Positions 1 to 62,929 of a DNA stretch of 62,929 nt are shown here, in pieces (position 1 is the first letter of the stretch; every line of letters starts with the position of its first letter). The stretch spans positions 1 to 62,929 of the forward strand of contig CALLIG010000060.1 in NCBI GenBank assembly GCA_938009735.1. The letters run 5' to 3'. The notes below the pieces were generated by a model that was not told where the DNA came from, made no database searches, and saw only the letters and a program-made list of their open reading frames with translations. Source of the DNA: an uncultured Flavobacteriaceae bacterium. GTDB lineage: Bacteria; Bacteroidota; Bacteroidia; Flavobacteriales; Flavobacteriaceae. The position numbers and the translations under genes are program-made.

Positions 1-212
1 TAGCCAGCAAAGGAGATAATACCAGCCATAGATATAAATGAAGCAGCTGACATCCAATCTGCTGCGGTCGCCATTCCATTTGCAAGAGGAGAAACTCCAC
101 CGCCGGCAACATAAAATTCTTTTGTTGAGCCCGCTCTAGACCAAATAGCAATACCGATATAAAGGGAAAATGTGATTCCGACTAAAATATACGTCCAGGT
201 TTGAACACTCAT
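1..212 (-). CDS. Sodium:solute symporter (SSS family), N-terminal fragment
   Basis: Only the first 70 codons are inside the window; the gene runs off the left edge. The ATG is at 212-210. The visible protein starts [20 protein letters not shown], a first membrane segment, followed by the SSS-type stretch [17 protein letters not shown] and [12 protein letters not shown], typical of the acetate/proline-type sodium symporters. The gene directly upstream encodes the DUF4212 small subunit, which in many bacteria is paired with exactly this symporter subfamily. The two are 54 nt apart on the same strand and are probably co-transcribed. The substrate cannot be read from the fragment; acetate or another small carboxylate is the usual guess for this pair. 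Confidence 0.85.
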
Positions 213-266
213 AAGTTTGGTTGTTAATTGTTGGTTGTCAGTTGATGTTTTTTTATTTGTTCTAAG

Positions 267-527
267 TTATTCGTCGTACCCGTATTTCTTATCTAGCTTG
301 TTCATCAACTGAACATAAACGAATATCAAAATCACAAAAACATAAATAGAACCTTGTTGCGCGAACCAAAACCCTAATTTGAAACCACCTATTTGAATAG
401 TGTCTAAAGCTTCTTTAAAAAGGATTCCTGCACCATAAGAAACCACAAACCATATGGTTAAAAGAATGAATAAATATCTAACATTTTCTTTCCAATAAGC
501 AGTTGCTTTTTGTTGTTTCTCACTCAT
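267..527 (-). CDS. DUF4212 family putative sodium:solute symporter small subunit
   Basis: The 86-residue protein has two predicted membrane helices (about residues 18-38 and 52-74) and the family-like features YWKENVRYLFILLTIWF near the N-terminus and FWFAQQGSIYVFVILIFVYV in the second helix. This is the pattern of the DUF4212 small subunit found next to large SSS symporters. It lies between anmK (52 nt upstream) and the symporter gene (54 nt downstream), all on the minus strand, so the permease pair may be the tail of the cell-wall recycling operon. No terminator is visible between anmK and this gene. Confidence 0.85.
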   Translation of the reverse strand: MSEKQQKATAYWKENVRYLFILLTIWFVVSYGAGILFKEALDTIQIGGFKLGFWFAQQGSIYVFVILIFVYVQLMNKLDKKYGYDE

Positions 528-579
528 AGTTTAATAATTTATCCAATAGTCTTCTAATATAACAATTTCCCCTTAATCT

Positions 580-1656
580 TTAGGCTGGCAAAAAGACCAC
601 TCCGCTTGAAGAATCTCGTTTTGCGCCTGTTACTGATTTTAGAACATTGATTTCTTTTTCCATGCGGAGCGCACCCATTAATGCGAAAACGGCAGACTCC
701 TTAAATTCAATGAGTTCTTTTTCAGGTACAACAACTTTTACACTTGAACCCAATTTATCTTCAAGGGTTTTAATAAGAAAGTCATTCAAAGCACCACCAC
801 CTGTTACAAATAGAGAACTTTCTTCTTTTGTGCTGTTTAGTTTAACCTGTTGCGCTACTTTTTCACAAACATGATGAATAGAAGTATACAATAGGTTTTC
901 AATTGAATCATCGGTTATATCTACAATTGGTGCTACTTCATCAACAAACCATTCATAACCAATTGATTTTGGGTGTGGAAGCAAATAGTATTTCAATCCG
1001 TTTAAACGATCTAGCATGTTTTGATTAATGCTACCTGAACTTGCTAATTCACCTCCTTTATCATAGTCTAAACCAATTTTTCTAGTAATATAGTTTAGAA
1101 TCATATTTGCCAGACCTATATCGTAAGCAATACGAGTTCCTTTTTGCTCAAGTGATATATTACTAATTCCACCCAAATTCAAGCAGAAATCATATTCTCC
1201 GAAAAATAAATGATCACCAATTGGCACCAAAGGCGCTCCTTGTCCTTCTAAAGCAACATCATTCGTTCTAAAATCACATATTACTTTACAACCACTTTCG
1301 TTTGCCAAATGTTGGCCAGAACCGATTTGAAAGGTAAGTCCATTTTCAGGTTGATGATGCGTTGTATGACCATGACTTGCAATAAAATCGACATCTAATT
1401 TTTTCTCAGAAACAAACTGCTTCGTTTGTTGCCCTAGCCACGTACCATATGTATTATGAAATTTTAATAGCTCATCTGCTTTTAAGTAAATAGAATCTTT
1501 CAACTCTGATTGCATATCGTCAGAGTAAGAAATGCTTTCGGTTTCTATTATTTCAAAAGACCATTTATCATCATCTTTAGTAATGTGGCAGTAGCAGAGA
1601 TCTAGACCATCTAATGATGTGCCAGACATTAAACCTACTATTTTGAATGTTTTCAT
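580..1656 (-). CDS. anmK: Anhydro-N-acetylmuramic acid kinase
   Basis: This cytoplasmic kinase cleaves the 1,6-anhydro ring of anhydro-MurNAc and phosphorylates it, giving MurNAc-6-phosphate for MurQ. The 358-residue length is close to the E. coli enzyme. The N-terminus carries the phosphate-binding signature GLMSGTSLDGLD (residues 8-19). Further on are DFIASHGHTTHHQP (about 89-102), CDFRTNDVALEGQGAPLVP (about 126-144) and LNLGGISN, all AnmK hallmarks including the catalytic Asp region. The start ATG lies 5 nt after the stop of the NagZ-like GH3 gene, so the two are translationally adjacent. In the same operon are an AmpG-like permease and a GH3 enzyme, and MurQ is nearby, which supports the assignment strongly. 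Confidence 0.96.
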   Translation of the reverse strand: MKTFKIVGLMSGTSLDGLDLCYCHITKDDDKWSFEIIETESISYSDDMQSELKDSIYLKADELLKFHNTYGTWLGQQTKQFVSEKKLDVDFIASHGHTTHHQPENGLTFQIGSGQHLANESGCKVICDFRTNDVALEGQGAPLVPIGDHLFFGEYDFCLNLGGISNISLEQKGTRIAYDIGLANMILNYITRKIGLDYDKGGELASSGSINQNMLDRLNGLKYYLLPHPKSIGYEWFVDEVAPIVDITDDSIENLLYTSIHHVCEKVAQQVKLNSTKEESSLFVTGGGALNDFLIKTLEDKLGSSVKVVVPEKELIEFKESAVFALMGALRMEKEINVLKSVTGAKRDSSSGVVFLPA

Positions 1657-1661
1657 AACTC

Positions 1662-3239
1662 TTAATTAATAGTTACAGGAAGTCTTCCTATTGCTTTAAT
1701 TTCCCCTAAAAAATGCTGTGTTGCTACATCTTGAAATTCTTTGAAATTTTGATAGACTACAACAATAGCTTTTGCATTGTCTATTTTTAAATGATTCAAT
1801 ACGAAGGGATTTCCAAAAAGGTAAAGCACTACATTTTTTGTTTTAATAAGATTATTAATGAAATCAAGTTCTTCTTGCAGTAATCCAAAATAGTCCATCG
1901 GTTTTACTTGCGGTGGTGTCAATAAAATCAAAATATCTTTTTCTTGCTCCACCTCCGATTTCATTTCTTTCAAATTGGCTAGTATCTCGCCCGGTTCAAA
2001 CCCATGAATAGAACGTTTTATAGTTAATGTGCAAAAATTAGTATTTCTAAAAAGCGCTATATTTTCATCACTTCCATGTAATAGAGTTAAGCTATTTTGT
2101 GCTAGTTTAAGATTTAGATTGGTATTTGTTTCAAGATTTTTATTTGGCTTTAAGTTTTGTGTATGTACAGGGATGGCTTTTTCTTTTAGGTTCGAAACAC
2201 GCTCAAAACTTTCTTCAATTTGCTTATCAGAGGCATTTTTTAGAACAGTATCAATACCCTCAGGAATATTTTCTGCAAAACACAATACATCGTTACCAGC
2301 ATCAAAAGCCAACCATTCTAATTCGCCTTTGGTTGGATAATCTTTTGAAACCGCGTGCATGTTTAATGCATCTGAAATTACGACGCCTTCAAAACCCATT
2401 TCATTTCTAAGAACTCCTTTAATAATATCTTTAGATATACTCGAGGAAATCTTTTGTCCGTTGGCAAGAGCCGGAACAGACAAATGACCAACCATTACCG
2501 AATCGACGCCTTCATCTATTAATTTTTGAAAGGGATATAACTCATTATCGATCAATTCTTCTTTTGATTTTTCTATTAAGGGTAGTCCTAAATGAGAATC
2601 TGTTTCTGTATCACCGTGCCCCGGGAAGTGTTTGATGCTCGTAAGAATGCCTTCGCTTTGGGTACCTCTTATAAATGCCAAAGCTTTTTCCGTTACCAGT
2701 TCTTTGTTTTCTCCGAATGATCGATAACCAATAACCGGATTATTAGGATTATTGTTAATATCAACACACGGAGCTAAATTCCAATGAATACCCGCAGCTA
2801 CACAGTCATTGGCAATACTTTTTCCAACATCATAAATCAAAGCCACCTTTTTTTGAATTGTTCCCAGCGTTATTGCATATGGGTACTGCGGTGTATTTTC
2901 GATACGCATAGCCAAGCCCCATTCTGCATCAATAGCAATTAATAAAGGATATTTCGAAATGTTTTGATATCGCTGAATTAAGCTTTTAATTGTTTGAAAA
3001 CTTTGTTCATGCTGTATAACTTCCTTTTTACCTTCGAAATTTGTAGCAGCGCTAGCACGACTATGAAAGAAACAAAGTCCGCCTACATTGTGTTCTATTA
3101 TTAGTTTTTCTAGTTGTTGTATTTCTTCTTCGGAATCATTAATAAATGCAGCAGGCATAAATAGTTGTCCCACTTTTTCTTTTAACGAAAGTGTTTTTGA
3201 CGCCTCTAAATATGTAAAATGATTATTCATTTGTAACAT
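1662..3239 (-). CDS. Glycoside hydrolase family 3, NagZ-like beta-N-acetylhexosaminidase
   Basis: This GH3 enzyme (525 residues) probably removes GlcNAc from GlcNAc-anhMurNAc or related muropeptides. The NagZ-type signature KHFPGHGDTETDSHLGLP lies at about residues 203-220; the DSH motif supplies the catalytic acid/base His (about 216), and the nucleophile is the Asp in VVISDALNM (about 290). The TIM barrel is followed by a C-terminal region of about 200 residues, longer than E. coli NagZ but usual in Bacteroidota. No signal peptide is seen, so a cytoplasmic role fits. ATG at 3239 or an in-frame ATG at 3230 could start it; both overlap the end of the permease gene, indicating translational coupling. 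The downstream neighbour is anmK. Confidence 0.9.
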   Translation of the reverse strand: MLQMNNHFTYLEASKTLSLKEKVGQLFMPAAFINDSEEEIQQLEKLIIEHNVGGLCFFHSRASAATNFEGKKEVIQHEQSFQTIKSLIQRYQNISKYPLLIAIDAEWGLAMRIENTPQYPYAITLGTIQKKVALIYDVGKSIANDCVAAGIHWNLAPCVDINNNPNNPVIGYRSFGENKELVTEKALAFIRGTQSEGILTSIKHFPGHGDTETDSHLGLPLIEKSKEELIDNELYPFQKLIDEGVDSVMVGHLSVPALANGQKISSSISKDIIKGVLRNEMGFEGVVISDALNMHAVSKDYPTKGELEWLAFDAGNDVLCFAENIPEGIDTVLKNASDKQIEESFERVSNLKEKAIPVHTQNLKPNKNLETNTNLNLKLAQNSLTLLHGSDENIALFRNTNFCTLTIKRSIHGFEPGEILANLKEMKSEVEQEKDILILLTPPQVKPMDYFGLLQEELDFINNLIKTKNVVLYLFGNPFVLNHLKIDNAKAIVVVYQNFKEFQDVATQHFLGEIKAIGRLPVTIN

Positions 3240-4497
3240 TTATTTTCTTCCCAAAGTCAGCAGGAAATTCAATATATCTTAGAAGGATGAAAGAAGGTAT
3301 TGCAGCAATTACAACCCATACAAAAAAGTAAGAGTACCCCAATTGTTCTTGAACAAAACCGCTAATAGCGCCGGCAAACATTGCTCCAAGTGCCATAAAA
3401 CCTGTTGCAATGGCATAATGAGAAGTTTTAGAATTTCCTTCAGCTACATAAAGTAGATAAATTAAAAATGCTGTAAACCCAAAACCATAACCTAACTGCT
3501 CAATCACTACTACACCCGTAATGGCAATAATACTTGTGCTTTTTGTAAATGCAAGTAATGCATAAAAAATATTAGGTATATTGAGAATTAACATCATCGG
3601 TAATAGCCACTTTTTTAATCCATCTCTAGAAATTAAAATTCCACCTAAGATTCCTCCAATTACCAACATAATTATTCCAACGGTACCATCTATTATGCCT
3701 ACTAGTTCAGTAGAAAGGTCTAGTCCACCTTCTGCTTGAGGGTCTAGCATAAAAGGTTTCACCATTTTGCCTAATTGTGATTCTCCCAAGCGAAAAGATA
3801 ATATGAAGGCAATAGTAATTCCAATATTAGATTTCTTGAAGAAAGAACTGAATACTTCGATAAAACTATTGGGCTTATCTTTTTTTACTTCTGCAGAAGA
3901 TTCATACTTCGGAGTGATTAAAAAGTTATAGAAAGTAAGTAAGAGCATCAAAAGCGCAGTAATTATAATTGTTACACTCCAAGCTTTTGAGTTATCACCG
4001 TAATACTTCTCCAGGTAACCAGCTACAACAACAATAAGACCGCTACCAGTTATTACTGCTAAACGATAAGCAGTACTGCGGATACCTACAAAAAAGGATT
4101 GTTTTTTCTCAGAAAGGCCAATCATATAATACCCATCAGTAGCGATATCATTGGTTGCGGAGGCTATAGCAGTCATTAAGAAAAAGGCCAAGGTTAATAC
4201 CAAGAATGAATTAGTTTGAACTGTAAAACCAACGCCTAAAAGAGTAGCAACAACTACTAGTTGCATGATTAAGAACCAATTACGTTTGGTGCTTTTTATA
4301 TCAACAAAAGGGCTCCATAATGGTTTTAATACCCAAGGCAACCCAAGAAGACTGGTATATAGTCCTATATCGGCGTTGCTAATTCCCAGACGTTTATACA
4401 TAATTGTAGAAAGGCCAATTACAATGATATAGGGCAAGCCTTGTGTAAAATATAATACAGGCACCCAAGCCCACGCTCTTTTGTCTTTTTGAATCAT
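3223..4497 (-). CDS. MFS transporter, AmpG-like muropeptide permease
   Basis: The 424-residue protein has about 12 hydrophobic segments and an AmpG-like N-terminus with WVPVLYFTQGLPYIIV, then LGLPWVLKPLWSPFVD and the motif ATNDIATDGYYMIGL, which is typical of AmpG and its relatives. The likely role is proton-driven uptake of GlcNAc-anhydromuramyl compounds into the cytoplasm. Its start codon directly follows the stop of the GHL10-type lipoprotein gene, and its 3' end overlaps the GH3 gene by 17 nt, so the three are tightly co-translated. The operon context (GH3, AnmK) makes peptidoglycan fragments the best substrate guess; chitooligosaccharides remain possible. Confidence 0.85.
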   Translation of the reverse strand: MIQKDKRAWAWVPVLYFTQGLPYIIVIGLSTIMYKRLGISNADIGLYTSLLGLPWVLKPLWSPFVDIKSTKRNWFLIMQLVVVATLLGVGFTVQTNSFLVLTLAFFLMTAIASATNDIATDGYYMIGLSEKKQSFFVGIRSTAYRLAVITGSGLIVVVAGYLEKYYGDNSKAWSVTIIITALLMLLLTFYNFLITPKYESSAEVKKDKPNSFIEVFSSFFKKSNIGITIAFILSFRLGESQLGKMVKPFMLDPQAEGGLDLSTELVGIIDGTVGIIMLVIGGILGGILISRDGLKKWLLPMMLILNIPNIFYALLAFTKSTSIIAITGVVVIEQLGYGFGFTAFLIYLLYVAEGNSKTSHYAIATGFMALGAMFAGAISGFVQEQLGYSYFFVWVVIAAIPSFILLRYIEFPADFGKKINVTNE

Positions 4498-6018
4498 TTA
4501 ATCTATTTGATTTAAAAGTACAATTATCGGTTTAGATTCTCTACCATAGAAATCAATAAAAGTAACTGCTATATATTTTCTTCTTCCTATTTTGTCTAAT
4601 GGAATTTGGACTTCCTCTTTATTTTGGATAGGAACCTTCGCTAGTAGCTTTTTAATAGGATAAATTTCTTTTTTGGTTTTCCCAGATGGATATATCATAG
4701 CATATCGTTCTGACTCTAAGTTGTTGAATTTTAAGCTAATATAAATAGTTGATTTGTCTTTCGTTTTTAGCTGAACATCTTTTATAGAATTCTCGGAAGT
4801 GAATTTTGAAGAAGGCGGAAGTGCAGCAGTCTTATAGTATTTTTTTTTCAAGTGTTTTAAAACATCTGCATTATTATTCATCAGACTTTTGGCACTAAAA
4901 AATGCATTGCCTTGAACTATACTTTTTTCTCGAGCATAACTGATTTGCGTCGGAAGCTCTTTCTTTTTATCCCAGGCTGTATCACTATTATTTCTGATTT
5001 TATATGGGCCGTTACCAATATATAAATTGGTGTTTTGACTGTTGTTTGACCACCAATCTACTATTTTTCGGTGTGAAGCCACAGAAAGCTCCATACTCCA
5101 GTATACTTGAGGAATAAGATAGTCGAGCCAGCCTTCCTCCATCCACAGCAAAGGATCCGCATATAAATCTTCATATGTAGTTTGTCCGGCTTTAGTATCT
5201 GAACCTCTTTCATCTGTAGATTTATTTTTCCAAACGCCAAACGGACTCACACCTAATTGTACCCATGGTTTCCTGGTTTTAATAATATCATGACTCTTTT
5301 TTATTAAAGAATCAATGTTACTGCGTCGCCAATCGCCCAAAGATTGATCTGGTTTTGCACAATTATAGTAGGAAATAGAATCTTTAAAAACTTCGTCTTT
5401 TATGGTATAAGGATAAAAATAGTCATCAAAATGGATGGCATCGATATCATAATTAGTTACAATCTCATCAATTATAGCAACCATTCTTTGTTGTACTTCT
5501 GGCAATCCTGGATCGTAATAGTACTTCTTACCATATTTCAACATCCATTCAGGGTGCGTATTGAAATCATGTGTAGCACTTAATCGTTCGGTTTTTAAAT
5601 CAAAAGTAGCGCGATAGGGGTTGAGCCATGCATGAAACTCCATACCTCTTTTATGGGTTTCAGTAATCATCCAATCTAAAATATGTTCTTTAGAAGGGTC
5701 GAATTTTCCTTCCTCACCATTTAAGAATCTTGACCATGGTGCATAATCAGATTTGTAAAAAGCGTCGCCAGCCGTTCGTATTTGAACAATCGCCGCATTG
5801 AAGTTTAGGTTTTTGTAAAAATCTAAGATTTTAAGGTAATCTGCCTTTTGTTTTTCTATTGCATCATTACCATTTTTTGGCCAATCGATATTTACAACAG
5901 TAGCTACCCAAAAACCTCGAAATTCAGTTCTGGGTTGAGGTTTAGGTTTAAAAACCGAACAAGAACTAATCGTAAGGGAGACAATAAAGAAGAATATTAT
6001 GAATTTATTCATACTCAT
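4498..6018 (-). CDS. GHL10/DUF187-type glycoside hydrolase lipoprotein
   Basis: The 506-residue protein starts with a lipoprotein signal (MNKFIIFFFIVSLTISSC, lipobox SSC) and then shows the family opening FRGFWVATVVNIDWP, the hallmark of the GHL10 (formerly DUF187) domain related to GH10/YngK. Other typical pieces are AWLNPYRA, DIDAIHFDDYFYPY and WLDYLIPQVYW. It is expected to be outer-membrane or periplasm-facing and to act on cell-wall or other glycans; the exact bond is unknown. Two starts are possible: ATG at 6018 (MSMNKF) or ATG at 6012 (MNKF). The second gives a cleaner signal peptide, and the first lies only 1 nt from a strong hairpin (6020-6055). It is the first gene of the permease-GH3-anmK run. 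Confidence 0.88.
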   Translation of the reverse strand: MSMNKFIIFFFIVSLTISSCSVFKPKPQPRTEFRGFWVATVVNIDWPKNGNDAIEKQKADYLKILDFYKNLNFNAAIVQIRTAGDAFYKSDYAPWSRFLNGEEGKFDPSKEHILDWMITETHKRGMEFHAWLNPYRATFDLKTERLSATHDFNTHPEWMLKYGKKYYYDPGLPEVQQRMVAIIDEIVTNYDIDAIHFDDYFYPYTIKDEVFKDSISYYNCAKPDQSLGDWRRSNIDSLIKKSHDIIKTRKPWVQLGVSPFGVWKNKSTDERGSDTKAGQTTYEDLYADPLLWMEEGWLDYLIPQVYWSMELSVASHRKIVDWWSNNSQNTNLYIGNGPYKIRNNSDTAWDKKKELPTQISYAREKSIVQGNAFFSAKSLMNNNADVLKHLKKKYYKTAALPPSSKFTSENSIKDVQLKTKDKSTIYISLKFNNLESERYAMIYPSGKTKKEIYPIKKLLAKVPIQNKEEVQIPLDKIGRRKYIAVTFIDFYGRESKPIIVLLNQID

Positions 6019-6019
6019 A

Positions 6020-6055
6020 AAAAAGACCTATTTAATATTAAAAATAGGTCTTTTT
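6020..6055. terminator. Perfect 14-bp hairpin, bidirectional terminator-like
   Basis: The arms AAAAAGACCTATTT (6020-6033) and AAATAGGTCTTTTT (6042-6055) pair perfectly around an 8-nt loop, with A/T tracts on both outsides. It lies between the stop of the NagB-LmbE gene (6072) and the start of the GHL10 gene (6018 or 6012). It can end the nagB transcript and could also attenuate read-through into the downstream operon. Confidence 0.85.
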
Positions 6056-6071
6056 ATTTGTGTTTATAGGC

Positions 6072-8000
6072 TTATTTAAACTTGTGACGAACAAAAGCTT
6101 CCATAGCTGCATAATCTGATAAGCCGAGGGCATTATATCTTTTAGCAGTATCTCTATTTCGCTCTTCAGCACGCATCCAAAATTCTCTAGAATCATCTCC
6201 TTGAAACATCACTCCGTCTTTTTGTGATTGGTGGCAGAAGATAGCATTTCGCTTCTTTAAAACTTGTCCTGGACTCATAGGTACGGCCATTTCTATTTCA
6301 TTGATATCCCATTCATGCCAAGCTCCGCGATATAACCACAACCAACAATCTTTCATGAAAGATTCAGATTGTAATTTTTCCATGGCTTCAAAAACAGCAT
6401 CTAAACAAACTTTATGTGTGCCATGCGGATCGGCCAAATCGCCAGCAGCAAAAACCTGATGTGGTTCTATTTGCTTAATGATATCCATCATAATTATGAT
6501 ATCAGCTTCTGATAAATTATTCTTTTTTATTGTGCCAGTTTCATAAAATGGTAAATCTAAGAAATGCACATTTGAGTCTTCTAAGCCCATATATCTTGTA
6601 GCGGCATAAGATTCTCCTCTTCTAATATTTCCTTTTAACTGTCTCACTTCAGATGAATCAAAATTACTCTCCTTTTTAGCATTAATAGAATCAATAATCA
6701 ACTGTGCTTCATCAGATGGGTGTATTCTTTTTGCTATTTCTGCATATTTTCTTGCATCAGTATCGGATACTGCAATGTTGCCTGAAGTTTGATAAACAAT
6801 ATGAACTTCGTGACCTTGTTCTACCAACCTATCAAAAGTTCCGCCCATTGAAATAACATCATCATCAGGGTGTGGACTAAATATAATTACTCGTTTTTTA
6901 GCTGGCTCTGCCCGTTCAGGTCTGCTAGAGTCTTCAGCATTCGGTTTTCCACCAGGCCAACCTGTAATTGTATGCTGTAAGCGATTGAACATTTTAATAT
7001 TTAGATCATAAGATTCTTGTAGGGTTAGCAAATCTGCCATACCATTATCATTATAGTCCTTATCCGTTAAGCTTAAAATAGTTTTTTCTGTTTTGCCACA
7101 TAGCCAAACCATTGCTTTTGCAGTTAGTTCTTCTGTCCAATCACAAGGCCTTACTAACCACGGTGTTTTATTACGAGTCAGTTCGCTACCAGCGCCAGTA
7201 TCTAAAACAAAGGTGCAGTTGCTATGATTTTGTAAATAGGTGGCCGGTACTTGCGAGGAAATCTGTCCTTCAATAGTTTCTTTTATGATGGTTGCTTTAT
7301 TCTGGCCCCAACCTAGAAGAACTATTCTTTTAGCACTCTGAAGAGTAGAAATTCCCATTGTAATTGCCTTTCTTGGTACATTGTCAATACCTAAAAAAGC
7401 AGGTGCTGCATCTACTCTTGTAATATGATCTAAAGTAATAACTCTGGTGCCAGAATTATAGTGAGATCCTGGTTCGTTAAAGCCAACATGTCCAGTTCTA
7501 CCAATACCCAAGAGTTGAAAATCAAGTCCGCCAAATCCTTTTATTTTTTTCTCATAGGATAAACAATAAGCGACCGCAGACTCGTATTCTGTTGTACCAT
7601 CAGGAATATGTATGTTTTCTGAAAGAATATCAACATGATTAAAAAGATGTTCATGCATAAAGTAAAAATAACTTTGCATGTTATCTCTTTCCATGGGCAA
7701 ATATTCATCTAGATTAAAAGTAACCACATTAGCAAAACTCAGTCCATCTTCTTGATGCATTCGAACTAGTTCTTCATAAACTCGAATAGGAGATGAACCA
7801 GTTGCCAAACCTAAAACACAATGTTTGTTTTTGGCTTGTTTCTTTTTAATTAAACCAGCTATTTCTTCAGCAACTCGAATAGATGCATCGTTCGAATTAG
7901 AAAAAATTACATTATGAATTTTCTCAAAACGAGTTTCTTCAAATTTACCTATAGGTTTATAGGTGATATCTAGGTTTGATTTTTTATCAATGGTTTCCAT
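6072..8000 (-). CDS. nagB: Glucosamine-6-phosphate deaminase (NagB-like) fused to PIG-L/LmbE deacetylase domain
   Basis: The 642-residue protein is much longer than single-domain NagB (about 266). Residues about 25-300 are the NagB fold: LGLATGSSPIRVYEELV (63-79), FNLDEYLPM with the catalytic Asp (98), and GIGRTGHVGFNEPGS (165-179) with His171 and Glu176. The usual Asp before GH (E. coli D141) is Thr169 here. Residues about 368-640 are a PIG-L/LmbE zinc deacetylase domain with SPHPDDD (375-381) and DPHGTH (524-529), so the metal site looks intact. NagB makes fructose-6-phosphate from GlcN-6-P; the second domain suggests removal of an N-acetyl group, but its substrate is inferred. Such long forms are known in Bacteroidota. 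It is divergent from the DeoR-murQ operon and preceded by a perfect palindrome. Confidence 0.9.
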   Translation of the reverse strand: METIDKKSNLDITYKPIGKFEETRFEKIHNVIFSNSNDASIRVAEEIAGLIKKKQAKNKHCVLGLATGSSPIRVYEELVRMHQEDGLSFANVVTFNLDEYLPMERDNMQSYFYFMHEHLFNHVDILSENIHIPDGTTEYESAVAYCLSYEKKIKGFGGLDFQLLGIGRTGHVGFNEPGSHYNSGTRVITLDHITRVDAAPAFLGIDNVPRKAITMGISTLQSAKRIVLLGWGQNKATIIKETIEGQISSQVPATYLQNHSNCTFVLDTGAGSELTRNKTPWLVRPCDWTEELTAKAMVWLCGKTEKTILSLTDKDYNDNGMADLLTLQESYDLNIKMFNRLQHTITGWPGGKPNAEDSSRPERAEPAKKRVIIFSPHPDDDVISMGGTFDRLVEQGHEVHIVYQTSGNIAVSDTDARKYAEIAKRIHPSDEAQLIIDSINAKKESNFDSSEVRQLKGNIRRGESYAATRYMGLEDSNVHFLDLPFYETGTIKKNNLSEADIIIMMDIIKQIEPHQVFAAGDLADPHGTHKVCLDAVFEAMEKLQSESFMKDCWLWLYRGAWHEWDINEIEMAVPMSPGQVLKKRNAIFCHQSQKDGVMFQGDDSREFWMRAEERNRDTAKRYNALGLSDYAAMEAFVRHKFK

Positions 8001-8020
8001 ATTCCGATTCTATGTAAAAA

Positions 8021-8036
8021 GTGTGTTCGAACACAC
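8021..8036. promoter_or_regulatory. Perfect 16-bp palindrome, candidate operator of nagB
   Basis: GTGTGTTCGAACACAC is a perfect palindrome without a loop. It lies 20 nt upstream of the nagB ATG and just downstream of a -7 element on the same strand (8053-8046), the classical position for a repressor site. A 13/16 match lies upstream of pfkA at 43111-43126. The binding protein is not known; the adjacent DeoR regulator is one candidate. Confidence 0.7.
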
Positions 8037-8045
8037 AGTTAAATA

Positions 8046-8053
8046 CAAATGTA
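8046..8053 (-). promoter_or_regulatory. -7 promoter element of nagB (TACATTTG)
   Basis: Read on the minus strand this is TACATTTG, matching the Bacteroidota -7 consensus TAnnTTTG. Transcription would start a few bases downstream, near 8040, giving a leader of about 40 nt that contains the palindrome. No -33 TTG is found at the usual 17-23 nt distance, so the match is only partial. Confidence 0.5.
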
Positions 8054-8069
8054 AAAAATAATTCGACAA

Positions 8070-8160
8070 TTTGCTGTTTCATCCAATTATTTTTGCTGTT
8101 TATTGCATTTTTTATGGATTTAGTCTAATTTTTTATCTAAAATGCGGCTAAAAGCAGCAT
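8070..8160. promoter_or_regulatory. Repeated TGCTG boxes in the nagB/deoR divergent region
   Basis: TTTGCTGTTT occurs twice in direct orientation (8070-8079 and 8092-8101), 22 bp apart, i.e. about two helical turns. A third, imperfect palindrome (8142-8160: ATGCGGCT, AAA, AGCAGCAT) contains the same core on the other strand and abuts the deoR -7 element. DeoR-family proteins often bind several short repeats near their own promoter, so these are candidate autoregulatory sites. Confidence 0.4.
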
Positions 8161-8174
8161 ATTATTTATTTTAT

Positions 8175-8182
8175 TACCTTTG
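8175..8182 (+). promoter_or_regulatory. -7 promoter element of the deoR-murQ operon (TACCTTTG)
   Basis: TACCTTTG matches TAnnTTTG exactly and lies 18 nt before the ATG at 8201, which predicts a short leader of about 14 nt. No clear -33 element is seen at the expected spacing. Confidence 0.6.
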
Positions 8183-8200
8183 TAACTTCAATAAAAATTG

Positions 8201-8950
8201 ATGTTAAAAGAAGAACGGCAGCAGACTATATTAAATGAAGTAGATCTTCACAATAGAATACTATTGACCGATATAGCAGAAACACTTGATGTTTCTATTG
8301 ATACGGTGCGAAGAGATGTAAAAGAACTTGATGCAGACCAAAAGCTTCGGAAAGTTCATGGTGGTGCAATTTCTCTTGGTTTTACAACAAGTAGCACAAG
8401 AAATACTAATATTTACGCCCTTCAGGAGAAAACCAAAATTGCGCAAAAGGCATTGTCGCTATTAACAGATGGATCGGTTATTTTTATTGACGGCGGAACT
8501 ACTTGCCTAGAATTGGCAAGATTGATTCCTTTAGATCTTGAATTTACTTGCTTTACTTTGAGTTTGCCCGTTGCGATGGAACTCTCTTCAAAACCTAATG
8601 TTACGGTTATTTTTATCGGAGGTGAGATTTCAAAAGATGCTCAAATATCTATTGGAGCAAATACAATTCATAATTTATCAGAGATCAAAGTTGACTACAG
8701 TTTTATAGGAACAGGTTATGTAGATTCTAAATACGGACTTACTGAATTTGATTGGGATATTGTACAACTTAAGAAAGCTGTAATAAAGGCAGCAAAGAAA
8801 ACGGTACTTTTATGCATTTCAGAAAAATTGAATTCGCAACATCGTTATAAAACCTGTGATATAAACTCCATTAATACAATGATTACAGAGTTGGAGCCGG
8901 AAGACAAACTATTAAACCTTTTTAGAAACCACGATATTCGACTACTATAA
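8201..8950 (+). CDS. DeoR-family transcriptional regulator of amino-sugar metabolism
   Basis: The protein has an N-terminal DeoR helix-turn-helix (ERQQTILNEV, then ILLTDIAETLDVSIDTVRRDVKELD, about residues 5-45). After it come KLRKVHGGA and the sugar-phosphate-sensing DeoRC domain with FIDGGTTCLELARLIP (about 95-110). The reading frame is open from a TTG at 8198, but the ATG at 8201 (MLKEERQQ, 249 residues) is the natural start. Its stop overlaps the murQ start by one base (TAATG), so the two are coupled. It is divergent from the NagB-LmbE gene, so it most likely senses an amino-sugar phosphate and controls both directions; the ligand is inferred. Confidence 0.9.
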   Translation: MLKEERQQTILNEVDLHNRILLTDIAETLDVSIDTVRRDVKELDADQKLRKVHGGAISLGFTTSSTRNTNIYALQEKTKIAQKALSLLTDGSVIFIDGGTTCLELARLIPLDLEFTCFTLSLPVAMELSSKPNVTVIFIGGEISKDAQISIGANTIHNLSEIKVDYSFIGTGYVDSKYGLTEFDWDIVQLKKAVIKAAKKTVLLCISEKLNSQHRYKTCDINSINTMITELEPEDKLLNLFRNHDIRLL

Positions 8951-9759
8951 TGGAATATATAAAAATTACAGAGACACCATCAAATCACGATAACTTAGAA
9001 CAATTAGATACCACATCTATTTTATCAAAAATGAATGAAGAAGATCAAAAAGTAGCGGATGCTGTCGCTTTGGTCATTCCTCAAATTACAAAATTGGTAG
9101 ATGCTTTAGCGGAACGTTTTGTTGAGGGAGGGCGTCTTTTCTACATTGGTGCTGGTACGAGTGGTAGACTAGGTATTTTAGATGCATCAGAAATTCCTCC
9201 AACTTTTGGATTACCACATGAAAGAGTGGTAGGCTTAATTGCTGGTGGTGACACAGCAATACGAAAATCAGTTGAGAATGCTGAAGATGATGGTCAACAA
9301 GCTTGGAAGGACTTACAAAAACATAATATATCTTCTAAAGATGTAGTCGTAGGTATTGCAGCATCTGGAACAACACCGTATGTAATTGGTGGTATAAACG
9401 AAGCGAAAGCAAATGGCTTATTAACAGCTGGTATTACGAACAACCCCGGTTCTCCATTGCCAAATGCTGCTGATATTCCAATAGCAGTAAATGTAGGTCC
9501 AGAATTTATTACAGGTAGCACACGAATGAAAAGTGGTACTTCTCAGAAATTAGTATTGAATATGATCTCTACAGCCTTGATGATTAAAATAGGACGAGTA
9601 AAGGGCAACAAGATGATCAATATGCAATTAAGTAACGTAAAGCTTGTTGACCGCGGAGTTCGTTATGTTGTAGAAGGTTTAGGAATTACATATTCTGAAG
9701 CTTCTGAAATGCTTAAAAAGCATGGTTCGGTAAAAGCTGCATTAGATGCTGGAATGTAA
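8950..9759 (+). CDS. murQ: N-acetylmuramic acid 6-phosphate etherase
   Basis: MurQ cleaves the lactyl ether of MurNAc-6-phosphate, giving GlcNAc-6-phosphate and D-lactate in the cytoplasm. The SIS-domain sugar-phosphate site appears as YIGAGTSGRLGILDASEIPPTFG (broken here by description: residues 65-87), with catalytic Glu81 equivalent to E. coli E83. Later motifs are AGGDTAIRKSVENAEDD, AASGTTPYV and TGSTRMKSGTSQKLVLNM. At 269 residues it is shorter than E. coli MurQ (298), lacking part of the C-terminal helical region, as is usual in this phylum. The start codon overlaps the DeoR stop by one base. It completes the AnmK-MurQ-NagB route encoded on the two strands here. Confidence 0.96.
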   Translation: MEYIKITETPSNHDNLEQLDTTSILSKMNEEDQKVADAVALVIPQITKLVDALAERFVEGGRLFYIGAGTSGRLGILDASEIPPTFGLPHERVVGLIAGGDTAIRKSVENAEDDGQQAWKDLQKHNISSKDVVVGIAASGTTPYVIGGINEAKANGLLTAGITNNPGSPLPNAADIPIAVNVGPEFITGSTRMKSGTSQKLVLNMISTALMIKIGRVKGNKMINMQLSNVKLVDRGVRYVVEGLGITYSEASEMLKKHGSVKAALDAGM

Positions 9760-9763
9760 GGCG

Positions 9764-10168
9764 CTACTTTTTTTGAATTACCTCAACTTCTTCAAGTGTC
9801 ACTATTTTATCCGAAGAATTCCCCCAAGAATTTGAAATAAAATTCATGACATCAACCACTTCTTCATCTTCTAAACCCATTGGTGTCATAACGCCATTAT
9901 AGGTTACGCCGTTTACAACGAGTTCACCACTTTGACCATATTTAATACCTTGAATACTAGCTTCACGCTGTTCTTTTAAATAGTCTGATCCTGCTAGTGG
10001 CGGAAAAGTATTTGCAACACCTTCACCTTTTTCCAAATGGCAGGTAGCGCAAAAATCAGCATAAATTTCACTACCACGCTTCATACTTTCTTCAAGCGTC
10101 GGATCTTGAAATAACGACGACGAAATGAACACTATAGCAGCCAAATAAAATAAAACGAAAATTTTCAT
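9764..10168 (-). CDS. Class I cytochrome c, secreted
   Basis: This small 134-residue protein has an N-terminal signal segment (MKIFVLFYLAAIVFISSSLF). It carries one heme c attachment motif CATCH at residues 40-44, followed by a class I fold with a likely axial Met in VMTPMGLEDEEVVDVMNF. Its start ATG lies one base after the stop of the sugar dehydrogenase gene, so the two form an operon. The cytochrome is a plausible electron acceptor for the dehydrogenase. Its 3' end faces murQ with only 4 nt between the stop codons and no visible hairpin. Confidence 0.9.
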   Translation of the reverse strand: MKIFVLFYLAAIVFISSSLFQDPTLEESMKRGSEIYADFCATCHLEKGEGVANTFPPLAGSDYLKEQREASIQGIKYGQSGELVVNGVTYNGVMTPMGLEDEEVVDVMNFISNSWGNSSDKIVTLEEVEVIQKK

Positions 10169-10169
10169 A

Positions 10170-11294
10170 TTAGCTCTTGGGTACTAGTTTATAAATTCCT
10201 TTGCCTTCAACCGCTAAATAAATAAATCCATCTGGACCTTCTTTAACATCTCTTACGCGGCCAATATCTGCAGCCAATTTTTCGCGTTTAGTTACTTTAT
10301 GACCATCCATTTCTAAACGTTCTAAATATTGAAATTTAAGAGAGCCAACCAATAAGCTGCCATTCCATGATTTTCCATAAGTGTCTGTAGTTACGAACGT
10401 CATTCCACTTGGTGCAATAGAAGGAAGCCAATAGTGAATAGGTTGTTCCATACCTTCCATTTCTGTTTTTTCTGTTATGGTTGTTCCACTATAATTAACG
10501 CCAAAAGTGACAAGAGGCCACCCGTAATTTTTACCTGGTTGAATAACATTAATTTCATCACCACCTTTTGGTCCATGCTCGTGATCCCAAATTTCTCCGG
10601 TTGTAGGATGTTTCACTAAACCTTGTGGGTTTCGGTGTCCGTAACTGTAAATAGCATTTTTAGCATTTGGTGTACCAAAAAATGGATTGTCTTCTGGGAT
10701 GCTTCCATCTGCATGAAAACGATATATTTTTCCTCCATCTCTTGAAATATCTTGCGGATTTTCATCTCTAGCCCCTCTTTCTCCAATAGAAAGAAATAGA
10801 TATCCATCGTTATCAAATTCAATACGAGAACCAAAATGTTGACCTTTTGTTGTGTTAGGTCCTGCTTTGTATAGTAATTCGTTGTTAGTTAGTGTATTAC
10901 CTTCTAATTTTGCTCTCATAAGAGCCGTGTGACCTCCTTTTTCTTCCCCTTCAGATGAAGCGTATGAAATGTATATCCAACCGTTGGTCAAATAATCAGG
11001 ATGTAACTCAATATCAAGCAATCCACCTTGACCTCTTGTATACACTTCAGGTACATTCGAAATGACTGTTTTTGCTCCATCTTTGAAGTGCCATAATTCG
11101 CCAGATTTTTGAGTTACCAACATTGCTCCATCAGGCAAAAAGGTCATTCCCCATGGAACCTGCATTTCATCGAATAATAATTCTGCTGTAAATGGTATAT
11201 TTTCAGGTGTATCTACCTGATTTTCTGTGTCTTGCGCACAAGACAAATTGATTGCGGCGATGAATAAACTTACAAAGAGTACACTATTTTTCAT
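10170..11294 (-). CDS. PQQ-dependent sugar dehydrogenase (glucose/sorbosone dehydrogenase family), lipoprotein
   Basis: The 374-residue protein begins with a lipoprotein signal (MKNSVLFVSLFIAAINLSCAQ, lipobox NLSC). It then shows the six-bladed propeller of soluble aldose sugar dehydrogenases: VPWGMTFLPDGAMLVTQKSG, GGLLDIELHPDY, GQHFGSRIEFDNDGYLFLS, YSYGHRNPQGL, WDHEHGPKGGDEIN and GRVRDVKEGPDGFIYLA. It probably oxidises aldose sugars in the periplasm or at the outer membrane using PQQ. The adjacent cytochrome c would take the electrons. No PQQ biosynthesis genes are in the window. The exact sugar is unknown. Confidence 0.9.
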   Translation of the reverse strand: MKNSVLFVSLFIAAINLSCAQDTENQVDTPENIPFTAELLFDEMQVPWGMTFLPDGAMLVTQKSGELWHFKDGAKTVISNVPEVYTRGQGGLLDIELHPDYLTNGWIYISYASSEGEEKGGHTALMRAKLEGNTLTNNELLYKAGPNTTKGQHFGSRIEFDNDGYLFLSIGERGARDENPQDISRDGGKIYRFHADGSIPEDNPFFGTPNAKNAIYSYGHRNPQGLVKHPTTGEIWDHEHGPKGGDEINVIQPGKNYGWPLVTFGVNYSGTTITEKTEMEGMEQPIHYWLPSIAPSGMTFVTTDTYGKSWNGSLLVGSLKFQYLERLEMDGHKVTKREKLAADIGRVRDVKEGPDGFIYLAVEGKGIYKLVPKS

Positions 11295-11418
11295 ATCAAT
11301 GCGTTAGAAGTATGTTATAAGGTATAAATATAAACAGAATTTATAAGCTGAAAGAATTACACCCTAGAATACGGTGATCCCCAATTGCTAGTATTCTTAC
11401 CCAAATTCGACTTAACCT

Positions 11419-14400
11419 ATGCTCCCACAAAAATCGAGGTACGTCTTGTATGTCCTATTGATATTGGCTCTGTCGGTAATCGGCACTTCAGCCATTGCGA
11501 AAACATCGGTATACACTTTCATTACCGAAGTAGTTTCGACGCTAGAGGATGATGTCACCACTTCACCAAATACTCAAATTAACAAAACAACGAAAAATAA
11601 GGCCAAGGCTTCTGCCATGCCCATGTTTATGACTATCATTCAAGGAGCGGATGAAGAAGTAACATGTGCAGATGATGGAAGTACCGTAGCAAGGTTTAGT
11701 CTTTGCGGTGATTTTGATGATCGAACAATTTCTTTGGCAGGCGCCCCATTTGGAAGTGTAGAATGGGAACAAGTTACAGGTGGATGTACACCTGATGTAA
11801 ATACACCATGCCCAAGCGGAAGTTGTACTTTTTCTTCTGTGGGAGGAGGACAAACGTTTTCTATAGACGCAAGTACTATACCAGCAGGAACTGGAGCAGA
11901 ATTTCGAGTAAGAGCTGATGGTACTGGACCTTGGTATTATTTTGAAGTTACAAAAAGTACGATTACCCAAACTTATGTGAAAACAGATTTCGTTTGTGGC
12001 GTTGATGGTCGTATTCAAATTACAGGTCTTTCAAGCGCCTATGAATTTAGTATCGATAGTGGAAGTGGTTTTGGCCCATGGCAAGGACCTATGTTTGATA
12101 ATTTAACACCAGGTACCTACAACGTAAAAGCAAGACTTCAAAATACTCCGGGAGCTTGCGAATATCCTTATGAGCCTATTGTTATTGAACAGCAAGACAT
12201 GGTTATTGAAGCAACTTTTGTTGATGTAGCTTGTTCAGGAGAAACGGGAAGCATCACAGTTAATGTTAATAATACCGTACCAGGTCCTTATAAATATACA
12301 TTGCTTGATAATACAGGTACAGCTCAAGAATTTACTGCATTTTTACCAGCAGACAATTATACGTTCGCTGCAGTAGGTGTTGGAACTTATACTGTTCAAG
12401 TGGAGACTCAACAATGTACTGGTGATCCTTTAAACGGAATTGATCCGCCTCGTCAAAATTTAGATACGAGTGGAAACCCAATTACTATCGGAAATGGTTT
12501 AGCAGCATTAGATGCTTCAACTGAAGTGAATAGTAGTTTTGGTTGTTCAACTATTACTGATGTAGATATTACGTTAAATGTAACTGGTGGTTCAGCTCCA
12601 TATACCTTTACGGTTAATGGAGGCCCTATACAACCATCCTTTACAGGTTCAACAACGTATAACGTTACTACAGCAGGAACTTATGATTTTATAGTTACAG
12701 ACAGTAATGGCTGTACTATTCCCGCATCATCAAATGTGGAAAATCTTTCTCCTCCTGATGTGACGGCAGCCGGAGTTGATGGTACATGTTCAAATGGTGG
12801 TGCAAGAATCAATTTTAATGTGGTTAATGCAAATGGATACAACTTATCGTATCGCGTGAATGCAATTGATCCATGGGATACTAATCCTTCAATTTCTGTC
12901 CCGGCAGGTACCTATAATAACATTGAAGTTCGGTATCAGCAAGGTGGCTTTGAATGTACAATGACCTTACCAGCTATTACAGTAACAAACGTAGGCGTAA
13001 TTTCAGGCTCTGCAACTAAGGTAGCGGATAGAACTTGTGATGGATCTGGTGGCACAATTGGCGGACAAATAGATTTTGGAGCAGCTAGTGGTGGATCTGG
13101 TAGTGGTTATGTTTTTAGTATAGACGGATTAAATTTTAGTGCAACTACATCTTTTACTGGTTTGGTTCCGGGTACGTATACCCCTATGATTGAAGATGGC
13201 GGTGGGTGTCGGCTAGCACTTACAGCAATAGATATTTTAGATGTTGATCCGCCTACAGATATTGATTTTATTGCAACCAATAGTAATTGTGCCGCAAGTA
13301 CTGTTGACTTACAATTGGTGCCAACAAGTAATGTAGCGATTACTAACTATTCTATTATAAGTCCATCAACCATTAATAATGGTGGTAGTGACACTTTTGT
13401 TAGTCTTGACGCAACACAATCTTATATATTTCAAATTACAGATGCGAATAATTGTACCTATACAGAAGGGTATTCTCCAGCTATAGTTAGTACTATTCGT
13501 GCTAGAGTTAAATCAGGTGGTGATACGCAAGTATGTTTTGGTGCTGCAGATGGTTCTGGTGCTTTTTTAATAGATGGATTCGCTAATAATTATACCTACA
13601 ACATAAATGGAGCTCCTGAAAGCGCTCCACAAAATGCTGGCGAAGTTTCTATTACTGGTTTGGCCCCTGCAACTTATACCATTACAATTACCGATGTTGA
13701 TACCGGATGTACTGATACAGCTAACTTTACAGTACAAGAACCAGCATCTGCTTTAGACTTAACAGCTACTGTAACAGCAATGACTTGTGCAAATGGTAAT
13801 TTAGGAAGAGTAGTTGCGCAAACTACAGGCGGTTGGGGAAATAATAGATTTACCTTAGTGTACCCTGGTGGTGGAACAACGGTTGGACCTAAAGCGGGAC
13901 CCGTTTTTGGTAATCTTTCGTTAGCAGGAACTTATACGCTATCTGTTACTGATGCTGAAGGATGTTCAGATAGCATGACATTTGACTTAACTCCAATAGA
14001 CGCTCCAACTATTACACTAGATAATGTGGCTTCTGACTTTTGTTATGTTCCAGGTACGGGAGCAACTATGGTGGTAACTTCAACTGCTGGTTCTGCTGCA
14101 ATTGGCACACACCAATTTAGAATTAACGGAGGTCCTTTGCAGGCTGGTGGTACATTTACAAACCTTAGCCCAGGTGGTTACTCTATTGAAGTAGTAGACG
14201 GTAATAATTGTTCCGCCTCAGTTAACTTAACAGTACGCCCTCAATTAAGAGTTAATACTAGTATCACAGGTGAGATACCATGTGGTGCTGCTGATGGAGA
14301 AATAACGGTTCAAGTTACTGGAGGTTATTTATCAAGTACTACTCCTAAATCATACGAGGTAAGTACAGATAATGGTGTAACATTTAGTGCTTCTACTCCT

Positions 14401-17400
14401 TTTACAACCAATACATTTGCTTTTAATACAAGCGTTCCTGGCGACTATATTTTCAGAGTATCTGATAATGAAGGTTGTATTGCAGAATCAAATCCTATTA
14501 CATTAAACCCACCACAATCTATTGATCCGCCAACAGTAGTGGTGACTCCAGCTAGTTGTGGTCAAACAAATAATGGAATTGTAACAATTACCCCTGATGC
14601 AACAAGTGGTGTTCCTGCATATGAAATTAACTTTAATAATACAGGTTGGGGTACTCAAGCTACTTTTTCGAATTTAATAGCTGGTAATACATATCCTTAT
14701 TCAGTTCGTGATTCAAGAGGTTGTGAAACTTTACCTGCCTCAGTTACTATTCCTTTAGATGCTACACCACCGCCAGATGCGACTGTTGTTTCAAATCTAG
14801 CAATATGTAGTTCTGGTACATTAGAGGGCTCGATCGATGTAACAAATGTAACAGGCGGAACCGCTAACTTCACCTATATATTACAAGATGAATTTGGAGT
14901 AGAGATTACAAGAACAGGACCAACTGCCAGTACAACAACGACTTTTGCAAACCTAGCACCAGGCAATTATTCTATAGTGACTATTGACGCTTTGGGTTGT
15001 AGAGATATAGATGCAGTTACGGTTATTCAAACAAACCTAACAGTAGTTCCAGATCCTGTAACACCAGTTTGTGATATTACTGGATTTAGTAATACAGTAG
15101 AGATATTTGGTGGAGTAGGACCATTCTTAATTCGATTAGAGAATGACCCAGCTGCCCCGGTAACTCCAAATATCCCTCCAAGAAGACATACATTTATAGG
15201 TTTACAATTTGGTGTGACGTATACTGTAGAAGTTACTGATGTAGGTACTGGTTGTGTGTATTTAGAAGAAATTCCTCCTGTTGAAGGCCCATCTACCTTA
15301 GATGTTACTGCGGCTACTACGCCAGGATATTGTGATGTAAATCGTTTCGGACAGATTAGTTATGATATTTCAGGTTTCTTGCCGAATAGTGATTTGATCG
15401 TAGAAGTACTAAATACAGATGACGGAACACGTATAACGATTGAATCTCCGACAAATGTATCACCAGTTCATTCTGGTACTTACGAAGCATTACCAGGTAA
15501 TTATCAAATCATTGTAACAGATCTTACTGATAATTGTAGTGATGCTACCGCGGTAACTATATTACAGAACTTACCAGCAATAGATATTTTAAGTGCAAAC
15601 CCTGCCAATTGTACTTCGAATGGTTCAATTACTGTTCAAGGAAATGGTGGTGGTGGAGGTCCTTATAATTTTGCTTTTATGACGGTTGGAGCTATTCCAA
15701 CACCAGGAGATTTTACACCAAGCACTACGTTTTTTGGCCCAGCTGGAAATTATGATGTTTATGTTCAAGATGCTACCGGTTGTACCTCTTTCGCAATTGC
15801 TGAAATCATTCCATTAGACCCAGCATTGCCTGTGCCAATTTTTGCAGTTGATAATCAATGCGCAGTTGCATCGCCATCTTTTGATATTATTGTGCGTGTT
15901 CCTTCTACTGTTGATACTCCTAGATTTACATTGGGTGGTGACACAAGATTCCCAACTATTGTTGGTGCTTTCTGGGAGGCTACTTATGTTGTAAATACTC
16001 CAGGTAATTATATAGTAAATGTTATTGATGCAAATGGTTGTACAAGTCAAGGAACTGCAGATGTTTTTGAATTTATTTCTGCATCAGGAGATTTTAGTAC
16101 TGAATCTACATGTAATGATGCTGACGGTGCGATAACTATAATACCTAATGGTGGTAGTGGTAATTTTGATTATGAACTTACAGGTACTAATTACTTAGGA
16201 ACAGGTGTTGGACCAATAATACAATCTGACAACCCTGTTTTTACTGGTGTAACACCAGGAACATACCAAGTGTTAGTTACTGATAGAGATGTAACTGACG
16301 GTGTTTCAAATTGTACTTTTACGGTGTCCAATATTACTTTAGATGCTGCTATTCCGCCAGTTATAATGCCTACTACACCAGAAAACATATCTTGTAATGG
16401 TGATAGTGATGGTAGTATTGATATTGTACTTCAGGCTGGTACTGATTTCGATGGTCCAATTGATTATCGTTTGTTGGATTTTGTAACTAGAGCCGTAATT
16501 GCAAATAATGCTTCTGGATCATTTCCAGATTTGACACCAGGTAGTTATGAAGTTGAGGTTGTTTCAACGAGAAACTGTACTGATTTATCAGGAGAATTAG
16601 TAATTTCAGAGCCGCCTATATTTACAATTACAGCAGCAGCAACACCTTTTACCTGCGAGTCTGGTTCTAATAGATTTAGTTCTTCAATTGTAACTGCAAC
16701 GATTACTAGTGCTGGTACACCAACAAATTATAGATATAGTATAACTGGTTTTGAGAATTATCAAACGAGTAATACTTTCGAAATTGTTGATAATGGTAGC
16801 ACACAAAACATAACTGTTTATGCTATTGATGATAACGGATGTCAAACTACCGCAAGTGTACCTATAAGTCCTCCTTTAGATGTTATTCCTTCTATTGTAC
16901 AAACAGATCTATTAAATTGTAGAGATCCAGAAAGAGTTCGTATCGAAGTAATAGGTACTACTGATTTTACAGTTACTACAGTTTCAGCTATTCCTGTTGC
17001 ACCTGTTACTAATACAGCAGGTAATAATTATGTAGATGTATTTTTGCCAGCATCTGGCGACTATCTGTTTGAGGTACAAGATAATCTGCCTAGCGGCTGT
17101 GCTTATCCAATGCCAATACATACTGTAATAGATCCTATTCAACCAACAATTGTTATTGCAGAAGCAAACCCAATACAATGTTTTGGAGGAAGTGATGGTG
17201 AATTGTCAATCGAAGTAACTGATTATACCGGGCTATATTCTTATACAGTTTATAGCGGAAGCGATCCAACTAAAACAACACCTATTGCGACAGGTAATTT
17301 AGATACGGCAAACAATCCAGAACTAATTACCGGTCTTGCTGGTGGTAATTTCTTTGTGGAAGTTACTTCTACTGGTATGCCATTCTGTTCAAGTGATAGT

Positions 17401-19881
17401 AATATTGCCACAATCAGAACTCCTAATGGGGTACTTGACGTAACTGCAGTTCCTGTAGGTAATGTGAGTTGCAATGATAATACTGGAGTTATCGAAGCTA
17501 CCGGTGTCGGTGGTTGGGATACAACCCCATATGAATATCGATTGCTACAAGATAGTGGATCTGGTTATGTTGAGGTTGTAGCATACTCTAATACTCATGA
17601 ATTCCAAAATTTATCAAGCGGTGATTATCGCGTCGAGATTCGTGATGTTGAAGGTTGTACAGATACATTCGATATTAATTTACCAATTGTACCGCAGATT
17701 GATGCCGGTATAAGAGAGCCTTTAGCGTTACAATGTCCAAACGGTAACAATGCAATATTAGAAGCTTTTGACCCAACATCTGGTGATGCAATTACTGCAA
17801 CAGCAGGCGCTTCGGGTGGTTTCCTTGGCGCGGGTTATACCTATAGACTTCTATATTTAAATAGTAACGACAATACAGATATCGCTTCATCAAGCGGATT
17901 GCAAAATACACCAACCTTTATTGGTACTAGTGGTGGTTTTATTAGCGGCGGTTGGTATGCTATTGAGGTGACTTCAAGCTATGAATGTTCCTTTGTAACC
18001 GTACCTTATTTAGTGAGTCCGCCACCACCAATTGAACCAAGATTAGTTCAAACAAGAGTACCTGGTTGTGGAGGTTTAGGAGAAATGCGTTTATTTGTTG
18101 AAAATCCAGATGCTGCTTTTACTTATGAATTTGTTTCTTTTGAAAATGGTGTTCAAGTAGGTGTATATGCCGATTTACCGGCTAGTGCTTCTCTTTTAAT
18201 TCCAGGTACTGCCGGTGTTTTATATCAATATGATGTCCGCAAGAAAAATGCTTCTAATACTTGTTTGCCTGTTCGTTCGAATGGTGTAACAATGACCGAT
18301 GCGTCTGGAATTACTTTATTGCCAAATTTACCTGATGATATTTCTTGTGCATCTGAGCTTGACGGTCGAATTGAATCATTTATCAATGGTGGTGTAGGTG
18401 GTGAGATGTTTACATTATACAATGGTGACCCAGTTGACGCTTTCAGTCCTGCAGCTTCAGCGACAGTATTTAGAGGACCTCAAGATAACGGTACTTTCGA
18501 AGGATTGCCTCAAGGCGCAGATTATTATATTGCAGTTACTAGTGGTGCCACATGTAGCGACATTGCCGGCCCATTTGAAATAGTTCGCCCCGATCCAATA
18601 CTTTATACACCAACATCAACATCTGTTAGTTGTAACGGGGAAGCCGATGGTTCGGTAACATTTGAAGTTACAAGTGGAGGTATAGGTCTAATACAATTTG
18701 CAATAGCTCCTAATTTTAATGAATTCTTTAGTGAGCCAACAACTCCTGGTATTTACACATTTGAAGATTTGGCGGCAGGTAGTTACGAGGTGTTAATTCA
18801 AGATGAAAACGGTTGTTTTGAAAGAGCAATGATAGATGTTATAGAGCCTGAAGTTTTAAATGCAACATTAGTTGATTCGACACCAGAAACTTGTATTGGT
18901 TTTGAAGATGGAACAGCCACAATATCTATAACAGGTGGTACACCATTTGTTGATGCTTCAACTTTTGCAACATATTATGAAACTAAGATAATCGGCCCAA
19001 ATTCAGATGGAAGCGAATTATTTGTACGTAATGATAATTTATATTTTGAAAATTTAATTGGTGGTGAAACTTATATTATTCTAGTTCAAGATGCTAATTT
19101 ATGTCCAGGCGAGGTAGTCGTACCTATTGAAATAGGTGTTGACCTTACCGCTGAAGCAGAAGTGCTATATGGTTGTGAGGGTATTTTTCCTTCTAGTACA
19201 TCAACGGTTAGGATGACAGATGACAGCTTAATCTCAGATCTGTTATTTGCACTAGACCCAATTGATCCAACGGATGCGATAAGTGCTAATGCTGGTACTG
19301 ATTTTACTTGGGGTGATTTACCAGCGGGCGATCATACGGTATATATTTATCATCAGAACGGTTGTACCAATTCTGTTATGTTTACAACATTACAATATGA
19401 GCCTTTGATTTTAACGGCTACCAAAACAGGACCTAATGAAGTAACTGCTTTTGCTGAAGGTGGATTTGGTAACTATGAATATTTTTTCCAAGGTGAATCT
19501 ACAGGTATTGAAACTGTTTATACAACTAATGAAAGTACCGTTGTTAATATCGAAGTAAGAGATGAAGGTGGTTGTGTTGCTATGGTGACCATACCTTTTG
19601 AATTTACAGGGATGTTAGATATTCCTAATTTCTTTACACCTGATGGAGATAATAACAATGATGTATGGGCGCCTAAAAATCGAGAGTTTTTCCCTAATAT
19701 TGATGTGAAGATCTATGATAGATACGGTAGAGTCGTAGAAGAATTAGATCAAGTCCAAAGTTGGGATGGAAATTACAACGATACAGGAAATCCTTTGCCA
19801 TCTGGTGACTATTGGTATGTGATAAACGCAAATGACAAAAGTAAAATTAGATATGTGGGTCATTTTACCTTGTATCGTTAA
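11419..19881 (+). CDS. Giant secreted adhesin with SprB-like repeats and type B T9SS C-terminal domain
   Basis: This is a 2820-residue surface protein. A signal peptide (about residues 1-28, hydrophobic YVLYVLLILALSVIG) is followed by roughly 25-30 diverged modules of about 80-100 residues. Each module tends to have a Cys, a stretch like GSITVxVxGG, an internal YxFSID or YxYxI strand, FxNLxPGTYxVxVxD and a closing GC. This is the SprB/gliding-adhesin repeat style. The last 85 residues (IPNFFTPDGDNNNDVWAP ... IYDRYGRVVEELDQVQSWDG ... GDYWYVI) form the gliding-motility-associated type B C-terminal domain that directs export through the type IX system. It is monocistronic: a promoterless-looking 124-nt gap lies upstream and a strong terminator follows. 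No PorP/SprF partner gene is next to it, which is unusual for type B substrates. Its ligand is unknown. Confidence 0.92.
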   Translation: MLPQKSRYVLYVLLILALSVIGTSAIAKTSVYTFITEVVSTLEDDVTTSPNTQINKTTKNKAKASAMPMFMTIIQGADEEVTCADDGSTVARFSLCGDFDDRTISLAGAPFGSVEWEQVTGGCTPDVNTPCPSGSCTFSSVGGGQTFSIDASTIPAGTGAEFRVRADGTGPWYYFEVTKSTITQTYVKTDFVCGVDGRIQITGLSSAYEFSIDSGSGFGPWQGPMFDNLTPGTYNVKARLQNTPGACEYPYEPIVIEQQDMVIEATFVDVACSGETGSITVNVNNTVPGPYKYTLLDNTGTAQEFTAFLPADNYTFAAVGVGTYTVQVETQQCTGDPLNGIDPPRQNLDTSGNPITIGNGLAALDASTEVNSSFGCSTITDVDITLNVTGGSAPYTFTVNGGPIQPSFTGSTTYNVTTAGTYDFIVTDSNGCTIPASSNVENLSPPDVTAAGVDGTCSNGGARINFNVVNANGYNLSYRVNAIDPWDTNPSISVPAGTYNNIEVRYQQGGFECTMTLPAITVTNVGVISGSATKVADRTCDGSGGTIGGQIDFGAASGGSGSGYVFSIDGLNFSATTSFTGLVPGTYTPMIEDGGGCRLALTAIDILDVDPPTDIDFIATNSNCAASTVDLQLVPTSNVAITNYSIISPSTINNGGSDTFVSLDATQSYIFQITDANNCTYTEGYSPAIVSTIRARVKSGGDTQVCFGAADGSGAFLIDGFANNYTYNINGAPESAPQNAGEVSITGLAPATYTITITDVDTGCTDTANFTVQEPASALDLTATVTAMTCANGNLGRVVAQTTGGWGNNRFTLVYPGGGTTVGPKAGPVFGNLSLAGTYTLSVTDAEGCSDSMTFDLTPIDAPTITLDNVASDFCYVPGTGATMVVTSTAGSAAIGTHQFRINGGPLQAGGTFTNLSPGGYSIEVVDGNNCSASVNLTVRPQLRVNTSITGEIPCGAADGEITVQVTGGYLSSTTPKSYEVSTDNGVTFSASTPFTTNTFAFNTSVPGDYIFRVSDNEGCIAESNPITLNPPQSIDPPTVVVTPASCGQTNNGIVTITPDATSGVPAYEINFNNTGWGTQATFSNLIAGNTYPYSVRDSRGCETLPASVTIPLDATPPPDATVVSNLAICSSGTLEGSIDVTNVTGGTANFTYILQDEFGVEITRTGPTASTTTTFANLAPGNYSIVTIDALGCRDIDAVTVIQTNLTVVPDPVTPVCDITGFSNTVEIFGGVGPFLIRLENDPAAPVTPNIPPRRHTFIGLQFGVTYTVEVTDVGTGCVYLEEIPPVEGPSTLDVTAATTPGYCDVNRFGQISYDISGFLPNSDLIVEVLNTDDGTRITIESPTNVSPVHSGTYEALPGNYQIIVTDLTDNCSDATAVTILQNLPAIDILSANPANCTSNGSITVQGNGGGGGPYNFAFMTVGAIPTPGDFTPSTTFFGPAGNYDVYVQDATGCTSFAIAEIIPLDPALPVPIFAVDNQCAVASPSFDIIVRVPSTVDTPRFTLGGDTRFPTIVGAFWEATYVVNTPGNYIVNVIDANGCTSQGTADVFEFISASGDFSTESTCNDADGAITIIPNGGSGNFDYELTGTNYLGTGVGPIIQSDNPVFTGVTPGTYQVLVTDRDVTDGVSNCTFTVSNITLDAAIPPVIMPTTPENISCNGDSDGSIDIVLQAGTDFDGPIDYRLLDFVTRAVIANNASGSFPDLTPGSYEVEVVSTRNCTDLSGELVISEPPIFTITAAATPFTCESGSNRFSSSIVTATITSAGTPTNYRYSITGFENYQTSNTFEIVDNGSTQNITVYAIDDNGCQTTASVPISPPLDVIPSIVQTDLLNCRDPERVRIEVIGTTDFTVTTVSAIPVAPVTNTAGNNYVDVFLPASGDYLFEVQDNLPSGCAYPMPIHTVIDPIQPTIVIAEANPIQCFGGSDGELSIEVTDYTGLYSYTVYSGSDPTKTTPIATGNLDTANNPELITGLAGGNFFVEVTSTGMPFCSSDSNIATIRTPNGVLDVTAVPVGNVSCNDNTGVIEATGVGGWDTTPYEYRLLQDSGSGYVEVVAYSNTHEFQNLSSGDYRVEIRDVEGCTDTFDINLPIVPQIDAGIREPLALQCPNGNNAILEAFDPTSGDAITATAGASGGFLGAGYTYRLLYLNSNDNTDIASSSGLQNTPTFIGTSGGFISGGWYAIEVTSSYECSFVTVPYLVSPPPPIEPRLVQTRVPGCGGLGEMRLFVENPDAAFTYEFVSFENGVQVGVYADLPASASLLIPGTAGVLYQYDVRKKNASNTCLPVRSNGVTMTDASGITLLPNLPDDISCASELDGRIESFINGGVGGEMFTLYNGDPVDAFSPAASATVFRGPQDNGTFEGLPQGADYYIAVTSGATCSDIAGPFEIVRPDPILYTPTSTSVSCNGEADGSVTFEVTSGGIGLIQFAIAPNFNEFFSEPTTPGIYTFEDLAAGSYEVLIQDENGCFERAMIDVIEPEVLNATLVDSTPETCIGFEDGTATISITGGTPFVDASTFATYYETKIIGPNSDGSELFVRNDNLYFENLIGGETYIILVQDANLCPGEVVVPIEIGVDLTAEAEVLYGCEGIFPSSTSTVRMTDDSLISDLLFALDPIDPTDAISANAGTDFTWGDLPAGDHTVYIYHQNGCTNSVMFTTLQYEPLILTATKTGPNEVTAFAEGGFGNYEYFFQGESTGIETVYTTNESTVVNIEVRDEGGCVAMVTIPFEFTGMLDIPNFFTPDGDNNNDVWAPKNREFFPNIDVKIYDRYGRVVEELDQVQSWDGNYNDTGNPLPSGDYWYVINANDKSKIRYVGHFTLYR

Positions 19882-19926
19882 TATATCAAGTAGATCTGTA
19901 AAGTACTAAAGACTTATAAATAAATT

Positions 19927-19953
19927 AAGGCGTCCTAAAGGGATGCCTTTTTT
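19927..19953 (+). terminator. Rho-independent terminator of the adhesin gene
   Basis: The stem AAGGCGTCC (19927-19935) pairs with GGATGCCTT (19941-19949) around a 5-nt loop, with one G-T pair, and is followed by a T run. It lies 46 nt after the adhesin stop. It also overlaps the upstream part of the open frame of the next gene, which argues for that gene's later start at 19988. Confidence 0.85.
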
Positions 19954-19987
19954 GTATCTTCATTTTTTAAATGGCTTATCCAGATAC

Positions 19988-20707
19988 ATGAAAAAATATA
20001 TTTACTTGTTGTGTTATATGATGCTTTTGCAAAGTTGTGCAGCTCAGTCAACACCGAACTTAATAGATGGAGAATTAGAAACAGTAACCTCTGAAAAATT
20101 AAGTTACTATCTATATTATCCAGATGATTACGAGCTTGAGGCAAATAAAGAATTCCCTATTTTATTATTCCTCCATGGTGGCGGCGAATCTGGTGATAGC
20201 TTAGTTTCAATAAAGCGAAGTGGACCACCAAAAATGATTGTTGATGGAAAGCAATTTCCTTTTTTAATATTAGCACCTCAAAATCCGTATCAGAAAAAAT
20301 GGTGGAATACACGTGCTGTGGATCAATTACTAGACAGTATTGTATCAAGCAATCGCGTAGATCAAAAACGAATTTATTTAACTGGATTGAGTAGGGGTGG
20401 GGGAGCCGCATGGGAAATGGCTGTTCAATATCCTGATAAGTTTGCTGCCCTGGCGGTAGTTTGTGGAATGACTCCAGTACCCTATGCCGCTTGGATTGAT
20501 AAGAAAATGCCCATATGGGTTTTTCATGGTGAAGAGGATAAATCAATTCCGATATCAGAATCAGAAAATATGGTTGATCGATTAAAAGGAATGGGCTATG
20601 ATGTTCAATTCACTAGATACCCAGGTGTAGGTCATAACTCTTGGACTCAAGCCTATAAAACCGAAGCTCTCTACGATTGGTTTATGGAACAAGAGCGTAA
20701 AGATTAA
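19988..20707 (+). CDS. Alpha/beta-hydrolase esterase lipoprotein (dienelactone/feruloyl-esterase-like)
   Basis: The frame is open from 19943, but the first stretch overlaps a terminator. ATG 19988 gives a clean lipoprotein signal (MKKYIYLLCYMMLLQSC, lipobox QSC) and a 239-residue protein. The alpha/beta-hydrolase parts are the oxyanion strand LLFLHGGGESGD, the nucleophile elbow GLSRGGG, the acid in FHGEEDKSIP and the His in GVGHNSW. It resembles secreted prolyl-oligopeptidase-fold esterases seen in polysaccharide loci, which remove acyl or aromatic esters from glycans. It is followed on the same strand by a sulfatase and a sialate-O-acetylesterase-type gene, so a role in stripping ester groups from a sulfated, acylated polysaccharide is likely. 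Confidence 0.82.
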   Translation: MKKYIYLLCYMMLLQSCAAQSTPNLIDGELETVTSEKLSYYLYYPDDYELEANKEFPILLFLHGGGESGDSLVSIKRSGPPKMIVDGKQFPFLILAPQNPYQKKWWNTRAVDQLLDSIVSSNRVDQKRIYLTGLSRGGGAAWEMAVQYPDKFAALAVVCGMTPVPYAAWIDKKMPIWVFHGEEDKSIPISESENMVDRLKGMGYDVQFTRYPGVGHNSWTQAYKTEALYDWFMEQERKD

Positions 20708-20795
20708 AGCTAAAATAATTTTACAGAACGACTGGAATTGATTCCAAAGAAATTCGTATTTTCATAGGCTACACCACCAAATAAAAACCAGTCAT

Positions 20796-22283
20796 ATGAA
20801 GTTTACAAAAGCTCTTCCTTTTTTAATTTTTTGTTTTCTATTTACAGGATTAATTTCTGCAAATACGGAGCCCGATCCAGTCAAAAAAAAGAAGCCTAGA
20901 AATGTAATTTTCATATTGACAGATGATCATCGTTATGATTACATGGGATTTACAGGAAAAGTTCCCTGGTTGGAAACCCCGAATATGGATAAGCTCGCTG
21001 CAGAAGGAGCTTATTTGCCAAACACTTTTGTCACAACTTCATTATGTTCGCCTAGTAGAGCATCCATCTTAACTGGACAGTTTTCACATGCACATACAAT
21101 AGTTGATAACCAAGCACCTGACCCTGGTAATTTGACTTATTTTCCGCAACATCTTGAAAAAGCAGGATACCAGACTGGTTTTTTTGGTAAATGGCATATG
21201 GGCGATCATGGAGACGAACCACAACCTGGCTTTACACATTGGGAAAGTTTTCCAGGTCAAGGGGTTTACTATAACCCAACTTTGAATATAAATGGAAAAC
21301 GAACAGCATATAAAGACTCTACTTATATTACTGATTTACTCACAGAACATGCGCTTGATTGGTTAGATAAAAGAGATAAGAAAAAACCATTTTTTATGTA
21401 TTTATCGCATAAAGCAGTTCATGCTGGTTTTAAACCAGCAAGACGTCACAAAGGAAAATACAAAGGCAAGCGTATTGCTTTACCTGCAACCTATGAACAA
21501 ACTAAAACTGGAGCATACCGTGATTTAAAATGGCCGCAATGGGTTGCTGATCAACGTGTTAGTTGGCATGGCGTTGATTATATGTATCATGAGAATCGTG
21601 GTATTTATGACATGGTTGTTGATTACTGTGAAACTTTACTGGGTGTAGATGAGAGTGTTGGTACGGTGATGAATTATTTAAAAAAGGAAGGCCTTGATGA
21701 ATCTACACTTGTGATATATATGGGTGACAATGGATTTAGTTGGGGTGAACATGGCTTGATTGATAAGCGTCATTTTTATGAAGAGTCGGTAAAAGTGCCT
21801 TTATTGGTTCGGTGTCCTGAATTATTTGAAGGGGGAAAGACACCAGAACAAATGGTTCAAAACATAGATATAGGTCCTACAGTTTTGGCAGAGGCAGGAA
21901 TAGCTCAACCAGCAAATATGCCGGGAGTTTCTTTTATTCCAATTTTAACAGGTGATACCGATACACCAACAAGAAAGGAAGTCTTCTATGAATATTATTG
22001 GGAGTATGACTTCCCCATGACACCTACCGTATTTGGCATGCGCACCGATCAATATAAATACATGAAATTTCAAGGTATTTGGGATCGTAACGAATTATAC
22101 GATATAAAAAATGACCCCGAAGAAATGTACAATCTTATTGCAGATCCTGACAAACAGGCTATTGCAAAAGAAATGTCTACAGCTATTTACGACTGGTTAG
22201 AAAGAACAAATGGAATGAATATTCCCTTGAAGCGAACGGTAAAATATCGTTTTGGAGATTTCAAACATAAAGGGGAACATTAA
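20796..22283 (+). CDS. Type I formylglycine sulfatase, secreted
   Basis: The 495-residue protein has a signal peptide (MKFTKALPFLIFCFLFTGLISA). The sulfatase core includes metal-binding DD in FILTDDHRYD (about 43-44), the maturation motif C84-S-P-S-R88 followed by ASILTGQF, then FFGKWHMGD, MYLSHKAVHAGF and MGDNGFSWGEHG. The Cys is the residue that becomes formylglycine, so an anaerobic sulfatase-maturing enzyme must act elsewhere in the genome. It resembles N-acetylglucosamine-6-sulfatase/choline-sulfatase-like S1 enzymes, but the subfamily and target sulfate position cannot be fixed by eye. Only 10 nt separate it from the next gene, so they are co-transcribed. It belongs to the SusC/D polysaccharide island. 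Confidence 0.93.
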   Translation: MKFTKALPFLIFCFLFTGLISANTEPDPVKKKKPRNVIFILTDDHRYDYMGFTGKVPWLETPNMDKLAAEGAYLPNTFVTTSLCSPSRASILTGQFSHAHTIVDNQAPDPGNLTYFPQHLEKAGYQTGFFGKWHMGDHGDEPQPGFTHWESFPGQGVYYNPTLNINGKRTAYKDSTYITDLLTEHALDWLDKRDKKKPFFMYLSHKAVHAGFKPARRHKGKYKGKRIALPATYEQTKTGAYRDLKWPQWVADQRVSWHGVDYMYHENRGIYDMVVDYCETLLGVDESVGTVMNYLKKEGLDESTLVIYMGDNGFSWGEHGLIDKRHFYEESVKVPLLVRCPELFEGGKTPEQMVQNIDIGPTVLAEAGIAQPANMPGVSFIPILTGDTDTPTRKEVFYEYYWEYDFPMTPTVFGMRTDQYKYMKFQGIWDRNELYDIKNDPEEMYNLIADPDKQAIAKEMSTAIYDWLERTNGMNIPLKRTVKYRFGDFKHKGEH

Positions 22284-22293
22284 TTATTGAAAA

Positions 22294-23672
22294 ATGAAAA
22301 GTAACAGACAATTTTTAATAGTAAGTTTTTTCTTTTTTAGTTTACTATCAAATGCCAACGTTGTAGTTTCTAACATCTTTACGGATCATATGGTCATTCA
22401 ACGTAATGCTGAGGTAGAAATATGGGGTTGGGCAAATTTAGGAGAAGAAGTTACGGTTACAACAAGTTGGAATAATCAAGAGTATAAAGTAATCACTCCT
22501 TTAAGCACGAAATGGGAGCTTTCAATTAATACACCAAAAGCAGGCGGGCCTTATTCTATTCATATCAAAGGAAAAACCAACGATATATTTTTAAACGATA
22601 TATTGATTGGCGAAGTGTGGCTATGTTCTGGGCAATCTAATATGGAGTGGAGTGCCAACTTGGGAATAGATAATGCTGAGGAAGAAATTAAAAACGCCAC
22701 CCACCCAAATATTCGATTTTTTAGTGTCGATAAAAGAACATCTGCTTCTGAACAAGATAATCTTTCGGGGTCATGGGTAGTTTGTTCTCCTGAAAGTATG
22801 CAAGATTTTACAGCGATAGGTTATTTCTTTTCAAGAAGGCTTCAAGAAGAAATAAATATTCCTATTGGGATTATTGATACAAGTTGGGGTGCTACAAGTG
22901 CTGAAGTTTGGACCCCTAAATCTGTTTTTGATGAGAGCGAATATTTAAGTGAGCAGGCAAAGAAAATTGAAAAGAATATTTGGGCACCAATTGAGCCATC
23001 AATTTTATTTAACGCGATGATATACCCTTTAAAGCAGTTTAAGATTGCGGGGCATTGTGGTATCAAGGAGAGTCAAACGCGGCTAACCCCGAAAGCTATG
23101 AAGAACTTTTTTCAGACATGGTAAGTTCATGGAGGAGGAATTGGGGGTATGAATTTCCTTTTTATTATGTGCAAATCGCACCATTTAAATATGACACACC
23201 AAATAGTGGAGTATTGGTTAGAGATGCACAAAGAAGGGCTTTGAAAATAGCCAATACTGCCATGGTAGTAGTAAGTGATATCTGTACAGTTGATGATATT
23301 CACCCAAGAAATAAAAAAGATGTAGGGCTTCGATTAGCGAATATTGCTTTAAAAGAACAATATGTTGTTTTAAGAGAAGAAGTATTTGGACCTTTATTTA
23401 AAGAAATAAATGTTCATGACGATAAGATTGAAGTAAGTTTTGAACACTCTGAAGGATTATTTTTTAAAGGTAAAAAAGGCACTCATTTTGAAATTGCTGG
23501 TCTTGATGGTACTTTTTACTCTGCAACAGCTCGTATCATAGATGATAAAGTTGAATTGTCAAGTAAAAAAGTAAATAAGCCTAGTCAAGTTCGTTTTGCC
23601 TGGAATAATACTGCATTGCCAAATCTTTTTAACGGTGCTGGTTTACCTGCTTCAAGTTTTATTAGTAATTGA
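22294..23672 (+). pseudogene. Sialate O-acetylesterase (SGNH family), broken by one frameshift
   Basis: Two overlapping frames together give one protein of about 459 residues. Frame 1 (from 22294) has a signal peptide, VWLCSGQSNMEWS with the catalytic Ser115, and PIGIIDTSWGATSAEVW, and runs to PSILFNAMIYPLKQFKIAG. It then goes out of frame into nonsense ending at 23124. The expected continuation (ALWYQGESNAANPESYEEL) is in the +1-shifted frame and runs to 23672, including the DDIHPRNKKDVG block with the catalytic Asp/His. The break is at the GGGG run 23049-23052; one extra G would restore the frame. Either this is a young pseudogene or a base-calling error in a short homopolymer. The intact enzyme removes O-acetyl groups from sugars. 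The 3' end overlaps the convergent FG-GAP gene by 11 nt. Confidence 0.88.
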
Positions 23673-26600
23673 TTTTTCGGGTTTCTTTACCTAGATTGTC
23701 ATAGAAGATTATTTCTTTAGTAGTGTCATTTATATGGAGTGCTCTACTTGATTGTGATTGAAAGCTACTGCCCCAATAAAATTCATGAATCTGCTTATTA
23801 CCATCTACTAAGTTTAGTATTGCCTTGGTCTCATTCGGTTTTAACTGAATTAGGCTTTTGTGCAATTTGTTGTTAAGTTCAAAGACCCGAAGTGAATCGT
23901 TATTTTGTGAAGCAACAATTAGTGATTTTTGGTTATTTAGATTAACTGAAACTAAACTTTTTCCGTCTCCAGGTACATAAAAATGACTTCTTTCTATTGG
24001 TATTGATTCAAAGCTACCTTCACCATTGTTTTTTAAAGTTAATCCTATAAGACCATCAGCTCTGCCTTGTTGTACTTCCATGCCGTAATCATTGCCAACT
24101 ATCAAAAGATCTATATTATTATCATCATCTAGATGCTTTGGTAGTATGCCATAAATTGGTCCGAATTGAGCTTCGGATGGTAGCGCATGCATTTCGAATT
24201 TACCATTGCCTAAATTCTCTATAATTGCAGATTGCATATAATTGAATGATAATACCGTAGCATCATCTAGTAAGCCATCAGAAAACATCTCTGGTAGCGT
24301 AGAGGCTCCAAATTCACCAAAAGAATTAAACTTTTTACGAATACCGACATATTGATTCGTAACATCTTGCCACGGATGATATAAATATTCTTTTTTAACT
24401 CCAATACTATCTCTTAGATAATAGGAAATAAGTGGATCAATGGTTCCGTTGTTATCTAAATCTTTAGCATAAACGCGTACAGGTTCTTTTTTACTTCCTT
24501 TAAAATTAATGTTTTGACCATAGTTTCCGGCTATATAGTCTATATCACCGTCATTATCAATGTCAGCCGCTGCTAGGCTATTCCACCAGCCAAGATTTTC
24601 TGAAATACCTGTATTATTTGTGATTTCTTTCAAAGAGCCCTCCTTGTTTTCAAAAAACCGTATTGGTTCCCATTCTCCTGCAATAATGAGATCAGGCCAG
24701 AAATCATTGTTAAAATCAGTCCAAATGGCATCAGAGGTCATCCTTGGAGTTAATAGCTCATTCGCAATTTCTTTAGTAGCATCTACAAAGCGGACATTAT
24801 CTGGAGTACTTTCATTTTTTAAAATATAAGATCGTTCTCCTAAAGGATAAGCAAACGGTTTAACTCTGCTCGTGACTATAAGATCTAAATCACCATCTCG
24901 ATCAATATCGGCTGCTTTAACTGCAGATGAGTTAATTAAAATAGTTGGTATAGCATTTGGCGATTCACTAAACGTACCGTTGCCATCATTTAATAGTAAT
25001 ATGTCTTTGTAATATTCATGGTTAGTTGGGTATTGGCCACACCCTCGTGCGATGTACAAATCTAAATCTCCATCGTTGTCTGCATCAAAAAGAAGGGTAC
25101 TGGCATCTTCCTCCTCAAGTTTTTCATTCTTTTTATAGCTAACCTCTTGTTGTGTAAAGCTCCCATCTGGTTTTTGAAAAAACCATTTTTCTTTAAAATT
25201 TCTAGTGGAAGCTACGAAAATATCTTCTAGTCCATCACCATTGACATCTCCAACAGAAAGCGAAGGGCCATACTGCGAGAATTTATGTGGTAGGGTACGC
25301 TGAAAATTAAAATCAATAAAATCAATATCCCTACTTAAGTGATTCAAATTATGTTTCTCAGATACTTCAGTCATTAGAGCATCAACTTTCTGAGATTTTT
25401 TAACAAAACCTGTATTTGGTTTGTAGCTAATTAATAAGGTGGTGTCTACCGAAGTAATATTTACTTTTTGCTGAGTACCACCAGCCCATGTTATTTGAAT
25501 GCTATCTACTTCTTCAGTACTTCCTAAACCAAAATGTAGCGTTTGTTCAGGTTGCGAAAGATAGCCTCTACCTGATAAAACTGATTTTTTTTGAGTTCCG
25601 TTTTTAGTGTGAATTTCAACCGTAGAACCTATTGCAGAACTATTTTTAGCTTGCCCATTTAGTTTTATCCGTAGATAATGCTCATTGGGTTGCAGAATAG
25701 AGGTGTTATTCTCTAAAAGTAAAACAGGGTCGTTTATATTGTTCACAACCAAGTCAAGATCTCCGTCATTATCTAAATCTCCGTAAGCAGCTCCACTTGA
25801 GAAGGTGCCGAAATTTAGGCCCCATGCTTCTGTATTATCTTTAAATGTGTAATCTCCATTATTTTTAAAAATAAAGTTGGGTATTTTAATCTCAGGAATG
25901 GCTGCAATCAATTTCTCCTTGCTAACTAGTCTACTTGCTGTATTGCGAAAATCACCAAAGTCTCTATCTGTAACATCTTTCGGAAAGCCATTAGTTACAA
26001 AAAGATCTTGCCAACCATCATTGTCATAATCTGCAAATAAGGGCGCCCAGCTCCAGTCCGTTTCTTGCGTTCCTGCCATCATGCCGATATCACTATAAAT
26101 TGGAAGCTGTGTTTCAGGATTATACCCTTGATTCACTTGCAATGTGTTTCTTGTATATTGATATTCAAATTTGAATTTGCGGGTGAATATCTCTTTGGAA
26201 TAACTACTCGGACCTTGAAACAATTTTTTGCGTTTGTTGTAGTATGGCTGCATTTCTGTAGTATAGAGATCCATACGACCATTATTGTCAATGTCAGCAA
26301 TATCACTTCCCATTGACGAGAGGCTAAAATGCTTAAAGATATCTCCGGCTCTGTTGGTAAAAGTTCCGTCTTGATTATTAATGTAAACAAGGTCGTTACT
26401 TAAAAAATCATTGGCTACATAGAAATCTGGCCATCCATCTTCATTGAAATCATGAACTAGCGTACTGTGGCTATAACCATGATATCGAATACCTGCTTTT
26501 TTAGAAACATCAACAAATATGGGATGTGCTAAACTATCATTTTGGATATTTTCATAGAGAATGTCTCGACTTTTTGAAGTTCCATCATCTTCGGACGGTC

Positions 26601-27243
26601 TAAATTCACTAGGATTAATACCTTCTATACGATTTACGCCTACCCATAAATCAAGATCACCATCTTTATCAATATCTGCAAATTGAGCATGAGAAGAATA
26701 ACTATTGTCATTTACACCGTAGGCTTCTGACATTTCTTCAAAACTAGGAATGCCATTGGCATCGTTTCCTTTGTTGATGTATAATAAATTCTCGCGCTGC
26801 GATTCTACTTTTCGAAAGGTATTGCAAACGTAAATGTCAAGTTTGCCGTCGTTATTTATGTCTATGATAGTAACCCCTGACGACCACATTAAAGAATCTA
26901 TTTTTTGAATATTTGCCTGCTTTGAAATATTCTCGAATTTGAGGTTTCCTAAATTTAGATAAAGCTCATTATCAACTTGATTTCCTGCTAAAAAAATATC
27001 ATCTAACCCATCTCCGTTTATATCGCCTAAAGCTACTCCAGCTCCATTATAAACGAATTCATTATCTAAGATATTTATCGAATCATTTTCAGTAAGTTGA
27101 TTGTTAAAATCAAGACCAGATTCAGTTGCATTAATATTTGTGAATAGGGTAGTGGGTGTTTTTTCATTACAGGAACTTAAAAAAATGAACGCTGTAATTA
27201 TAGCTACTATTAGCTTAGTCTTTATTAGGCTTTTGAAGATCAT
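23662..27243 (-). CDS. CRTAC1-like FG-GAP/VCBS repeat lipoprotein with ASPIC/UnbV domain
   Basis: The frame opens at 27288, but ATG 27243 gives a proper lipoprotein signal (MIFKSLIKTKLIVAIITAFI then LSSC), so the protein is about 1193 residues. It consists of many FG-GAP/VCBS calcium-binding repeats of the form DINGDGLDDIFLAGN, DIDKDGDLDLWVG and DLDNDGDLDLVVNN, arranged as two propeller-like blocks. An ASPIC/UnbV domain lies between them (IGSTVEIHTKNGTQ, LSGRGYLSQPEQTLHFGLG, SIQITWAGG). Such proteins commonly sit next to SusC/SusD pairs in Bacteroidota, with an outer-surface binding role assumed rather than shown. It follows susD on the same strand but is separated from it by a strong terminator at 27307-27336. 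It may have its own promoter or use read-through. Confidence 0.9.
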   Translation of the reverse strand: MIFKSLIKTKLIVAIITAFIFLSSCNEKTPTTLFTNINATESGLDFNNQLTENDSINILDNEFVYNGAGVALGDINGDGLDDIFLAGNQVDNELYLNLGNLKFENISKQANIQKIDSLMWSSGVTIIDINNDGKLDIYVCNTFRKVESQRENLLYINKGNDANGIPSFEEMSEAYGVNDNSYSSHAQFADIDKDGDLDLWVGVNRIEGINPSEFRPSEDDGTSKSRDILYENIQNDSLAHPIFVDVSKKAGIRYHGYSHSTLVHDFNEDGWPDFYVANDFLSNDLVYINNQDGTFTNRAGDIFKHFSLSSMGSDIADIDNNGRMDLYTTEMQPYYNKRKKLFQGPSSYSKEIFTRKFKFEYQYTRNTLQVNQGYNPETQLPIYSDIGMMAGTQETDWSWAPLFADYDNDGWQDLFVTNGFPKDVTDRDFGDFRNTASRLVSKEKLIAAIPEIKIPNFIFKNNGDYTFKDNTEAWGLNFGTFSSGAAYGDLDNDGDLDLVVNNINDPVLLLENNTSILQPNEHYLRIKLNGQAKNSSAIGSTVEIHTKNGTQKKSVLSGRGYLSQPEQTLHFGLGSTEEVDSIQITWAGGTQQKVNITSVDTTLLISYKPNTGFVKKSQKVDALMTEVSEKHNLNHLSRDIDFIDFNFQRTLPHKFSQYGPSLSVGDVNGDGLEDIFVASTRNFKEKWFFQKPDGSFTQQEVSYKKNEKLEEEDASTLLFDADNDGDLDLYIARGCGQYPTNHEYYKDILLLNDGNGTFSESPNAIPTILINSSAVKAADIDRDGDLDLIVTSRVKPFAYPLGERSYILKNESTPDNVRFVDATKEIANELLTPRMTSDAIWTDFNNDFWPDLIIAGEWEPIRFFENKEGSLKEITNNTGISENLGWWNSLAAADIDNDGDIDYIAGNYGQNINFKGSKKEPVRVYAKDLDNNGTIDPLISYYLRDSIGVKKEYLYHPWQDVTNQYVGIRKKFNSFGEFGASTLPEMFSDGLLDDATVLSFNYMQSAIIENLGNGKFEMHALPSEAQFGPIYGILPKHLDDDNNIDLLIVGNDYGMEVQQGRADGLIGLTLKNNGEGSFESIPIERSHFYVPGDGKSLVSVNLNNQKSLIVASQNNDSLRVFELNNKLHKSLIQLKPNETKAILNLVDGNKQIHEFYWGSSFQSQSSRALHINDTTKEIIFYDNLGKETRKINY

Positions 27244-27306
27244 TTGGTACTTATAATTGGTGTTGCTATTTGCTATACAAATATGCATGAACGAAAGGTA
27301 AGAAAC

Positions 27307-27336
27307 AAAAAAAAGCTGCTCGTAAGAGCAGCTTTT
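27307..27336 (-). terminator. Rho-independent terminator after susD
   Basis: On the minus strand, AAAAGCTGCTC pairs perfectly with GAGCAGCTTTT around a 4-nt loop (27336 down to 27311) and is followed by a run of U (27310-27307). It lies 20 nt after the susD stop and separates the SusC/D transcript from the FG-GAP gene. Confidence 0.9.
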
Positions 27337-27356
27337 AACTTTAATAAGGAATTTTA

Positions 27357-29108
27357 TTAGTACCCAGGATTCTGAGTAAGAACGTCTGGTCCTTGAATAT
27401 CAATCTGTGTTTGCGGAATAGGGTAGTATTCGCTTTTACCAGCTGTAAAACTAGCGCCACCAAACTTAGTTACAAGTTTAGAACCTTCAAACGCTAAATA
27501 ATCATTTAGGTAGTCTGCAGCAATTCCCCAACGAACTAAATCAAAGAATGCATGACCTTCACCTGATAATTCTAATTTACGTTCGAAACGTACAGCAGAA
27601 GTAGCATATGCTTTATCAGGAAATGAAGTATACTCAGCAATTTCATAATTTGCTTCGTCATCACCTGTATCTACATTTTTAACCCAAAACGTAGCATTAG
27701 CAGCTCTTGCTCTTACCATATTAACATATTCCATAGCCTTCATTAATGAACCAGCTTCTACTTCTGCTTCAGCTGCCATTAATAAAACATCAGCGTAACG
27801 AATAATAGTATAATTCATTAATGCATAACCACGTGTCCAAGAACTACCGTCAGTTAATGAATTTTCTTGAGACTTATAGTACACATACTTTTTAGGAGAG
27901 TAAGGTCCCGCATATGGGAAACTACGTATCCAAGCTGATCCAGGATGTTCAATCCAATCTAAGTATTGAACTCCTTTTCTACCGATAGAATGATCGATAC
28001 GTGGATCTAATGGACCTGCATCTTCAACAAAAGCAGCTTCGTCACCTCCATCAATCTGAGAAAAAGTAAAGTTGTCAGCTACTGCATTAGCAGCATCGTT
28101 AAAAGAATTATCTAATAACGGCAATCCTGCACTTGTTCTAAATGAATTACCTAAAGAGATACTTGGTTGAAAGAAACCACAGCAGTTACCTGGGCCATCT
28201 GGTCCTGTATTATACGGGTAGTTCAAATCATCAAAGTAATTCGCGTTTTGAGTACTCCCAGTATTATTAGCAGCTTCAACATCAAAAATAGCTTCAGCGT
28301 TGTTATCAAACTCAGCGTTGAAAACAGCTGCATAGTTATCAAGTAAAGCATACTTTTCACCAGAAGGTGTAACACCATTTGCAATTACATCATCAAACCA
28401 AGTTTTTGCTTCAGCAAATTTGTTTTGAAATAGTTTTGCTTTACCCATTAATGAAGCAGCAGCCCATTTGTTAACACGACCAGCATCAGTTGTTGCAGGT
28501 AGGTTGTCATAAGCGAATTGTAAATCAGCTTCAATTTGCGGATATACTTCAGTTGTGTTTGGAATCAAAATAATATCAACAGCTTCAATTGTTTCATCAA
28601 AAACGGGTATACTATTAAAATGCTTCTTCAAATCAAAATAGAAGTGCGCACGTAACATTCTAGCTTCACCTGCAATTCTTGCAGCATCAGCAGCAGAAAC
28701 ATCAGTAGCATTGGCTAAAGCAGATAATACAGCGTTTGCTCTCGCAATCCCTTCAAATCTACCTCTCCATAGGTTGTTTAAATCACCACTTGTAGGATCT
28801 ACTTCGTAGCGCTGAATAGGGTTGATGGTAGAATAATCTCCAGCATCAGTACCTTTGTTAGCTTCACCGCCCATTATAGAACCTGTAACCCAATGGTTAG
28901 GTCCTTCAAAACGGTTTCCAAATACTCCATTTAACGCAGCATAGGTTCCAATTAGCAATCCTTCGATACCATCTTTGGTACCTACTTGAGCATCAGCCAA
29001 CGATCCTGTCGGTAATACCTCCAAGAACTCGTCGCTACATGAAACCCCAAACATTAGGAGACCCATGGCCAACACCGCCATTTTTTTAAATTTATTCATT
29101 GTTTTCAT
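27357..29108 (-). CDS. SusD/RagB-family nutrient-binding outer-membrane lipoprotein
   Basis: The 583-residue protein starts with a lipoprotein signal (KMAVLAMGLLMFGVSC, lipobox VSC at about residue 24) followed by SDEFLEVLPTGSLAD, the usual SusD opening. Typical SusD features follow: YAALNGVFGNR, IARANAVLSAL, ARMLRAHFYFDLKKHF with the TPR-like helices, RYADVLLMAAEAEVEAG, AMEYVNMVRARA and RFERKLELSGEGHAFFDLVRWG near the C-terminus. It would cap the SusC transporter and bind the glycan at the cell surface. ATG at 29108 or at 29099 (MNKFKKM) could be used. It lies 65 nt after susC and forms the classical susCD operon, ending in a strong terminator. Confidence 0.96.
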   Translation of the reverse strand: MKTMNKFKKMAVLAMGLLMFGVSCSDEFLEVLPTGSLADAQVGTKDGIEGLLIGTYAALNGVFGNRFEGPNHWVTGSIMGGEANKGTDAGDYSTINPIQRYEVDPTSGDLNNLWRGRFEGIARANAVLSALANATDVSAADAARIAGEARMLRAHFYFDLKKHFNSIPVFDETIEAVDIILIPNTTEVYPQIEADLQFAYDNLPATTDAGRVNKWAAASLMGKAKLFQNKFAEAKTWFDDVIANGVTPSGEKYALLDNYAAVFNAEFDNNAEAIFDVEAANNTGSTQNANYFDDLNYPYNTGPDGPGNCCGFFQPSISLGNSFRTSAGLPLLDNSFNDAANAVADNFTFSQIDGGDEAAFVEDAGPLDPRIDHSIGRKGVQYLDWIEHPGSAWIRSFPYAGPYSPKKYVYYKSQENSLTDGSSWTRGYALMNYTIIRYADVLLMAAEAEVEAGSLMKAMEYVNMVRARAANATFWVKNVDTGDDEANYEIAEYTSFPDKAYATSAVRFERKLELSGEGHAFFDLVRWGIAADYLNDYLAFEGSKLVTKFGGASFTAGKSEYYPIPQTQIDIQGPDVLTQNPGY

Positions 29109-29173
29109 AGTTTAATTTTCATTAAAGATATTATATTTTTTGTATATAAATATCACAGTTTTATCACGATGGA

Positions 29174-32100
29174 TTATAGTCCGATAGACAAGTTAAATAA
29201 ATAAGACGGCGCAACTGGGTAGTTACCTACGTCAATACCAAAGTTGGTATCAGCACCACCACCAATTCCTGGATCTAAACCACTATAGTTCGTAAGTGTC
29301 CAAATGTTGTTGGCAGAAATACCTATAGACAATTTGCTGAAGCCCATTTTTTCAACCAAATCAAGATCGAAATTATAAGTTAAAGCTAAACGTTGAAGTC
29401 TTGCATAATCACCTTTTTCAACATACCAAGAGTTACTTGCTCCACTTGTACTTAAGTTAGATGCACTCTCCCAAATTGGAGCAGCAGCATTGTTACCTAA
29501 CTCAGGTGTCCAAGAATTTAAAGCATTTAGTCCTTTAGCAGAACCTTCGAAAGTTCCGAAGAAATCGGTAAACCATTTTGATTGGTTGAATAATTCATTA
29601 CCAATTGAAACGTTCATGAAACCTTCAAGTTCAAGGTTTTTGTAAGCTACTTTAAGTGTAAGACCTCCAGTAAAATCTGGTACAGCAGTACCTAAGAAAG
29701 TTCTATCATCTGGTGTAATTGCACCATCACCGTTTACATCTTCGTAACGGAAACGACCTACGCCTTTACCATCTTGAGCTGGTGAACTATCAACTTCTGC
29801 TTGAGAGTTGAAATAACCAAGTACATTATATCCGAAGAAAGACGAAATAGGTTGACCTACTGCGTTTCTAGTAGCTTGAATACCTCTATAGGCTTGACCA
29901 TCGAAGAAATCAATGCCTGGAGCTAATTCAGTAATTTCATTTTTCAAGAAAGAACCAGTTACAGTAACGTCGAAAGATATATCTTCAGTAAAGTTACCAC
30001 GACCTGCGATAAGAAAATCAAGTCCTGAGTTTGCCATACTAGCAATGTTAACAGACGGTGCTGCAGCAAAATTACCGGTTACACCTGATAATGGCACATT
30101 GTAAAGTAAGTCATCAGTATCTTTTTTCCACCAATCTAATTGAAATTCTAATTTATCATTGAAGAACGCTGCATCAACTCCTATGTTAAGAGTTGTACTA
30201 GTTTCCCATTTTGCATCAGGGTTACCAATACGGCTTTGTGCAAAACCTTCATCAGCACCACTATTTTGACCAGAAATCGGATAGAAAGTATTTCCTCTAT
30301 CTGAAGCAAACAATGAATATTGGTTGTTTGGATCTACGTTGTTAGAGTTACCCATTTGACCCCAACCTACACGAAATTTTAAATCAGACATAAGATCTTG
30401 ATCTTGCATGAATGGCTCAGAAATAGCACGCCATGCAGCAGAAACTGCAGGGAAAGTACCGTAACGATTGTTGCCACCAAAACGTGATGCACCATCACGA
30501 CGAATAACACCAGTTACATAGTAACGCTCGTCAAAGTTATAATCTAACTTACCAAAAGTAGAAAAGAAATTAACTCCTTTGAAAAGATCACTATTTACAT
30601 TAGGACTTTGAACTACACTTAAACTTTGAAAGTCTAAATCAGTAGAGAAAGGATTAATACCATTACCGCTGATATTTCTACCTGCACCAGTATTTAAGGC
30701 TTCAACACCACCAAATACTTTTACTTTGTGCTTACCAAAAAGTTTTTCATAGGTAAAACTGTTCGTAAAGGTCCAATTGAAATTATAGCCACCTCCTTCA
30801 GCAAAGCTATTGCTTGCTTGTGGTTCAGAATCGCCAAGGTATTTAAAACCGTAGTTTACAAAATGGTAATTACTATAGCCACCACCAATGCTAGATCTAA
30901 TAGTAAGACCATCTATTGGCTTTAATAAAAGGTATAAATTACCATTACCTTGAATATTAAAATTTTGATCATCTTGATCATTTAATGTCAATTGTCTAAC
31001 CGGGTTACGTGGGTTGTTAAATCCACCTGCTCTTGTACTTGCAAAGCTTCCGAATTCATCACGTACAGGTATAATTGTTGGCATTCTATATGCAGAAAGG
31101 ATAACTGATTCATCATCAGCACCACCAATACCACCACCACCACCAAAGCCACCTACAACAGATCTGTAAGTAACTTGAAAGTTTTCACCAACACTTAACC
31201 AAGGCGTTACATCCCATTCAGAGTTGAAACGTGCAGTATATCTAGCAAAATCATTATTCAATAAGATACCTGCTGCATTTTGAGCAGAAATACCCATATA
31301 GTAACGACCGTTTTCACTACCACCGTCAAAGCCTAAACTTACACGGCTAATAGGCGCTACTCTTGTAACCTCTTTATACCAGTTTGTACCAGCTAAATTC
31401 GGACGAATTAAGAAAACGTTATCTGGATCAGCTTCGTAGTTCGCACGAATTGTTGCTAAATTAATATCTGATTCAAAAACACCATTCTGACCATCAGCAT
31501 GAAGATAATCAGGAAAAGTTGGTGTTGCATTAGTGCCATATTGAGGATGCGAATACTGAACAGCTGTACCTGTAGCTGCTGCGTTATTCTCATAACCTCT
31601 ATGTGTCCACTCTGCCATTTGTTGTGGATTCAAGTTTTGTGGAGCTCCACCTACATTAGGATCAGTAACACCACCAGAAATATCTAAAGTCATTCTAGTT
31701 TTACGATCTCCACGAGAACCTTGCTTCGTTGTCAATACAACTACACCGTTCGCAGCTCTTGCACCATAAATGGAAGCAGCGGCAGCATCTTTAAGTATAG
31801 TAGTAGTTTGAACATCACCAGGATTAATAAAGTCAACAGAGCCAACTGGCACACCATCAACAACGTATAACGGTTCGTTACCACCAAAGGCACCAAAACC
31901 ACGAACACGAATTTGAGAGGTTGAACCTACTTGACCATTTGTCAATACAGTTACACCCGCAACTCTACCTTGTAGTTGTTGTTCAATGTTACTTGAAGGT
32001 ATTGCAGCTAAGTCTTCAGCTTTAACAATAGAAACTGCAGCGGTAGTTTCACGCTTTGTTTCAGTTGCATAACCAGTAACAATAACTTCGTCAAGTGCAG

Positions 32101-32491
32101 CAGCATCTTCAGCCATACTTGTGTTAATGGTTGATTGCCCATCAACTGCTATTTGCTTGGTTTGAAAACCTAAGTAACTAAAAATTAAAGTAGCATCACT
32201 TGCTGCCTCTATGGTATAGTTACCATCGAAATCTGTTTGGGTACCGTTTGTTGTTCCTTTAACAATAACGTTAGCACCCGGTAGCGGAGAACCAGAATCG
32301 TCGGTTACCGTACCTGTAATTGTTGATTGAACACTATTGTTCAATTCAACCGTAGTTAAATTTGCTTCAGGATTTGCCATAGCCAATTGAGCTCCAAGAC
32401 AAATCGCAATCGATAAAAGCCCAATTCCAAAAGAAGAAAATCTTCCTTTAGGCCTTAACGAATTGTAATCTCGTTTTTGATTCATAATCAT
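29174..32491 (-). CDS. SusC/RagA-family TonB-linked outer-membrane transporter
   Basis: The 1105-residue protein has a signal peptide (about residues 18-39, IGLLSIAICLGAQLAMA) and an N-terminal CarboxypepD_reg-like domain (ITGTVTDDSGSPLPGANVIV, DFDGNYTI). The TonB plug domain follows (VKAEDLAAIPSSNIEQQLQG, IRVRGFGAFGGNEPLYVVDG, LKDAAAASIYGARAANGVVV), then a beta-barrel ending in an aromatic-rich C-terminus (YPVAPSYLFNLSIGL). It imports oligosaccharides with SusD. The start could be the ATG at 32491 (MIMNQ) or at 32485 (MNQ). The 473-nt upstream region holds direct repeats and a CRP-like palindrome. No SusR, HTCS or sigma/anti-sigma gene is adjacent, so its regulator is outside the window. Confidence 0.96.
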   Translation of the reverse strand: MIMNQKRDYNSLRPKGRFSSFGIGLLSIAICLGAQLAMANPEANLTTVELNNSVQSTITGTVTDDSGSPLPGANVIVKGTTNGTQTDFDGNYTIEAASDATLIFSYLGFQTKQIAVDGQSTINTSMAEDAAALDEVIVTGYATETKRETTAAVSIVKAEDLAAIPSSNIEQQLQGRVAGVTVLTNGQVGSTSQIRVRGFGAFGGNEPLYVVDGVPVGSVDFINPGDVQTTTILKDAAAASIYGARAANGVVVLTTKQGSRGDRKTRMTLDISGGVTDPNVGGAPQNLNPQQMAEWTHRGYENNAAATGTAVQYSHPQYGTNATPTFPDYLHADGQNGVFESDINLATIRANYEADPDNVFLIRPNLAGTNWYKEVTRVAPISRVSLGFDGGSENGRYYMGISAQNAAGILLNNDFARYTARFNSEWDVTPWLSVGENFQVTYRSVVGGFGGGGGIGGADDESVILSAYRMPTIIPVRDEFGSFASTRAGGFNNPRNPVRQLTLNDQDDQNFNIQGNGNLYLLLKPIDGLTIRSSIGGGYSNYHFVNYGFKYLGDSEPQASNSFAEGGGYNFNWTFTNSFTYEKLFGKHKVKVFGGVEALNTGAGRNISGNGINPFSTDLDFQSLSVVQSPNVNSDLFKGVNFFSTFGKLDYNFDERYYVTGVIRRDGASRFGGNNRYGTFPAVSAAWRAISEPFMQDQDLMSDLKFRVGWGQMGNSNNVDPNNQYSLFASDRGNTFYPISGQNSGADEGFAQSRIGNPDAKWETSTTLNIGVDAAFFNDKLEFQLDWWKKDTDDLLYNVPLSGVTGNFAAAPSVNIASMANSGLDFLIAGRGNFTEDISFDVTVTGSFLKNEITELAPGIDFFDGQAYRGIQATRNAVGQPISSFFGYNVLGYFNSQAEVDSSPAQDGKGVGRFRYEDVNGDGAITPDDRTFLGTAVPDFTGGLTLKVAYKNLELEGFMNVSIGNELFNQSKWFTDFFGTFEGSAKGLNALNSWTPELGNNAAAPIWESASNLSTSGASNSWYVEKGDYARLQRLALTYNFDLDLVEKMGFSKLSIGISANNIWTLTNYSGLDPGIGGGADTNFGIDVGNYPVAPSYLFNLSIGL

Positions 32492-32548
32492 TTGTTGTTT
32501 GTTAGTTTAAATTAAGTTTCTGTTTTCTTTGAGATTAAGCTTAAACGC

Positions 32549-32601
32549 TTGAGTTAACTGTTAAAGAAATCCTCTAACGATTGAGTTAAATGTTAAAGAA
32601 A
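32549..32601. repeat. Two 21-bp direct repeats upstream of susC
   Basis: The repeats at 32549-32569 and 32581-32601 differ at one base in 21. The shared parts are TTGAGTTAA and TGTTAAAGAAA with a C or A between them. Start-to-start distance is 32 bp, about three helical turns. They end about 58 nt upstream of the susC ATG and are candidate activator sites for the susCD promoter. Confidence 0.7.
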
Positions 32602-32806
32602 CCTCAAAGAAGCCGTAATAATAACAAAAATCTCTGGAATACAACTAACAAAATATGAGATTTTATTAGTGCGAAGTGTTAAGTTTTATGGCTATTTTTT
32701 TTATGATTACCCGTTTAGCTACCGTGTTATTTGAGGATATCGTAATTCAGGCATGAAAAAATTAGCATTTAAAAAAAATGTGCTCGTTAACAAACAACAT
32801 TCAATT

Positions 32807-32822
32807 TGTGAGATATTTCACA
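32807..32822. promoter_or_regulatory. CRP-like palindrome TGTGA-N6-TCACA
   Basis: TGTGAGATATTTCACA matches the classical CRP/FNR-family site TGTGA-N6-TCACA exactly, with A/T-rich flanks. It is about 315 nt upstream of susC. Bacteroidota encode CRP/FNR-family regulators, but whether they use this consensus is not established here, so binding is a guess. Confidence 0.4.
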
Positions 32823-32964
32823 TTGTTTTTTTTAAACAAATAATCCTCTAGAACGTTAGAGTTCTATGTTTAGGCTATGGTTTAATGACAAAATATACTT
32901 CGAAATAATGCTAATTTATGCCTTATTTATAGGTTGCTCGGATAATACTTTTTATAGACGAAAT

Positions 32965-34143
32965 TTATGCTTTATTGCACACTATAATTTGATACATTTC
33001 ATCGTTGTTTTTAATGTAAAATAGATAGTTATTACCACCATCTTTAATCTTGCTTTTTCTGCGAATTGCTTCAACACTAATGGGAAAATTTCTAGTGGTA
33101 ATATTTGCCTTTTTTATTTGAAGTTCTTTGAAGCTGCTTTTTTTGTAAGGAACAACTTTGTCAATTTTAAAACATCTTCCTGGAAAGTCTATTAAGTGCT
33201 CTGATGTATATAAATGTGTGTGTTCAGCAATCTTATTTAGGCTAAGGTTGTTCCCAATTATTTTAAAGCCTCCTGATTTTAATATTGCTGCATTAGGCTC
33301 ATAAAGGTAATTTTGTGCACTCTGGTAGGTTGAAAAACAAGCTTTTTCATCAGTAAGCTTAAAATTAAAAGTTTCATTACTAGATTTAGTGAAATTGATC
33401 GTCTTTACTTCAATATCATCCACATGCCCATTTTTGAGAACCCAAAGAAGTTCTTTTACTTCATTGTTAACGGCAACAATGTGTACTTCTTTTACAAATT
33501 GAAGTGAGCGAATACCCATTTTAATATCTAACAAGGGGGCAGTTTTTATCAAAATATTTTCAGCTCGATCAAAAAATAAATCTAAATTACTGGTCACATC
33601 GGGTAGACAATTCTCGAGGATAAACACTTTTTCTTTTTTGTCATTTCGTCGAGAAGGGTCTATGTAAATCCAATCAAAATGTTTTTTTGAATTTTTGAGG
33701 AAATTGATAGCATCAAATGCGGTATTTGAAATATTTTTTGAACCTAGTATTTTGAAATTGTAAGTTGCAATTTCAGAAAGATTATGATCAATTTCGTTGT
33801 GTATAACATCGTCAATTTTCTTACTAAAAAAGTAGCTATCAATTCCGAAGCCTCCAGTCAAATCTATAAGTGATTTTCCGCTTACAATTTGGGACTTATA
33901 TTGAGCGGTAATTTCAGAGGAAGTTTGTTCAATGTTTAGCTTGTTCGGAAAATATATTTTAGGAGTATTGAACCAGGTAGGGAGCTTTTTTTTACACTTA
34001 TTTTTAGCTTCTATCTGTTCGACGAGTTCTTTGTTCGAAATCTTGTCAAAAAGGACGTTTTTTAATAAAACTGACACGATGTCAGTATTTAAATTATTTA
34101 GTATAAAATATTGTGCACCAGTATTTAATATATTTTTATTCAA
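32965..34143 (-). CDS. Class I SAM-dependent methyltransferase with THUMP-like domain
   Basis: The 392-residue protein has a methyltransferase core with the SAM-binding loop LIDLTGGFGIDSYFFSKK (about residues 91-108) and the motif IYIDPSRRNDKKEKVF (about 160-175). It ends in a THUMP-like C-terminal domain (KRKSKIKDGGNNYLFYI region). It belongs to the Bacteroidota THUMP-like methyltransferase family, presumed to act on RNA; the target is unknown. The start is a TTG at 34143, 7 nt after the stop of the permease gene, because no ATG is available in frame before the conserved region. It is the last gene of a minus-strand run with the AI-2E-family gene. Confidence 0.85.
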   Translation of the reverse strand: MNKNILNTGAQYFILNNLNTDIVSVLLKNVLFDKISNKELVEQIEAKNKCKKKLPTWFNTPKIYFPNKLNIEQTSSEITAQYKSQIVSGKSLIDLTGGFGIDSYFFSKKIDDVIHNEIDHNLSEIATYNFKILGSKNISNTAFDAINFLKNSKKHFDWIYIDPSRRNDKKEKVFILENCLPDVTSNLDLFFDRAENILIKTAPLLDIKMGIRSLQFVKEVHIVAVNNEVKELLWVLKNGHVDDIEVKTINFTKSSNETFNFKLTDEKACFSTYQSAQNYLYEPNAAILKSGGFKIIGNNLSLNKIAEHTHLYTSEHLIDFPGRCFKIDKVVPYKKSSFKELQIKKANITTRNFPISVEAIRRKSKIKDGGNNYLFYIKNNDEMYQIIVCNKA

Positions 34144-34150
34144 AGTAAAT

Positions 34151-35239
34151 CTATAGATTTTTCGTCAAGGATTGAACGATCTTATTTTCAGATAAAAACT
34201 CCTTTAAAATGACCTTTATTGCAGTATATCCTGGTACAGCAATGATCATTCCTGTAATTCCGAAGAGTAAGCCACCAATGATAATTACAAGAAAAATTTC
34301 TAATGGATGCGACTTAACACTTTGCGAAAAAATACGAGGTTGTGAGATGAAATTATCGACCAATTGACCAATCAAAAAACCGATCATTACATAGCTGGTT
34401 TTTGGTAAGATTACAGAGCTGAAATCAGCGCCAATATTACTAGTCATAGTAAGTGTTAACATAAGCACTCCGCCTATGAGTGGACCCACGTACGGAATCA
34501 GGTTTAACAATGCACAAAGAAAAGCTATTACGATAGCATTTTCTACGCCGAAAATGAGTAAAACAATGGTGTAAAATATAAATAATATTAATATCTGAAA
34601 TACCAATCCTACGAAGTATCTTGATAACAAATCTTTAATGGTATCGATTGATTTTTTTAAACGACTTTCTTTATTGTCGGGAATAAAAACCATTAAGCCA
34701 TCTTCAAATAGTTTGCTGTCTTTTAAAAAGAAAAATGCAATAAATAGAACTGAAAATAAGCCAATACTTAAACTTCCTAGTATTCCAATAAATGAATTTA
34801 GAAAATTTGGAACAAAGCCAAAATCTAAATTTGCTAAAATTTTAGAATCTTTTACGCTTTGTTCAATTTCTGAAGAGCTTACACCAAAATATTCTGTGAT
34901 TTGGCGATATAGATTCTCCATGTTTCCTTGTAGAGCTTCAATGTTCAAAAGCGATAAATTTTGTCCCTGTTGCACTATTAATGGAATGAAAAGAGCTATA
35001 ATTCCAACTAAGATGCCGATTAACATTAGCATAGTTACAATTACAGCTATAGTATCATTAAACTTAAGTTTTCGTCTAAGAAATAATACAATGGGTCTGC
35101 CGATAAGGGAAACCACCCCAGCTATAGCTATGTAAGCAATTACCGAGCTGATTTGGTATAAAAAGTAGAGAACTAGCACAGTACCAATGAGTATTGCTAT
35201 TGCTCTCAAGATGCCTTCTGATAAAGTTTTAGATGTCAT
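34151..35239 (-). CDS. AI-2E family transporter (UPF0118/PerM-like permease)
   Basis: The 362-residue membrane protein has about eight hydrophobic segments. Family features are YLFILYQISSVIAYIAIAGVVSLIGRPIV-like N-terminal helices, the central soluble region, and the C-terminal LLNLIPYVGPLIGGVLM and PLEIFLVIIIGGLLFGITGMIIAVPGYTAIK segments (quoted in part). These are the signatures of the PerM/TqsA-like family. Despite the family name, a role in AI-2 transport is not implied; members also include sodium/proton antiporters. It lies 60 nt downstream of the DUF4159 gene and 7 nt before the methyltransferase start, and is probably co-transcribed with both. Confidence 0.9.
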   Translation of the reverse strand: MTSKTLSEGILRAIAILIGTVLVLYFLYQISSVIAYIAIAGVVSLIGRPIVLFLRRKLKFNDTIAVIVTMLMLIGILVGIIALFIPLIVQQGQNLSLLNIEALQGNMENLYRQITEYFGVSSSEIEQSVKDSKILANLDFGFVPNFLNSFIGILGSLSIGLFSVLFIAFFFLKDSKLFEDGLMVFIPDNKESRLKKSIDTIKDLLSRYFVGLVFQILILFIFYTIVLLIFGVENAIVIAFLCALLNLIPYVGPLIGGVLMLTLTMTSNIGADFSSVILPKTSYVMIGFLIGQLVDNFISQPRIFSQSVKSHPLEIFLVIIIGGLLFGITGMIIAVPGYTAIKVILKEFLSENKIVQSLTKNL

Positions 35240-35299
35240 TTTAAGGTTCTTGTTTTATAAGAAAGTTAGTTCTTCAACTTTATTGTTATTCTACTGTAC

Positions 35300-35950
35300 T
35301 CAATTTTCGAAAGCATACGATATAATGTTTGCTCCCATTTGTAAGGCTTTATCACGAATTTCCTTTGGGTCATTATGAATAGTAGCATCTTCCCAGCCAT
35401 CTCCTAAGTCCGATTCAAAAGTAAATAGTAAAACCAAACGATTGTCATTAAAAATGCCAAGAGCTTGAGGTCGTTTGCCATCATGCTCATGAATTTTTGG
35501 CAATCCCTCTGGGAATTTATACTTCTTTGAGAAAATAGGGTGATCTACCCCTACTTCAACGAACTCTTTATCTGGAAATACTTTGATAAGCTCTTTACGT
35601 AAATACGGTTCCATACCATAGTTGTCATCAATATGTAGAAATCCACCAGACATTAAATAGGTTCTAAGATTTTCAGCTTCCTCTTGAGAAAATACCACGT
35701 TACCATGGCCAGTCATGTGTATAAAAGGGTATTGATAAATTGTCGAATTACCTACTTCAATGGTTTGAGGTTTCTCTTTGATTTTAGTGTCAATATTTTC
35801 GTTACAGTAACGAATCAAATTTGGTAAAGCTGTTGGGTTTCCATACCAATCGCCGCCGCCATTATATTTTAAAATCGCAATTTCTTGACTACAAATAGGA
35901 ACGAAAGTTAAAAAGGCAAAAATCAATGCAATTTGCGTAAGGTGTTTCAT
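35300..35950 (-). CDS. DUF4159 domain protein, secreted
   Basis: The 216-residue protein has a signal peptide (MKHLTQIALIFAFLTFVPIC then SQE). It is then almost entirely a DUF4159 domain, with LKYNGGGDWYGNPTALPNLI, YPFIHMTGHGNVVFSQEEAE, RTYLMSGGFLHIDDNYGME and LFTFESDLGDGWED. The fold resembles a glutamine-amidotransferase-like or von Willebrand-associated sandwich found in Bacteroidota, often near MoxR/VWA genes, which are not seen here. Its function is unknown. It is transcribed divergently from the DUF1223 gene, with a -7 element at 35986-35979. Confidence 0.85.
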   Translation of the reverse strand: MKHLTQIALIFAFLTFVPICSQEIAILKYNGGGDWYGNPTALPNLIRYCNENIDTKIKEKPQTIEVGNSTIYQYPFIHMTGHGNVVFSQEEAENLRTYLMSGGFLHIDDNYGMEPYLRKELIKVFPDKEFVEVGVDHPIFSKKYKFPEGLPKIHEHDGKRPQALGIFNDNRLVLLFTFESDLGDGWEDATIHNDPKEIRDKALQMGANIISYAFEN

Positions 35951-35978
35951 AAATCGACGTACTAAATAATAAACTTTT

Positions 35979-35986
35979 CAAATTTA
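35979..35986 (-). promoter_or_regulatory. -7 promoter element of the DUF4159 gene (TAAATTTG)
   Basis: On the minus strand this reads TAAATTTG, an exact TAnnTTTG match, with a predicted leader of about 25 nt. No matching -33 box at standard spacing was seen. Confidence 0.5.
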
Positions 35987-35996
35987 AGCAATAATC

Positions 35997-36779
35997 ATGT
36001 GGAAAAATATTCAGGTTACAGGAATAGTTTTAATGGGTGTTCTTCTTTTAAGCTTAACTAGCAATCTAAATAAAACTTCAGAAAATCATCTGGTGACAAG
36101 TGAGGTTGAAACATATGAGCCAATAGTTGTTCTTGAATTATTTACTTCACAAGGATGTTCTAGTTGTCCGTCAGCAGATCGTTTGTTACAGAAAGCAAAA
36201 GAAGCCTATAAAAAGGAGGTGTTCGCTCTTTCATACCATGTAGATTATTGGAATTATATAGGATGGAATGACCCTTTTAGTAAGGCAGTTTATGCTGAGA
36301 AACAACAAAAATATAATGTTAAATTTAAAAATGATACTAACTATACACCACAGCTTGTGGTAAATGGAAGAGAACATTTTGTTGGTTCAAATTTTAGAAA
36401 AATGCAGTCTAGTATAGATACTTATATAGAGAAGAAATCAACCAATAATATTGTCTTTAAAGATGTGAATGCGCATCAAGAAAAAATTTCTTTTAACTAT
36501 GAGATTCAAGGTAGCTTTAAAAACAGAAAAATAAGAACATTAATAGCAATTGATGAGAGGTCTACTATTGTAAATCGCCGAGAGAACAAAAATAGAACGC
36601 TTATAAATAGCAACATAGTTGTAGCGGAATTATCAACTAAAATTAAGGAAAGTAACGGTTCAATAGAAATTGGAATTCCGGAAACTGTGAATCCTTCTGA
36701 TAAATTATATTTAATAGTACTTGTCGAAAATTTTGATCATGATATTACTGGAGCTACAAAACAGCTTCTTGTGCGGTAA
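35997..36779 (+). CDS. DUF1223 thioredoxin-fold protein, secreted
   Basis: The 260-residue protein has an N-terminal hydrophobic signal or anchor (VTGIVLMGVLLLSLTS, about residues 7-22). A DUF1223 domain follows, opening with VVLELFTSQGCSSCPSADRLL, where C-S-S-C resembles a thioredoxin-type active site. Further family features are LSYHVDYWNYIGWNDPFS and YTPQLVVNG. It is probably a periplasmic redox or metal-related protein; its function is not established. It faces rsmE tail to tail, and its stop codon lies inside a perfect inverted repeat shared with the rsmE stop (36774-36811). Confidence 0.9.
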   Translation: MWKNIQVTGIVLMGVLLLSLTSNLNKTSENHLVTSEVETYEPIVVLELFTSQGCSSCPSADRLLQKAKEAYKKEVFALSYHVDYWNYIGWNDPFSKAVYAEKQQKYNVKFKNDTNYTPQLVVNGREHFVGSNFRKMQSSIDTYIEKKSTNNIVFKDVNAHQEKISFNYEIQGSFKNRKIRTLIAIDERSTIVNRRENKNRTLINSNIVVAELSTKIKESNGSIEIGIPETVNPSDKLYLIVLVENFDHDITGATKQLLVR

Positions 36780-36811
36780 ATATGATTATCCGTTGTTAAT
36801 CATATTTACCG
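36774..36811. terminator. Perfect 15-bp inverted repeat spanning both stop codons, bidirectional terminator
   Basis: CGGTAAATATGATTA (36774-36788) pairs perfectly with TAATCATATTTACCG (36797-36811) around an 8-nt loop. The DUF1223 stop (36777-36779) and the rsmE stop (36788-36786) both lie inside the left arm. It probably ends transcription from both sides, although neither side has a strong T run. Confidence 0.65.
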
Positions 36812-37493
36812 TAGTGCATGCAACAATAGCTGCTGTTTCAGTTCGCAGTCGATTATCGCCTAAGGAAACCGGTAAAAAACCAACTTCGTAAGCCTGTTTT
36901 ATTTCGCTTTTAGAAAAATCACCTTCAGGACCAATTAGTATTGTCACATCTTTATCAGGTGCAACTCTTCTTTTTAAATCTAATTTTTCTTCATTGGCAC
37001 AATGTGCAATAAAAAGAAGGCCTTTATGCTCTTTTGCCATGAACTCTTTATAGGTTGATGGTGCGTTTAGTTTAGGAAGAAAAGTTTGTAGCGATTGCTT
37101 CATGGCAGAAAGAATTACCTTTTCCATGCGTTCTATTTTAACGATTTTTCGTTCTGAATTATCACAAATAATTGGAGAAATCTCATTGACTCCTATTTCG
37201 GTAGCTTTCTCTAAAAACCACTCAAATCTTTCATTCATTTTAGTTGGAGCAACCACTAAATGAAACCAATGCATTTTTTGATGTTTCTTATCTACATCAA
37301 TGATCTCTGCTTTACACTTTTTTACATCGGCGCTTATGATCTTTGCTTCGAACAAATACCCTTTGCCATTTGTGATGTGTACAATATCACCTTCTTTTTT
37401 TCGCAGAACCTTGATAAGGTGTTTGCTTTCTTCAGCACTAAACATAAATTGTGAAGCACTTTGATCTAATTGAGGGTTATAGAATAATTGCAT
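36786..37493 (-). CDS. rsmE: 16S rRNA (uracil-1498-N3)-methyltransferase
   Basis: RsmE methylates U1498 of 16S rRNA in the assembled 30S subunit. The 235-residue length is normal. The N-terminal PUA-like part contains SAEESKHLIKVLRKKEGDIVHITNGKG-type sequence. The SPOUT domain has VAPTKMNERFEWFLEKATEIG, ILIGPEGDFSKSEI, and the C-terminal knot LPVSLGDNRLRTETAAIVA, all diagnostic. The C-terminal codons form part of the inverted repeat with the convergent DUF1223 gene. It lies downstream of tsaD on the same strand (56 nt from the tsaD stop to its ATG region edges), so they may be co-transcribed. Confidence 0.96.
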   Translation of the reverse strand: MQLFYNPQLDQSASQFMFSAEESKHLIKVLRKKEGDIVHITNGKGYLFEAKIISADVKKCKAEIIDVDKKHQKMHWFHLVVAPTKMNERFEWFLEKATEIGVNEISPIICDNSERKIVKIERMEKVILSAMKQSLQTFLPKLNAPSTYKEFMAKEHKGLLFIAHCANEEKLDLKRRVAPDKDVTILIGPEGDFSKSEIKQAYEVGFLPVSLGDNRLRTETAAIVACTTVNMINNG

Positions 37494-37521
37494 TAAATGA
37501 TGATTAATGGTTTATGTATGT

Positions 37522-38550
37522 TTAAGATCCGATAGCGTAACGGGCTTTTGCTGTAATGTCTTGTTTTGAAAAATCGCCTTGAGTATATTTTAAAAACCCA
37601 ACAATTCCGATCATGGCAGCGTTGTCTGTACAATACTGAAATTCAGGAATATATGTTGTCCATCCATGAGTTTTTGTAGCTTTTTTAAGCGCATTTCGAA
37701 TACCTGAATTCGCTGAAACCCCACCGCCAATGGCGATTTGATTCACGCCTGTTTGCTTTACTGCTTTTTTAAGTTTGTCCATCAAAATTTCGATAATGGT
37801 ATATTGAATAGATGCACAAATATCATTGAGATTTTCAGTAATAAAATTAGGATTCTTTTTGGTTTCTCTTTGGATGAAATATAGAATGCCTGTTTTTAAT
37901 CCGCTGAAACTAAAATTCAACCCATCGACTCTTGGTTTTGTAAAAGGGAATGCTTTTGGGTTTCCAAGCTGTGCATATTTGTCAATTAAAGGTCCGCCAG
38001 GGTAGGGTAGGCCAAGTACTTTCGCGCTTTTGTCAAAAGCTTCTCCAACGGCGTCATCTAAAGATTCACCTAATATTTCCATATCAAAATAATCTTTTAC
38101 AAGCACTATTTGAGTATGTCCGCCACTAATGGTCATCCCAAGAAAAGGAAATTCAGGTTTTGATTTATTTTCAGTTTCAATAAAATGTGCTAAAATATGA
38201 GCCTGCATGTGATTTACTTCAATAAGGGGAATGCCTAAGCCCATTGCTAAAGATTTTGCAAATGAGGTGCCAACTAATAATGAACCCATAAGTCCTGGTC
38301 CTCTCGTAAAAGCTATGGCTGATAATTGTTTTTTATCGATATTTGCTATCGACAATGCTTGGTGCACCACCGGAACTATATTTTGCTGGTGAGCCCTTGA
38401 GGCAAGTTCGGGTACAACACCCCCATATTCCTCATGTATTTTCTGGGTAGAAACCACATTGCTCAACATTTTATTATTACATAAAACCGCTGCAGAGGTG
38501 TCGTCACATGAAGATTCTATAGCGAGAATATAAATAGTTTCTTTTTCCAC
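37522..38550 (-). CDS. tsaD: tRNA N6-adenosine threonylcarbamoyltransferase
   Basis: TsaD transfers the threonylcarbamoyl group to A37 of ANN-decoding tRNAs. Diagnostic parts are ILAIESSCDDTSAAVL, RGPGLMGSLLVGTSFAK, the metal-binding His pair in EVNHMQAHILAHF, TISGGHTQIVLV, DDAVGEAFDKSAKVLGLPYPGGP and AIGGGVSANSGIR. The open frame extends to a TTG at 38577, but that TTG is part of the -7 promoter element on this strand. GTG at 38550 (read MEKETIYILAIESS, 342 residues) is therefore the likely start, giving the normal family length. The gene is divergent from tamB with 68 nt between the starts. Confidence 0.95.
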   Translation of the reverse strand: MEKETIYILAIESSCDDTSAAVLCNNKMLSNVVSTQKIHEEYGGVVPELASRAHQQNIVPVVHQALSIANIDKKQLSAIAFTRGPGLMGSLLVGTSFAKSLAMGLGIPLIEVNHMQAHILAHFIETENKSKPEFPFLGMTISGGHTQIVLVKDYFDMEILGESLDDAVGEAFDKSAKVLGLPYPGGPLIDKYAQLGNPKAFPFTKPRVDGLNFSFSGLKTGILYFIQRETKKNPNFITENLNDICASIQYTIIEILMDKLKKAVKQTGVNQIAIGGGVSANSGIRNALKKATKTHGWTTYIPEFQYCTDNAAMIGIVGFLKYTQGDFSKQDITAKARYAIGS

Positions 38551-38574
38551 AAGTTTGGAATAAAAATTGGAGTA

Positions 38575-38603
38575 CAAAGGTAAAACATAAAAGCCCTATC
38601 AAA
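38575..38603 (-). promoter_or_regulatory. tsaD promoter: -33 TTTG and -7 TACCTTTG
   Basis: On the minus strand, TTTG (38603-38600) is followed after 17 nt by TACCTTTG (38582-38575). Both elements and the spacing fit the flavobacterial promoter pattern. Transcription would start near 38571, about 20 nt before the GTG start. This rules out translation from the TTG at 38577. Confidence 0.7.
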
Positions 38604-38618
38604 AAACTGAGGAAAATA

Positions 38619-41600
38619 TTGCTGCGTTTGTTATTGGTGTTTTTGCTGATATGCGTATTGGGCTCAATAATTCTTTCACTACCTGCAGTTCAAACAAGAT
38701 TTGCAAAATTTGCTACTAACTCAATTAATGAGGAATATGGCACAAATATTAATATCGATCGATTACAATTTTCTTTAATTTCATGGGATACTTCTCTTAA
38801 GGGTATTTATATAGAAGACTATGAAAAGGACACGCTGTTTTATGTTGACAATCTTACAACTTCCATTTTAAATGTCCGAAACCTAGTTTCAAGTAAATTA
38901 GAATTTGGTGATATAGATGTTGACGGGCTTGATTTTAAACTGAAAACCTATAAAGATTCAATAGGTACTAATTTAGAAGTGTTTATCGATAAGCTTGATG
39001 ATGGTAAAGCCAGAAAGCCAGGCACACCTCCGTTCTTTTTTTCATCATCTAATGTTGAGATTACCAATAGCACATTTAGGCTTATTGATGAAAATAGAGA
39101 AACTGCAGAAATGCTAGATTTCAAAAGGTTAAATATCTCGGCACAGGATTTTCAAATATTAGGTCCAGAGGTATCTACCGGTATTAAGGCGATGTCATTT
39201 GATAGTAAAAGAGGTTTGCATGTTGATAAGCTTTCAACTGATTTTAAATATACAAAACAACAAATGCGTTTTGATTCTTTGTCTATTCAAACTCCAGGTT
39301 CTGAATTGAAAGGAAAGCTGACTTTTAATTATGATCGTAAAGATTTTAAAGAATTTTTAGACAAAGTAAAGCTTGAAGCCACATTTACTGAATCTACTGT
39401 TGCCTTTGATGAGATTAACCTATTGTACAATCAATTTGGCACAGGTAAGAAAGTGCTTTTTTCTTCTGATTTCAATGGTGTATTGAATGATTTAAATGCT
39501 GATAAACTATTTGTACAATCAGATAATACGGGTATTCGCGGTGATTTTAATTTCAAGAATTTATTTAGTAAAAAGGAGCCATTTGTGATGAATGCTCGAA
39601 TGAAAAATGTCACTTCTAGCTATTATGAACTACGATCACTATTGCCAAATATATTAGGTAAGTTGCCAACTACATTTAAAAAATTAGGGCAGTTTACAGT
39701 TCGTGGTGACGCCTTGGTAACAGAAACTTCGATAAATGCCAAGGTGAATTTAAATTCTGCCGTTGGTAGTAGTTACGCCGATTTAGAATTAACAAATATC
39801 AACAATATTGATGATGCGCAGTACAAAGGTTTTGTTTCATTAATAGATTTTGATTTAGGCAGTTTTGCAGAATCTAAAAATCTAGGAAAAACAAATCTTG
39901 ATTTTAATGTTGAAGGCAAGGGTTTTGTAAAGGAAAGCTTGAATACTGAGGTAATTGGTCAGATATACGCCATCGATTTTAACGGTTACAAATATCAAAA
40001 TATCAAAGTTTCTGGGGTGCTAAAGGAGCAATTGTTTGATGGCTCACTTGTGGTTGATGACAAAAACTTGAAATTCAACTTCAAGGGGTTGGCAGAAATA
40101 GGATTAGATCGTAACAATTTCAATTTCATCGCTAATGTTGATTATGCCGATCTTAAAAAATTGAATTTTATTAATGATAGTATTTCTATATTTAAAGGGA
40201 ATGTAAATATGGATATTACTGGGAACACCCTAGATAATATCGTAGGTGATATCAAATTCACTAAAACGAATTTCACAAACGTTAATGACACCTATTACTT
40301 TGAAGATTTCAAAGTTTCTTCAAGTTTTGAAAATGACTCGCTGCGAACCATAGATATTAACTCTAAGGATATCATTACTGGATACTTGAAAGGGAATTTT
40401 AAAGTTGAAGAATTAGGTAAATTAGTTCAGAATTCTCTTGGCTCAGTATATACAAACTACCGCCCTTTCGATATTTCAGATGGGCAAACTTTGGCTTTCA
40501 ATTTTAAGATCTATAATAAGATTGTCGATGTCTTTTTTCCTGAAGTACGATTTGATCCTAATACTTTTATTAGGGGAAATATAGTCGCTGATGAGGGAGA
40601 TTTCAAACTTAATTTTAAATCTCCAAGTATATCTGCATTTGGAACTGCTGCAGATAATATTGAGGTTAAAGTGGATAATAAAAACCCGCTCTTTAATACC
40701 TATGTTTCGGTTGGCGACCTTTCAACACCTTACTATGACGTAAAAGACTTCAATCTTATTAATACTACTTTAAAAGACACCTTGTTCTTTAGAACTGAAT
40801 TTAAGGGAGGAAGCGAATACAATGACAGTTATAATTTGAATTTCTATCACACTTTTAATAATGAAAATAAATCGGTGATAGGCCTGAAGAAATCAGATAT
40901 TAGTTTCAAGGATAACACTTGGGTGCTTAATAAAGACGGTGATTCAAAAAACAAAGTGATCATCAATCGAACCTTAGATAGTATTTCAATTGAAGAGATT
41001 GTAATGAACAATGAGGCGCAAGAACAAATTCGATTGAGAGGTACTCTGGCAGATTCTACCTCCAAAGATCTTCAGTTGCAGTTTAAAATTGTTTCCTTAG
41101 ATAAAATAGCCCCTGTTATTGATAGTTTGAATCTAGAAGGTGAGGTTAATGGTATTCTGAATATTTTTCAAAAAGACGGTATTTATTTGCCTTCTTCAAA
41201 TTTAGGTATTGATGACTTCTCAATTAATGGTATTAGATTGGGTGATATGACAATGGGTATTGTTGGTAATAAAGATTTAACCGACTTTGTTGTGAATACT
41301 CAAATTACAGATAATGGTATTGAAAAGTTAGGTGTTGTAGGTAATATTATTAATAAGGGTGATTTGCCTCAAGCCCAGTTACTCGCGAATTTTAGAGATT
41401 TTGATCTGGAAGCATTTAGTCCCTTAGGAGAAGGAGTAATTGATCACATACGAGGCTTAATAAATGGAAGTGTTCGAATCAATGGTGATATTGATAACCC
41501 ATCAATCAATGGCCTTTTAACTTTAAATAACGCAGGTATTGCGGTACCGTATTTAAATGTAGATTATAGCTTCGCTAACAACTCACGTGTTCGTTTAACA

Positions 41601-43064
41601 GATCAAACCTTTTATTTTGAGGAAATTGCATTAAGTGATGTTACGGAAAATAGCACGGCAACTATTGATGGTACTATAAAGCATTCCTACTTTAAAGATT
41701 GGACGCTTGATTTGAATGTGGATACAAATAATGATCGGCTACTTATTTTAAATACTGAATTTGACGAAGATGAATTATACTTCGGTACAGGTTTTTTAAA
41801 TGGAACAGGTAGAATTTATGGACCAACAAAAGCACTTACCATAAAGGTGGATGGGGAAACAGCTCGAGGCACTTCAATTAATATTCCCTTAAGTGATGTA
41901 GCCTCTTTAGGAGATTATTCATTCATTAATTTTATTGATAAAAATAGCATTCAAACCATAGATGAGCAGCGTGTTTTAAATGATGTTGAAGGCTTAGAAT
42001 TAGAATTTAATCTCGATGTCACTCCTGAAGCCGAGGTAAAAATAGTTACTGATACGAAAACGGGCAGTACGCTAAAAGGCACCGGAGAAGGCATAATTCT
42101 TATGCGAATTAATACAAGAGGCAAGTTTCATATGTTCGGAACCTTTGTGGTGGTAACAGGAGAGTATAATTACAAATATGGAGGTTTCATTGACAAAACA
42201 TTCCAGGTAAAGCCAGGAGGTACTATAAATTGGGAGCAAGACCCACTTGGTGCTAATCTAAATATGGAAGCAGTTTACAACCTGAATGCAAACCCCGCGC
42301 CATTACTCGATAATCCTAATTATTCGCGAAGTATCTCAACGGATGTGGTTATTGGTTTAACCGGTCCACTTGAAAAACCGAATATTGATTTTGAAATTGA
42401 ATTTCCAGGTACAAATTCTATTGTGCAATCAGAATTGGAATATCGTTTGCAAGATCCAACGGTAGAAGAGAAAAATGCTTTGTTTTTATTGGCGCAAGGT
42501 TCTTTTGTAAATGATCAAAGTGGAATTAATGAACAAGCAATAACGGGTACCATTGCGCAATCAGTTACTAGTATGTTAAATCAGCTGATAAGTTCAGATG
42601 ATGACAAATTTAAATTTGGAGTAGATTGGCAACAAGGTAGAACCGATCGTACAACCGCCATTGAAACGGATAGTAGAGTGGGAGTAACCGTATCAACTAA
42701 AATTAGTGATCGTCTTTTATTTAATGGCAAGGTTGGGGTTCCTGTAGGAGGAGCTACAGAGACTATTGTAGCAGGAGATTTCGAAATTCAATTGCTTCTC
42801 AATGAGGAAGGCAGCTTAAGTGCTAAGTTTTTTAGTCGCGAAAGTGAAATTCAAGAATATTTAGGGGATAGGGTAGGTTCCACTCAAGGAGCAGGACTCT
42901 CATATGAAGTCGATTTTAATAGTTTTAAAGAGTTATGGAGTAAAATCTTTAAGAAGAAAGAAAAGGAAGAAGATGATTCTGTTAAGTCAACTATTCCAGC
43001 TGCTGCATTTATAAGCAATGATAGCTTGATACGTTATTCTCCAAAAGCTAAAGAGCTAAATTAA
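38619..43064 (+). CDS. tamB: TamB/DUF490-family translocation and assembly protein
   Basis: The 1481-residue inner-membrane-anchored periplasmic protein starts with one membrane helix (LRLLLVFLLICVLGSIILSL). A long series of beta-strand-rich AsmA/TamB-like repeats follows, and the C-terminal TamB domain is about residues 1000-1440 (GTGFLNGTGRIYGPTKALTI, GTFVVVTGEYNYKYGG, VIGLTGPLEKPNIDFEIEFPG, ALFLLAQGSF, FNGKVGVPVG). It is thought to form a hydrophobic groove moving lipids to, or helping protein assembly in, the outer membrane. The start is uncertain: TTG 38619 has a GAGGA motif 5 nt upstream, but the open frame continues upstream with KKLRKIL, which looks like conserved TamB N-terminus. A CTG at 38607 or a rarer start is possible. 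Confidence 0.93.
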   Translation: MLRLLLVFLLICVLGSIILSLPAVQTRFAKFATNSINEEYGTNINIDRLQFSLISWDTSLKGIYIEDYEKDTLFYVDNLTTSILNVRNLVSSKLEFGDIDVDGLDFKLKTYKDSIGTNLEVFIDKLDDGKARKPGTPPFFFSSSNVEITNSTFRLIDENRETAEMLDFKRLNISAQDFQILGPEVSTGIKAMSFDSKRGLHVDKLSTDFKYTKQQMRFDSLSIQTPGSELKGKLTFNYDRKDFKEFLDKVKLEATFTESTVAFDEINLLYNQFGTGKKVLFSSDFNGVLNDLNADKLFVQSDNTGIRGDFNFKNLFSKKEPFVMNARMKNVTSSYYELRSLLPNILGKLPTTFKKLGQFTVRGDALVTETSINAKVNLNSAVGSSYADLELTNINNIDDAQYKGFVSLIDFDLGSFAESKNLGKTNLDFNVEGKGFVKESLNTEVIGQIYAIDFNGYKYQNIKVSGVLKEQLFDGSLVVDDKNLKFNFKGLAEIGLDRNNFNFIANVDYADLKKLNFINDSISIFKGNVNMDITGNTLDNIVGDIKFTKTNFTNVNDTYYFEDFKVSSSFENDSLRTIDINSKDIITGYLKGNFKVEELGKLVQNSLGSVYTNYRPFDISDGQTLAFNFKIYNKIVDVFFPEVRFDPNTFIRGNIVADEGDFKLNFKSPSISAFGTAADNIEVKVDNKNPLFNTYVSVGDLSTPYYDVKDFNLINTTLKDTLFFRTEFKGGSEYNDSYNLNFYHTFNNENKSVIGLKKSDISFKDNTWVLNKDGDSKNKVIINRTLDSISIEEIVMNNEAQEQIRLRGTLADSTSKDLQLQFKIVSLDKIAPVIDSLNLEGEVNGILNIFQKDGIYLPSSNLGIDDFSINGIRLGDMTMGIVGNKDLTDFVVNTQITDNGIEKLGVVGNIINKGDLPQAQLLANFRDFDLEAFSPLGEGVIDHIRGLINGSVRINGDIDNPSINGLLTLNNAGIAVPYLNVDYSFANNSRVRLTDQTFYFEEIALSDVTENSTATIDGTIKHSYFKDWTLDLNVDTNNDRLLILNTEFDEDELYFGTGFLNGTGRIYGPTKALTIKVDGETARGTSINIPLSDVASLGDYSFINFIDKNSIQTIDEQRVLNDVEGLELEFNLDVTPEAEVKIVTDTKTGSTLKGTGEGIILMRINTRGKFHMFGTFVVVTGEYNYKYGGFIDKTFQVKPGGTINWEQDPLGANLNMEAVYNLNANPAPLLDNPNYSRSISTDVVIGLTGPLEKPNIDFEIEFPGTNSIVQSELEYRLQDPTVEEKNALFLLAQGSFVNDQSGINEQAITGTIAQSVTSMLNQLISSDDDKFKFGVDWQQGRTDRTTAIETDSRVGVTVSTKISDRLLFNGKVGVPVGGATETIVAGDFEIQLLLNEEGSLSAKFFSRESEIQEYLGDRVGSTQGAGLSYEVDFNSFKELWSKIFKKKEKEEDDSVKSTIPAAAFISNDSLIRYSPKAKELN

Positions 43065-43110
43065 TTTTAGCACAATCGTTGGTTGTTATGTTTTATTCCA
43101 AACACCCATA

Positions 43111-43126
43111 GTGTTCTCGAGCACAC
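43111..43126. promoter_or_regulatory. Imperfect palindrome matching the nagB operator
   Basis: GTGTTCTCGAGCACAC is palindromic except for one pair and matches the perfect palindrome upstream of nagB (8021-8036) at 13 of 16 positions, including the TCGA centre and CACAC end. It lies about 60-75 bp upstream of the pfkA -7 element, a position more typical of an activator or distal operator. Confidence 0.6.
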
Positions 43127-43139
43127 GAAAACGTTTTCG
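43126..43139. promoter_or_regulatory. Perfect LacI/GalR-type palindrome upstream of pfkA
   Basis: CGAAAACGTTTTCG is a perfect 14-bp palindrome with the central CG and A/T half-sites typical of LacI/GalR-family operators. It overlaps the previous palindrome by one base. It lies 82 nt upstream of the pfkA ATG. No LacI-family gene is present in the window. Confidence 0.6.
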
Positions 43140-43186
43140 CTGTAAGATCTTGTCAAATAAGGGCTTAAACAATTCTTTAAGTCGAA

Positions 43187-43194
43187 TAAGTTTG
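43187..43194 (+). promoter_or_regulatory. -7 promoter element of pfkA (TAAGTTTG)
   Basis: TAAGTTTG is an exact TAnnTTTG match, 26 nt before the pfkA ATG, predicting a leader of about 20 nt. No -33 element was found at standard spacing, which would fit an activator-dependent promoter. Confidence 0.55.
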
Positions 43195-43220
43195 CTAATT
43201 TCGCTAGCTTAATTTTTCCG

Positions 43221-44213
43221 ATGACTTTGACTTCAAAAATAAAAAAGATAGGTGTTTTTACATCAGGTGGAGATTCCCCCGGGATGAATGCGGCTATACG
43301 CGCAGTTGTTAGAACTTGTGCTTATTTGAAAGTAGACTGTGTTGGTATCTATCGAGGATATCAAGGTTTGATCGAAGGAGATTTTAAGCCGATGGATGCA
43401 AGAAGCGTCAATAATATCATAAACAAGGGAGGTACAATTTTGAAATCTGCACGATGTGAAGATTTTAGAACTGCTGAAGGACGTAAAAAAGCGCATGATC
43501 AGTTAATAGCAGAAGGCATTGATGCTTTTGTAGTTATTGGAGGCGATGGAAGTTTTACTGGAGCAATGATATTTAATTCAGAATATGATTTTCCGGTTAT
43601 TGGTATCCCTGGTACAATTGACAATGACATTTTTGGTACTTCTAATACTTTAGGGTTTGATACTGCGTGTAACACCGTGGTAGAAATCATAGATAAGATT
43701 AGAGACACAGCTAGTTCGCATAATCGCTTATTTTTTGTTGAGGTTATGGGCCGAGATGTTGGCCATATTGCTTTGAATGTTGGTGTTGGAGCTGGTGCCG
43801 AGGAGATTTTAATTCCTGAAGAGGATTTAGGACTTGAACGTTTGGTTGAATCTCTAAAGCGCAGTAAGGCTTCTGGTAAATCATCAAGTATCGTAGTCGT
43901 TGCGGAAGGTGATAAAATTGGTAAGAGTGTCTTTGAGCTTAAAGATTATATAGAAGAACACCTGCCTATTTACGATGTTCGAGTGTCTGTTTTAGGGCAT
44001 TTACAGCGTGGTGGTGCGCCTTCATGTTTTGATCGTGTTCTAGCTAGTAGAATGGGTGTTAAGGCAGTAGAGACCTTGTTGGAAGGGCAAACGAATTTAA
44101 TGGTAGGTATTCAGAATAACGAATTGACATTAACACCGATAAGTAAGGCAATAAAAGGGCATACAAAAATTGATAGTGAACTCATTAGAGTTTCAGATAT
44201 AATGACAACATAA
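43221..44213 (+). CDS. pfkA: ATP-dependent 6-phosphofructokinase
   Basis: PfkA phosphorylates fructose-6-phosphate, the committed step of glycolysis, in the cytoplasm. The 330-residue protein has the nucleotide site GVFTSGGDSPGMNAAIRAVV (about residues 11-30) and VVIGGDGSFTGA (about 101-112), where the Gly of GGDGS indicates ATP rather than pyrophosphate use. The catalytic segment PGTIDNDIFGTSNTLGFDTA is at about 132-151, with EVMGRDVGHIA and GHLQRGGAPSCFDR further on. It is followed 26 nt later by gapA, so they form an operon. The upstream region carries two palindromes, one of them shared with nagB. Confidence 0.97.
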   Translation: MTLTSKIKKIGVFTSGGDSPGMNAAIRAVVRTCAYLKVDCVGIYRGYQGLIEGDFKPMDARSVNNIINKGGTILKSARCEDFRTAEGRKKAHDQLIAEGIDAFVVIGGDGSFTGAMIFNSEYDFPVIGIPGTIDNDIFGTSNTLGFDTACNTVVEIIDKIRDTASSHNRLFFVEVMGRDVGHIALNVGVGAGAEEILIPEEDLGLERLVESLKRSKASGKSSSIVVVAEGDKIGKSVFELKDYIEEHLPIYDVRVSVLGHLQRGGAPSCFDRVLASRMGVKAVETLLEGQTNLMVGIQNNELTLTPISKAIKGHTKIDSELIRVSDIMTT

Positions 44214-44239
44214 TTTTAAAACACGTAAACAATTAATAA

Positions 44240-45241
<1,002 letters not shown>

Positions 45242-45253
45242 ATTATAATTATC

Positions 45254-45303
45254 AGACGTCCTGAAAACAAGTCAATTGCACTTGTTCTCAGGACATCTTT
45301 TTT
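45254..45303 (+). terminator. Rho-independent terminator after gapA
   Basis: AGACGTCCTGA (45254-45264) pairs with TCAGGACATCT (45288-45298), with one mismatch. An inner stem ACAAGT/ACTTGT extends the hairpin, and a run of T follows (45298-45303). The next gene starts only 13 nt later. Confidence 0.85.
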
Positions 45304-45315
45304 AAAAAGTATAGT

Positions 45316-46167
45316 ATGATTCTTATTGTTGATAGTGGAGCCACAAAGGCCGATTGGATTGCTTTAGATGAAAAGGGAGAACAACTTTTTCTTACCCAGA
45401 CTTTAGGTTTAAGTCCAGAGGTTTTAACCAAAGCCGTAATTGAAGATCGATTAGCTAACAATTTTGAATTATCAAAAAATAGAGAGAAAGTAACACGATT
45501 ACATTTTTATGGTGCTGGCTGTGGAACTGATCGCATGAAGAAATTCTTAACAGAGATTTTTTCTGTTTATTTTCCAAATGCAAAAGCACACGTCAAAGAA
45601 GATACATATGCAGCCATATTTTCTACAACAAAAATAGGTCATCAAGGTATCGTTTGTATTTTAGGTACAGGATCAAATTGTAGTTATTATGACGGACATC
45701 AGTTATTCCAGAAAGTAACTTCGCTAGGCTACATTCCTATGGATGACGGTAGTGGTAATTTCTTCGGAAGAAAACTAATTCGCGATTATTACTTTCATAA
45801 AATGCCACAAGATTTGGCTATGAATTTCGCTAAGAATTATGATCTAGATGCAGATGTGATTAAAGAAAATTTATACAAGCAACCAAACCCAAATACATAC
45901 TTGGCTACGTTTGCAAGATTTTTGGTTGAAAATAAAGAACATCCTTACTGCAAAGGGGTTATTGATAAAGGCTTTCAGCAGTTTGTGAACAATTATATCA
46001 TGCAATTTGAATTAGCTACTAAAGTACCGGTAAATTTCGTAGGCAGTATAGCGCATTATCTCAAAGATGAGTTAGTTACGGTGTTAGAACGTAATGACTT
46101 AATTGTTGGTGTTATTCGTCAACGACCCATTGAAGGTCTTGTTGAGTTTCACAAGGAGACGATTTAA
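45316..46167 (+). CDS. BadF/BadG/BcrA/BcrD-type sugar kinase, probable N-acetylglucosamine kinase
   Basis: The 283-residue protein has an ASKHA kinase fold: phosphate-1 loop MILIVDSGATKADWIAL at the N-terminus, FYGAGCGTDR (about residues 68-77), the connecting GIVCILGTGSNCSYYDG (about 112-128) and GYIPMDDGSGNFFGRKLIRD. This is the pattern of eukaryote-type GlcNAc kinases and MurK-like kinases rather than BadF activators. It probably phosphorylates GlcNAc or a related amino sugar in the cytoplasm. It lies behind pfkA-gapA, whose promoter region shares a palindrome with nagB, which supports an amino-sugar role. Its position after a terminator suggests reduced or separate expression. The exact sugar is inferred. 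Confidence 0.82.
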   Translation: MILIVDSGATKADWIALDEKGEQLFLTQTLGLSPEVLTKAVIEDRLANNFELSKNREKVTRLHFYGAGCGTDRMKKFLTEIFSVYFPNAKAHVKEDTYAAIFSTTKIGHQGIVCILGTGSNCSYYDGHQLFQKVTSLGYIPMDDGSGNFFGRKLIRDYYFHKMPQDLAMNFAKNYDLDADVIKENLYKQPNPNTYLATFARFLVENKEHPYCKGVIDKGFQQFVNNYIMQFELATKVPVNFVGSIAHYLKDELVTVLERNDLIVGVIRQRPIEGLVEFHKETI

Positions 46168-46208
46168 AGTTCAAACACTAATTCAAAAGATGAGTGATTC
46201 TATGTAGT

Positions 46209-46589
46209 TTATCGAACAGCAATCATCGAAATTTCTACATTAACGAACTTTGGTAAATTAGCGACTTCAACAGTCTCTCTGGCTGGTGCAGTTTCGACAT
46301 TAAAATAAGTGCCATACACTTCATTAACCGATGTGAATTGATTCATGTCACTAAGAAAAATGGAAGCCTTAACCACATTTTCGAAGGTCATACCAGCCTC
46401 ATCTAATATGGCTTGAAGATTTGTCATGCATTTGTCAGTTTCCTTCTTAATATCACCTTCTATCAGGTTTCCTGTTGCGGCATCCATGGGTATTTGCCCT
46501 GAAATGTAAAGTGTATCTCCACTAAGTATTGCTTGATTATATGGCCCTATAGGAGCAGGGGCATTCGAAGTTTGAATAATTTTTTTCAT
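46209..46589 (-). CDS. RidA family protein (reactive imine/enamine deaminase)
   Basis: The 126-residue protein is a standard RidA/YjgF member. It shows APAPIGPYNQAILSGDTLYISGQIP near the N-terminus, NLQAILDEAGMTFENVVKASIFLSDM in the middle and the active-site Arg in APARETVEVANLP, with the final VNVEISMIAVR. It hydrolyses reactive 2-aminoacrylate-type imines in the cytoplasm. It is convergent with the kinase gene (41 nt between stops) and 36 nt downstream of the lptD start-to-end run on the same strand. Confidence 0.95.
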   Translation of the reverse strand: MKKIIQTSNAPAPIGPYNQAILSGDTLYISGQIPMDAATGNLIEGDIKKETDKCMTNLQAILDEAGMTFENVVKASIFLSDMNQFTSVNEVYGTYFNVETAPARETVEVANLPKFVNVEISMIAVR

Positions 46590-46625
46590 ATTCTTGTTTT
46601 TAATATCTGTTGCAAATGAATTTGA

Positions 46626-49445
46626 CTAACGTTGACTTCTGTTTTCCCACTTCAAGTCTTTAAGAATACTTGAACTTATCCCAATAAAGAAATCCCATCT
46701 TCTGTACTGACCGAAAGGTGTCCAATTGAATCGCATATTAAAACTTCCTAGTTTACGTGAGAATTCTAATCGGGTTAAGGTGAATCCTTTTCCTTTAAAA
46801 TCATAGCCTGATGACCCACCAATTTTCCATCTTGGTGTTAGTTGAATGTTTCCACGTACCATAAGTGAATGGCTACTGAATTCCCCTTGTCTAGTAGAGT
46901 TGTTATATGAAGCTGAATATGCTAGATTAAAATCCCAAGGAACTTTTGTTCCATAAATGGGGTTATCAATATCACCATCTCGTCGTTCATCTCTTTCGAC
47001 GATTGGTTTTCCATATTCATCTACTTTCTCAAAGGGACTATTGACGTCTTCTTGAGCGGAATAGTCATATTGATTAAGCTCTTCTTTACCGCTTTCCTCG
47101 TCTTCTTCCTCTTCTTTTTTTCTCCTAAATGTTTCGCTATCAATACGGTAGCCGATATTCATATTCGCTCTCGTCAATCGAAATAAGCTTCCGCCATTGT
47201 CAATATTGAAAGTGTTAATACGTATGTTATTATTATCTATCGCGTAAGGATCTAGTCCTGCAGAAAAGTTAATAGACATTTTATTATCTAAAATATTTGT
47301 TCCACCATTTAAGCTCAATGGACTAATCTTTAACGAATCAGATTCAAAATTATAACCTGTTGAAATATTGAAGTTGCTTAGTAAAGGAACCTTCTTTGCT
47401 TCGAGAATTGTTGAATCTTTATCTCTTACTTTTGCTTCTAAGGTATTCGCTAATGAAAAACTTAAACTATTCGATTTACTAAGTCGAGGAGAGCCATTTA
47501 ATGTACCGTCAAACCTACTGTATTGAACAACTACGTCATTGTTTTCATTTAAATATTCGTCATAGTATTGTTCAAAAGAAGGCGCGTACCCATAACTAAG
47601 TGATGGCCTCATGACATGTCTTATCGCTTGAACCTTTTTATCTTCACCTCGGTTAAAAGTACCATAGATTGTTGTGCCTATGCTTGCATTGAAATTATAG
47701 GTGTTATAGCGGTCGAAACCTGCTATGGTATCTCTTACAACAGTTCCTGCCTCAGTTGCGGTTTCTCCGGGAAGAAAACTTTGATTGAAAGTTTCTAAGG
47801 TCCAAACATCTTCATAATTACCTCCCATACTAACACTAAAGTGCTTTGCTACTTTAAAATTTGTAGTGATGGGAATTCTATGTTTAGCACCAAACCTTCC
47901 GTTATCAAACATTGCCCCTGATAAAAAATCATCATCGTTAGTACTCAATTGATATCTTGAATTTACATCATATTGTAAATTGATATTTTGCAATGCTCCT
48001 TTTTTAATCCCGTCTCTTTTAGCAAAAGGATACATACGCTCCACACTTGCCTGAAAAGTAGGTAGGGTCATCTGTATATTATCTAGACCACTATCGGTCG
48101 CAGAAGAAGACGTGTTTTGACTGTGAGTAGCAGTTAAACTCATATTTACCGATGGGTATGCTGGAAATGTTTTTGAGTAGGATATAGATGATGAATTATT
48201 ATTACTCAATAAGTTAGAACTACTGACTTGACCAAGTGCATTTCGAAAATATTGGCTACTTCCTAAATTTACAGACATTGAAAAACGAGAATTTGGGCTT
48301 GCTTTGGTATCCTGCGAATGCGATAGTTGAATGTTATAGTTTAAACTGTTGCTAAAATCACTAAAGCCCTTTTGACTTGTAACTAGATTCTCATAGCGAA
48401 GATTTACACTACCCCGATAACGATATCTTTTGGCATAATTAGAGCGTGATCGAACTCCCCAGCTACCGTTAGTGTAAAAATCACCTGTAACTTCTAGATC
48501 GACATTATCACCAATAGGAAGATAGTAACCACCCCCTTGTAAAAAATAACCTCTACGTGGATCATTACCAACCGAAGGCATAATTAGGCCTGCTTGTTTT
48601 CCAACACTTAATGGAAAGTACGCAAATGGCAGCCCTATTGGTGTTGGTACATCTGCAATATAAATATTACTTAGTCCAGCAATTACTTTTTTACCTGGCA
48701 CAAATTTGGCTTTTCGTACTCGTATATAATAATCAGGGTTGATAGAATCTTCTGCCGTAGTGATCTTGGCTTCGCTCATAAAGTAAACGGAATCATTCTC
48801 TTTTTTTGTGATATTAGCGTAAACCTTCATTGCGTCGCTGCCCAATTGACCAACACCCGCTTGTTGTTCGGTACGCGAATTAAAAATCAATGCTTTTTGA
48901 GTATCAAAATTAAACCGAATTGAATCTGGAATGACAACATTTTCTCCTTGCTTGAAATAAGGTAATTGAGAGTAGACGCCTAATGTATCTTTCATTCGGC
49001 CTGCATAAACTTCGTTGTTTACGTAGTCCATTATGATAATTCCAGCTTTTAGCTCCGTGTCTTGATAATAGATTTCGGCCTCGTTATAAAGGAATATTTT
49101 TTGTTGCTTATTGCTTAATATGATCGAATCTTTAGCCTTGTATTTAATCTTATCTAATAGCATCGGCTTATTACCACCCACAGAATCTACGAGGGTTGAA
49201 TCTCTAGAAATAGTATCATTTTGTAGGGGTGCCGGAAATAGTGGAGCTACTATAGTATCTGGTTCAGCCTTAATAGGTAACGCAACTAACCTATCTTCTT
49301 GTGCCAGCCCAGAAAGCGTACCTATCAAAAGTAATATTAGGAAAAGAAAATGATGTTTATTTGATTGCAAGGCTATATATCCTATTTTTGTAAAGGTCTG
49401 GCTTGGCTTTAAGAGCTCAAACTTACATATATTTTTTGTTCCCAT
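46626..49445 (-). CDS. lptD: LPS-assembly protein LptD (flavobacterial type)
   Basis: The protein inserts lipopolysaccharide into the outer leaflet as a beta-barrel. A hydrophobic signal (HHFLFLILLLIGTLSGLAQ) lies at about residues 33-51. The N-terminal OstA-like region follows (KAKDSIILSNKQQKIFLYNEAEIYYQD, quoted in part: NEAEIYYQDTELKAGIIIMD), then SNIYIADVPTPIGLPFAYFPL and RRGYFLQGGGYYLPI, the conserved LptD core. The barrel ends in GSFNMRFNWTPFG and FFIGISSSILKDLKW. The first 30 residues before the signal are unusual. Besides ATG 49445, a TTG at 49370 would give MQSNKHHFLFL, a much better signal peptide. It is divergent from the amidase gene. Confidence 0.92.
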   Translation of the reverse strand: MGTKNICKFELLKPSQTFTKIGYIALQSNKHHFLFLILLLIGTLSGLAQEDRLVALPIKAEPDTIVAPLFPAPLQNDTISRDSTLVDSVGGNKPMLLDKIKYKAKDSIILSNKQQKIFLYNEAEIYYQDTELKAGIIIMDYVNNEVYAGRMKDTLGVYSQLPYFKQGENVVIPDSIRFNFDTQKALIFNSRTEQQAGVGQLGSDAMKVYANITKKENDSVYFMSEAKITTAEDSINPDYYIRVRKAKFVPGKKVIAGLSNIYIADVPTPIGLPFAYFPLSVGKQAGLIMPSVGNDPRRGYFLQGGGYYLPIGDNVDLEVTGDFYTNGSWGVRSRSNYAKRYRYRGSVNLRYENLVTSQKGFSDFSNSLNYNIQLSHSQDTKASPNSRFSMSVNLGSSQYFRNALGQVSSSNLLSNNNSSSISYSKTFPAYPSVNMSLTATHSQNTSSSATDSGLDNIQMTLPTFQASVERMYPFAKRDGIKKGALQNINLQYDVNSRYQLSTNDDDFLSGAMFDNGRFGAKHRIPITTNFKVAKHFSVSMGGNYEDVWTLETFNQSFLPGETATEAGTVVRDTIAGFDRYNTYNFNASIGTTIYGTFNRGEDKKVQAIRHVMRPSLSYGYAPSFEQYYDEYLNENNDVVVQYSRFDGTLNGSPRLSKSNSLSFSLANTLEAKVRDKDSTILEAKKVPLLSNFNISTGYNFESDSLKISPLSLNGGTNILDNKMSINFSAGLDPYAIDNNNIRINTFNIDNGGSLFRLTRANMNIGYRIDSETFRRKKEEEEDEESGKEELNQYDYSAQEDVNSPFEKVDEYGKPIVERDERRDGDIDNPIYGTKVPWDFNLAYSASYNNSTRQGEFSSHSLMVRGNIQLTPRWKIGGSSGYDFKGKGFTLTRLEFSRKLGSFNMRFNWTPFGQYRRWDFFIGISSSILKDLKWENRSQR

Positions 49446-49501
49446 TATAGGGTATTACAATAAATTTAACCATATTCAATACATTAAAATACCTCAATTC
49501 T

Positions 49502-50962
49502 ATGAATGCCAAACGTTTTTTTGTTGTTCCTATTTTGTTATTATTTATTCTTCACACTTCATTTACTGGCAATAATCCAGAAGAAAATAATGACGACGAA
49601 TTCGTTGTCGTTTTAGATGCAGGGCATGGTGGGCATGATCCAGGTAATTTAGGGAATGGATATTTAGAGAAGAACATTGCTCTAAATATTGTCTTGAATG
49701 TTGGTGCAATTTTAGAGAGAAATCCGAATATAAAAGTTATTTACACTCGAAATGATGACACTTTTGTTGATTTGTTTGTTCGAGGAGAAATTGCTAATAA
49801 AGCGAATGCTGATCTTTTTGTCTCTGTTCATTGTGATTCTCATAACTCTGATGCTCATGGAGCAGGTACTTTTGTTTTAGGTTTACATGCAAATCAGCAA
49901 AATTTTGAGATTGCGAAGAAAGAAAATCAAGTTATTTATTTAGAGGATAATTATGAATCTCGTTATGCAGATTATGATATTAACTCTCCTGAGTCAGTAA
50001 TTGGTCTCACAATCATGCAAGAAGAGTTTTTAGATCAAAGTATTTTACTAGCTAAAGAGATTCAAGATAATTTTTCAAATAAATTAAAACGTAAAAACCG
50101 AGCGGTTAAGCAAGCGGGTTTTATTGTTTTGCATCAAACGTTTATGCCAAGTGTATTAGTTGAAACGGGTTTTCTAACGAATGATAGCGAAGGGGCTTAT
50201 TTGAATTCTAGAAAAGGGCAAACTGAAATGGGTAATGCCATTGCTAATGCAATTTTGAGCTATAAAAACGGAGGTGATGCAAATGCGGTTCAGCTTTCAG
50301 AGCAAACTAGCAGCTCTGCGCCGAACGTAGTAGAAAATAAACCGAAGCCAGAAGTTGTTGAAGTTGAAAATGTGGAAGAGCGGTTCTCAAAGAACCCTTC
50401 TGAAAGTCCAGTTACTGATAGTCCTGATGTTCAAAATACAGCTAAGGAAGTGGCTGAAGTTCTAAAAACAGAACCAAAACCTGCAATTGAAAAAGAGATT
50501 GTAGTAGTAAAAGAAAAACCCAAGGTTGTCATTGATGCACCAGTTATAAAAAAGGAGAAGGAGATGGTTTTAATTAAAAAGCCAGCGGAAGAAATTGTGA
50601 TAAAAGAGACTGTAAAGAAACCTATCGAGGCAGTTGTTGAAAAGCAGCAAGAAGTAATCGAGCCAAAGAAAACTGAAATTATTAAGAGTAATACTTCTAG
50701 TATTATTTTCAAAGTTCAGTTAATGGCAACTGTTAAAACTATTCCATTAGTACCGAATCAATTTAAAGGACTTAATAAATTATCGAAAGAACCTATCAGA
50801 AATTTATACAGGTATATGTATGGTAATGTTAATACCTACAAAGAAGCATTGTTATTGAAAACTAATGCAGATCAGAAAGGCTATACTACTTCTTATATAG
50901 TTGCTTATAAGGATGGTGTTCGAATTCCTACACCGGAAGCCAGAAAATTGGTTTCAGAATAA
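49502..50962 (+). CDS. N-acetylmuramoyl-L-alanine amidase (Amidase_3), exported
   Basis: The 486-residue protein has a signal peptide (FFVVPILLLFILHTSFTG). The zinc amidase domain has VVLDAGHGGHDPGNLG (first His and context, about residues 33-48), EKNIALNIVLNVGAIL with the Glu, VSVHCDSHNSDAHGAGTFVL with the second His, and VLVETGFLTND. The domain ends near residue 255. A Lys/Glu/Val/Pro-rich linker of about 130 residues leads to a small C-terminal SPOR-like domain (IFKVQLMATVKTIPL, YRYMYGNVNTYKEAL) that may bind denuded glycan at the septum. It cleaves the amide between MurNAc and the stem peptide. It is followed by mlaD-like and Fe-S genes on the same strand. Confidence 0.93.
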   Translation: MNAKRFFVVPILLLFILHTSFTGNNPEENNDDEFVVVLDAGHGGHDPGNLGNGYLEKNIALNIVLNVGAILERNPNIKVIYTRNDDTFVDLFVRGEIANKANADLFVSVHCDSHNSDAHGAGTFVLGLHANQQNFEIAKKENQVIYLEDNYESRYADYDINSPESVIGLTIMQEEFLDQSILLAKEIQDNFSNKLKRKNRAVKQAGFIVLHQTFMPSVLVETGFLTNDSEGAYLNSRKGQTEMGNAIANAILSYKNGGDANAVQLSEQTSSSAPNVVENKPKPEVVEVENVEERFSKNPSESPVTDSPDVQNTAKEVAEVLKTEPKPAIEKEIVVVKEKPKVVIDAPVIKKEKEMVLIKKPAEEIVIKETVKKPIEAVVEKQQEVIEPKKTEIIKSNTSSIIFKVQLMATVKTIPLVPNQFKGLNKLSKEPIRNLYRYMYGNVNTYKEALLLKTNADQKGYTTSYIVAYKDGVRIPTPEARKLVSE

Positions 50963-50986
50963 TTACGGAGTACAAATTATTATATC

Positions 50987-50994
50987 TAATTTTG
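50987..50994 (+). promoter_or_regulatory. -7 promoter element of the MlaD gene (TAATTTTG)
   Basis: TAATTTTG is an exact TAnnTTTG match, 23 nt before the TTG start at 51018 and just after the amidase stop. It supports the late start for the MlaD protein. No -33 box at normal spacing was seen. Confidence 0.5.
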
Positions 50995-51017
50995 TTAAGA
51001 ACAATAAAAACTACCAA

Positions 51018-51983
51018 TTGAAATTATCTAGAGAAATCAAAACAGGATTGATAGTCATAATGGGCATCATGTGTGTTATTTTTGGTTATAGTTTTCTAAA
51101 ATCAAGTTCGTTTTTTGGAGATGATCTTACCCTCTTTGCAGTTTACAAAGATGTTGGAGGATTACAATCAGGAACAGCTGTTTCTATAAATGGTAAGAAT
51201 GTAGGTTCTGTAAACGCAATTAAGTTTAAAGATAATGCAGGTAATTTATTAGTAACATTTTCTGTGAATCGCGAATTAAATTTTTCTAATAAAAGTACCG
51301 TTGAATTATATGATACGGGTCTGATTGGTGGAAAGGGACTTCGTATAAACCCTGTTTTTGATGGTACGCCGATTGCTTCAAGAGATACCTTAGAGACAAG
51401 TACTAAAGCTAGTTTAAGTGAAGTAGCTGATCAAAAATTATCTCCAATATTAGAAAAATTTGAATCTGCATTGACAGAGGCTGATTCGGTACTATTAAAT
51501 GTAAATGCCGTTTTAGATACAAAGGCGAAAAGTGATCTTCGTACTGCAATAGCTGATCTTAGTGAATTAATGATTGATCTCAAGGGCGCATCAAGCACCT
51601 TAAATTCACTATTAAAAAATAATGAAGGAAGTTTAAATAATTCACTAGCTAATTTTGAAGAACTTACCTCGAATTTTGCAAAATTGTCTGATTCTTTGAA
51701 TAATGCAGGCTTGGGTAGAACATTAGCTAGTTTAGAAGCAACCATGTCCAATCTGAACGGTATTATGGCAAAAATCGAAAATGGTGATGGTACTTTAGGT
51801 AAGTTGATGAAAGATGAAGCCTTGTATAATAATTTGAACGGAGCTTCCCATGAGTTAGATTTATTACTTCAAGATTTTAGATTAAATCCGAAGCGATATG
51901 TAAACGTATCGGTTTTTGGTAAGAAGCAGAAAGAATATGCGGTACCTGATGAAGATCCTGCTGTAAAAACAGACAACAAATAA
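51018..51983 (+). CDS. MlaD/MCE family lipid-transport protein
   Basis: The open frame reaches back to 50901 inside the amidase gene, but the natural protein starts at the TTG 51018 (MKLSREIKTGLIVIMGIMCV, 321 residues). This removes an unlikely 39-residue extension. An N-terminal membrane anchor (TGLIVIMGIMCVIFGYSFL) is followed by one MCE domain (LFAVYKDVGGLQSGTAVSIN, GKNVGSVNAIKF, VELYDTGLIGGKGLRINP). A long helical tail rich in Ser/Asn/Leu follows (about residues 140-290). MCE proteins form periplasmic rings that move phospholipids between membranes. The usual partner MlaE and MlaF genes are not adjacent. It lies 55 nt after the amidase stop and abuts the Fe-S gene (stop TAA directly followed by ATG). 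Confidence 0.92.
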   Translation: MKLSREIKTGLIVIMGIMCVIFGYSFLKSSSFFGDDLTLFAVYKDVGGLQSGTAVSINGKNVGSVNAIKFKDNAGNLLVTFSVNRELNFSNKSTVELYDTGLIGGKGLRINPVFDGTPIASRDTLETSTKASLSEVADQKLSPILEKFESALTEADSVLLNVNAVLDTKAKSDLRTAIADLSELMIDLKGASSTLNSLLKNNEGSLNNSLANFEELTSNFAKLSDSLNNAGLGRTLASLEATMSNLNGIMAKIENGDGTLGKLMKDEALYNNLNGASHELDLLLQDFRLNPKRYVNVSVFGKKQKEYAVPDEDPAVKTDNK

Positions 51984-53294
51984 ATGCAATACATTCCTCA
52001 AATAATATTTGCTATAATTCTAATTTTTGGCATTGGTTTTTTTGCCAAAAATGTACTACGCTTGCGACGTAACATTAATCTTGGTAAAGATGTTGATGTT
52101 TCAGATAATAAACCGCAACGATGGAAGAATATGGCTAAGATAGCACTAGGGCAGACCAAAATGGTGGTGCGACCTATCGCTGGCTTTCTTCATGTTATTG
52201 TTTATGTTGGTTTCGTAATTATCAATATTGAAGTTTTAGAAATTATCATTGATGGTCTTTTTGGAACGCATAGAATTGGGCAGAAATTTCTAAGTGAATC
52301 TATCTACGGATTTTTAATCGGGTCTTTTGAGGTTCTTGCGGTTTTAGTTTTGGTTTCTGTTATCATCTTTTGGATTCGCAGGAATATCATCAAAATAAAA
52401 AGATTTTTAAGCGCGGAGATGACCGGATGGCCGAAAAGTGATGGAAACATTATTCTTTACTTCGAAGTGGTTCTAATGTGCTTATTTCTAATTATGAATG
52501 CTACAGATAGTAGCTTTCAAAGTTTAGGTTCTGGTAATGTTATTAGTCAATTTATAGCACCAGTTTTTAGTGGTTTATCAGAAAGTAGTTTGCATATGGT
52601 TGAAAGAAGCGCGTGGTGGCTGCATATTATAGGCATCTTGGCATTTCTGAATTATCTTTATTACTCAAAACATTTACATATTCTGTTGGCTTTTCCAAAT
52701 ACATTTTATGGTAAACTAACACCCCAAGGGCAGTTCAAAAATTCAGATGCAGTTACTAAAGAAGTGATGCTTATGATGGATCCGTCGGCTGATCCTTTTG
52801 CAGCTCCTGCAGAAGATGCTCCTGACCCTGAAAAGTTTGGCGCTTCTGATGTTACTGACCTAAGTTGGGTACAACTATTAAATTCATATACCTGTACTGA
52901 ATGTGGTCGATGTACAAGTGAATGCCCTGCAAATCAAACAGGTAAAAAACTATCTCCTCGTAAAATCATGATGGATACGAGAGATAGACTTGAAGAAGTA
53001 GGTAAAAACATAGAAGCTAATAACGGAACTTTCGTAGACGATGGTAAACAATTATTAGGGGATTATATTAGTAATGAGGAGTTATGGGCATGTACTTCAT
53101 GTAACGCATGTGTGCAAGCTTGCCCAGTTAGTATTGATCCACTTTCGATTATAATGGATATGCGTCAGTATTTAGTAATGGAACAATCAGCAGCGCCATC
53201 TGATTTGAATAATATGATGGGGAATATTGAGAATAATGGTGCACCCTGGCCTTTTAATCAAATGGATAGGCTTAATTGGGTTGCTGAAAAATAA
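51984..53294 (+). CDS. Membrane-bound 4Fe-4S heterodisulfide-reductase-like protein
   Basis: The 436-residue protein has about five N-terminal membrane helices (for example IPQIIFAIILIFGIGFFA, FLHVIVYVGFVIINIEVL, FLIGSFEVLAVLVLVSVII), with several His residues that could bind heme. A cytoplasmic ferredoxin part carries two cluster motifs, CTECGRCTSECP (about residues 299-310) and CTSCNACVQACP (about 368-379). This layout matches the HdrD/GlpC-like electron-transfer proteins. The next gene encodes a CCG-domain partner 11 nt later, so the two form one oxidoreductase. The electron donor and acceptor are unknown. The start directly follows the MlaD stop. Confidence 0.9.
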   Translation: MQYIPQIIFAIILIFGIGFFAKNVLRLRRNINLGKDVDVSDNKPQRWKNMAKIALGQTKMVVRPIAGFLHVIVYVGFVIINIEVLEIIIDGLFGTHRIGQKFLSESIYGFLIGSFEVLAVLVLVSVIIFWIRRNIIKIKRFLSAEMTGWPKSDGNIILYFEVVLMCLFLIMNATDSSFQSLGSGNVISQFIAPVFSGLSESSLHMVERSAWWLHIIGILAFLNYLYYSKHLHILLAFPNTFYGKLTPQGQFKNSDAVTKEVMLMMDPSADPFAAPAEDAPDPEKFGASDVTDLSWVQLLNSYTCTECGRCTSECPANQTGKKLSPRKIMMDTRDRLEEVGKNIEANNGTFVDDGKQLLGDYISNEELWACTSCNACVQACPVSIDPLSIIMDMRQYLVMEQSAAPSDLNNMMGNIENNGAPWPFNQMDRLNWVAEK

Positions 53295-53305
53295 TAAAAT
53301 ACTTT

Positions 53306-54097
53306 ATGGAAAATATATTGAAAGTACCGACAATGGCAGAGCTTTTTGCTGCTGGCGAACAACCCGAAGTATTGTTTTGGGTAGGTTGTGCAGGTAGTTT
53401 TGATGATCGTGCAAAAAAAATAACAAAAGCTTTTGTGAAAATACTGAACAAAGCCAATGTTTCTTTTGCTGTATTAGGTACAGAGGAAAGTTGTTCTGGT
53501 GACCCTGCTAAACGATCAGGTAATGAGTTTTTATTTCAAATGCAAGCAGTTACCAATATTGAGGTTATGAATGCTTATGAAGTGAAAAAGGTTGTTACAG
53601 CATGCCCTCATTGCTTTAATACCATAAAAAATGAATATCCTGGCTTAGGCGGAAATTATGAAGTAGTTCATCACACCCAATTCTTAAAACAACTGTTAGA
53701 CGACGGTCGTATTTCTATGGAAGGTGGACAATTCAAAGGGAAAAGAATAACGTTTCATGATCCATGTTACTTAGGTCGTGCCAATGGCGTTTATGAAGCG
53801 CCAAGAGAGCTGATTCGTAAATTGGATGCCGAGTTGGTCGAAATGAAAAACTGTAAGAAAAAAGGATTGTGTTGTGGTGCAGGTGGCGCACAAATGTTCA
53901 AAGAACCAGAACAAGGTAATAAAGACATCAATATAGAACGTACCGAGCAAGCTTTAGAAACTAAACCAGAAATCATTGCAGCTGGATGCCCATTTTGTAA
54001 CACTATGATGACCGATGGTGTAAAAAACAAAGAAAAAGAAGGAGCTGTTGAAGTGATGGATATTGCTGAGCTAATTGCTACTGCTGAAGATTTATAG
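53306..54097 (+). CDS. CCG-domain Fe-S oxidoreductase subunit (HdrB/LutA-like)
   Basis: The 263-residue soluble protein has two cysteine-rich CCG-type modules. The first is VLFWVGCAGSFDDRA with EESCSGDPAKRSGNE and VVTACPHCFNTIKNEYP. The second is ITFHDPCYLGRANGVYEAPR with GLCCGAGGAQMF and IIAAGCPFCNTMMTDG. These bind noncubane Fe-S clusters in heterodisulfide reductase HdrB and in lactate oxidase LutA relatives. It works with the membrane 4Fe-4S protein encoded just upstream. A lactate-oxidation role is possible, which would fit D-lactate released by MurQ, but nothing in the sequence proves it. Confidence 0.9.
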   Translation: MENILKVPTMAELFAAGEQPEVLFWVGCAGSFDDRAKKITKAFVKILNKANVSFAVLGTEESCSGDPAKRSGNEFLFQMQAVTNIEVMNAYEVKKVVTACPHCFNTIKNEYPGLGGNYEVVHHTQFLKQLLDDGRISMEGGQFKGKRITFHDPCYLGRANGVYEAPRELIRKLDAELVEMKNCKKKGLCCGAGGAQMFKEPEQGNKDINIERTEQALETKPEIIAAGCPFCNTMMTDGVKNKEKEGAVEVMDIAELIATAEDL

Positions 54098-54167
54098 TAA
54101 AAACAGAAACCCAAAAATACAGTCTACCATTTACTCTGAATTGGTGATTGAACCTGAACCTTGAATT

Positions 54168-54650
54168 ATGTTAGTAGACTTTAAAGAATTACCAAACACT
54201 TCTAGAGTTTGGATATATCAATCTAATCGTAGCTTTAATGAACAAGAATTAAGCGAATTGAAAGTTGCATTCGACGATTTCGTTAAAGAATGGACGGCCC
54301 ACGGCAGTACTTTAAATGCTGGTTATGAAATTCGTTACAAACGCTTTATTATTTTAGCGCTAGATCAATCGATGACTTCCGCTTCTGGATGTAGTATTGA
54401 TGCATCTGTACATTTTATTCAACAATTAGAGAAGAAATACAATGTTGAGCTCTTAGACAAGATGAATGTTTCATATAAGCAAGGTGATTTTGTAGCTTAT
54501 AAAACATTGGTCGATTTTAAAAAAATGGCGAAACAAAAAGCCGTTTCAAAAAATACTATTGTCTTCAATCATTTAGTAGCGAATAAAGGCGAATATTTAG
54601 AACATTGGGAGGTTCCTGCTTCCGAAAGCTGGCATAGCAGATTCATGTAA
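54168..54650 (+). CDS. Conserved Bacteroidota protein of unknown function (often mislabelled ABC transporter ATPase)
   Basis: The 160-residue soluble protein opens with LPNTSRVWIYQSNRSF and has the conserved-looking stretch FVKEWTAHGSTLNAGYEI, followed by DQSMTSASGCSIDASVHFIQQLE. I recognise it as a family common in Bacteroidota genomes and frequently named ABC transporter ATPase. It has no Walker A, signature or Walker B motif, so that name is not supported. No signal or membrane segment is present. It lies 70 nt after the Fe-S gene and may belong to that operon. Its function is unknown. Confidence 0.8.
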   Translation: MLVDFKELPNTSRVWIYQSNRSFNEQELSELKVAFDDFVKEWTAHGSTLNAGYEIRYKRFIILALDQSMTSASGCSIDASVHFIQQLEKKYNVELLDKMNVSYKQGDFVAYKTLVDFKKMAKQKAVSKNTIVFNHLVANKGEYLEHWEVPASESWHSRFM

Positions 54651-54706
54651 ATCACATTTTTGTTACGGGTTTTGAAATTAGCTTAATACAAGTTAGTGTC
54701 TATCTA

Positions 54707-54738
54707 CGATGAAATGCGTGATAAGTCCGATGAAATGC
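54707..54738. repeat. Short direct repeat CGATGAAATGC upstream of the GH3-beta-lactamase gene
   Basis: CGATGAAATGC occurs at 54707-54717 and 54728-54738, 21 bp apart (two helical turns), 45-75 nt before the ATG of the next gene. It could be a tandem regulator site; no TAnnTTTG element is visible near it. Confidence 0.4.
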
Positions 54739-54782
54739 AATAAATTAGCGTGATTTTAGTTTACTCCATAGACCATTTTTTT

Positions 54783-57695
54783 ATGCGATTTTTTAGAGTT
54801 CTCCCTTTATTTTTACTGACAGTTATCTGCGTAAATGCGCAGAACAATCCGTTGGTGACTAAAGACAGTCTCAAGCAGAAAAAATGGGTAGATGCTAAGT
54901 ATGATGCCATGTCATTAGATCAGCGACTTGGGCAATTATTTATGGTTAGTGTTGCTTCAGATCAATCAAAGGCTAGTACCGATAAAATTAAAACCCTTAT
55001 TAAAGAAGAACATATTGGTGGGGTTATCTTTTCAACTGGAGGTCCCGTTCGTCAAGCGAAGTTGACAAATACCTATCAAGCAGCTTCTAAGATTCCACTT
55101 ATGGTGGGTATGGATGCCGAATGGGGATTAGCAATGCGCTTAGACTCAACGTATGCATTTCCGTACAACATGACTTTAGGAGCAATTAAAGATAATAGTG
55201 TTGTTGAAAAGGTTGGAAAGCAAATTGGTAAGCATGCAAAGCGTTTAGGTGTACACATTAATTTTGCTCCAGATGTAGATGTTAATACCAACCCTAGAAA
55301 CCCAATTATTGGAAGCCGTTCTTTTGGAGAAAATCGTGATAATGTTACTGAAAAGGGTATGGCGTTTATGAAGGGAATGGAGAGTGCTGGTGTATTATCT
55401 AGTGGTAAGCATTTTCCAGGACATGGAGACACGGCAACAGATTCTCACAAGGCTTTACCAATTATAAAGTTTGATAGAAGTCGCTTAGACAGTATAGAAC
55501 TATATCCTTATAAAAAATTAATTAATGCAGGTTTGAGCAGCATCATGGTTGCTCACTTAGAAGTGCCAGCTTTAGAATTGAAAGAGGGATTGCCATCATC
55601 TTTATCTGAACAAATTATTACTGCTGTACTGCAAGAAGAGATGGGCTTTAAAGGTCTCATTTTTACAGATGCACTAAACATGAAAGGTGTTACAGATACT
55701 GGCAAAAATGGAGATGTAGAGTTAAAGGCTTTCTTGGCAGGTAATGATATGCTATTGATGCCTTTGGAGGTTGCAAAAGCTAAAGAGAAATTGGCGAAAG
55801 CATTTAAAAAAGGAAAAATCACCGAAGAACGATTAGCTAGCTCGGTGAAGAAAATATTAATGTCAAAGTATAAAGTTGGGCTTCATAAATACCGCCCAAT
55901 CAAACTTACGAATTTGTACAATGATTTAAATAGCAGAGCTGATGATTTGGTTTATGAAGAGGCCATTGAGAATGCTATAACCGTAGTTAAAAATTCTTAT
56001 TATTTATTGGGGATTAAGAAACTTGAAAATAAGAAAATTGCCTACGTGAAATTTGGCGATTCTGATCATAAACCCTTCATTGAAACATTGAATAAATATG
56101 CTAATGTTACCCAAGTCAATGGTAAAGACATTGGCACTTTAAAGAGCAAACTTAAAGAGTATAATCTTATCATTATAGGCCATCATAAGAGTAATGATAG
56201 TCCTTGGAAATCATATAGTTTTTCGAAAAAAGAAAAATTATGGTTACATGAAATATCTAAAGAACGAAGTTCAAATATAATCCTAACTGTATTTGCTAAA
56301 CCGTACGCTCTATTAGGTATTAATTCTTTCAAAAATATTGATGGCGTAGTTGTTGCGCATCAAAACAGTAAGCTGGCTCAAGAAAAAGCCGCTCAAATAA
56401 TTTTTGGAGCTATTCCTGCAAAAGGAGTATTACCTGTGAGTGCTCATGAAGATTTCCCTGTAAATAGTAATGTACAATTGAAATCTTTATTGCGTTTGGG
56501 GTATAGTTACCCAGAGCGTATGGGCTTTAATACATCCAAATTAGCGGTAGTTGACCAATTGGTGCAAGATGGTCTTGACTCATTAATGTACCCAGGGGCT
56601 CAAGTTTTAATAGCTAGAAAAGGAAAAGTTATTTATAACAAAGGCTTTGGAAAACCAACTTATGACTCTAAAGAAAAAATAACAACAGACCATGTTTATG
56701 ATTTGGCCTCAATTACAAAAATCTTAGGAACACTTCCAATAATAATGAAAATGGAAGAAGAAGGAAAGATTGCCTTAAATGATACTTTTTCAGATTTGGT
56801 GCCTGAATATGCAGATACTGAATTAAAGAATGTAACTGTATTGAAAGCGCTATCACATTATGGAAGGCTCCCGGCGTGGATTGCTTTTTATGCGAGCACT
56901 TTGGATAAAAATAAAAAACCTTCGAACGAATTTTATAGAAACAAACCTATTGATGGTTTCTCTGTTAAAGTGGCGAATAATTTATACTTAACAGATGTAT
57001 ATAAAGATTCCATATACAATCGTATTGGAAGACAAGATTTAAAATCAAACAGGTACCGATATAGTGATGTTGGTTACTATGTAATGAAAAAGTATATTGA
57101 AGATACCTATAAAAAGGGTTTAGATAAATTGGCTGACGACTTTTTATATAAGCCATTAGGGGCGACAAATACAACTTTCAATCCCTTAAAAAAGTTTCCA
57201 AAAAGTAAAATTGTTCCTTCTGAGGAAGACAAATATTATAGATATCAAACAGTTCAAGGCTATGTTCATGATATGGGCGCAGCTATGCAAGGTGGAGTAG
57301 GAGGGCATGCGGGTCTATTTAGTAATGCCAATGATGTTGCTAAGATTATGCAGATGTACCTTCAAAACGGTATTTATGGAGGTGAGCGTTTTTTAGAAGG
57401 TAGAACAGTTAAAAAATTCAATACCTGTTATTTCTGCGATAAAAAAGTAAGAAGAGGTGTTGGTTTTGATAAGCCTCAATTAAAAGATCGTGGTCCGACT
57501 TGTGGTTGTGTTTCACGTAAAAGTTTTGGTCATAGTGGCTTTACAGGAACCTACACGTGGGCTGACCCTGATAAAGAATTGGTATATGTTTTTCTTTCAA
57601 ATAGAACTTACCCGACCGCATCTAATACTCTTCTGGTTAAATCAGGATTAAGAACAAGAATTCAGCAAGCGATTTACGACGCAATTGAAAATTAG
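54783..57695 (+). CDS. GH3 beta-N-acetylglucosaminidase fused to beta-lactamase/transpeptidase-like domain, exported
   Basis: The frame opens at a GTG (54750), but ATG 54783 gives a good signal peptide (MRFFRVLPLFLLTVICVNAQ) and a 970-residue protein. The N-terminal part (about residues 35-370) is a GH3 domain with GKHFPGHGDTATDSHKALP, containing the DSH acid/base, and the nucleophile Asp in IFTDALNMKGV. After a GH3 C-domain (about 380-570) comes a class C beta-lactamase-like domain (about 590-960). It has SxxK in LASITKILG, YxN-like YSDVGYY and the third motif GHSGFTGTYTW. Such fusions are known in Bacteroidota and probably trim peptidoglycan or chitin-derived glycans in the periplasm. It is a paralogue of the cytoplasmic GH3 at 1662-3239, from which it differs by export. 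Confidence 0.92.
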   Translation: MRFFRVLPLFLLTVICVNAQNNPLVTKDSLKQKKWVDAKYDAMSLDQRLGQLFMVSVASDQSKASTDKIKTLIKEEHIGGVIFSTGGPVRQAKLTNTYQAASKIPLMVGMDAEWGLAMRLDSTYAFPYNMTLGAIKDNSVVEKVGKQIGKHAKRLGVHINFAPDVDVNTNPRNPIIGSRSFGENRDNVTEKGMAFMKGMESAGVLSSGKHFPGHGDTATDSHKALPIIKFDRSRLDSIELYPYKKLINAGLSSIMVAHLEVPALELKEGLPSSLSEQIITAVLQEEMGFKGLIFTDALNMKGVTDTGKNGDVELKAFLAGNDMLLMPLEVAKAKEKLAKAFKKGKITEERLASSVKKILMSKYKVGLHKYRPIKLTNLYNDLNSRADDLVYEEAIENAITVVKNSYYLLGIKKLENKKIAYVKFGDSDHKPFIETLNKYANVTQVNGKDIGTLKSKLKEYNLIIIGHHKSNDSPWKSYSFSKKEKLWLHEISKERSSNIILTVFAKPYALLGINSFKNIDGVVVAHQNSKLAQEKAAQIIFGAIPAKGVLPVSAHEDFPVNSNVQLKSLLRLGYSYPERMGFNTSKLAVVDQLVQDGLDSLMYPGAQVLIARKGKVIYNKGFGKPTYDSKEKITTDHVYDLASITKILGTLPIIMKMEEEGKIALNDTFSDLVPEYADTELKNVTVLKALSHYGRLPAWIAFYASTLDKNKKPSNEFYRNKPIDGFSVKVANNLYLTDVYKDSIYNRIGRQDLKSNRYRYSDVGYYVMKKYIEDTYKKGLDKLADDFLYKPLGATNTTFNPLKKFPKSKIVPSEEDKYYRYQTVQGYVHDMGAAMQGGVGGHAGLFSNANDVAKIMQMYLQNGIYGGERFLEGRTVKKFNTCYFCDKKVRRGVGFDKPQLKDRGPTCGCVSRKSFGHSGFTGTYTWADPDKELVYVFLSNRTYPTASNTLLVKSGLRTRIQQAIYDAIEN

Positions 57696-57746
57696 CATTT
57701 TAATTAACGGTGAATCAGTATAACTTAAAAACCGTTAATTAAAATG
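57696..57746. terminator. Perfect 16-bp inverted repeat after the GH3 fusion gene
   Basis: CATTTTAATTAACGGT (57696-57711) pairs perfectly with ACCGTTAATTAAAATG (57731-57746) around a 19-nt loop, starting directly after the stop codon. It is probably a transcription terminator, though A/T-rich and without a clear T run; an operator for bshA is an alternative. Confidence 0.6.
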
Positions 57747-57787
57747 TAAATAAAACACGCCTTAAACGACTTACTATTTGTTTTTAC

Positions 57788-57795
57788 TAAATTTG
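57788..57795 (+). promoter_or_regulatory. -7 promoter element of bshA (TAAATTTG), leaderless start likely
   Basis: TAAATTTG matches TAnnTTTG exactly and ends only 4 nt before the bshA ATG. Transcription would start at or very near the A of the start codon, which would make a leaderless mRNA. No -33 box lies at standard spacing. Confidence 0.55.
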
Positions 57796-57799
57796 AATA

Positions 57800-58945
57800 A
57801 TGAAGATAGCAATTGTATGTTACCCTACATTTGGTGGTAGTGGTGTAGTAGCAACCGAATTAGGAATTGCCCTTGCCAATAGGGGTCATGAAGTACATTT
57901 TGTAACGTACCGACAGCCCGTTCGACTAGGCCAGTTAAATAATAAAATATACTTCCACGAAGTAAACGTACCTGAATATCCGCTTTTTAAATATCAGCCA
58001 TATGAGTTGGCATTATCTAGTAAATTAGTTGATACGGTTAAATTACATGGTATTGAACTGTTGCATGTTCATTACGCTATACCGCATGCATATGCTGGCT
58101 ATATGGCAAAACAAATGTTAGCAGAGGAAAACATACATATTCCGATGATAACGACTTTGCATGGAACGGACATCACTTTGGTTGGTAAACATCCTTTTTA
58201 TAAGCCAGCTGTTACATTTAGTATAAATAATTCTGATGTTGTTACTTCGGTTTCAGAAAGTCTAAAACAACAAACCTTAGATCTTTTTGATATAAAAAAG
58301 GAGATTGAGGTAATTCCGAATTTTATTGATACTACTAAATACAGTAATTCATTTACAGATTGCCAACGATCTTTAATGGCAGAGGAAAATGAACGAATCG
58401 TTACGCATATCAGTAACTTCAGAAAAGTAAAGCGAATTCCTGATGTGATTCGAGTTTTTCATAAAATACAAGAGCAAATTCCAGCCAAATTAGTTTTGGT
58501 GGGTGAAGGTCCTGAAAAAGAAGGTGCTGAAAAGTTGTGCGAACAACTAGGCATTTCAGATAGAGTAATATTTCTTGGTAATAGTAATGAAATAGATCGT
58601 ATTCTTTGTTTTTCAGATTTATTCCTGTTGCCATCTGAAACAGAAAGTTTTGGTTTAGCAGCTTTGGAAGCTATGATTAATAGAGTACCTGTTATTTCAA
58701 GTAATACTGGAGGTATACCAGAGGTGAATGAGCAAGGTATATCTGGTTTTTTAAGTGAAGTTGGTGATATTGAAGAAATGGCAGTAAATGCTCTTAAAAT
58801 ACTTAGCGATGATGTGATTTTAGAAAAGTTCAAAGAAAATGCAGTAAAATCTGCTAGAAAATTTGACATCTTAAATGTATTGCCTTTATATGAAGAAGTT
58901 TATGAAAAAGCATACGCTAGTAGATTAAATAAAACATACAGCTAA
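57800..58945 (+). CDS. bshA: N-acetyl-alpha-D-glucosaminyl L-malate synthase
   Basis: BshA joins GlcNAc from UDP-GlcNAc to L-malate, the first step of bacillithiol synthesis. The 381-residue GT4 glycosyltransferase starts KIAIVCYPTFGGSGVVATEL, the BshA nucleotide-sugar loop. It then has HVHYAIPHAYAGYMAK, TTLHGTDITLVG and the C-terminal donor site LPSETESFGLAALEAM with the EX7E motif, followed by SSNTGGIPEVNEQGISGFL. It lies 104 nt after the GH3 fusion gene and is followed without spacing by a small lipoprotein gene. The deacetylase BshB and ligase BshC are not in the window. Confidence 0.96.
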   Translation: MKIAIVCYPTFGGSGVVATELGIALANRGHEVHFVTYRQPVRLGQLNNKIYFHEVNVPEYPLFKYQPYELALSSKLVDTVKLHGIELLHVHYAIPHAYAGYMAKQMLAEENIHIPMITTLHGTDITLVGKHPFYKPAVTFSINNSDVVTSVSESLKQQTLDLFDIKKEIEVIPNFIDTTKYSNSFTDCQRSLMAEENERIVTHISNFRKVKRIPDVIRVFHKIQEQIPAKLVLVGEGPEKEGAEKLCEQLGISDRVIFLGNSNEIDRILCFSDLFLLPSETESFGLAALEAMINRVPVISSNTGGIPEVNEQGISGFLSEVGDIEEMAVNALKILSDDVILEKFKENAVKSARKFDILNVLPLYEEVYEKAYASRLNKTYS

Positions 58946-59416
58946 ATGAAAATATTCTTATTCGTTATATCACTTGTTTTAGTTTCTTGTAATGGTCAAA
59001 AGAAAGCAGCTATGAGCGCAGAGGAAATAGAGCGGACTGAGACTGAGAATCTCTTAGAATTGGTTATGCAGGAGGAGCAAGGCGGATTTGAAACTGATGA
59101 AATGCTTGTTATTAGAGATGCTAAACGATTGAAGAGTTTTTTTTCAAAGATTAATAGAACAAGAAAACCTGGCCTGCCAGTTCCTGATATTGATTTTTTA
59201 AAAGATATGATAATTATTCAATGTTCCGATGGAAAAAGTCAATCGAATACTATTTCTATTTCCGTAGTTAGGGAAACAGATACTCAAATCATATTAATTT
59301 CAAATAACCCTTCAGATGCATCAGATACTGAAAAAATTAAAAGTTATGGTTCGTTCAGTATTTATAAAATGCCAGCTTCAACAAAAGAGATCCTTCTAGA
59401 TAAGCAAATAAAGTAA
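58946..59416 (+). CDS. Small lipoprotein of unknown function, coupled to bshA
   Basis: The 156-residue protein has a lipoprotein signal (MKIFLFVISLVLVSC then NGQKKA, lipobox VSC). A charged helical stretch (AEEIERTETENLLELVMQEEQGGFE, quoted in part as ERTETENLLELVMQEE) is followed by a small mixed domain with FLKDMIIIQCSDGKSQSN and SFSIYKMPASTKEIL. The second half weakly resembles PrcB-like domains; I do not recognise it firmly. Its ATG directly follows the bshA stop, so the two are co-translated. The gap of 117 nt to the next gene holds a full promoter. Confidence 0.75.
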   Translation: MKIFLFVISLVLVSCNGQKKAAMSAEEIERTETENLLELVMQEEQGGFETDEMLVIRDAKRLKSFFSKINRTRKPGLPVPDIDFLKDMIIIQCSDGKSQSNTISISVVRETDTQIILISNNPSDASDTEKIKSYGSFSIYKMPASTKEILLDKQIK

Positions 59417-59474
59417 CTAAGTATAACGTATTTTCTTACATCATAACGATAATAATAACGGTTTAAGGTAATAG

Positions 59475-59506
59475 TTTGCAGGATTTGGCAAAGCTTGATA
59501 GTTTTG
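59475..59506 (+). promoter_or_regulatory. ompA-family gene promoter: -33 TTTG and -7 TAGTTTTG
   Basis: TTTG (59475-59478) is followed after 20 nt by TAGTTTTG (59499-59506). Both elements and the spacing fit the Bacteroidota consensus. It predicts a leader of about 20 nt. This is the best complete promoter in the window. Confidence 0.75.
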
Positions 59507-59533
59507 TAGTGTAATACTCCAAATCTTACACAA

Positions 59534-60706
59534 ATGAACAAATTAGGCTTAATTATCGTCTTCTCGCTATTCCTCAACATTACCGTTAATGGTCAAGAGG
59601 AAATTCAATTAACTTCAAAAGATAGTATTGTACAAAGTTCATGGGTTTTTGGCCTTGGATACAATTTTGTTGATGACTCTGGTGATACTTTCGATGATCT
59701 AACCGCTTTTAGTGCGCAATGGAACGCTCTTGCTTACCCAAATAGGTTGAGTGCAGGACGGTATTTTAAAAGTGGATTAGGAGTGGAAGCTATCGCGACC
59801 TATAACAAGTACAAAGTCGGTAAAGTAATTGATCAAGTGATTAATACAAGTGATAAAAATTATTTGGCTATAGATGCTCGACTAAGCTATGACTTAAATA
59901 AGTTAATTGGACAAACAGCTTGGTTTGATCCATATATAGGAGTCGGTATTGGTTATACAGATGCTAATAATGAGCCAAGAAGCACTTATAATGCCGTATT
60001 AGGATTCAGAACCTGGTTTTCTGACCGGTTCGGATTAGATTTAAGTACATCTGGTAAATGGAGAACTGGTAATACAGGTACAAATCATATTCAACACGCT
60101 GCTGGTATCGTATATCAATTTGGAATTGAGAAAGAATTGTCGCGCAAAGGTGAAGCTAAGTTAGCTCTATTAGAGGCTTTGGAAAAGGAAAAGAAACGTG
60201 TTAATGATTCTATAGCTACTTCAAATGCTTTAAAAGAGGCAGAAGCATTAGCGCAACAATTAGCTAAAGAAAAAGAAACAGCAACATTAGCGGCAATTGA
60301 AAAGGATAAAGTTGATAAAGAACTTGCTAGAAAACAAAAAATTGAAAAGGCTATAAATGATTTAGGATATGTATATTTTGATTTGAATTCTTCTTTCTTA
60401 AATGCGAAGTCGAAAGCGATCTTAAATAAACTATTTGTAGTGCTCGAAGAAAATCCTGAATTAGAATTAAAGGTTACATCTCATACGGATTCTAGAGGTC
60501 AATCAAAATATAACAAATGGCTATCACAACGAAGAGTTGATCGAACAGTAGAGTTTCTTAGAGCTAAAGGGATATCTTCAAACAGGCTAATTGCAGAAGC
60601 ATTTGGTGAAGAAAATTTATTAAACGATTGTGATGACACTAAATATTGTCCTGAAGAAAAGCATCAGATTAATAGGCGCTCAGAGTTTATAATTACGAAA
60701 TTCTAA
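59534..60706 (+). CDS. OmpA-family outer-membrane protein
   Basis: The 390-residue protein has a signal peptide (LGLIIVFSLFLNITVNGQ). An eight-stranded barrel-like part follows (about residues 35-205, for example SWVFGLGYNFVDDSGDT and AWFDPYIGVGIGYTDANN), then a charged coiled coil (about 210-275). The C-terminal OmpA peptidoglycan-binding domain (about 280-390) has YVYFDLNSSFLNAKSKAIL, VTSHTDSRGQSKYNKWLSQR and NRRSEFIITKF, including the Asp and Arg that hold diaminopimelate. It anchors the outer membrane to the wall. It is monocistronic, with its own complete promoter and a terminator that reaches into the convergent HAD-like gene. Confidence 0.92.
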   Translation: MNKLGLIIVFSLFLNITVNGQEEIQLTSKDSIVQSSWVFGLGYNFVDDSGDTFDDLTAFSAQWNALAYPNRLSAGRYFKSGLGVEAIATYNKYKVGKVIDQVINTSDKNYLAIDARLSYDLNKLIGQTAWFDPYIGVGIGYTDANNEPRSTYNAVLGFRTWFSDRFGLDLSTSGKWRTGNTGTNHIQHAAGIVYQFGIEKELSRKGEAKLALLEALEKEKKRVNDSIATSNALKEAEALAQQLAKEKETATLAAIEKDKVDKELARKQKIEKAINDLGYVYFDLNSSFLNAKSKAILNKLFVVLEENPELELKVTSHTDSRGQSKYNKWLSQRRVDRTVEFLRAKGISSNRLIAEAFGEENLLNDCDDTKYCPEEKHQINRRSEFIITKF

Positions 60707-60735
60707 GTTGTAAAATAACTTAGCGAAATATAATA

Positions 60736-60783
60736 AATGGTTTTCAATTATTACCGTAATAGGTTTTTTGGAAACCATTTTTT
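60736..60783 (+). terminator. Terminator hairpin of the OmpA gene, overlapping the end of the HAD-like gene
   Basis: AATGGTTTTCAA (60736-60747) pairs with TTGGAAACCATT (60768-60779), with one G-T pair, around a 20-nt loop, and is followed by a T run. The right arm codes for the last residues of the convergent HAD-like protein on the minus strand. Confidence 0.75.
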
Positions 60784-62799
60784 CTTTACCCAGAAATTAA
60801 ATTTGATATAATAATAGGTAAGGTTTAGGGGTGATGATAACCAATATAAACCTTTGGCATGCATATAGGGTTTAATTTTAACAATGTAACGAAAAACTTT
60901 CTCTGGAGATTTAATAAATGTTTTTAGAAGCACTCTTTTTCGAGATTTTAGCTGACTGGGGCTGTATGCTAGTCCTACTTTATTTTCTCCAACATTTTGA
61001 TAGAAACCTTTTGAAAGGTCATTTATAAATTTAATTTTCTTTTGATTTGGGAAAATGCCAACTCTTAAAGCCATATCAGTCATATACTCTTGAACCATAT
61101 ATTCTGAATAGTTTATTGAGCTTAAAGTCAAGAAAAGCTTTTCAAATTCAATTAACATGTGATCTTGCACATCTTTGATATAGTTGTCAAATACAAATTT
61201 TTCGTTTTCTTCATGAAATTCTACGGTGTTGGGTATATCGTTTTCAAACTTATAGCCTAAAGTACTACCGTGCGGCGCGCCCAAAAGTTGTTCATAAAGC
61301 TGTCCGTTAGCTTTTAAGATATCGTATGATGATCCATGACTCGGGTATAGCGAAAAATTCAATCCAAATCGTTTCGTATTGGGTTCAATATTATAAATAG
61401 CTTTAAGGCCTATATAATAGCCCGTTACAGGAATTTTATTTTCGAAAAAAGCATAAATGCATTCTTGCATTGTGCCTCCCCAGCCGACATCAACCAGAGC
61501 AATTCCTTCTTTGTGTATGGGAGCATCAAATGATTTTACATATCCTTTAAATGCTTCTTTTTGTAGTAGTCTATTTGATTCGTAGTTATCAATGAATATT
61601 GAGTTCTCTCGTAATTTTTTCATCACATCTGATTCAAATATATTATTGTGAATCTGATGTGGGTCTATTGACAATTCAGCTATTATGGTGTTTTTTGTTT
61701 CTGATGAAAACAAAAACCATTGTAAAAGTTGATCAATTGACATTTGACTATGCGATGTACTAAAACTATCAAAACTTTCTTCCTCTAGAGGTTTTAAAGC
61801 AATTTGCTGAGCAGATTGCCTTGAAGCCTTTAAATAATGCGTGTTAATTTTATGGGTGTGTTCGAATTGATTTAATTCTTGATAAAAATCAAACAAGGCT
61901 TTTAAATACATTCCTTCACGAGCTAAAAAGAACAAGTCTTTTACATTATCTCGTTTCGCTTTTTTATAAAGTCGTTCAATAAAAAAATAAAAGTGTATGA
62001 TATACTCGCTAAATTGATGATCACTTTTTCTACAACTTTTTTCAATTTTCGAGCAGGCTTTACGAAAACTTTTTGCGTCGTTTCCAAGTAAGTTCTTTTT
62101 ATTCCTAAAATGGTGTGAACTATGTTTAGTATGTATGCTTTTGATGTTAAATTTGGCAGAATTGATGACATCGCTTTTTTCGTTATCGCCAATCATCATA
62201 ACATCTTCTGGCTCTGCTTTGATTTCTTCAAGAAGCGCTGGATAAATTTCTGACCCTTCTTTGCTTTTAGACAATTCACAAGAAACAAATACATCATCAA
62301 ATATTGTTAGCATGTCATGAAAATCTAATATTTTCTGCATCAATACTTTGGAAAAAAAGAAATCAGTTACGAGATATATATGATATCCCTTTTTCTTTAA
62401 TGTCACTAATGAATCAACTATTTTATTATTTTTAAACTGCACAGATGTCTCAGCAATAAAATCTGCTTGCTCAAAAATTTCTTTAAATTTTTCGTAATTA
62501 AGATGAGGTAGACAATTCATATTTAGTAGTCTACTATGAATTTCTGAGATTAGACTATCGTAGGAGATCTCTAAGGTACGTTTCTTATGAATCTGGGCTA
62601 AGTAATTTAGTGAGTCAACACGAATAGCAAAAAGTTCGTCTGCCGTTAGAAAAAGACCTAGTTCACGTACCATAAATTTACCCCATAGTTTTATGGTGTA
62701 ATTTGGGTGAACGGTTCTATGTACTAAGGTGTCAAAAAAGTCTGTAAAAATTATTTTACAAGAAGAGTTGTTCTCAATCTTTTCAATTAGGCTTTTCAA
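60751..62799 (-). CDS. Large HAD-superfamily protein (surface-polysaccharide-type) with unknown second half
   Basis: The 682-residue protein opens with a HAD hydrolase domain (about residues 1-235). Motif I is FTDFFDTLVHRT (nucleophile Asp in TDFFDT, about residues 18-30), a motif II-like segment is HIYLVTDFFFSKVL, and motif IV is MIGDNEKSDVINSAK. The remaining 450 residues have KDLFFLAREGMYLKALFDFY, ALVDVGWGGTMQECIYAFFE and HGSTLGY-type segments. These are typical of large HAD-like proteins found in capsule and O-antigen loci, where their role is unclear. The start is a TTG at 62799; no ATG or GTG is available before the upstream stop at 62838. The C-terminal KKWFPKNLLR is encoded within the terminator hairpin of the convergent OmpA gene. 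The 130 nt upstream hold nothing recognisable. Confidence 0.75.
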   Translation of the reverse strand: MKSLIEKIENNSSCKIIFTDFFDTLVHRTVHPNYTIKLWGKFMVRELGLFLTADELFAIRVDSLNYLAQIHKKRTLEISYDSLISEIHSRLLNMNCLPHLNYEKFKEIFEQADFIAETSVQFKNNKIVDSLVTLKKKGYHIYLVTDFFFSKVLMQKILDFHDMLTIFDDVFVSCELSKSKEGSEIYPALLEEIKAEPEDVMMIGDNEKSDVINSAKFNIKSIHTKHSSHHFRNKKNLLGNDAKSFRKACSKIEKSCRKSDHQFSEYIIHFYFFIERLYKKAKRDNVKDLFFLAREGMYLKALFDFYQELNQFEHTHKINTHYLKASRQSAQQIALKPLEEESFDSFSTSHSQMSIDQLLQWFLFSSETKNTIIAELSIDPHQIHNNIFESDVMKKLRENSIFIDNYESNRLLQKEAFKGYVKSFDAPIHKEGIALVDVGWGGTMQECIYAFFENKIPVTGYYIGLKAIYNIEPNTKRFGLNFSLYPSHGSSYDILKANGQLYEQLLGAPHGSTLGYKFENDIPNTVEFHEENEKFVFDNYIKDVQDHMLIEFEKLFLTLSSINYSEYMVQEYMTDMALRVGIFPNQKKIKFINDLSKGFYQNVGENKVGLAYSPSQLKSRKRVLLKTFIKSPEKVFRYIVKIKPYMHAKGLYWLSSPLNLTYYYIKFNFWVKKKWFPKNLLR

Positions 62800-62929
62800 T
62801 AGGTTAGTTTCATTGATAAACGCTAAAAATATTAATTAATTGCTAAACGAAAAGTGTAAATAATATAGGTGATCTATTATACATCCATATTACCATCTTT
62901 TCTTTAATGTTACCAATAAATTCCTTTAA

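Follow-up and report, generated by a model that had tools for sequence, protein, structure and literature searches.

Two palindromic sites, one upstream of nagB and one upstream of pfkA, were found in the 62,929-nucleotide stretch analysed here (the window), and both are very probably operators of a single LacI/GalR-family regulator that is encoded outside the window, on contig C320 of the same genome; the assignment was made by sequence comparison. A dimer of the C320 protein would read a 16-bp palindrome of about RTGTKNTCGANMACAY with a central CG, and the protein would govern the use of amino sugars. Its putative sites in this genome would stand before nagB-GHL10-ampG-GH3-anmK, before pfkA-gapA-MurNAc/GlcNAc-kinase, after the lacI gene itself and in the gap between an aroE-like and a DUF349 gene. 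The window is contig C60 of genome G000 (the own genome; 3.99 Mb, 390 contigs, 84.8% complete), which belongs to the same genus as genome G007.

Palindromic sites and gene order in the window

The nagB site was found to contain the perfect 16-bp palindrome GTGTGTTCGAACACAC at positions 8021-8036 (no strand assigned). The pfkA site, GTGTTCTCGAGCACAC at positions 43111-43126 (no strand assigned), agreed with it in 13 of the 16 nucleotides, and 7 of its 8 pairs were palindromic; a sequence-only reading of the same DNA had described both sites in these terms, and both were recovered. Each is an even palindrome of 16 bp with TCGA at the centre, and an even palindrome with a central CG is the general rule for LacI-family operators in the available text of PMC4052901. 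When up to three mismatches were allowed, the two sites were the sole matches in the window against a mean expectation of 0.07, and two or more such matches were found in 1 of 100 window shuffles, which bears out the earlier claim that the pair is unlikely to have arisen by chance. The pattern GTGTNNTCGANNACAC was present in 8 of 59 genomes, and the whole own genome contained three copies of it as against none for the reversed-pattern control. At a tolerance of one mismatch, the pattern and the reversed control each gave five matches in the own genome, an absence of excess by which loose matches alone are no proof; one-mismatch scans were rejected as standalone evidence.

The nagB gene encodes a NagB-PIG-L fusion (6072-8000, minus strand) and was followed on the same strand by a GHL10 glycoside-hydrolase-like gene (4498-6018), an AmpG-like muropeptide transporter gene (3223-4497; score under the curated cut-off), a GH3 gene that is NagZ-like by context (1662-3239) and anmK (580-1656). 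The opposite side of the site was occupied by a deoR-family gene divergent from nagB (8198-8950, plus strand) and by murQ (8950-9759, plus strand). Genes of murein recycling (anmK, GH3, AmpG-like, nagB fusion and murQ) were found clustered at positions 580-9759, around the divergent deoR. The second operon contained pfkA (43221-44213), gapA (44240-45241) and a MurNAc/GlcNAc-kinase-like gene with full-length structure matches (45316-46167), all on the plus strand. The NagB-PIG-L fusion, DeoR, pfkA and gapA were thereby identified as the sequence-only reading had named them. Elsewhere in the window, positions 11419-19881 were found to encode a protein of 2820 aa that has SprB repeats together with a type IX secretion domain and is probably a surface adhesin.

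The -7 promoter consensus of Bacteroidota is TAnnTTTG. A TAnnTTTG-like candidate -7 element of nagB, TACATTTG, was found at positions 8046-8053 (minus strand), and the palindrome starts 9 bp past it, in keeping with its earlier placement behind the nagB -7 element; the same gap was found in G000, G008 and G011. A LacI dimer on an operator situated just past the promoter-like element would stop transcription at initiation or early in elongation.

Conservation of the nagB site was assessed at 78 other nagB loci, which are the best 80 of 529 matches minus L103 and L107 (matches starting too close to the contig end). The palindrome, with at most one mismatch, was found in 2 of these 78 upstream regions (L028 of G008 and L029 of G011), and wide conservation of the nagB site was rejected on this count. 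In a tree of DeoR and PfkA for 12 genus members, G000 was paired with G008 (support 0.963) and G011 was placed elsewhere, a topology that fits one origin of the nagB site as well as several. The expectation that the sites would be conserved was thus borne out in part: both recur in relatives, but the nagB site was kept only in two close ones.

The LacI-family protein and co-occurrence with the motif

The candidate regulator gene was found at positions 6070-7116 of contig C320 and encodes a protein with domains PF00356 and PF13407; the own genome contained five LacI-family genes. A motif copy, ATGTGTTCGAGCACAT, stands after the C320 lacI gene, and the contig ends 157 bases further on. In relatives, the site after lacI stands before a susC-like gene. 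Orthologues of the C320 protein were present in 11 of 14 genus genomes, and the helix stretch SKGTVDRV was identical in all 20 orthologues compared. Of 20 genomes, 13 had a strict site, that is, a match to RTGTKNTCGANMACAY, no further than 1 kb from lacI; the other seven orthologues (G004, G006, G007, G009, G010, G019 and G026) had no strict site within this distance, and in G019, G026 and G006 LacI was present and no strict site was found in the genome. In G016, which contains a LacI-family protein 47% identical to that of C320, three motif copies spaced by 22-23 bp were found between the LacI-family gene and an amino-sugar operon. This operon contained a nucleotidyltransferase-like gene (by eye; no Pfam match), an APH-fold kinase gene, a NagP-like transporter gene (below cut-off) and nagB, and the arrangement in G015 resembled it.

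A matrix was trained on 18 lacI-adjacent sites from 13 other genomes, a set which includes one site identical to each of the window sites; the nagB site was found to be identical to a lacI-adjacent site of G129, a genome of another genus. In the matrix scan of the window the nagB site ranked first (26.05) and the pfkA site second (22.31), followed by a third score of 12.12. None of 300 first-order Markov sequences reached 22.31, the top score among them being 18.28.

The presence of LacI was defined by a match at E 1e-60 or better. Among 100 genomes of the family, RTGTKNTCGANMACAY was found in 16 and LacI in 11, and the motif was present in 9 of the 11 genomes with LacI as against 7 of the 89 without it (Fisher 2.9e-7). 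As the pattern had been picked after some genomes were viewed, 76 later genomes were tallied separately, and in these the motif was present in 2 of 2 genomes with LacI and in 4 of 74 without (p 0.005). When 12 further genus members were added, the counts were 17 of 20 and 7 of 92, respectively. The genomes are related, and the p-values overstate their independence. Over all 100 genomes the reversed control gave 41 hits and the pattern 35; the excess of the pattern was limited to the 11 genomes with LacI (28 against 5 for the control), and the 89 genomes without LacI contained 7 against 36.

The position of the sites with respect to genes was also found to differ. A site was counted as well placed if it was intergenic or no more than 60 nt from the start of an ORF. 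In the 100-genome sample this applied to 27 of 28 sites from LacI-containing genomes (three being within such a start), as against 1 of 7 from the genomes without LacI. One of five sites in the own genome was intragenic. Among the 22 sites of eight additional genus genomes, 8 were intragenic, with 6 of these at a single place in a coaE-like gene, and the pooled count was 41 of 50 well-placed sites with LacI as against 1 of 7 without (p 0.0008). The coaE-like intragenic sites were found in six genus genomes, at L153:7960, L154:4354, L155:8048, L164:3783, L253:4907 and L255:5426; the coaE-like frame reads about NV[IL]xN at the motif, so that coding constraint may explain these sites.

These results also bear on the reading in which the nagB palindrome works as a hairpin of the leader RNA, or in which the two sites resemble each other by mere chance. 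With the promoter correctly called, the nagB site would lie in the transcript, and few nagB genes have it. However, the motif is also found upstream of pfkA and of susC-like genes, its occurrence depends on that of the LacI gene, and no simulated sequence reached the score of the pfkA site; a hairpin or a coincidence is hardly credible. Chance was rejected on the co-occurrence with LacI and on the matrix ranking.

The DeoR protein encoded next to nagB was weighed as the common regulator, binding both palindromes. It is the nearest regulator and its gene is divergent from nagB, and DeoR-family proteins are frequent regulators of sugar-phosphate genes. By a short sequence signature, a deoR gene divergent from nagB was recognised in 66 of the 78 nagB loci (from the best 80 of 529), yet the palindrome was found in only two of the 78. 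G012 had no DeoR match and contained two motif copies (one in coaE), and in G001, G003 and G005 DeoR was present and the motif absent. What tracked the presence of deoR was a separate array: at nagB loci with deoR, AAACAGCA/TGCTGTTT was found at 1.55 copies against 0.03 expected, and at 0.25 in the 12 loci without deoR. This array is likely to be the DeoR operator by its sequence distribution, and two TGCTGTTT copies in the window (8072-8101, no strand assigned) are probable DeoR operators. The adjacent DeoR, which had been put forward as a candidate in the sequence-only reading, is accordingly a very improbable owner of the two palindromes and was ruled out as common regulator by co-occurrence across genomes. 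The wider claim of that reading, one dimeric regulator for the amino-sugar and pfkA operons, is supported by the shared operator motif, its dependence on the presence of LacI and its position near lacI.

The pfkA operon and other putative targets

The pfkA palindrome has its end 94 bp upstream of the ATG. Of 13 pfkA loci from the genus, 7 had it with no more than one mismatch, and of the 17 other pfkA loci none did. It is abutted by GAAAACGTTTTC (43127-43138, no strand assigned), a putative second LacI-type element, and in 7 of 7 genus pfkA loci with the palindrome the two elements were found in fixed register, their centres being 14 bp apart. The GAAAACG nucleotides were found at such a position in 18 of 30 pfkA loci examined, more widely than the pfkA palindrome; among the 18 are those of G018, G020, G021, G022 and G025, all without C320-type LacI. 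As GAAAACG occurs in genomes that lack this protein, GAAAACGTTTTC probably serves another LacI-type regulator, and at a spacing of 14 bp the two proteins would be expected to interfere or cooperate. The LacI protein may activate at pfkA, or compete there with the other regulator.

It is also conceivable, if unlikely, that two LacI-family proteins divide the palindromes between them, the C320 protein binding those of the RTGTGTTCGAACACAY type (nagB, susC-like) and another those of the GTGTTATCGAGCACAC type (pfkA). The own genome has five LacI-family genes, the pfkA sites of most relatives contain one GTGTTAT half, and in G004, G006, G007, G009 and G010 the pfkA site is present without a strict site near lacI. 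Against this, the array between lacI and the nagB operon in G016 (another genus) was found to include an exact copy of the window's pfkA site, near-identical copies were found in G015, and C320-type LacI was present in all seven genus genomes with the pfkA site. A single LacI regulator for both sites is preferred, and such a protein may be a repressor at nagB and an activator or competitor at other sites; the positions of the sites are consistent with the earlier proposal that it represses at nagB and acts on pfkA from upstream. An amino sugar, or the phosphate of one, would be the effector.

The third gene of the pfkA operon, called simply a kinase in the sequence-only reading, was confirmed as such and can now be specified as encoding a MurK/NagK-like protein. 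The protein, of 283 aa, gave near-full-length matches to the Tannerella forsythia MurNAc kinases with structures 8ow9 (MurK, E 1.7e-44) and 8ow7 (K1058, E 3.8e-39), which are described as such in the available text of PMC10465942. With a relative of MurNAc/GlcNAc kinases in the pfkA operon, both operons of the window would handle amino sugars. The operon therefore fits the regulon that had been proposed from the consumption of F6P, but the fit comes from the kinase gene also and not from the F6P use of PfkA alone. The pfkA match of G012 (L121) contained one in-frame TAG, either an assembly error or a broken gene.

A susC-like gene (by eye) with a site was found after lacI in G002, G008, G011, G012, G013, G024, G031 and G068, and in G011, G024 and G031 the site was 88-97 bp from the start codon. 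In G015, G016 and G027 sites precede amino-sugar operons (NagP-like transporter, kinase and nagB). A GDSL-GH20 pair with a site was found in G010 and G013; GH20 genes as general targets were rejected as weak, the strict site being present in 2 of 24 GH20 loci. A GSDH/cytochrome gene with a site was found in G002 and G031, its neighbours in G002 being amidohydrolase, RidA and SelA-like genes. Contig C172 of the own genome contained GTGTGTTCGATAACAC (L162:1019-1034) between the aroE-like and DUF349 genes, which have no obvious amino-sugar link; a site in this gap was found in G000, G004, G007 and G011, and with one mismatch in G009. One-mismatch sites were found at pckA in G006, G007 and G009 and at a pyk operon in G009; as the one-mismatch count in the own genome equals the control, these are only leads.

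On a broader and tentative reading, which is less likely than not, the LacI regulator would be a small Cra-like hub that couples the salvage of amino sugars and murein sugars to the committed step of glycolysis, with two sugar signals read at once on the 28-bp stretch at pfkA that is shared in fixed register with the second LacI-type site. The breadth found so far is pfkA-gapA with strict or near-strict sites in 7 of 13 genus loci, and pckA and pyk with one-mismatch sites only. For the Maribacter-type marine Flavobacteriaceae, a regulator, an operator and a first list of targets have thus been assigned to amino-sugar use, and the link of chitin and cell-wall sugar salvage to glycolysis becomes testable. 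With pfkA there is also an example of an operator that keeps a constant register to a more widespread neighbour.

Comparison with known regulators

The operators of E. coli GalR and GalS are palindromes of the 16-bp type with GTG...CAC ends and a central CG. The palindrome type is shared with the sites found here, and the protein and the targets are different; the C320 protein scored far under the cut-off against the NCBIfam models of GalR and GalS. In Bacteroides, another group of Bacteroidota, NanR was assigned to the use of sialic acid and GlcNAc according to the available text of PMC3878776, a similar assignment to sugars made for a protein of a different family (ROK).

For Flavobacteriaceae, no LacI regulator of GlcNAc genes was found described in the literature covered, which was largely open-access rather than subscription papers, and no such regulator was found in the available texts of PMC3878776, PMC12125979, PMC4324048, PMC4052901, PMC10465942 and PMC3223726. 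The kind of switch is familiar, and this particular one seems not to have been described previously.

FruR/Cra and PckR are global LacI-family regulators of glycolytic or gluconeogenic genes, the targets of PckR including pckA (available text of PMC4052901). In contrast to these, the strict sites found here, in another lineage, reach pfkA-gapA only, and pckA and pyk were found at one mismatch. NagR of Shewanella is a validated protein of the LacI family that controls GlcNAc transport (nagP), a kinase, a nagB-type deaminase and chitin genes, and its binding is relieved by GlcNAc, the negative effector; the pfkA-gapA operon is not mentioned among its targets in the available text (PMC3223726). 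The regulator predicted here is assigned to the LacI family from its sequence and is not named NagR, being likened to NagR by description only.
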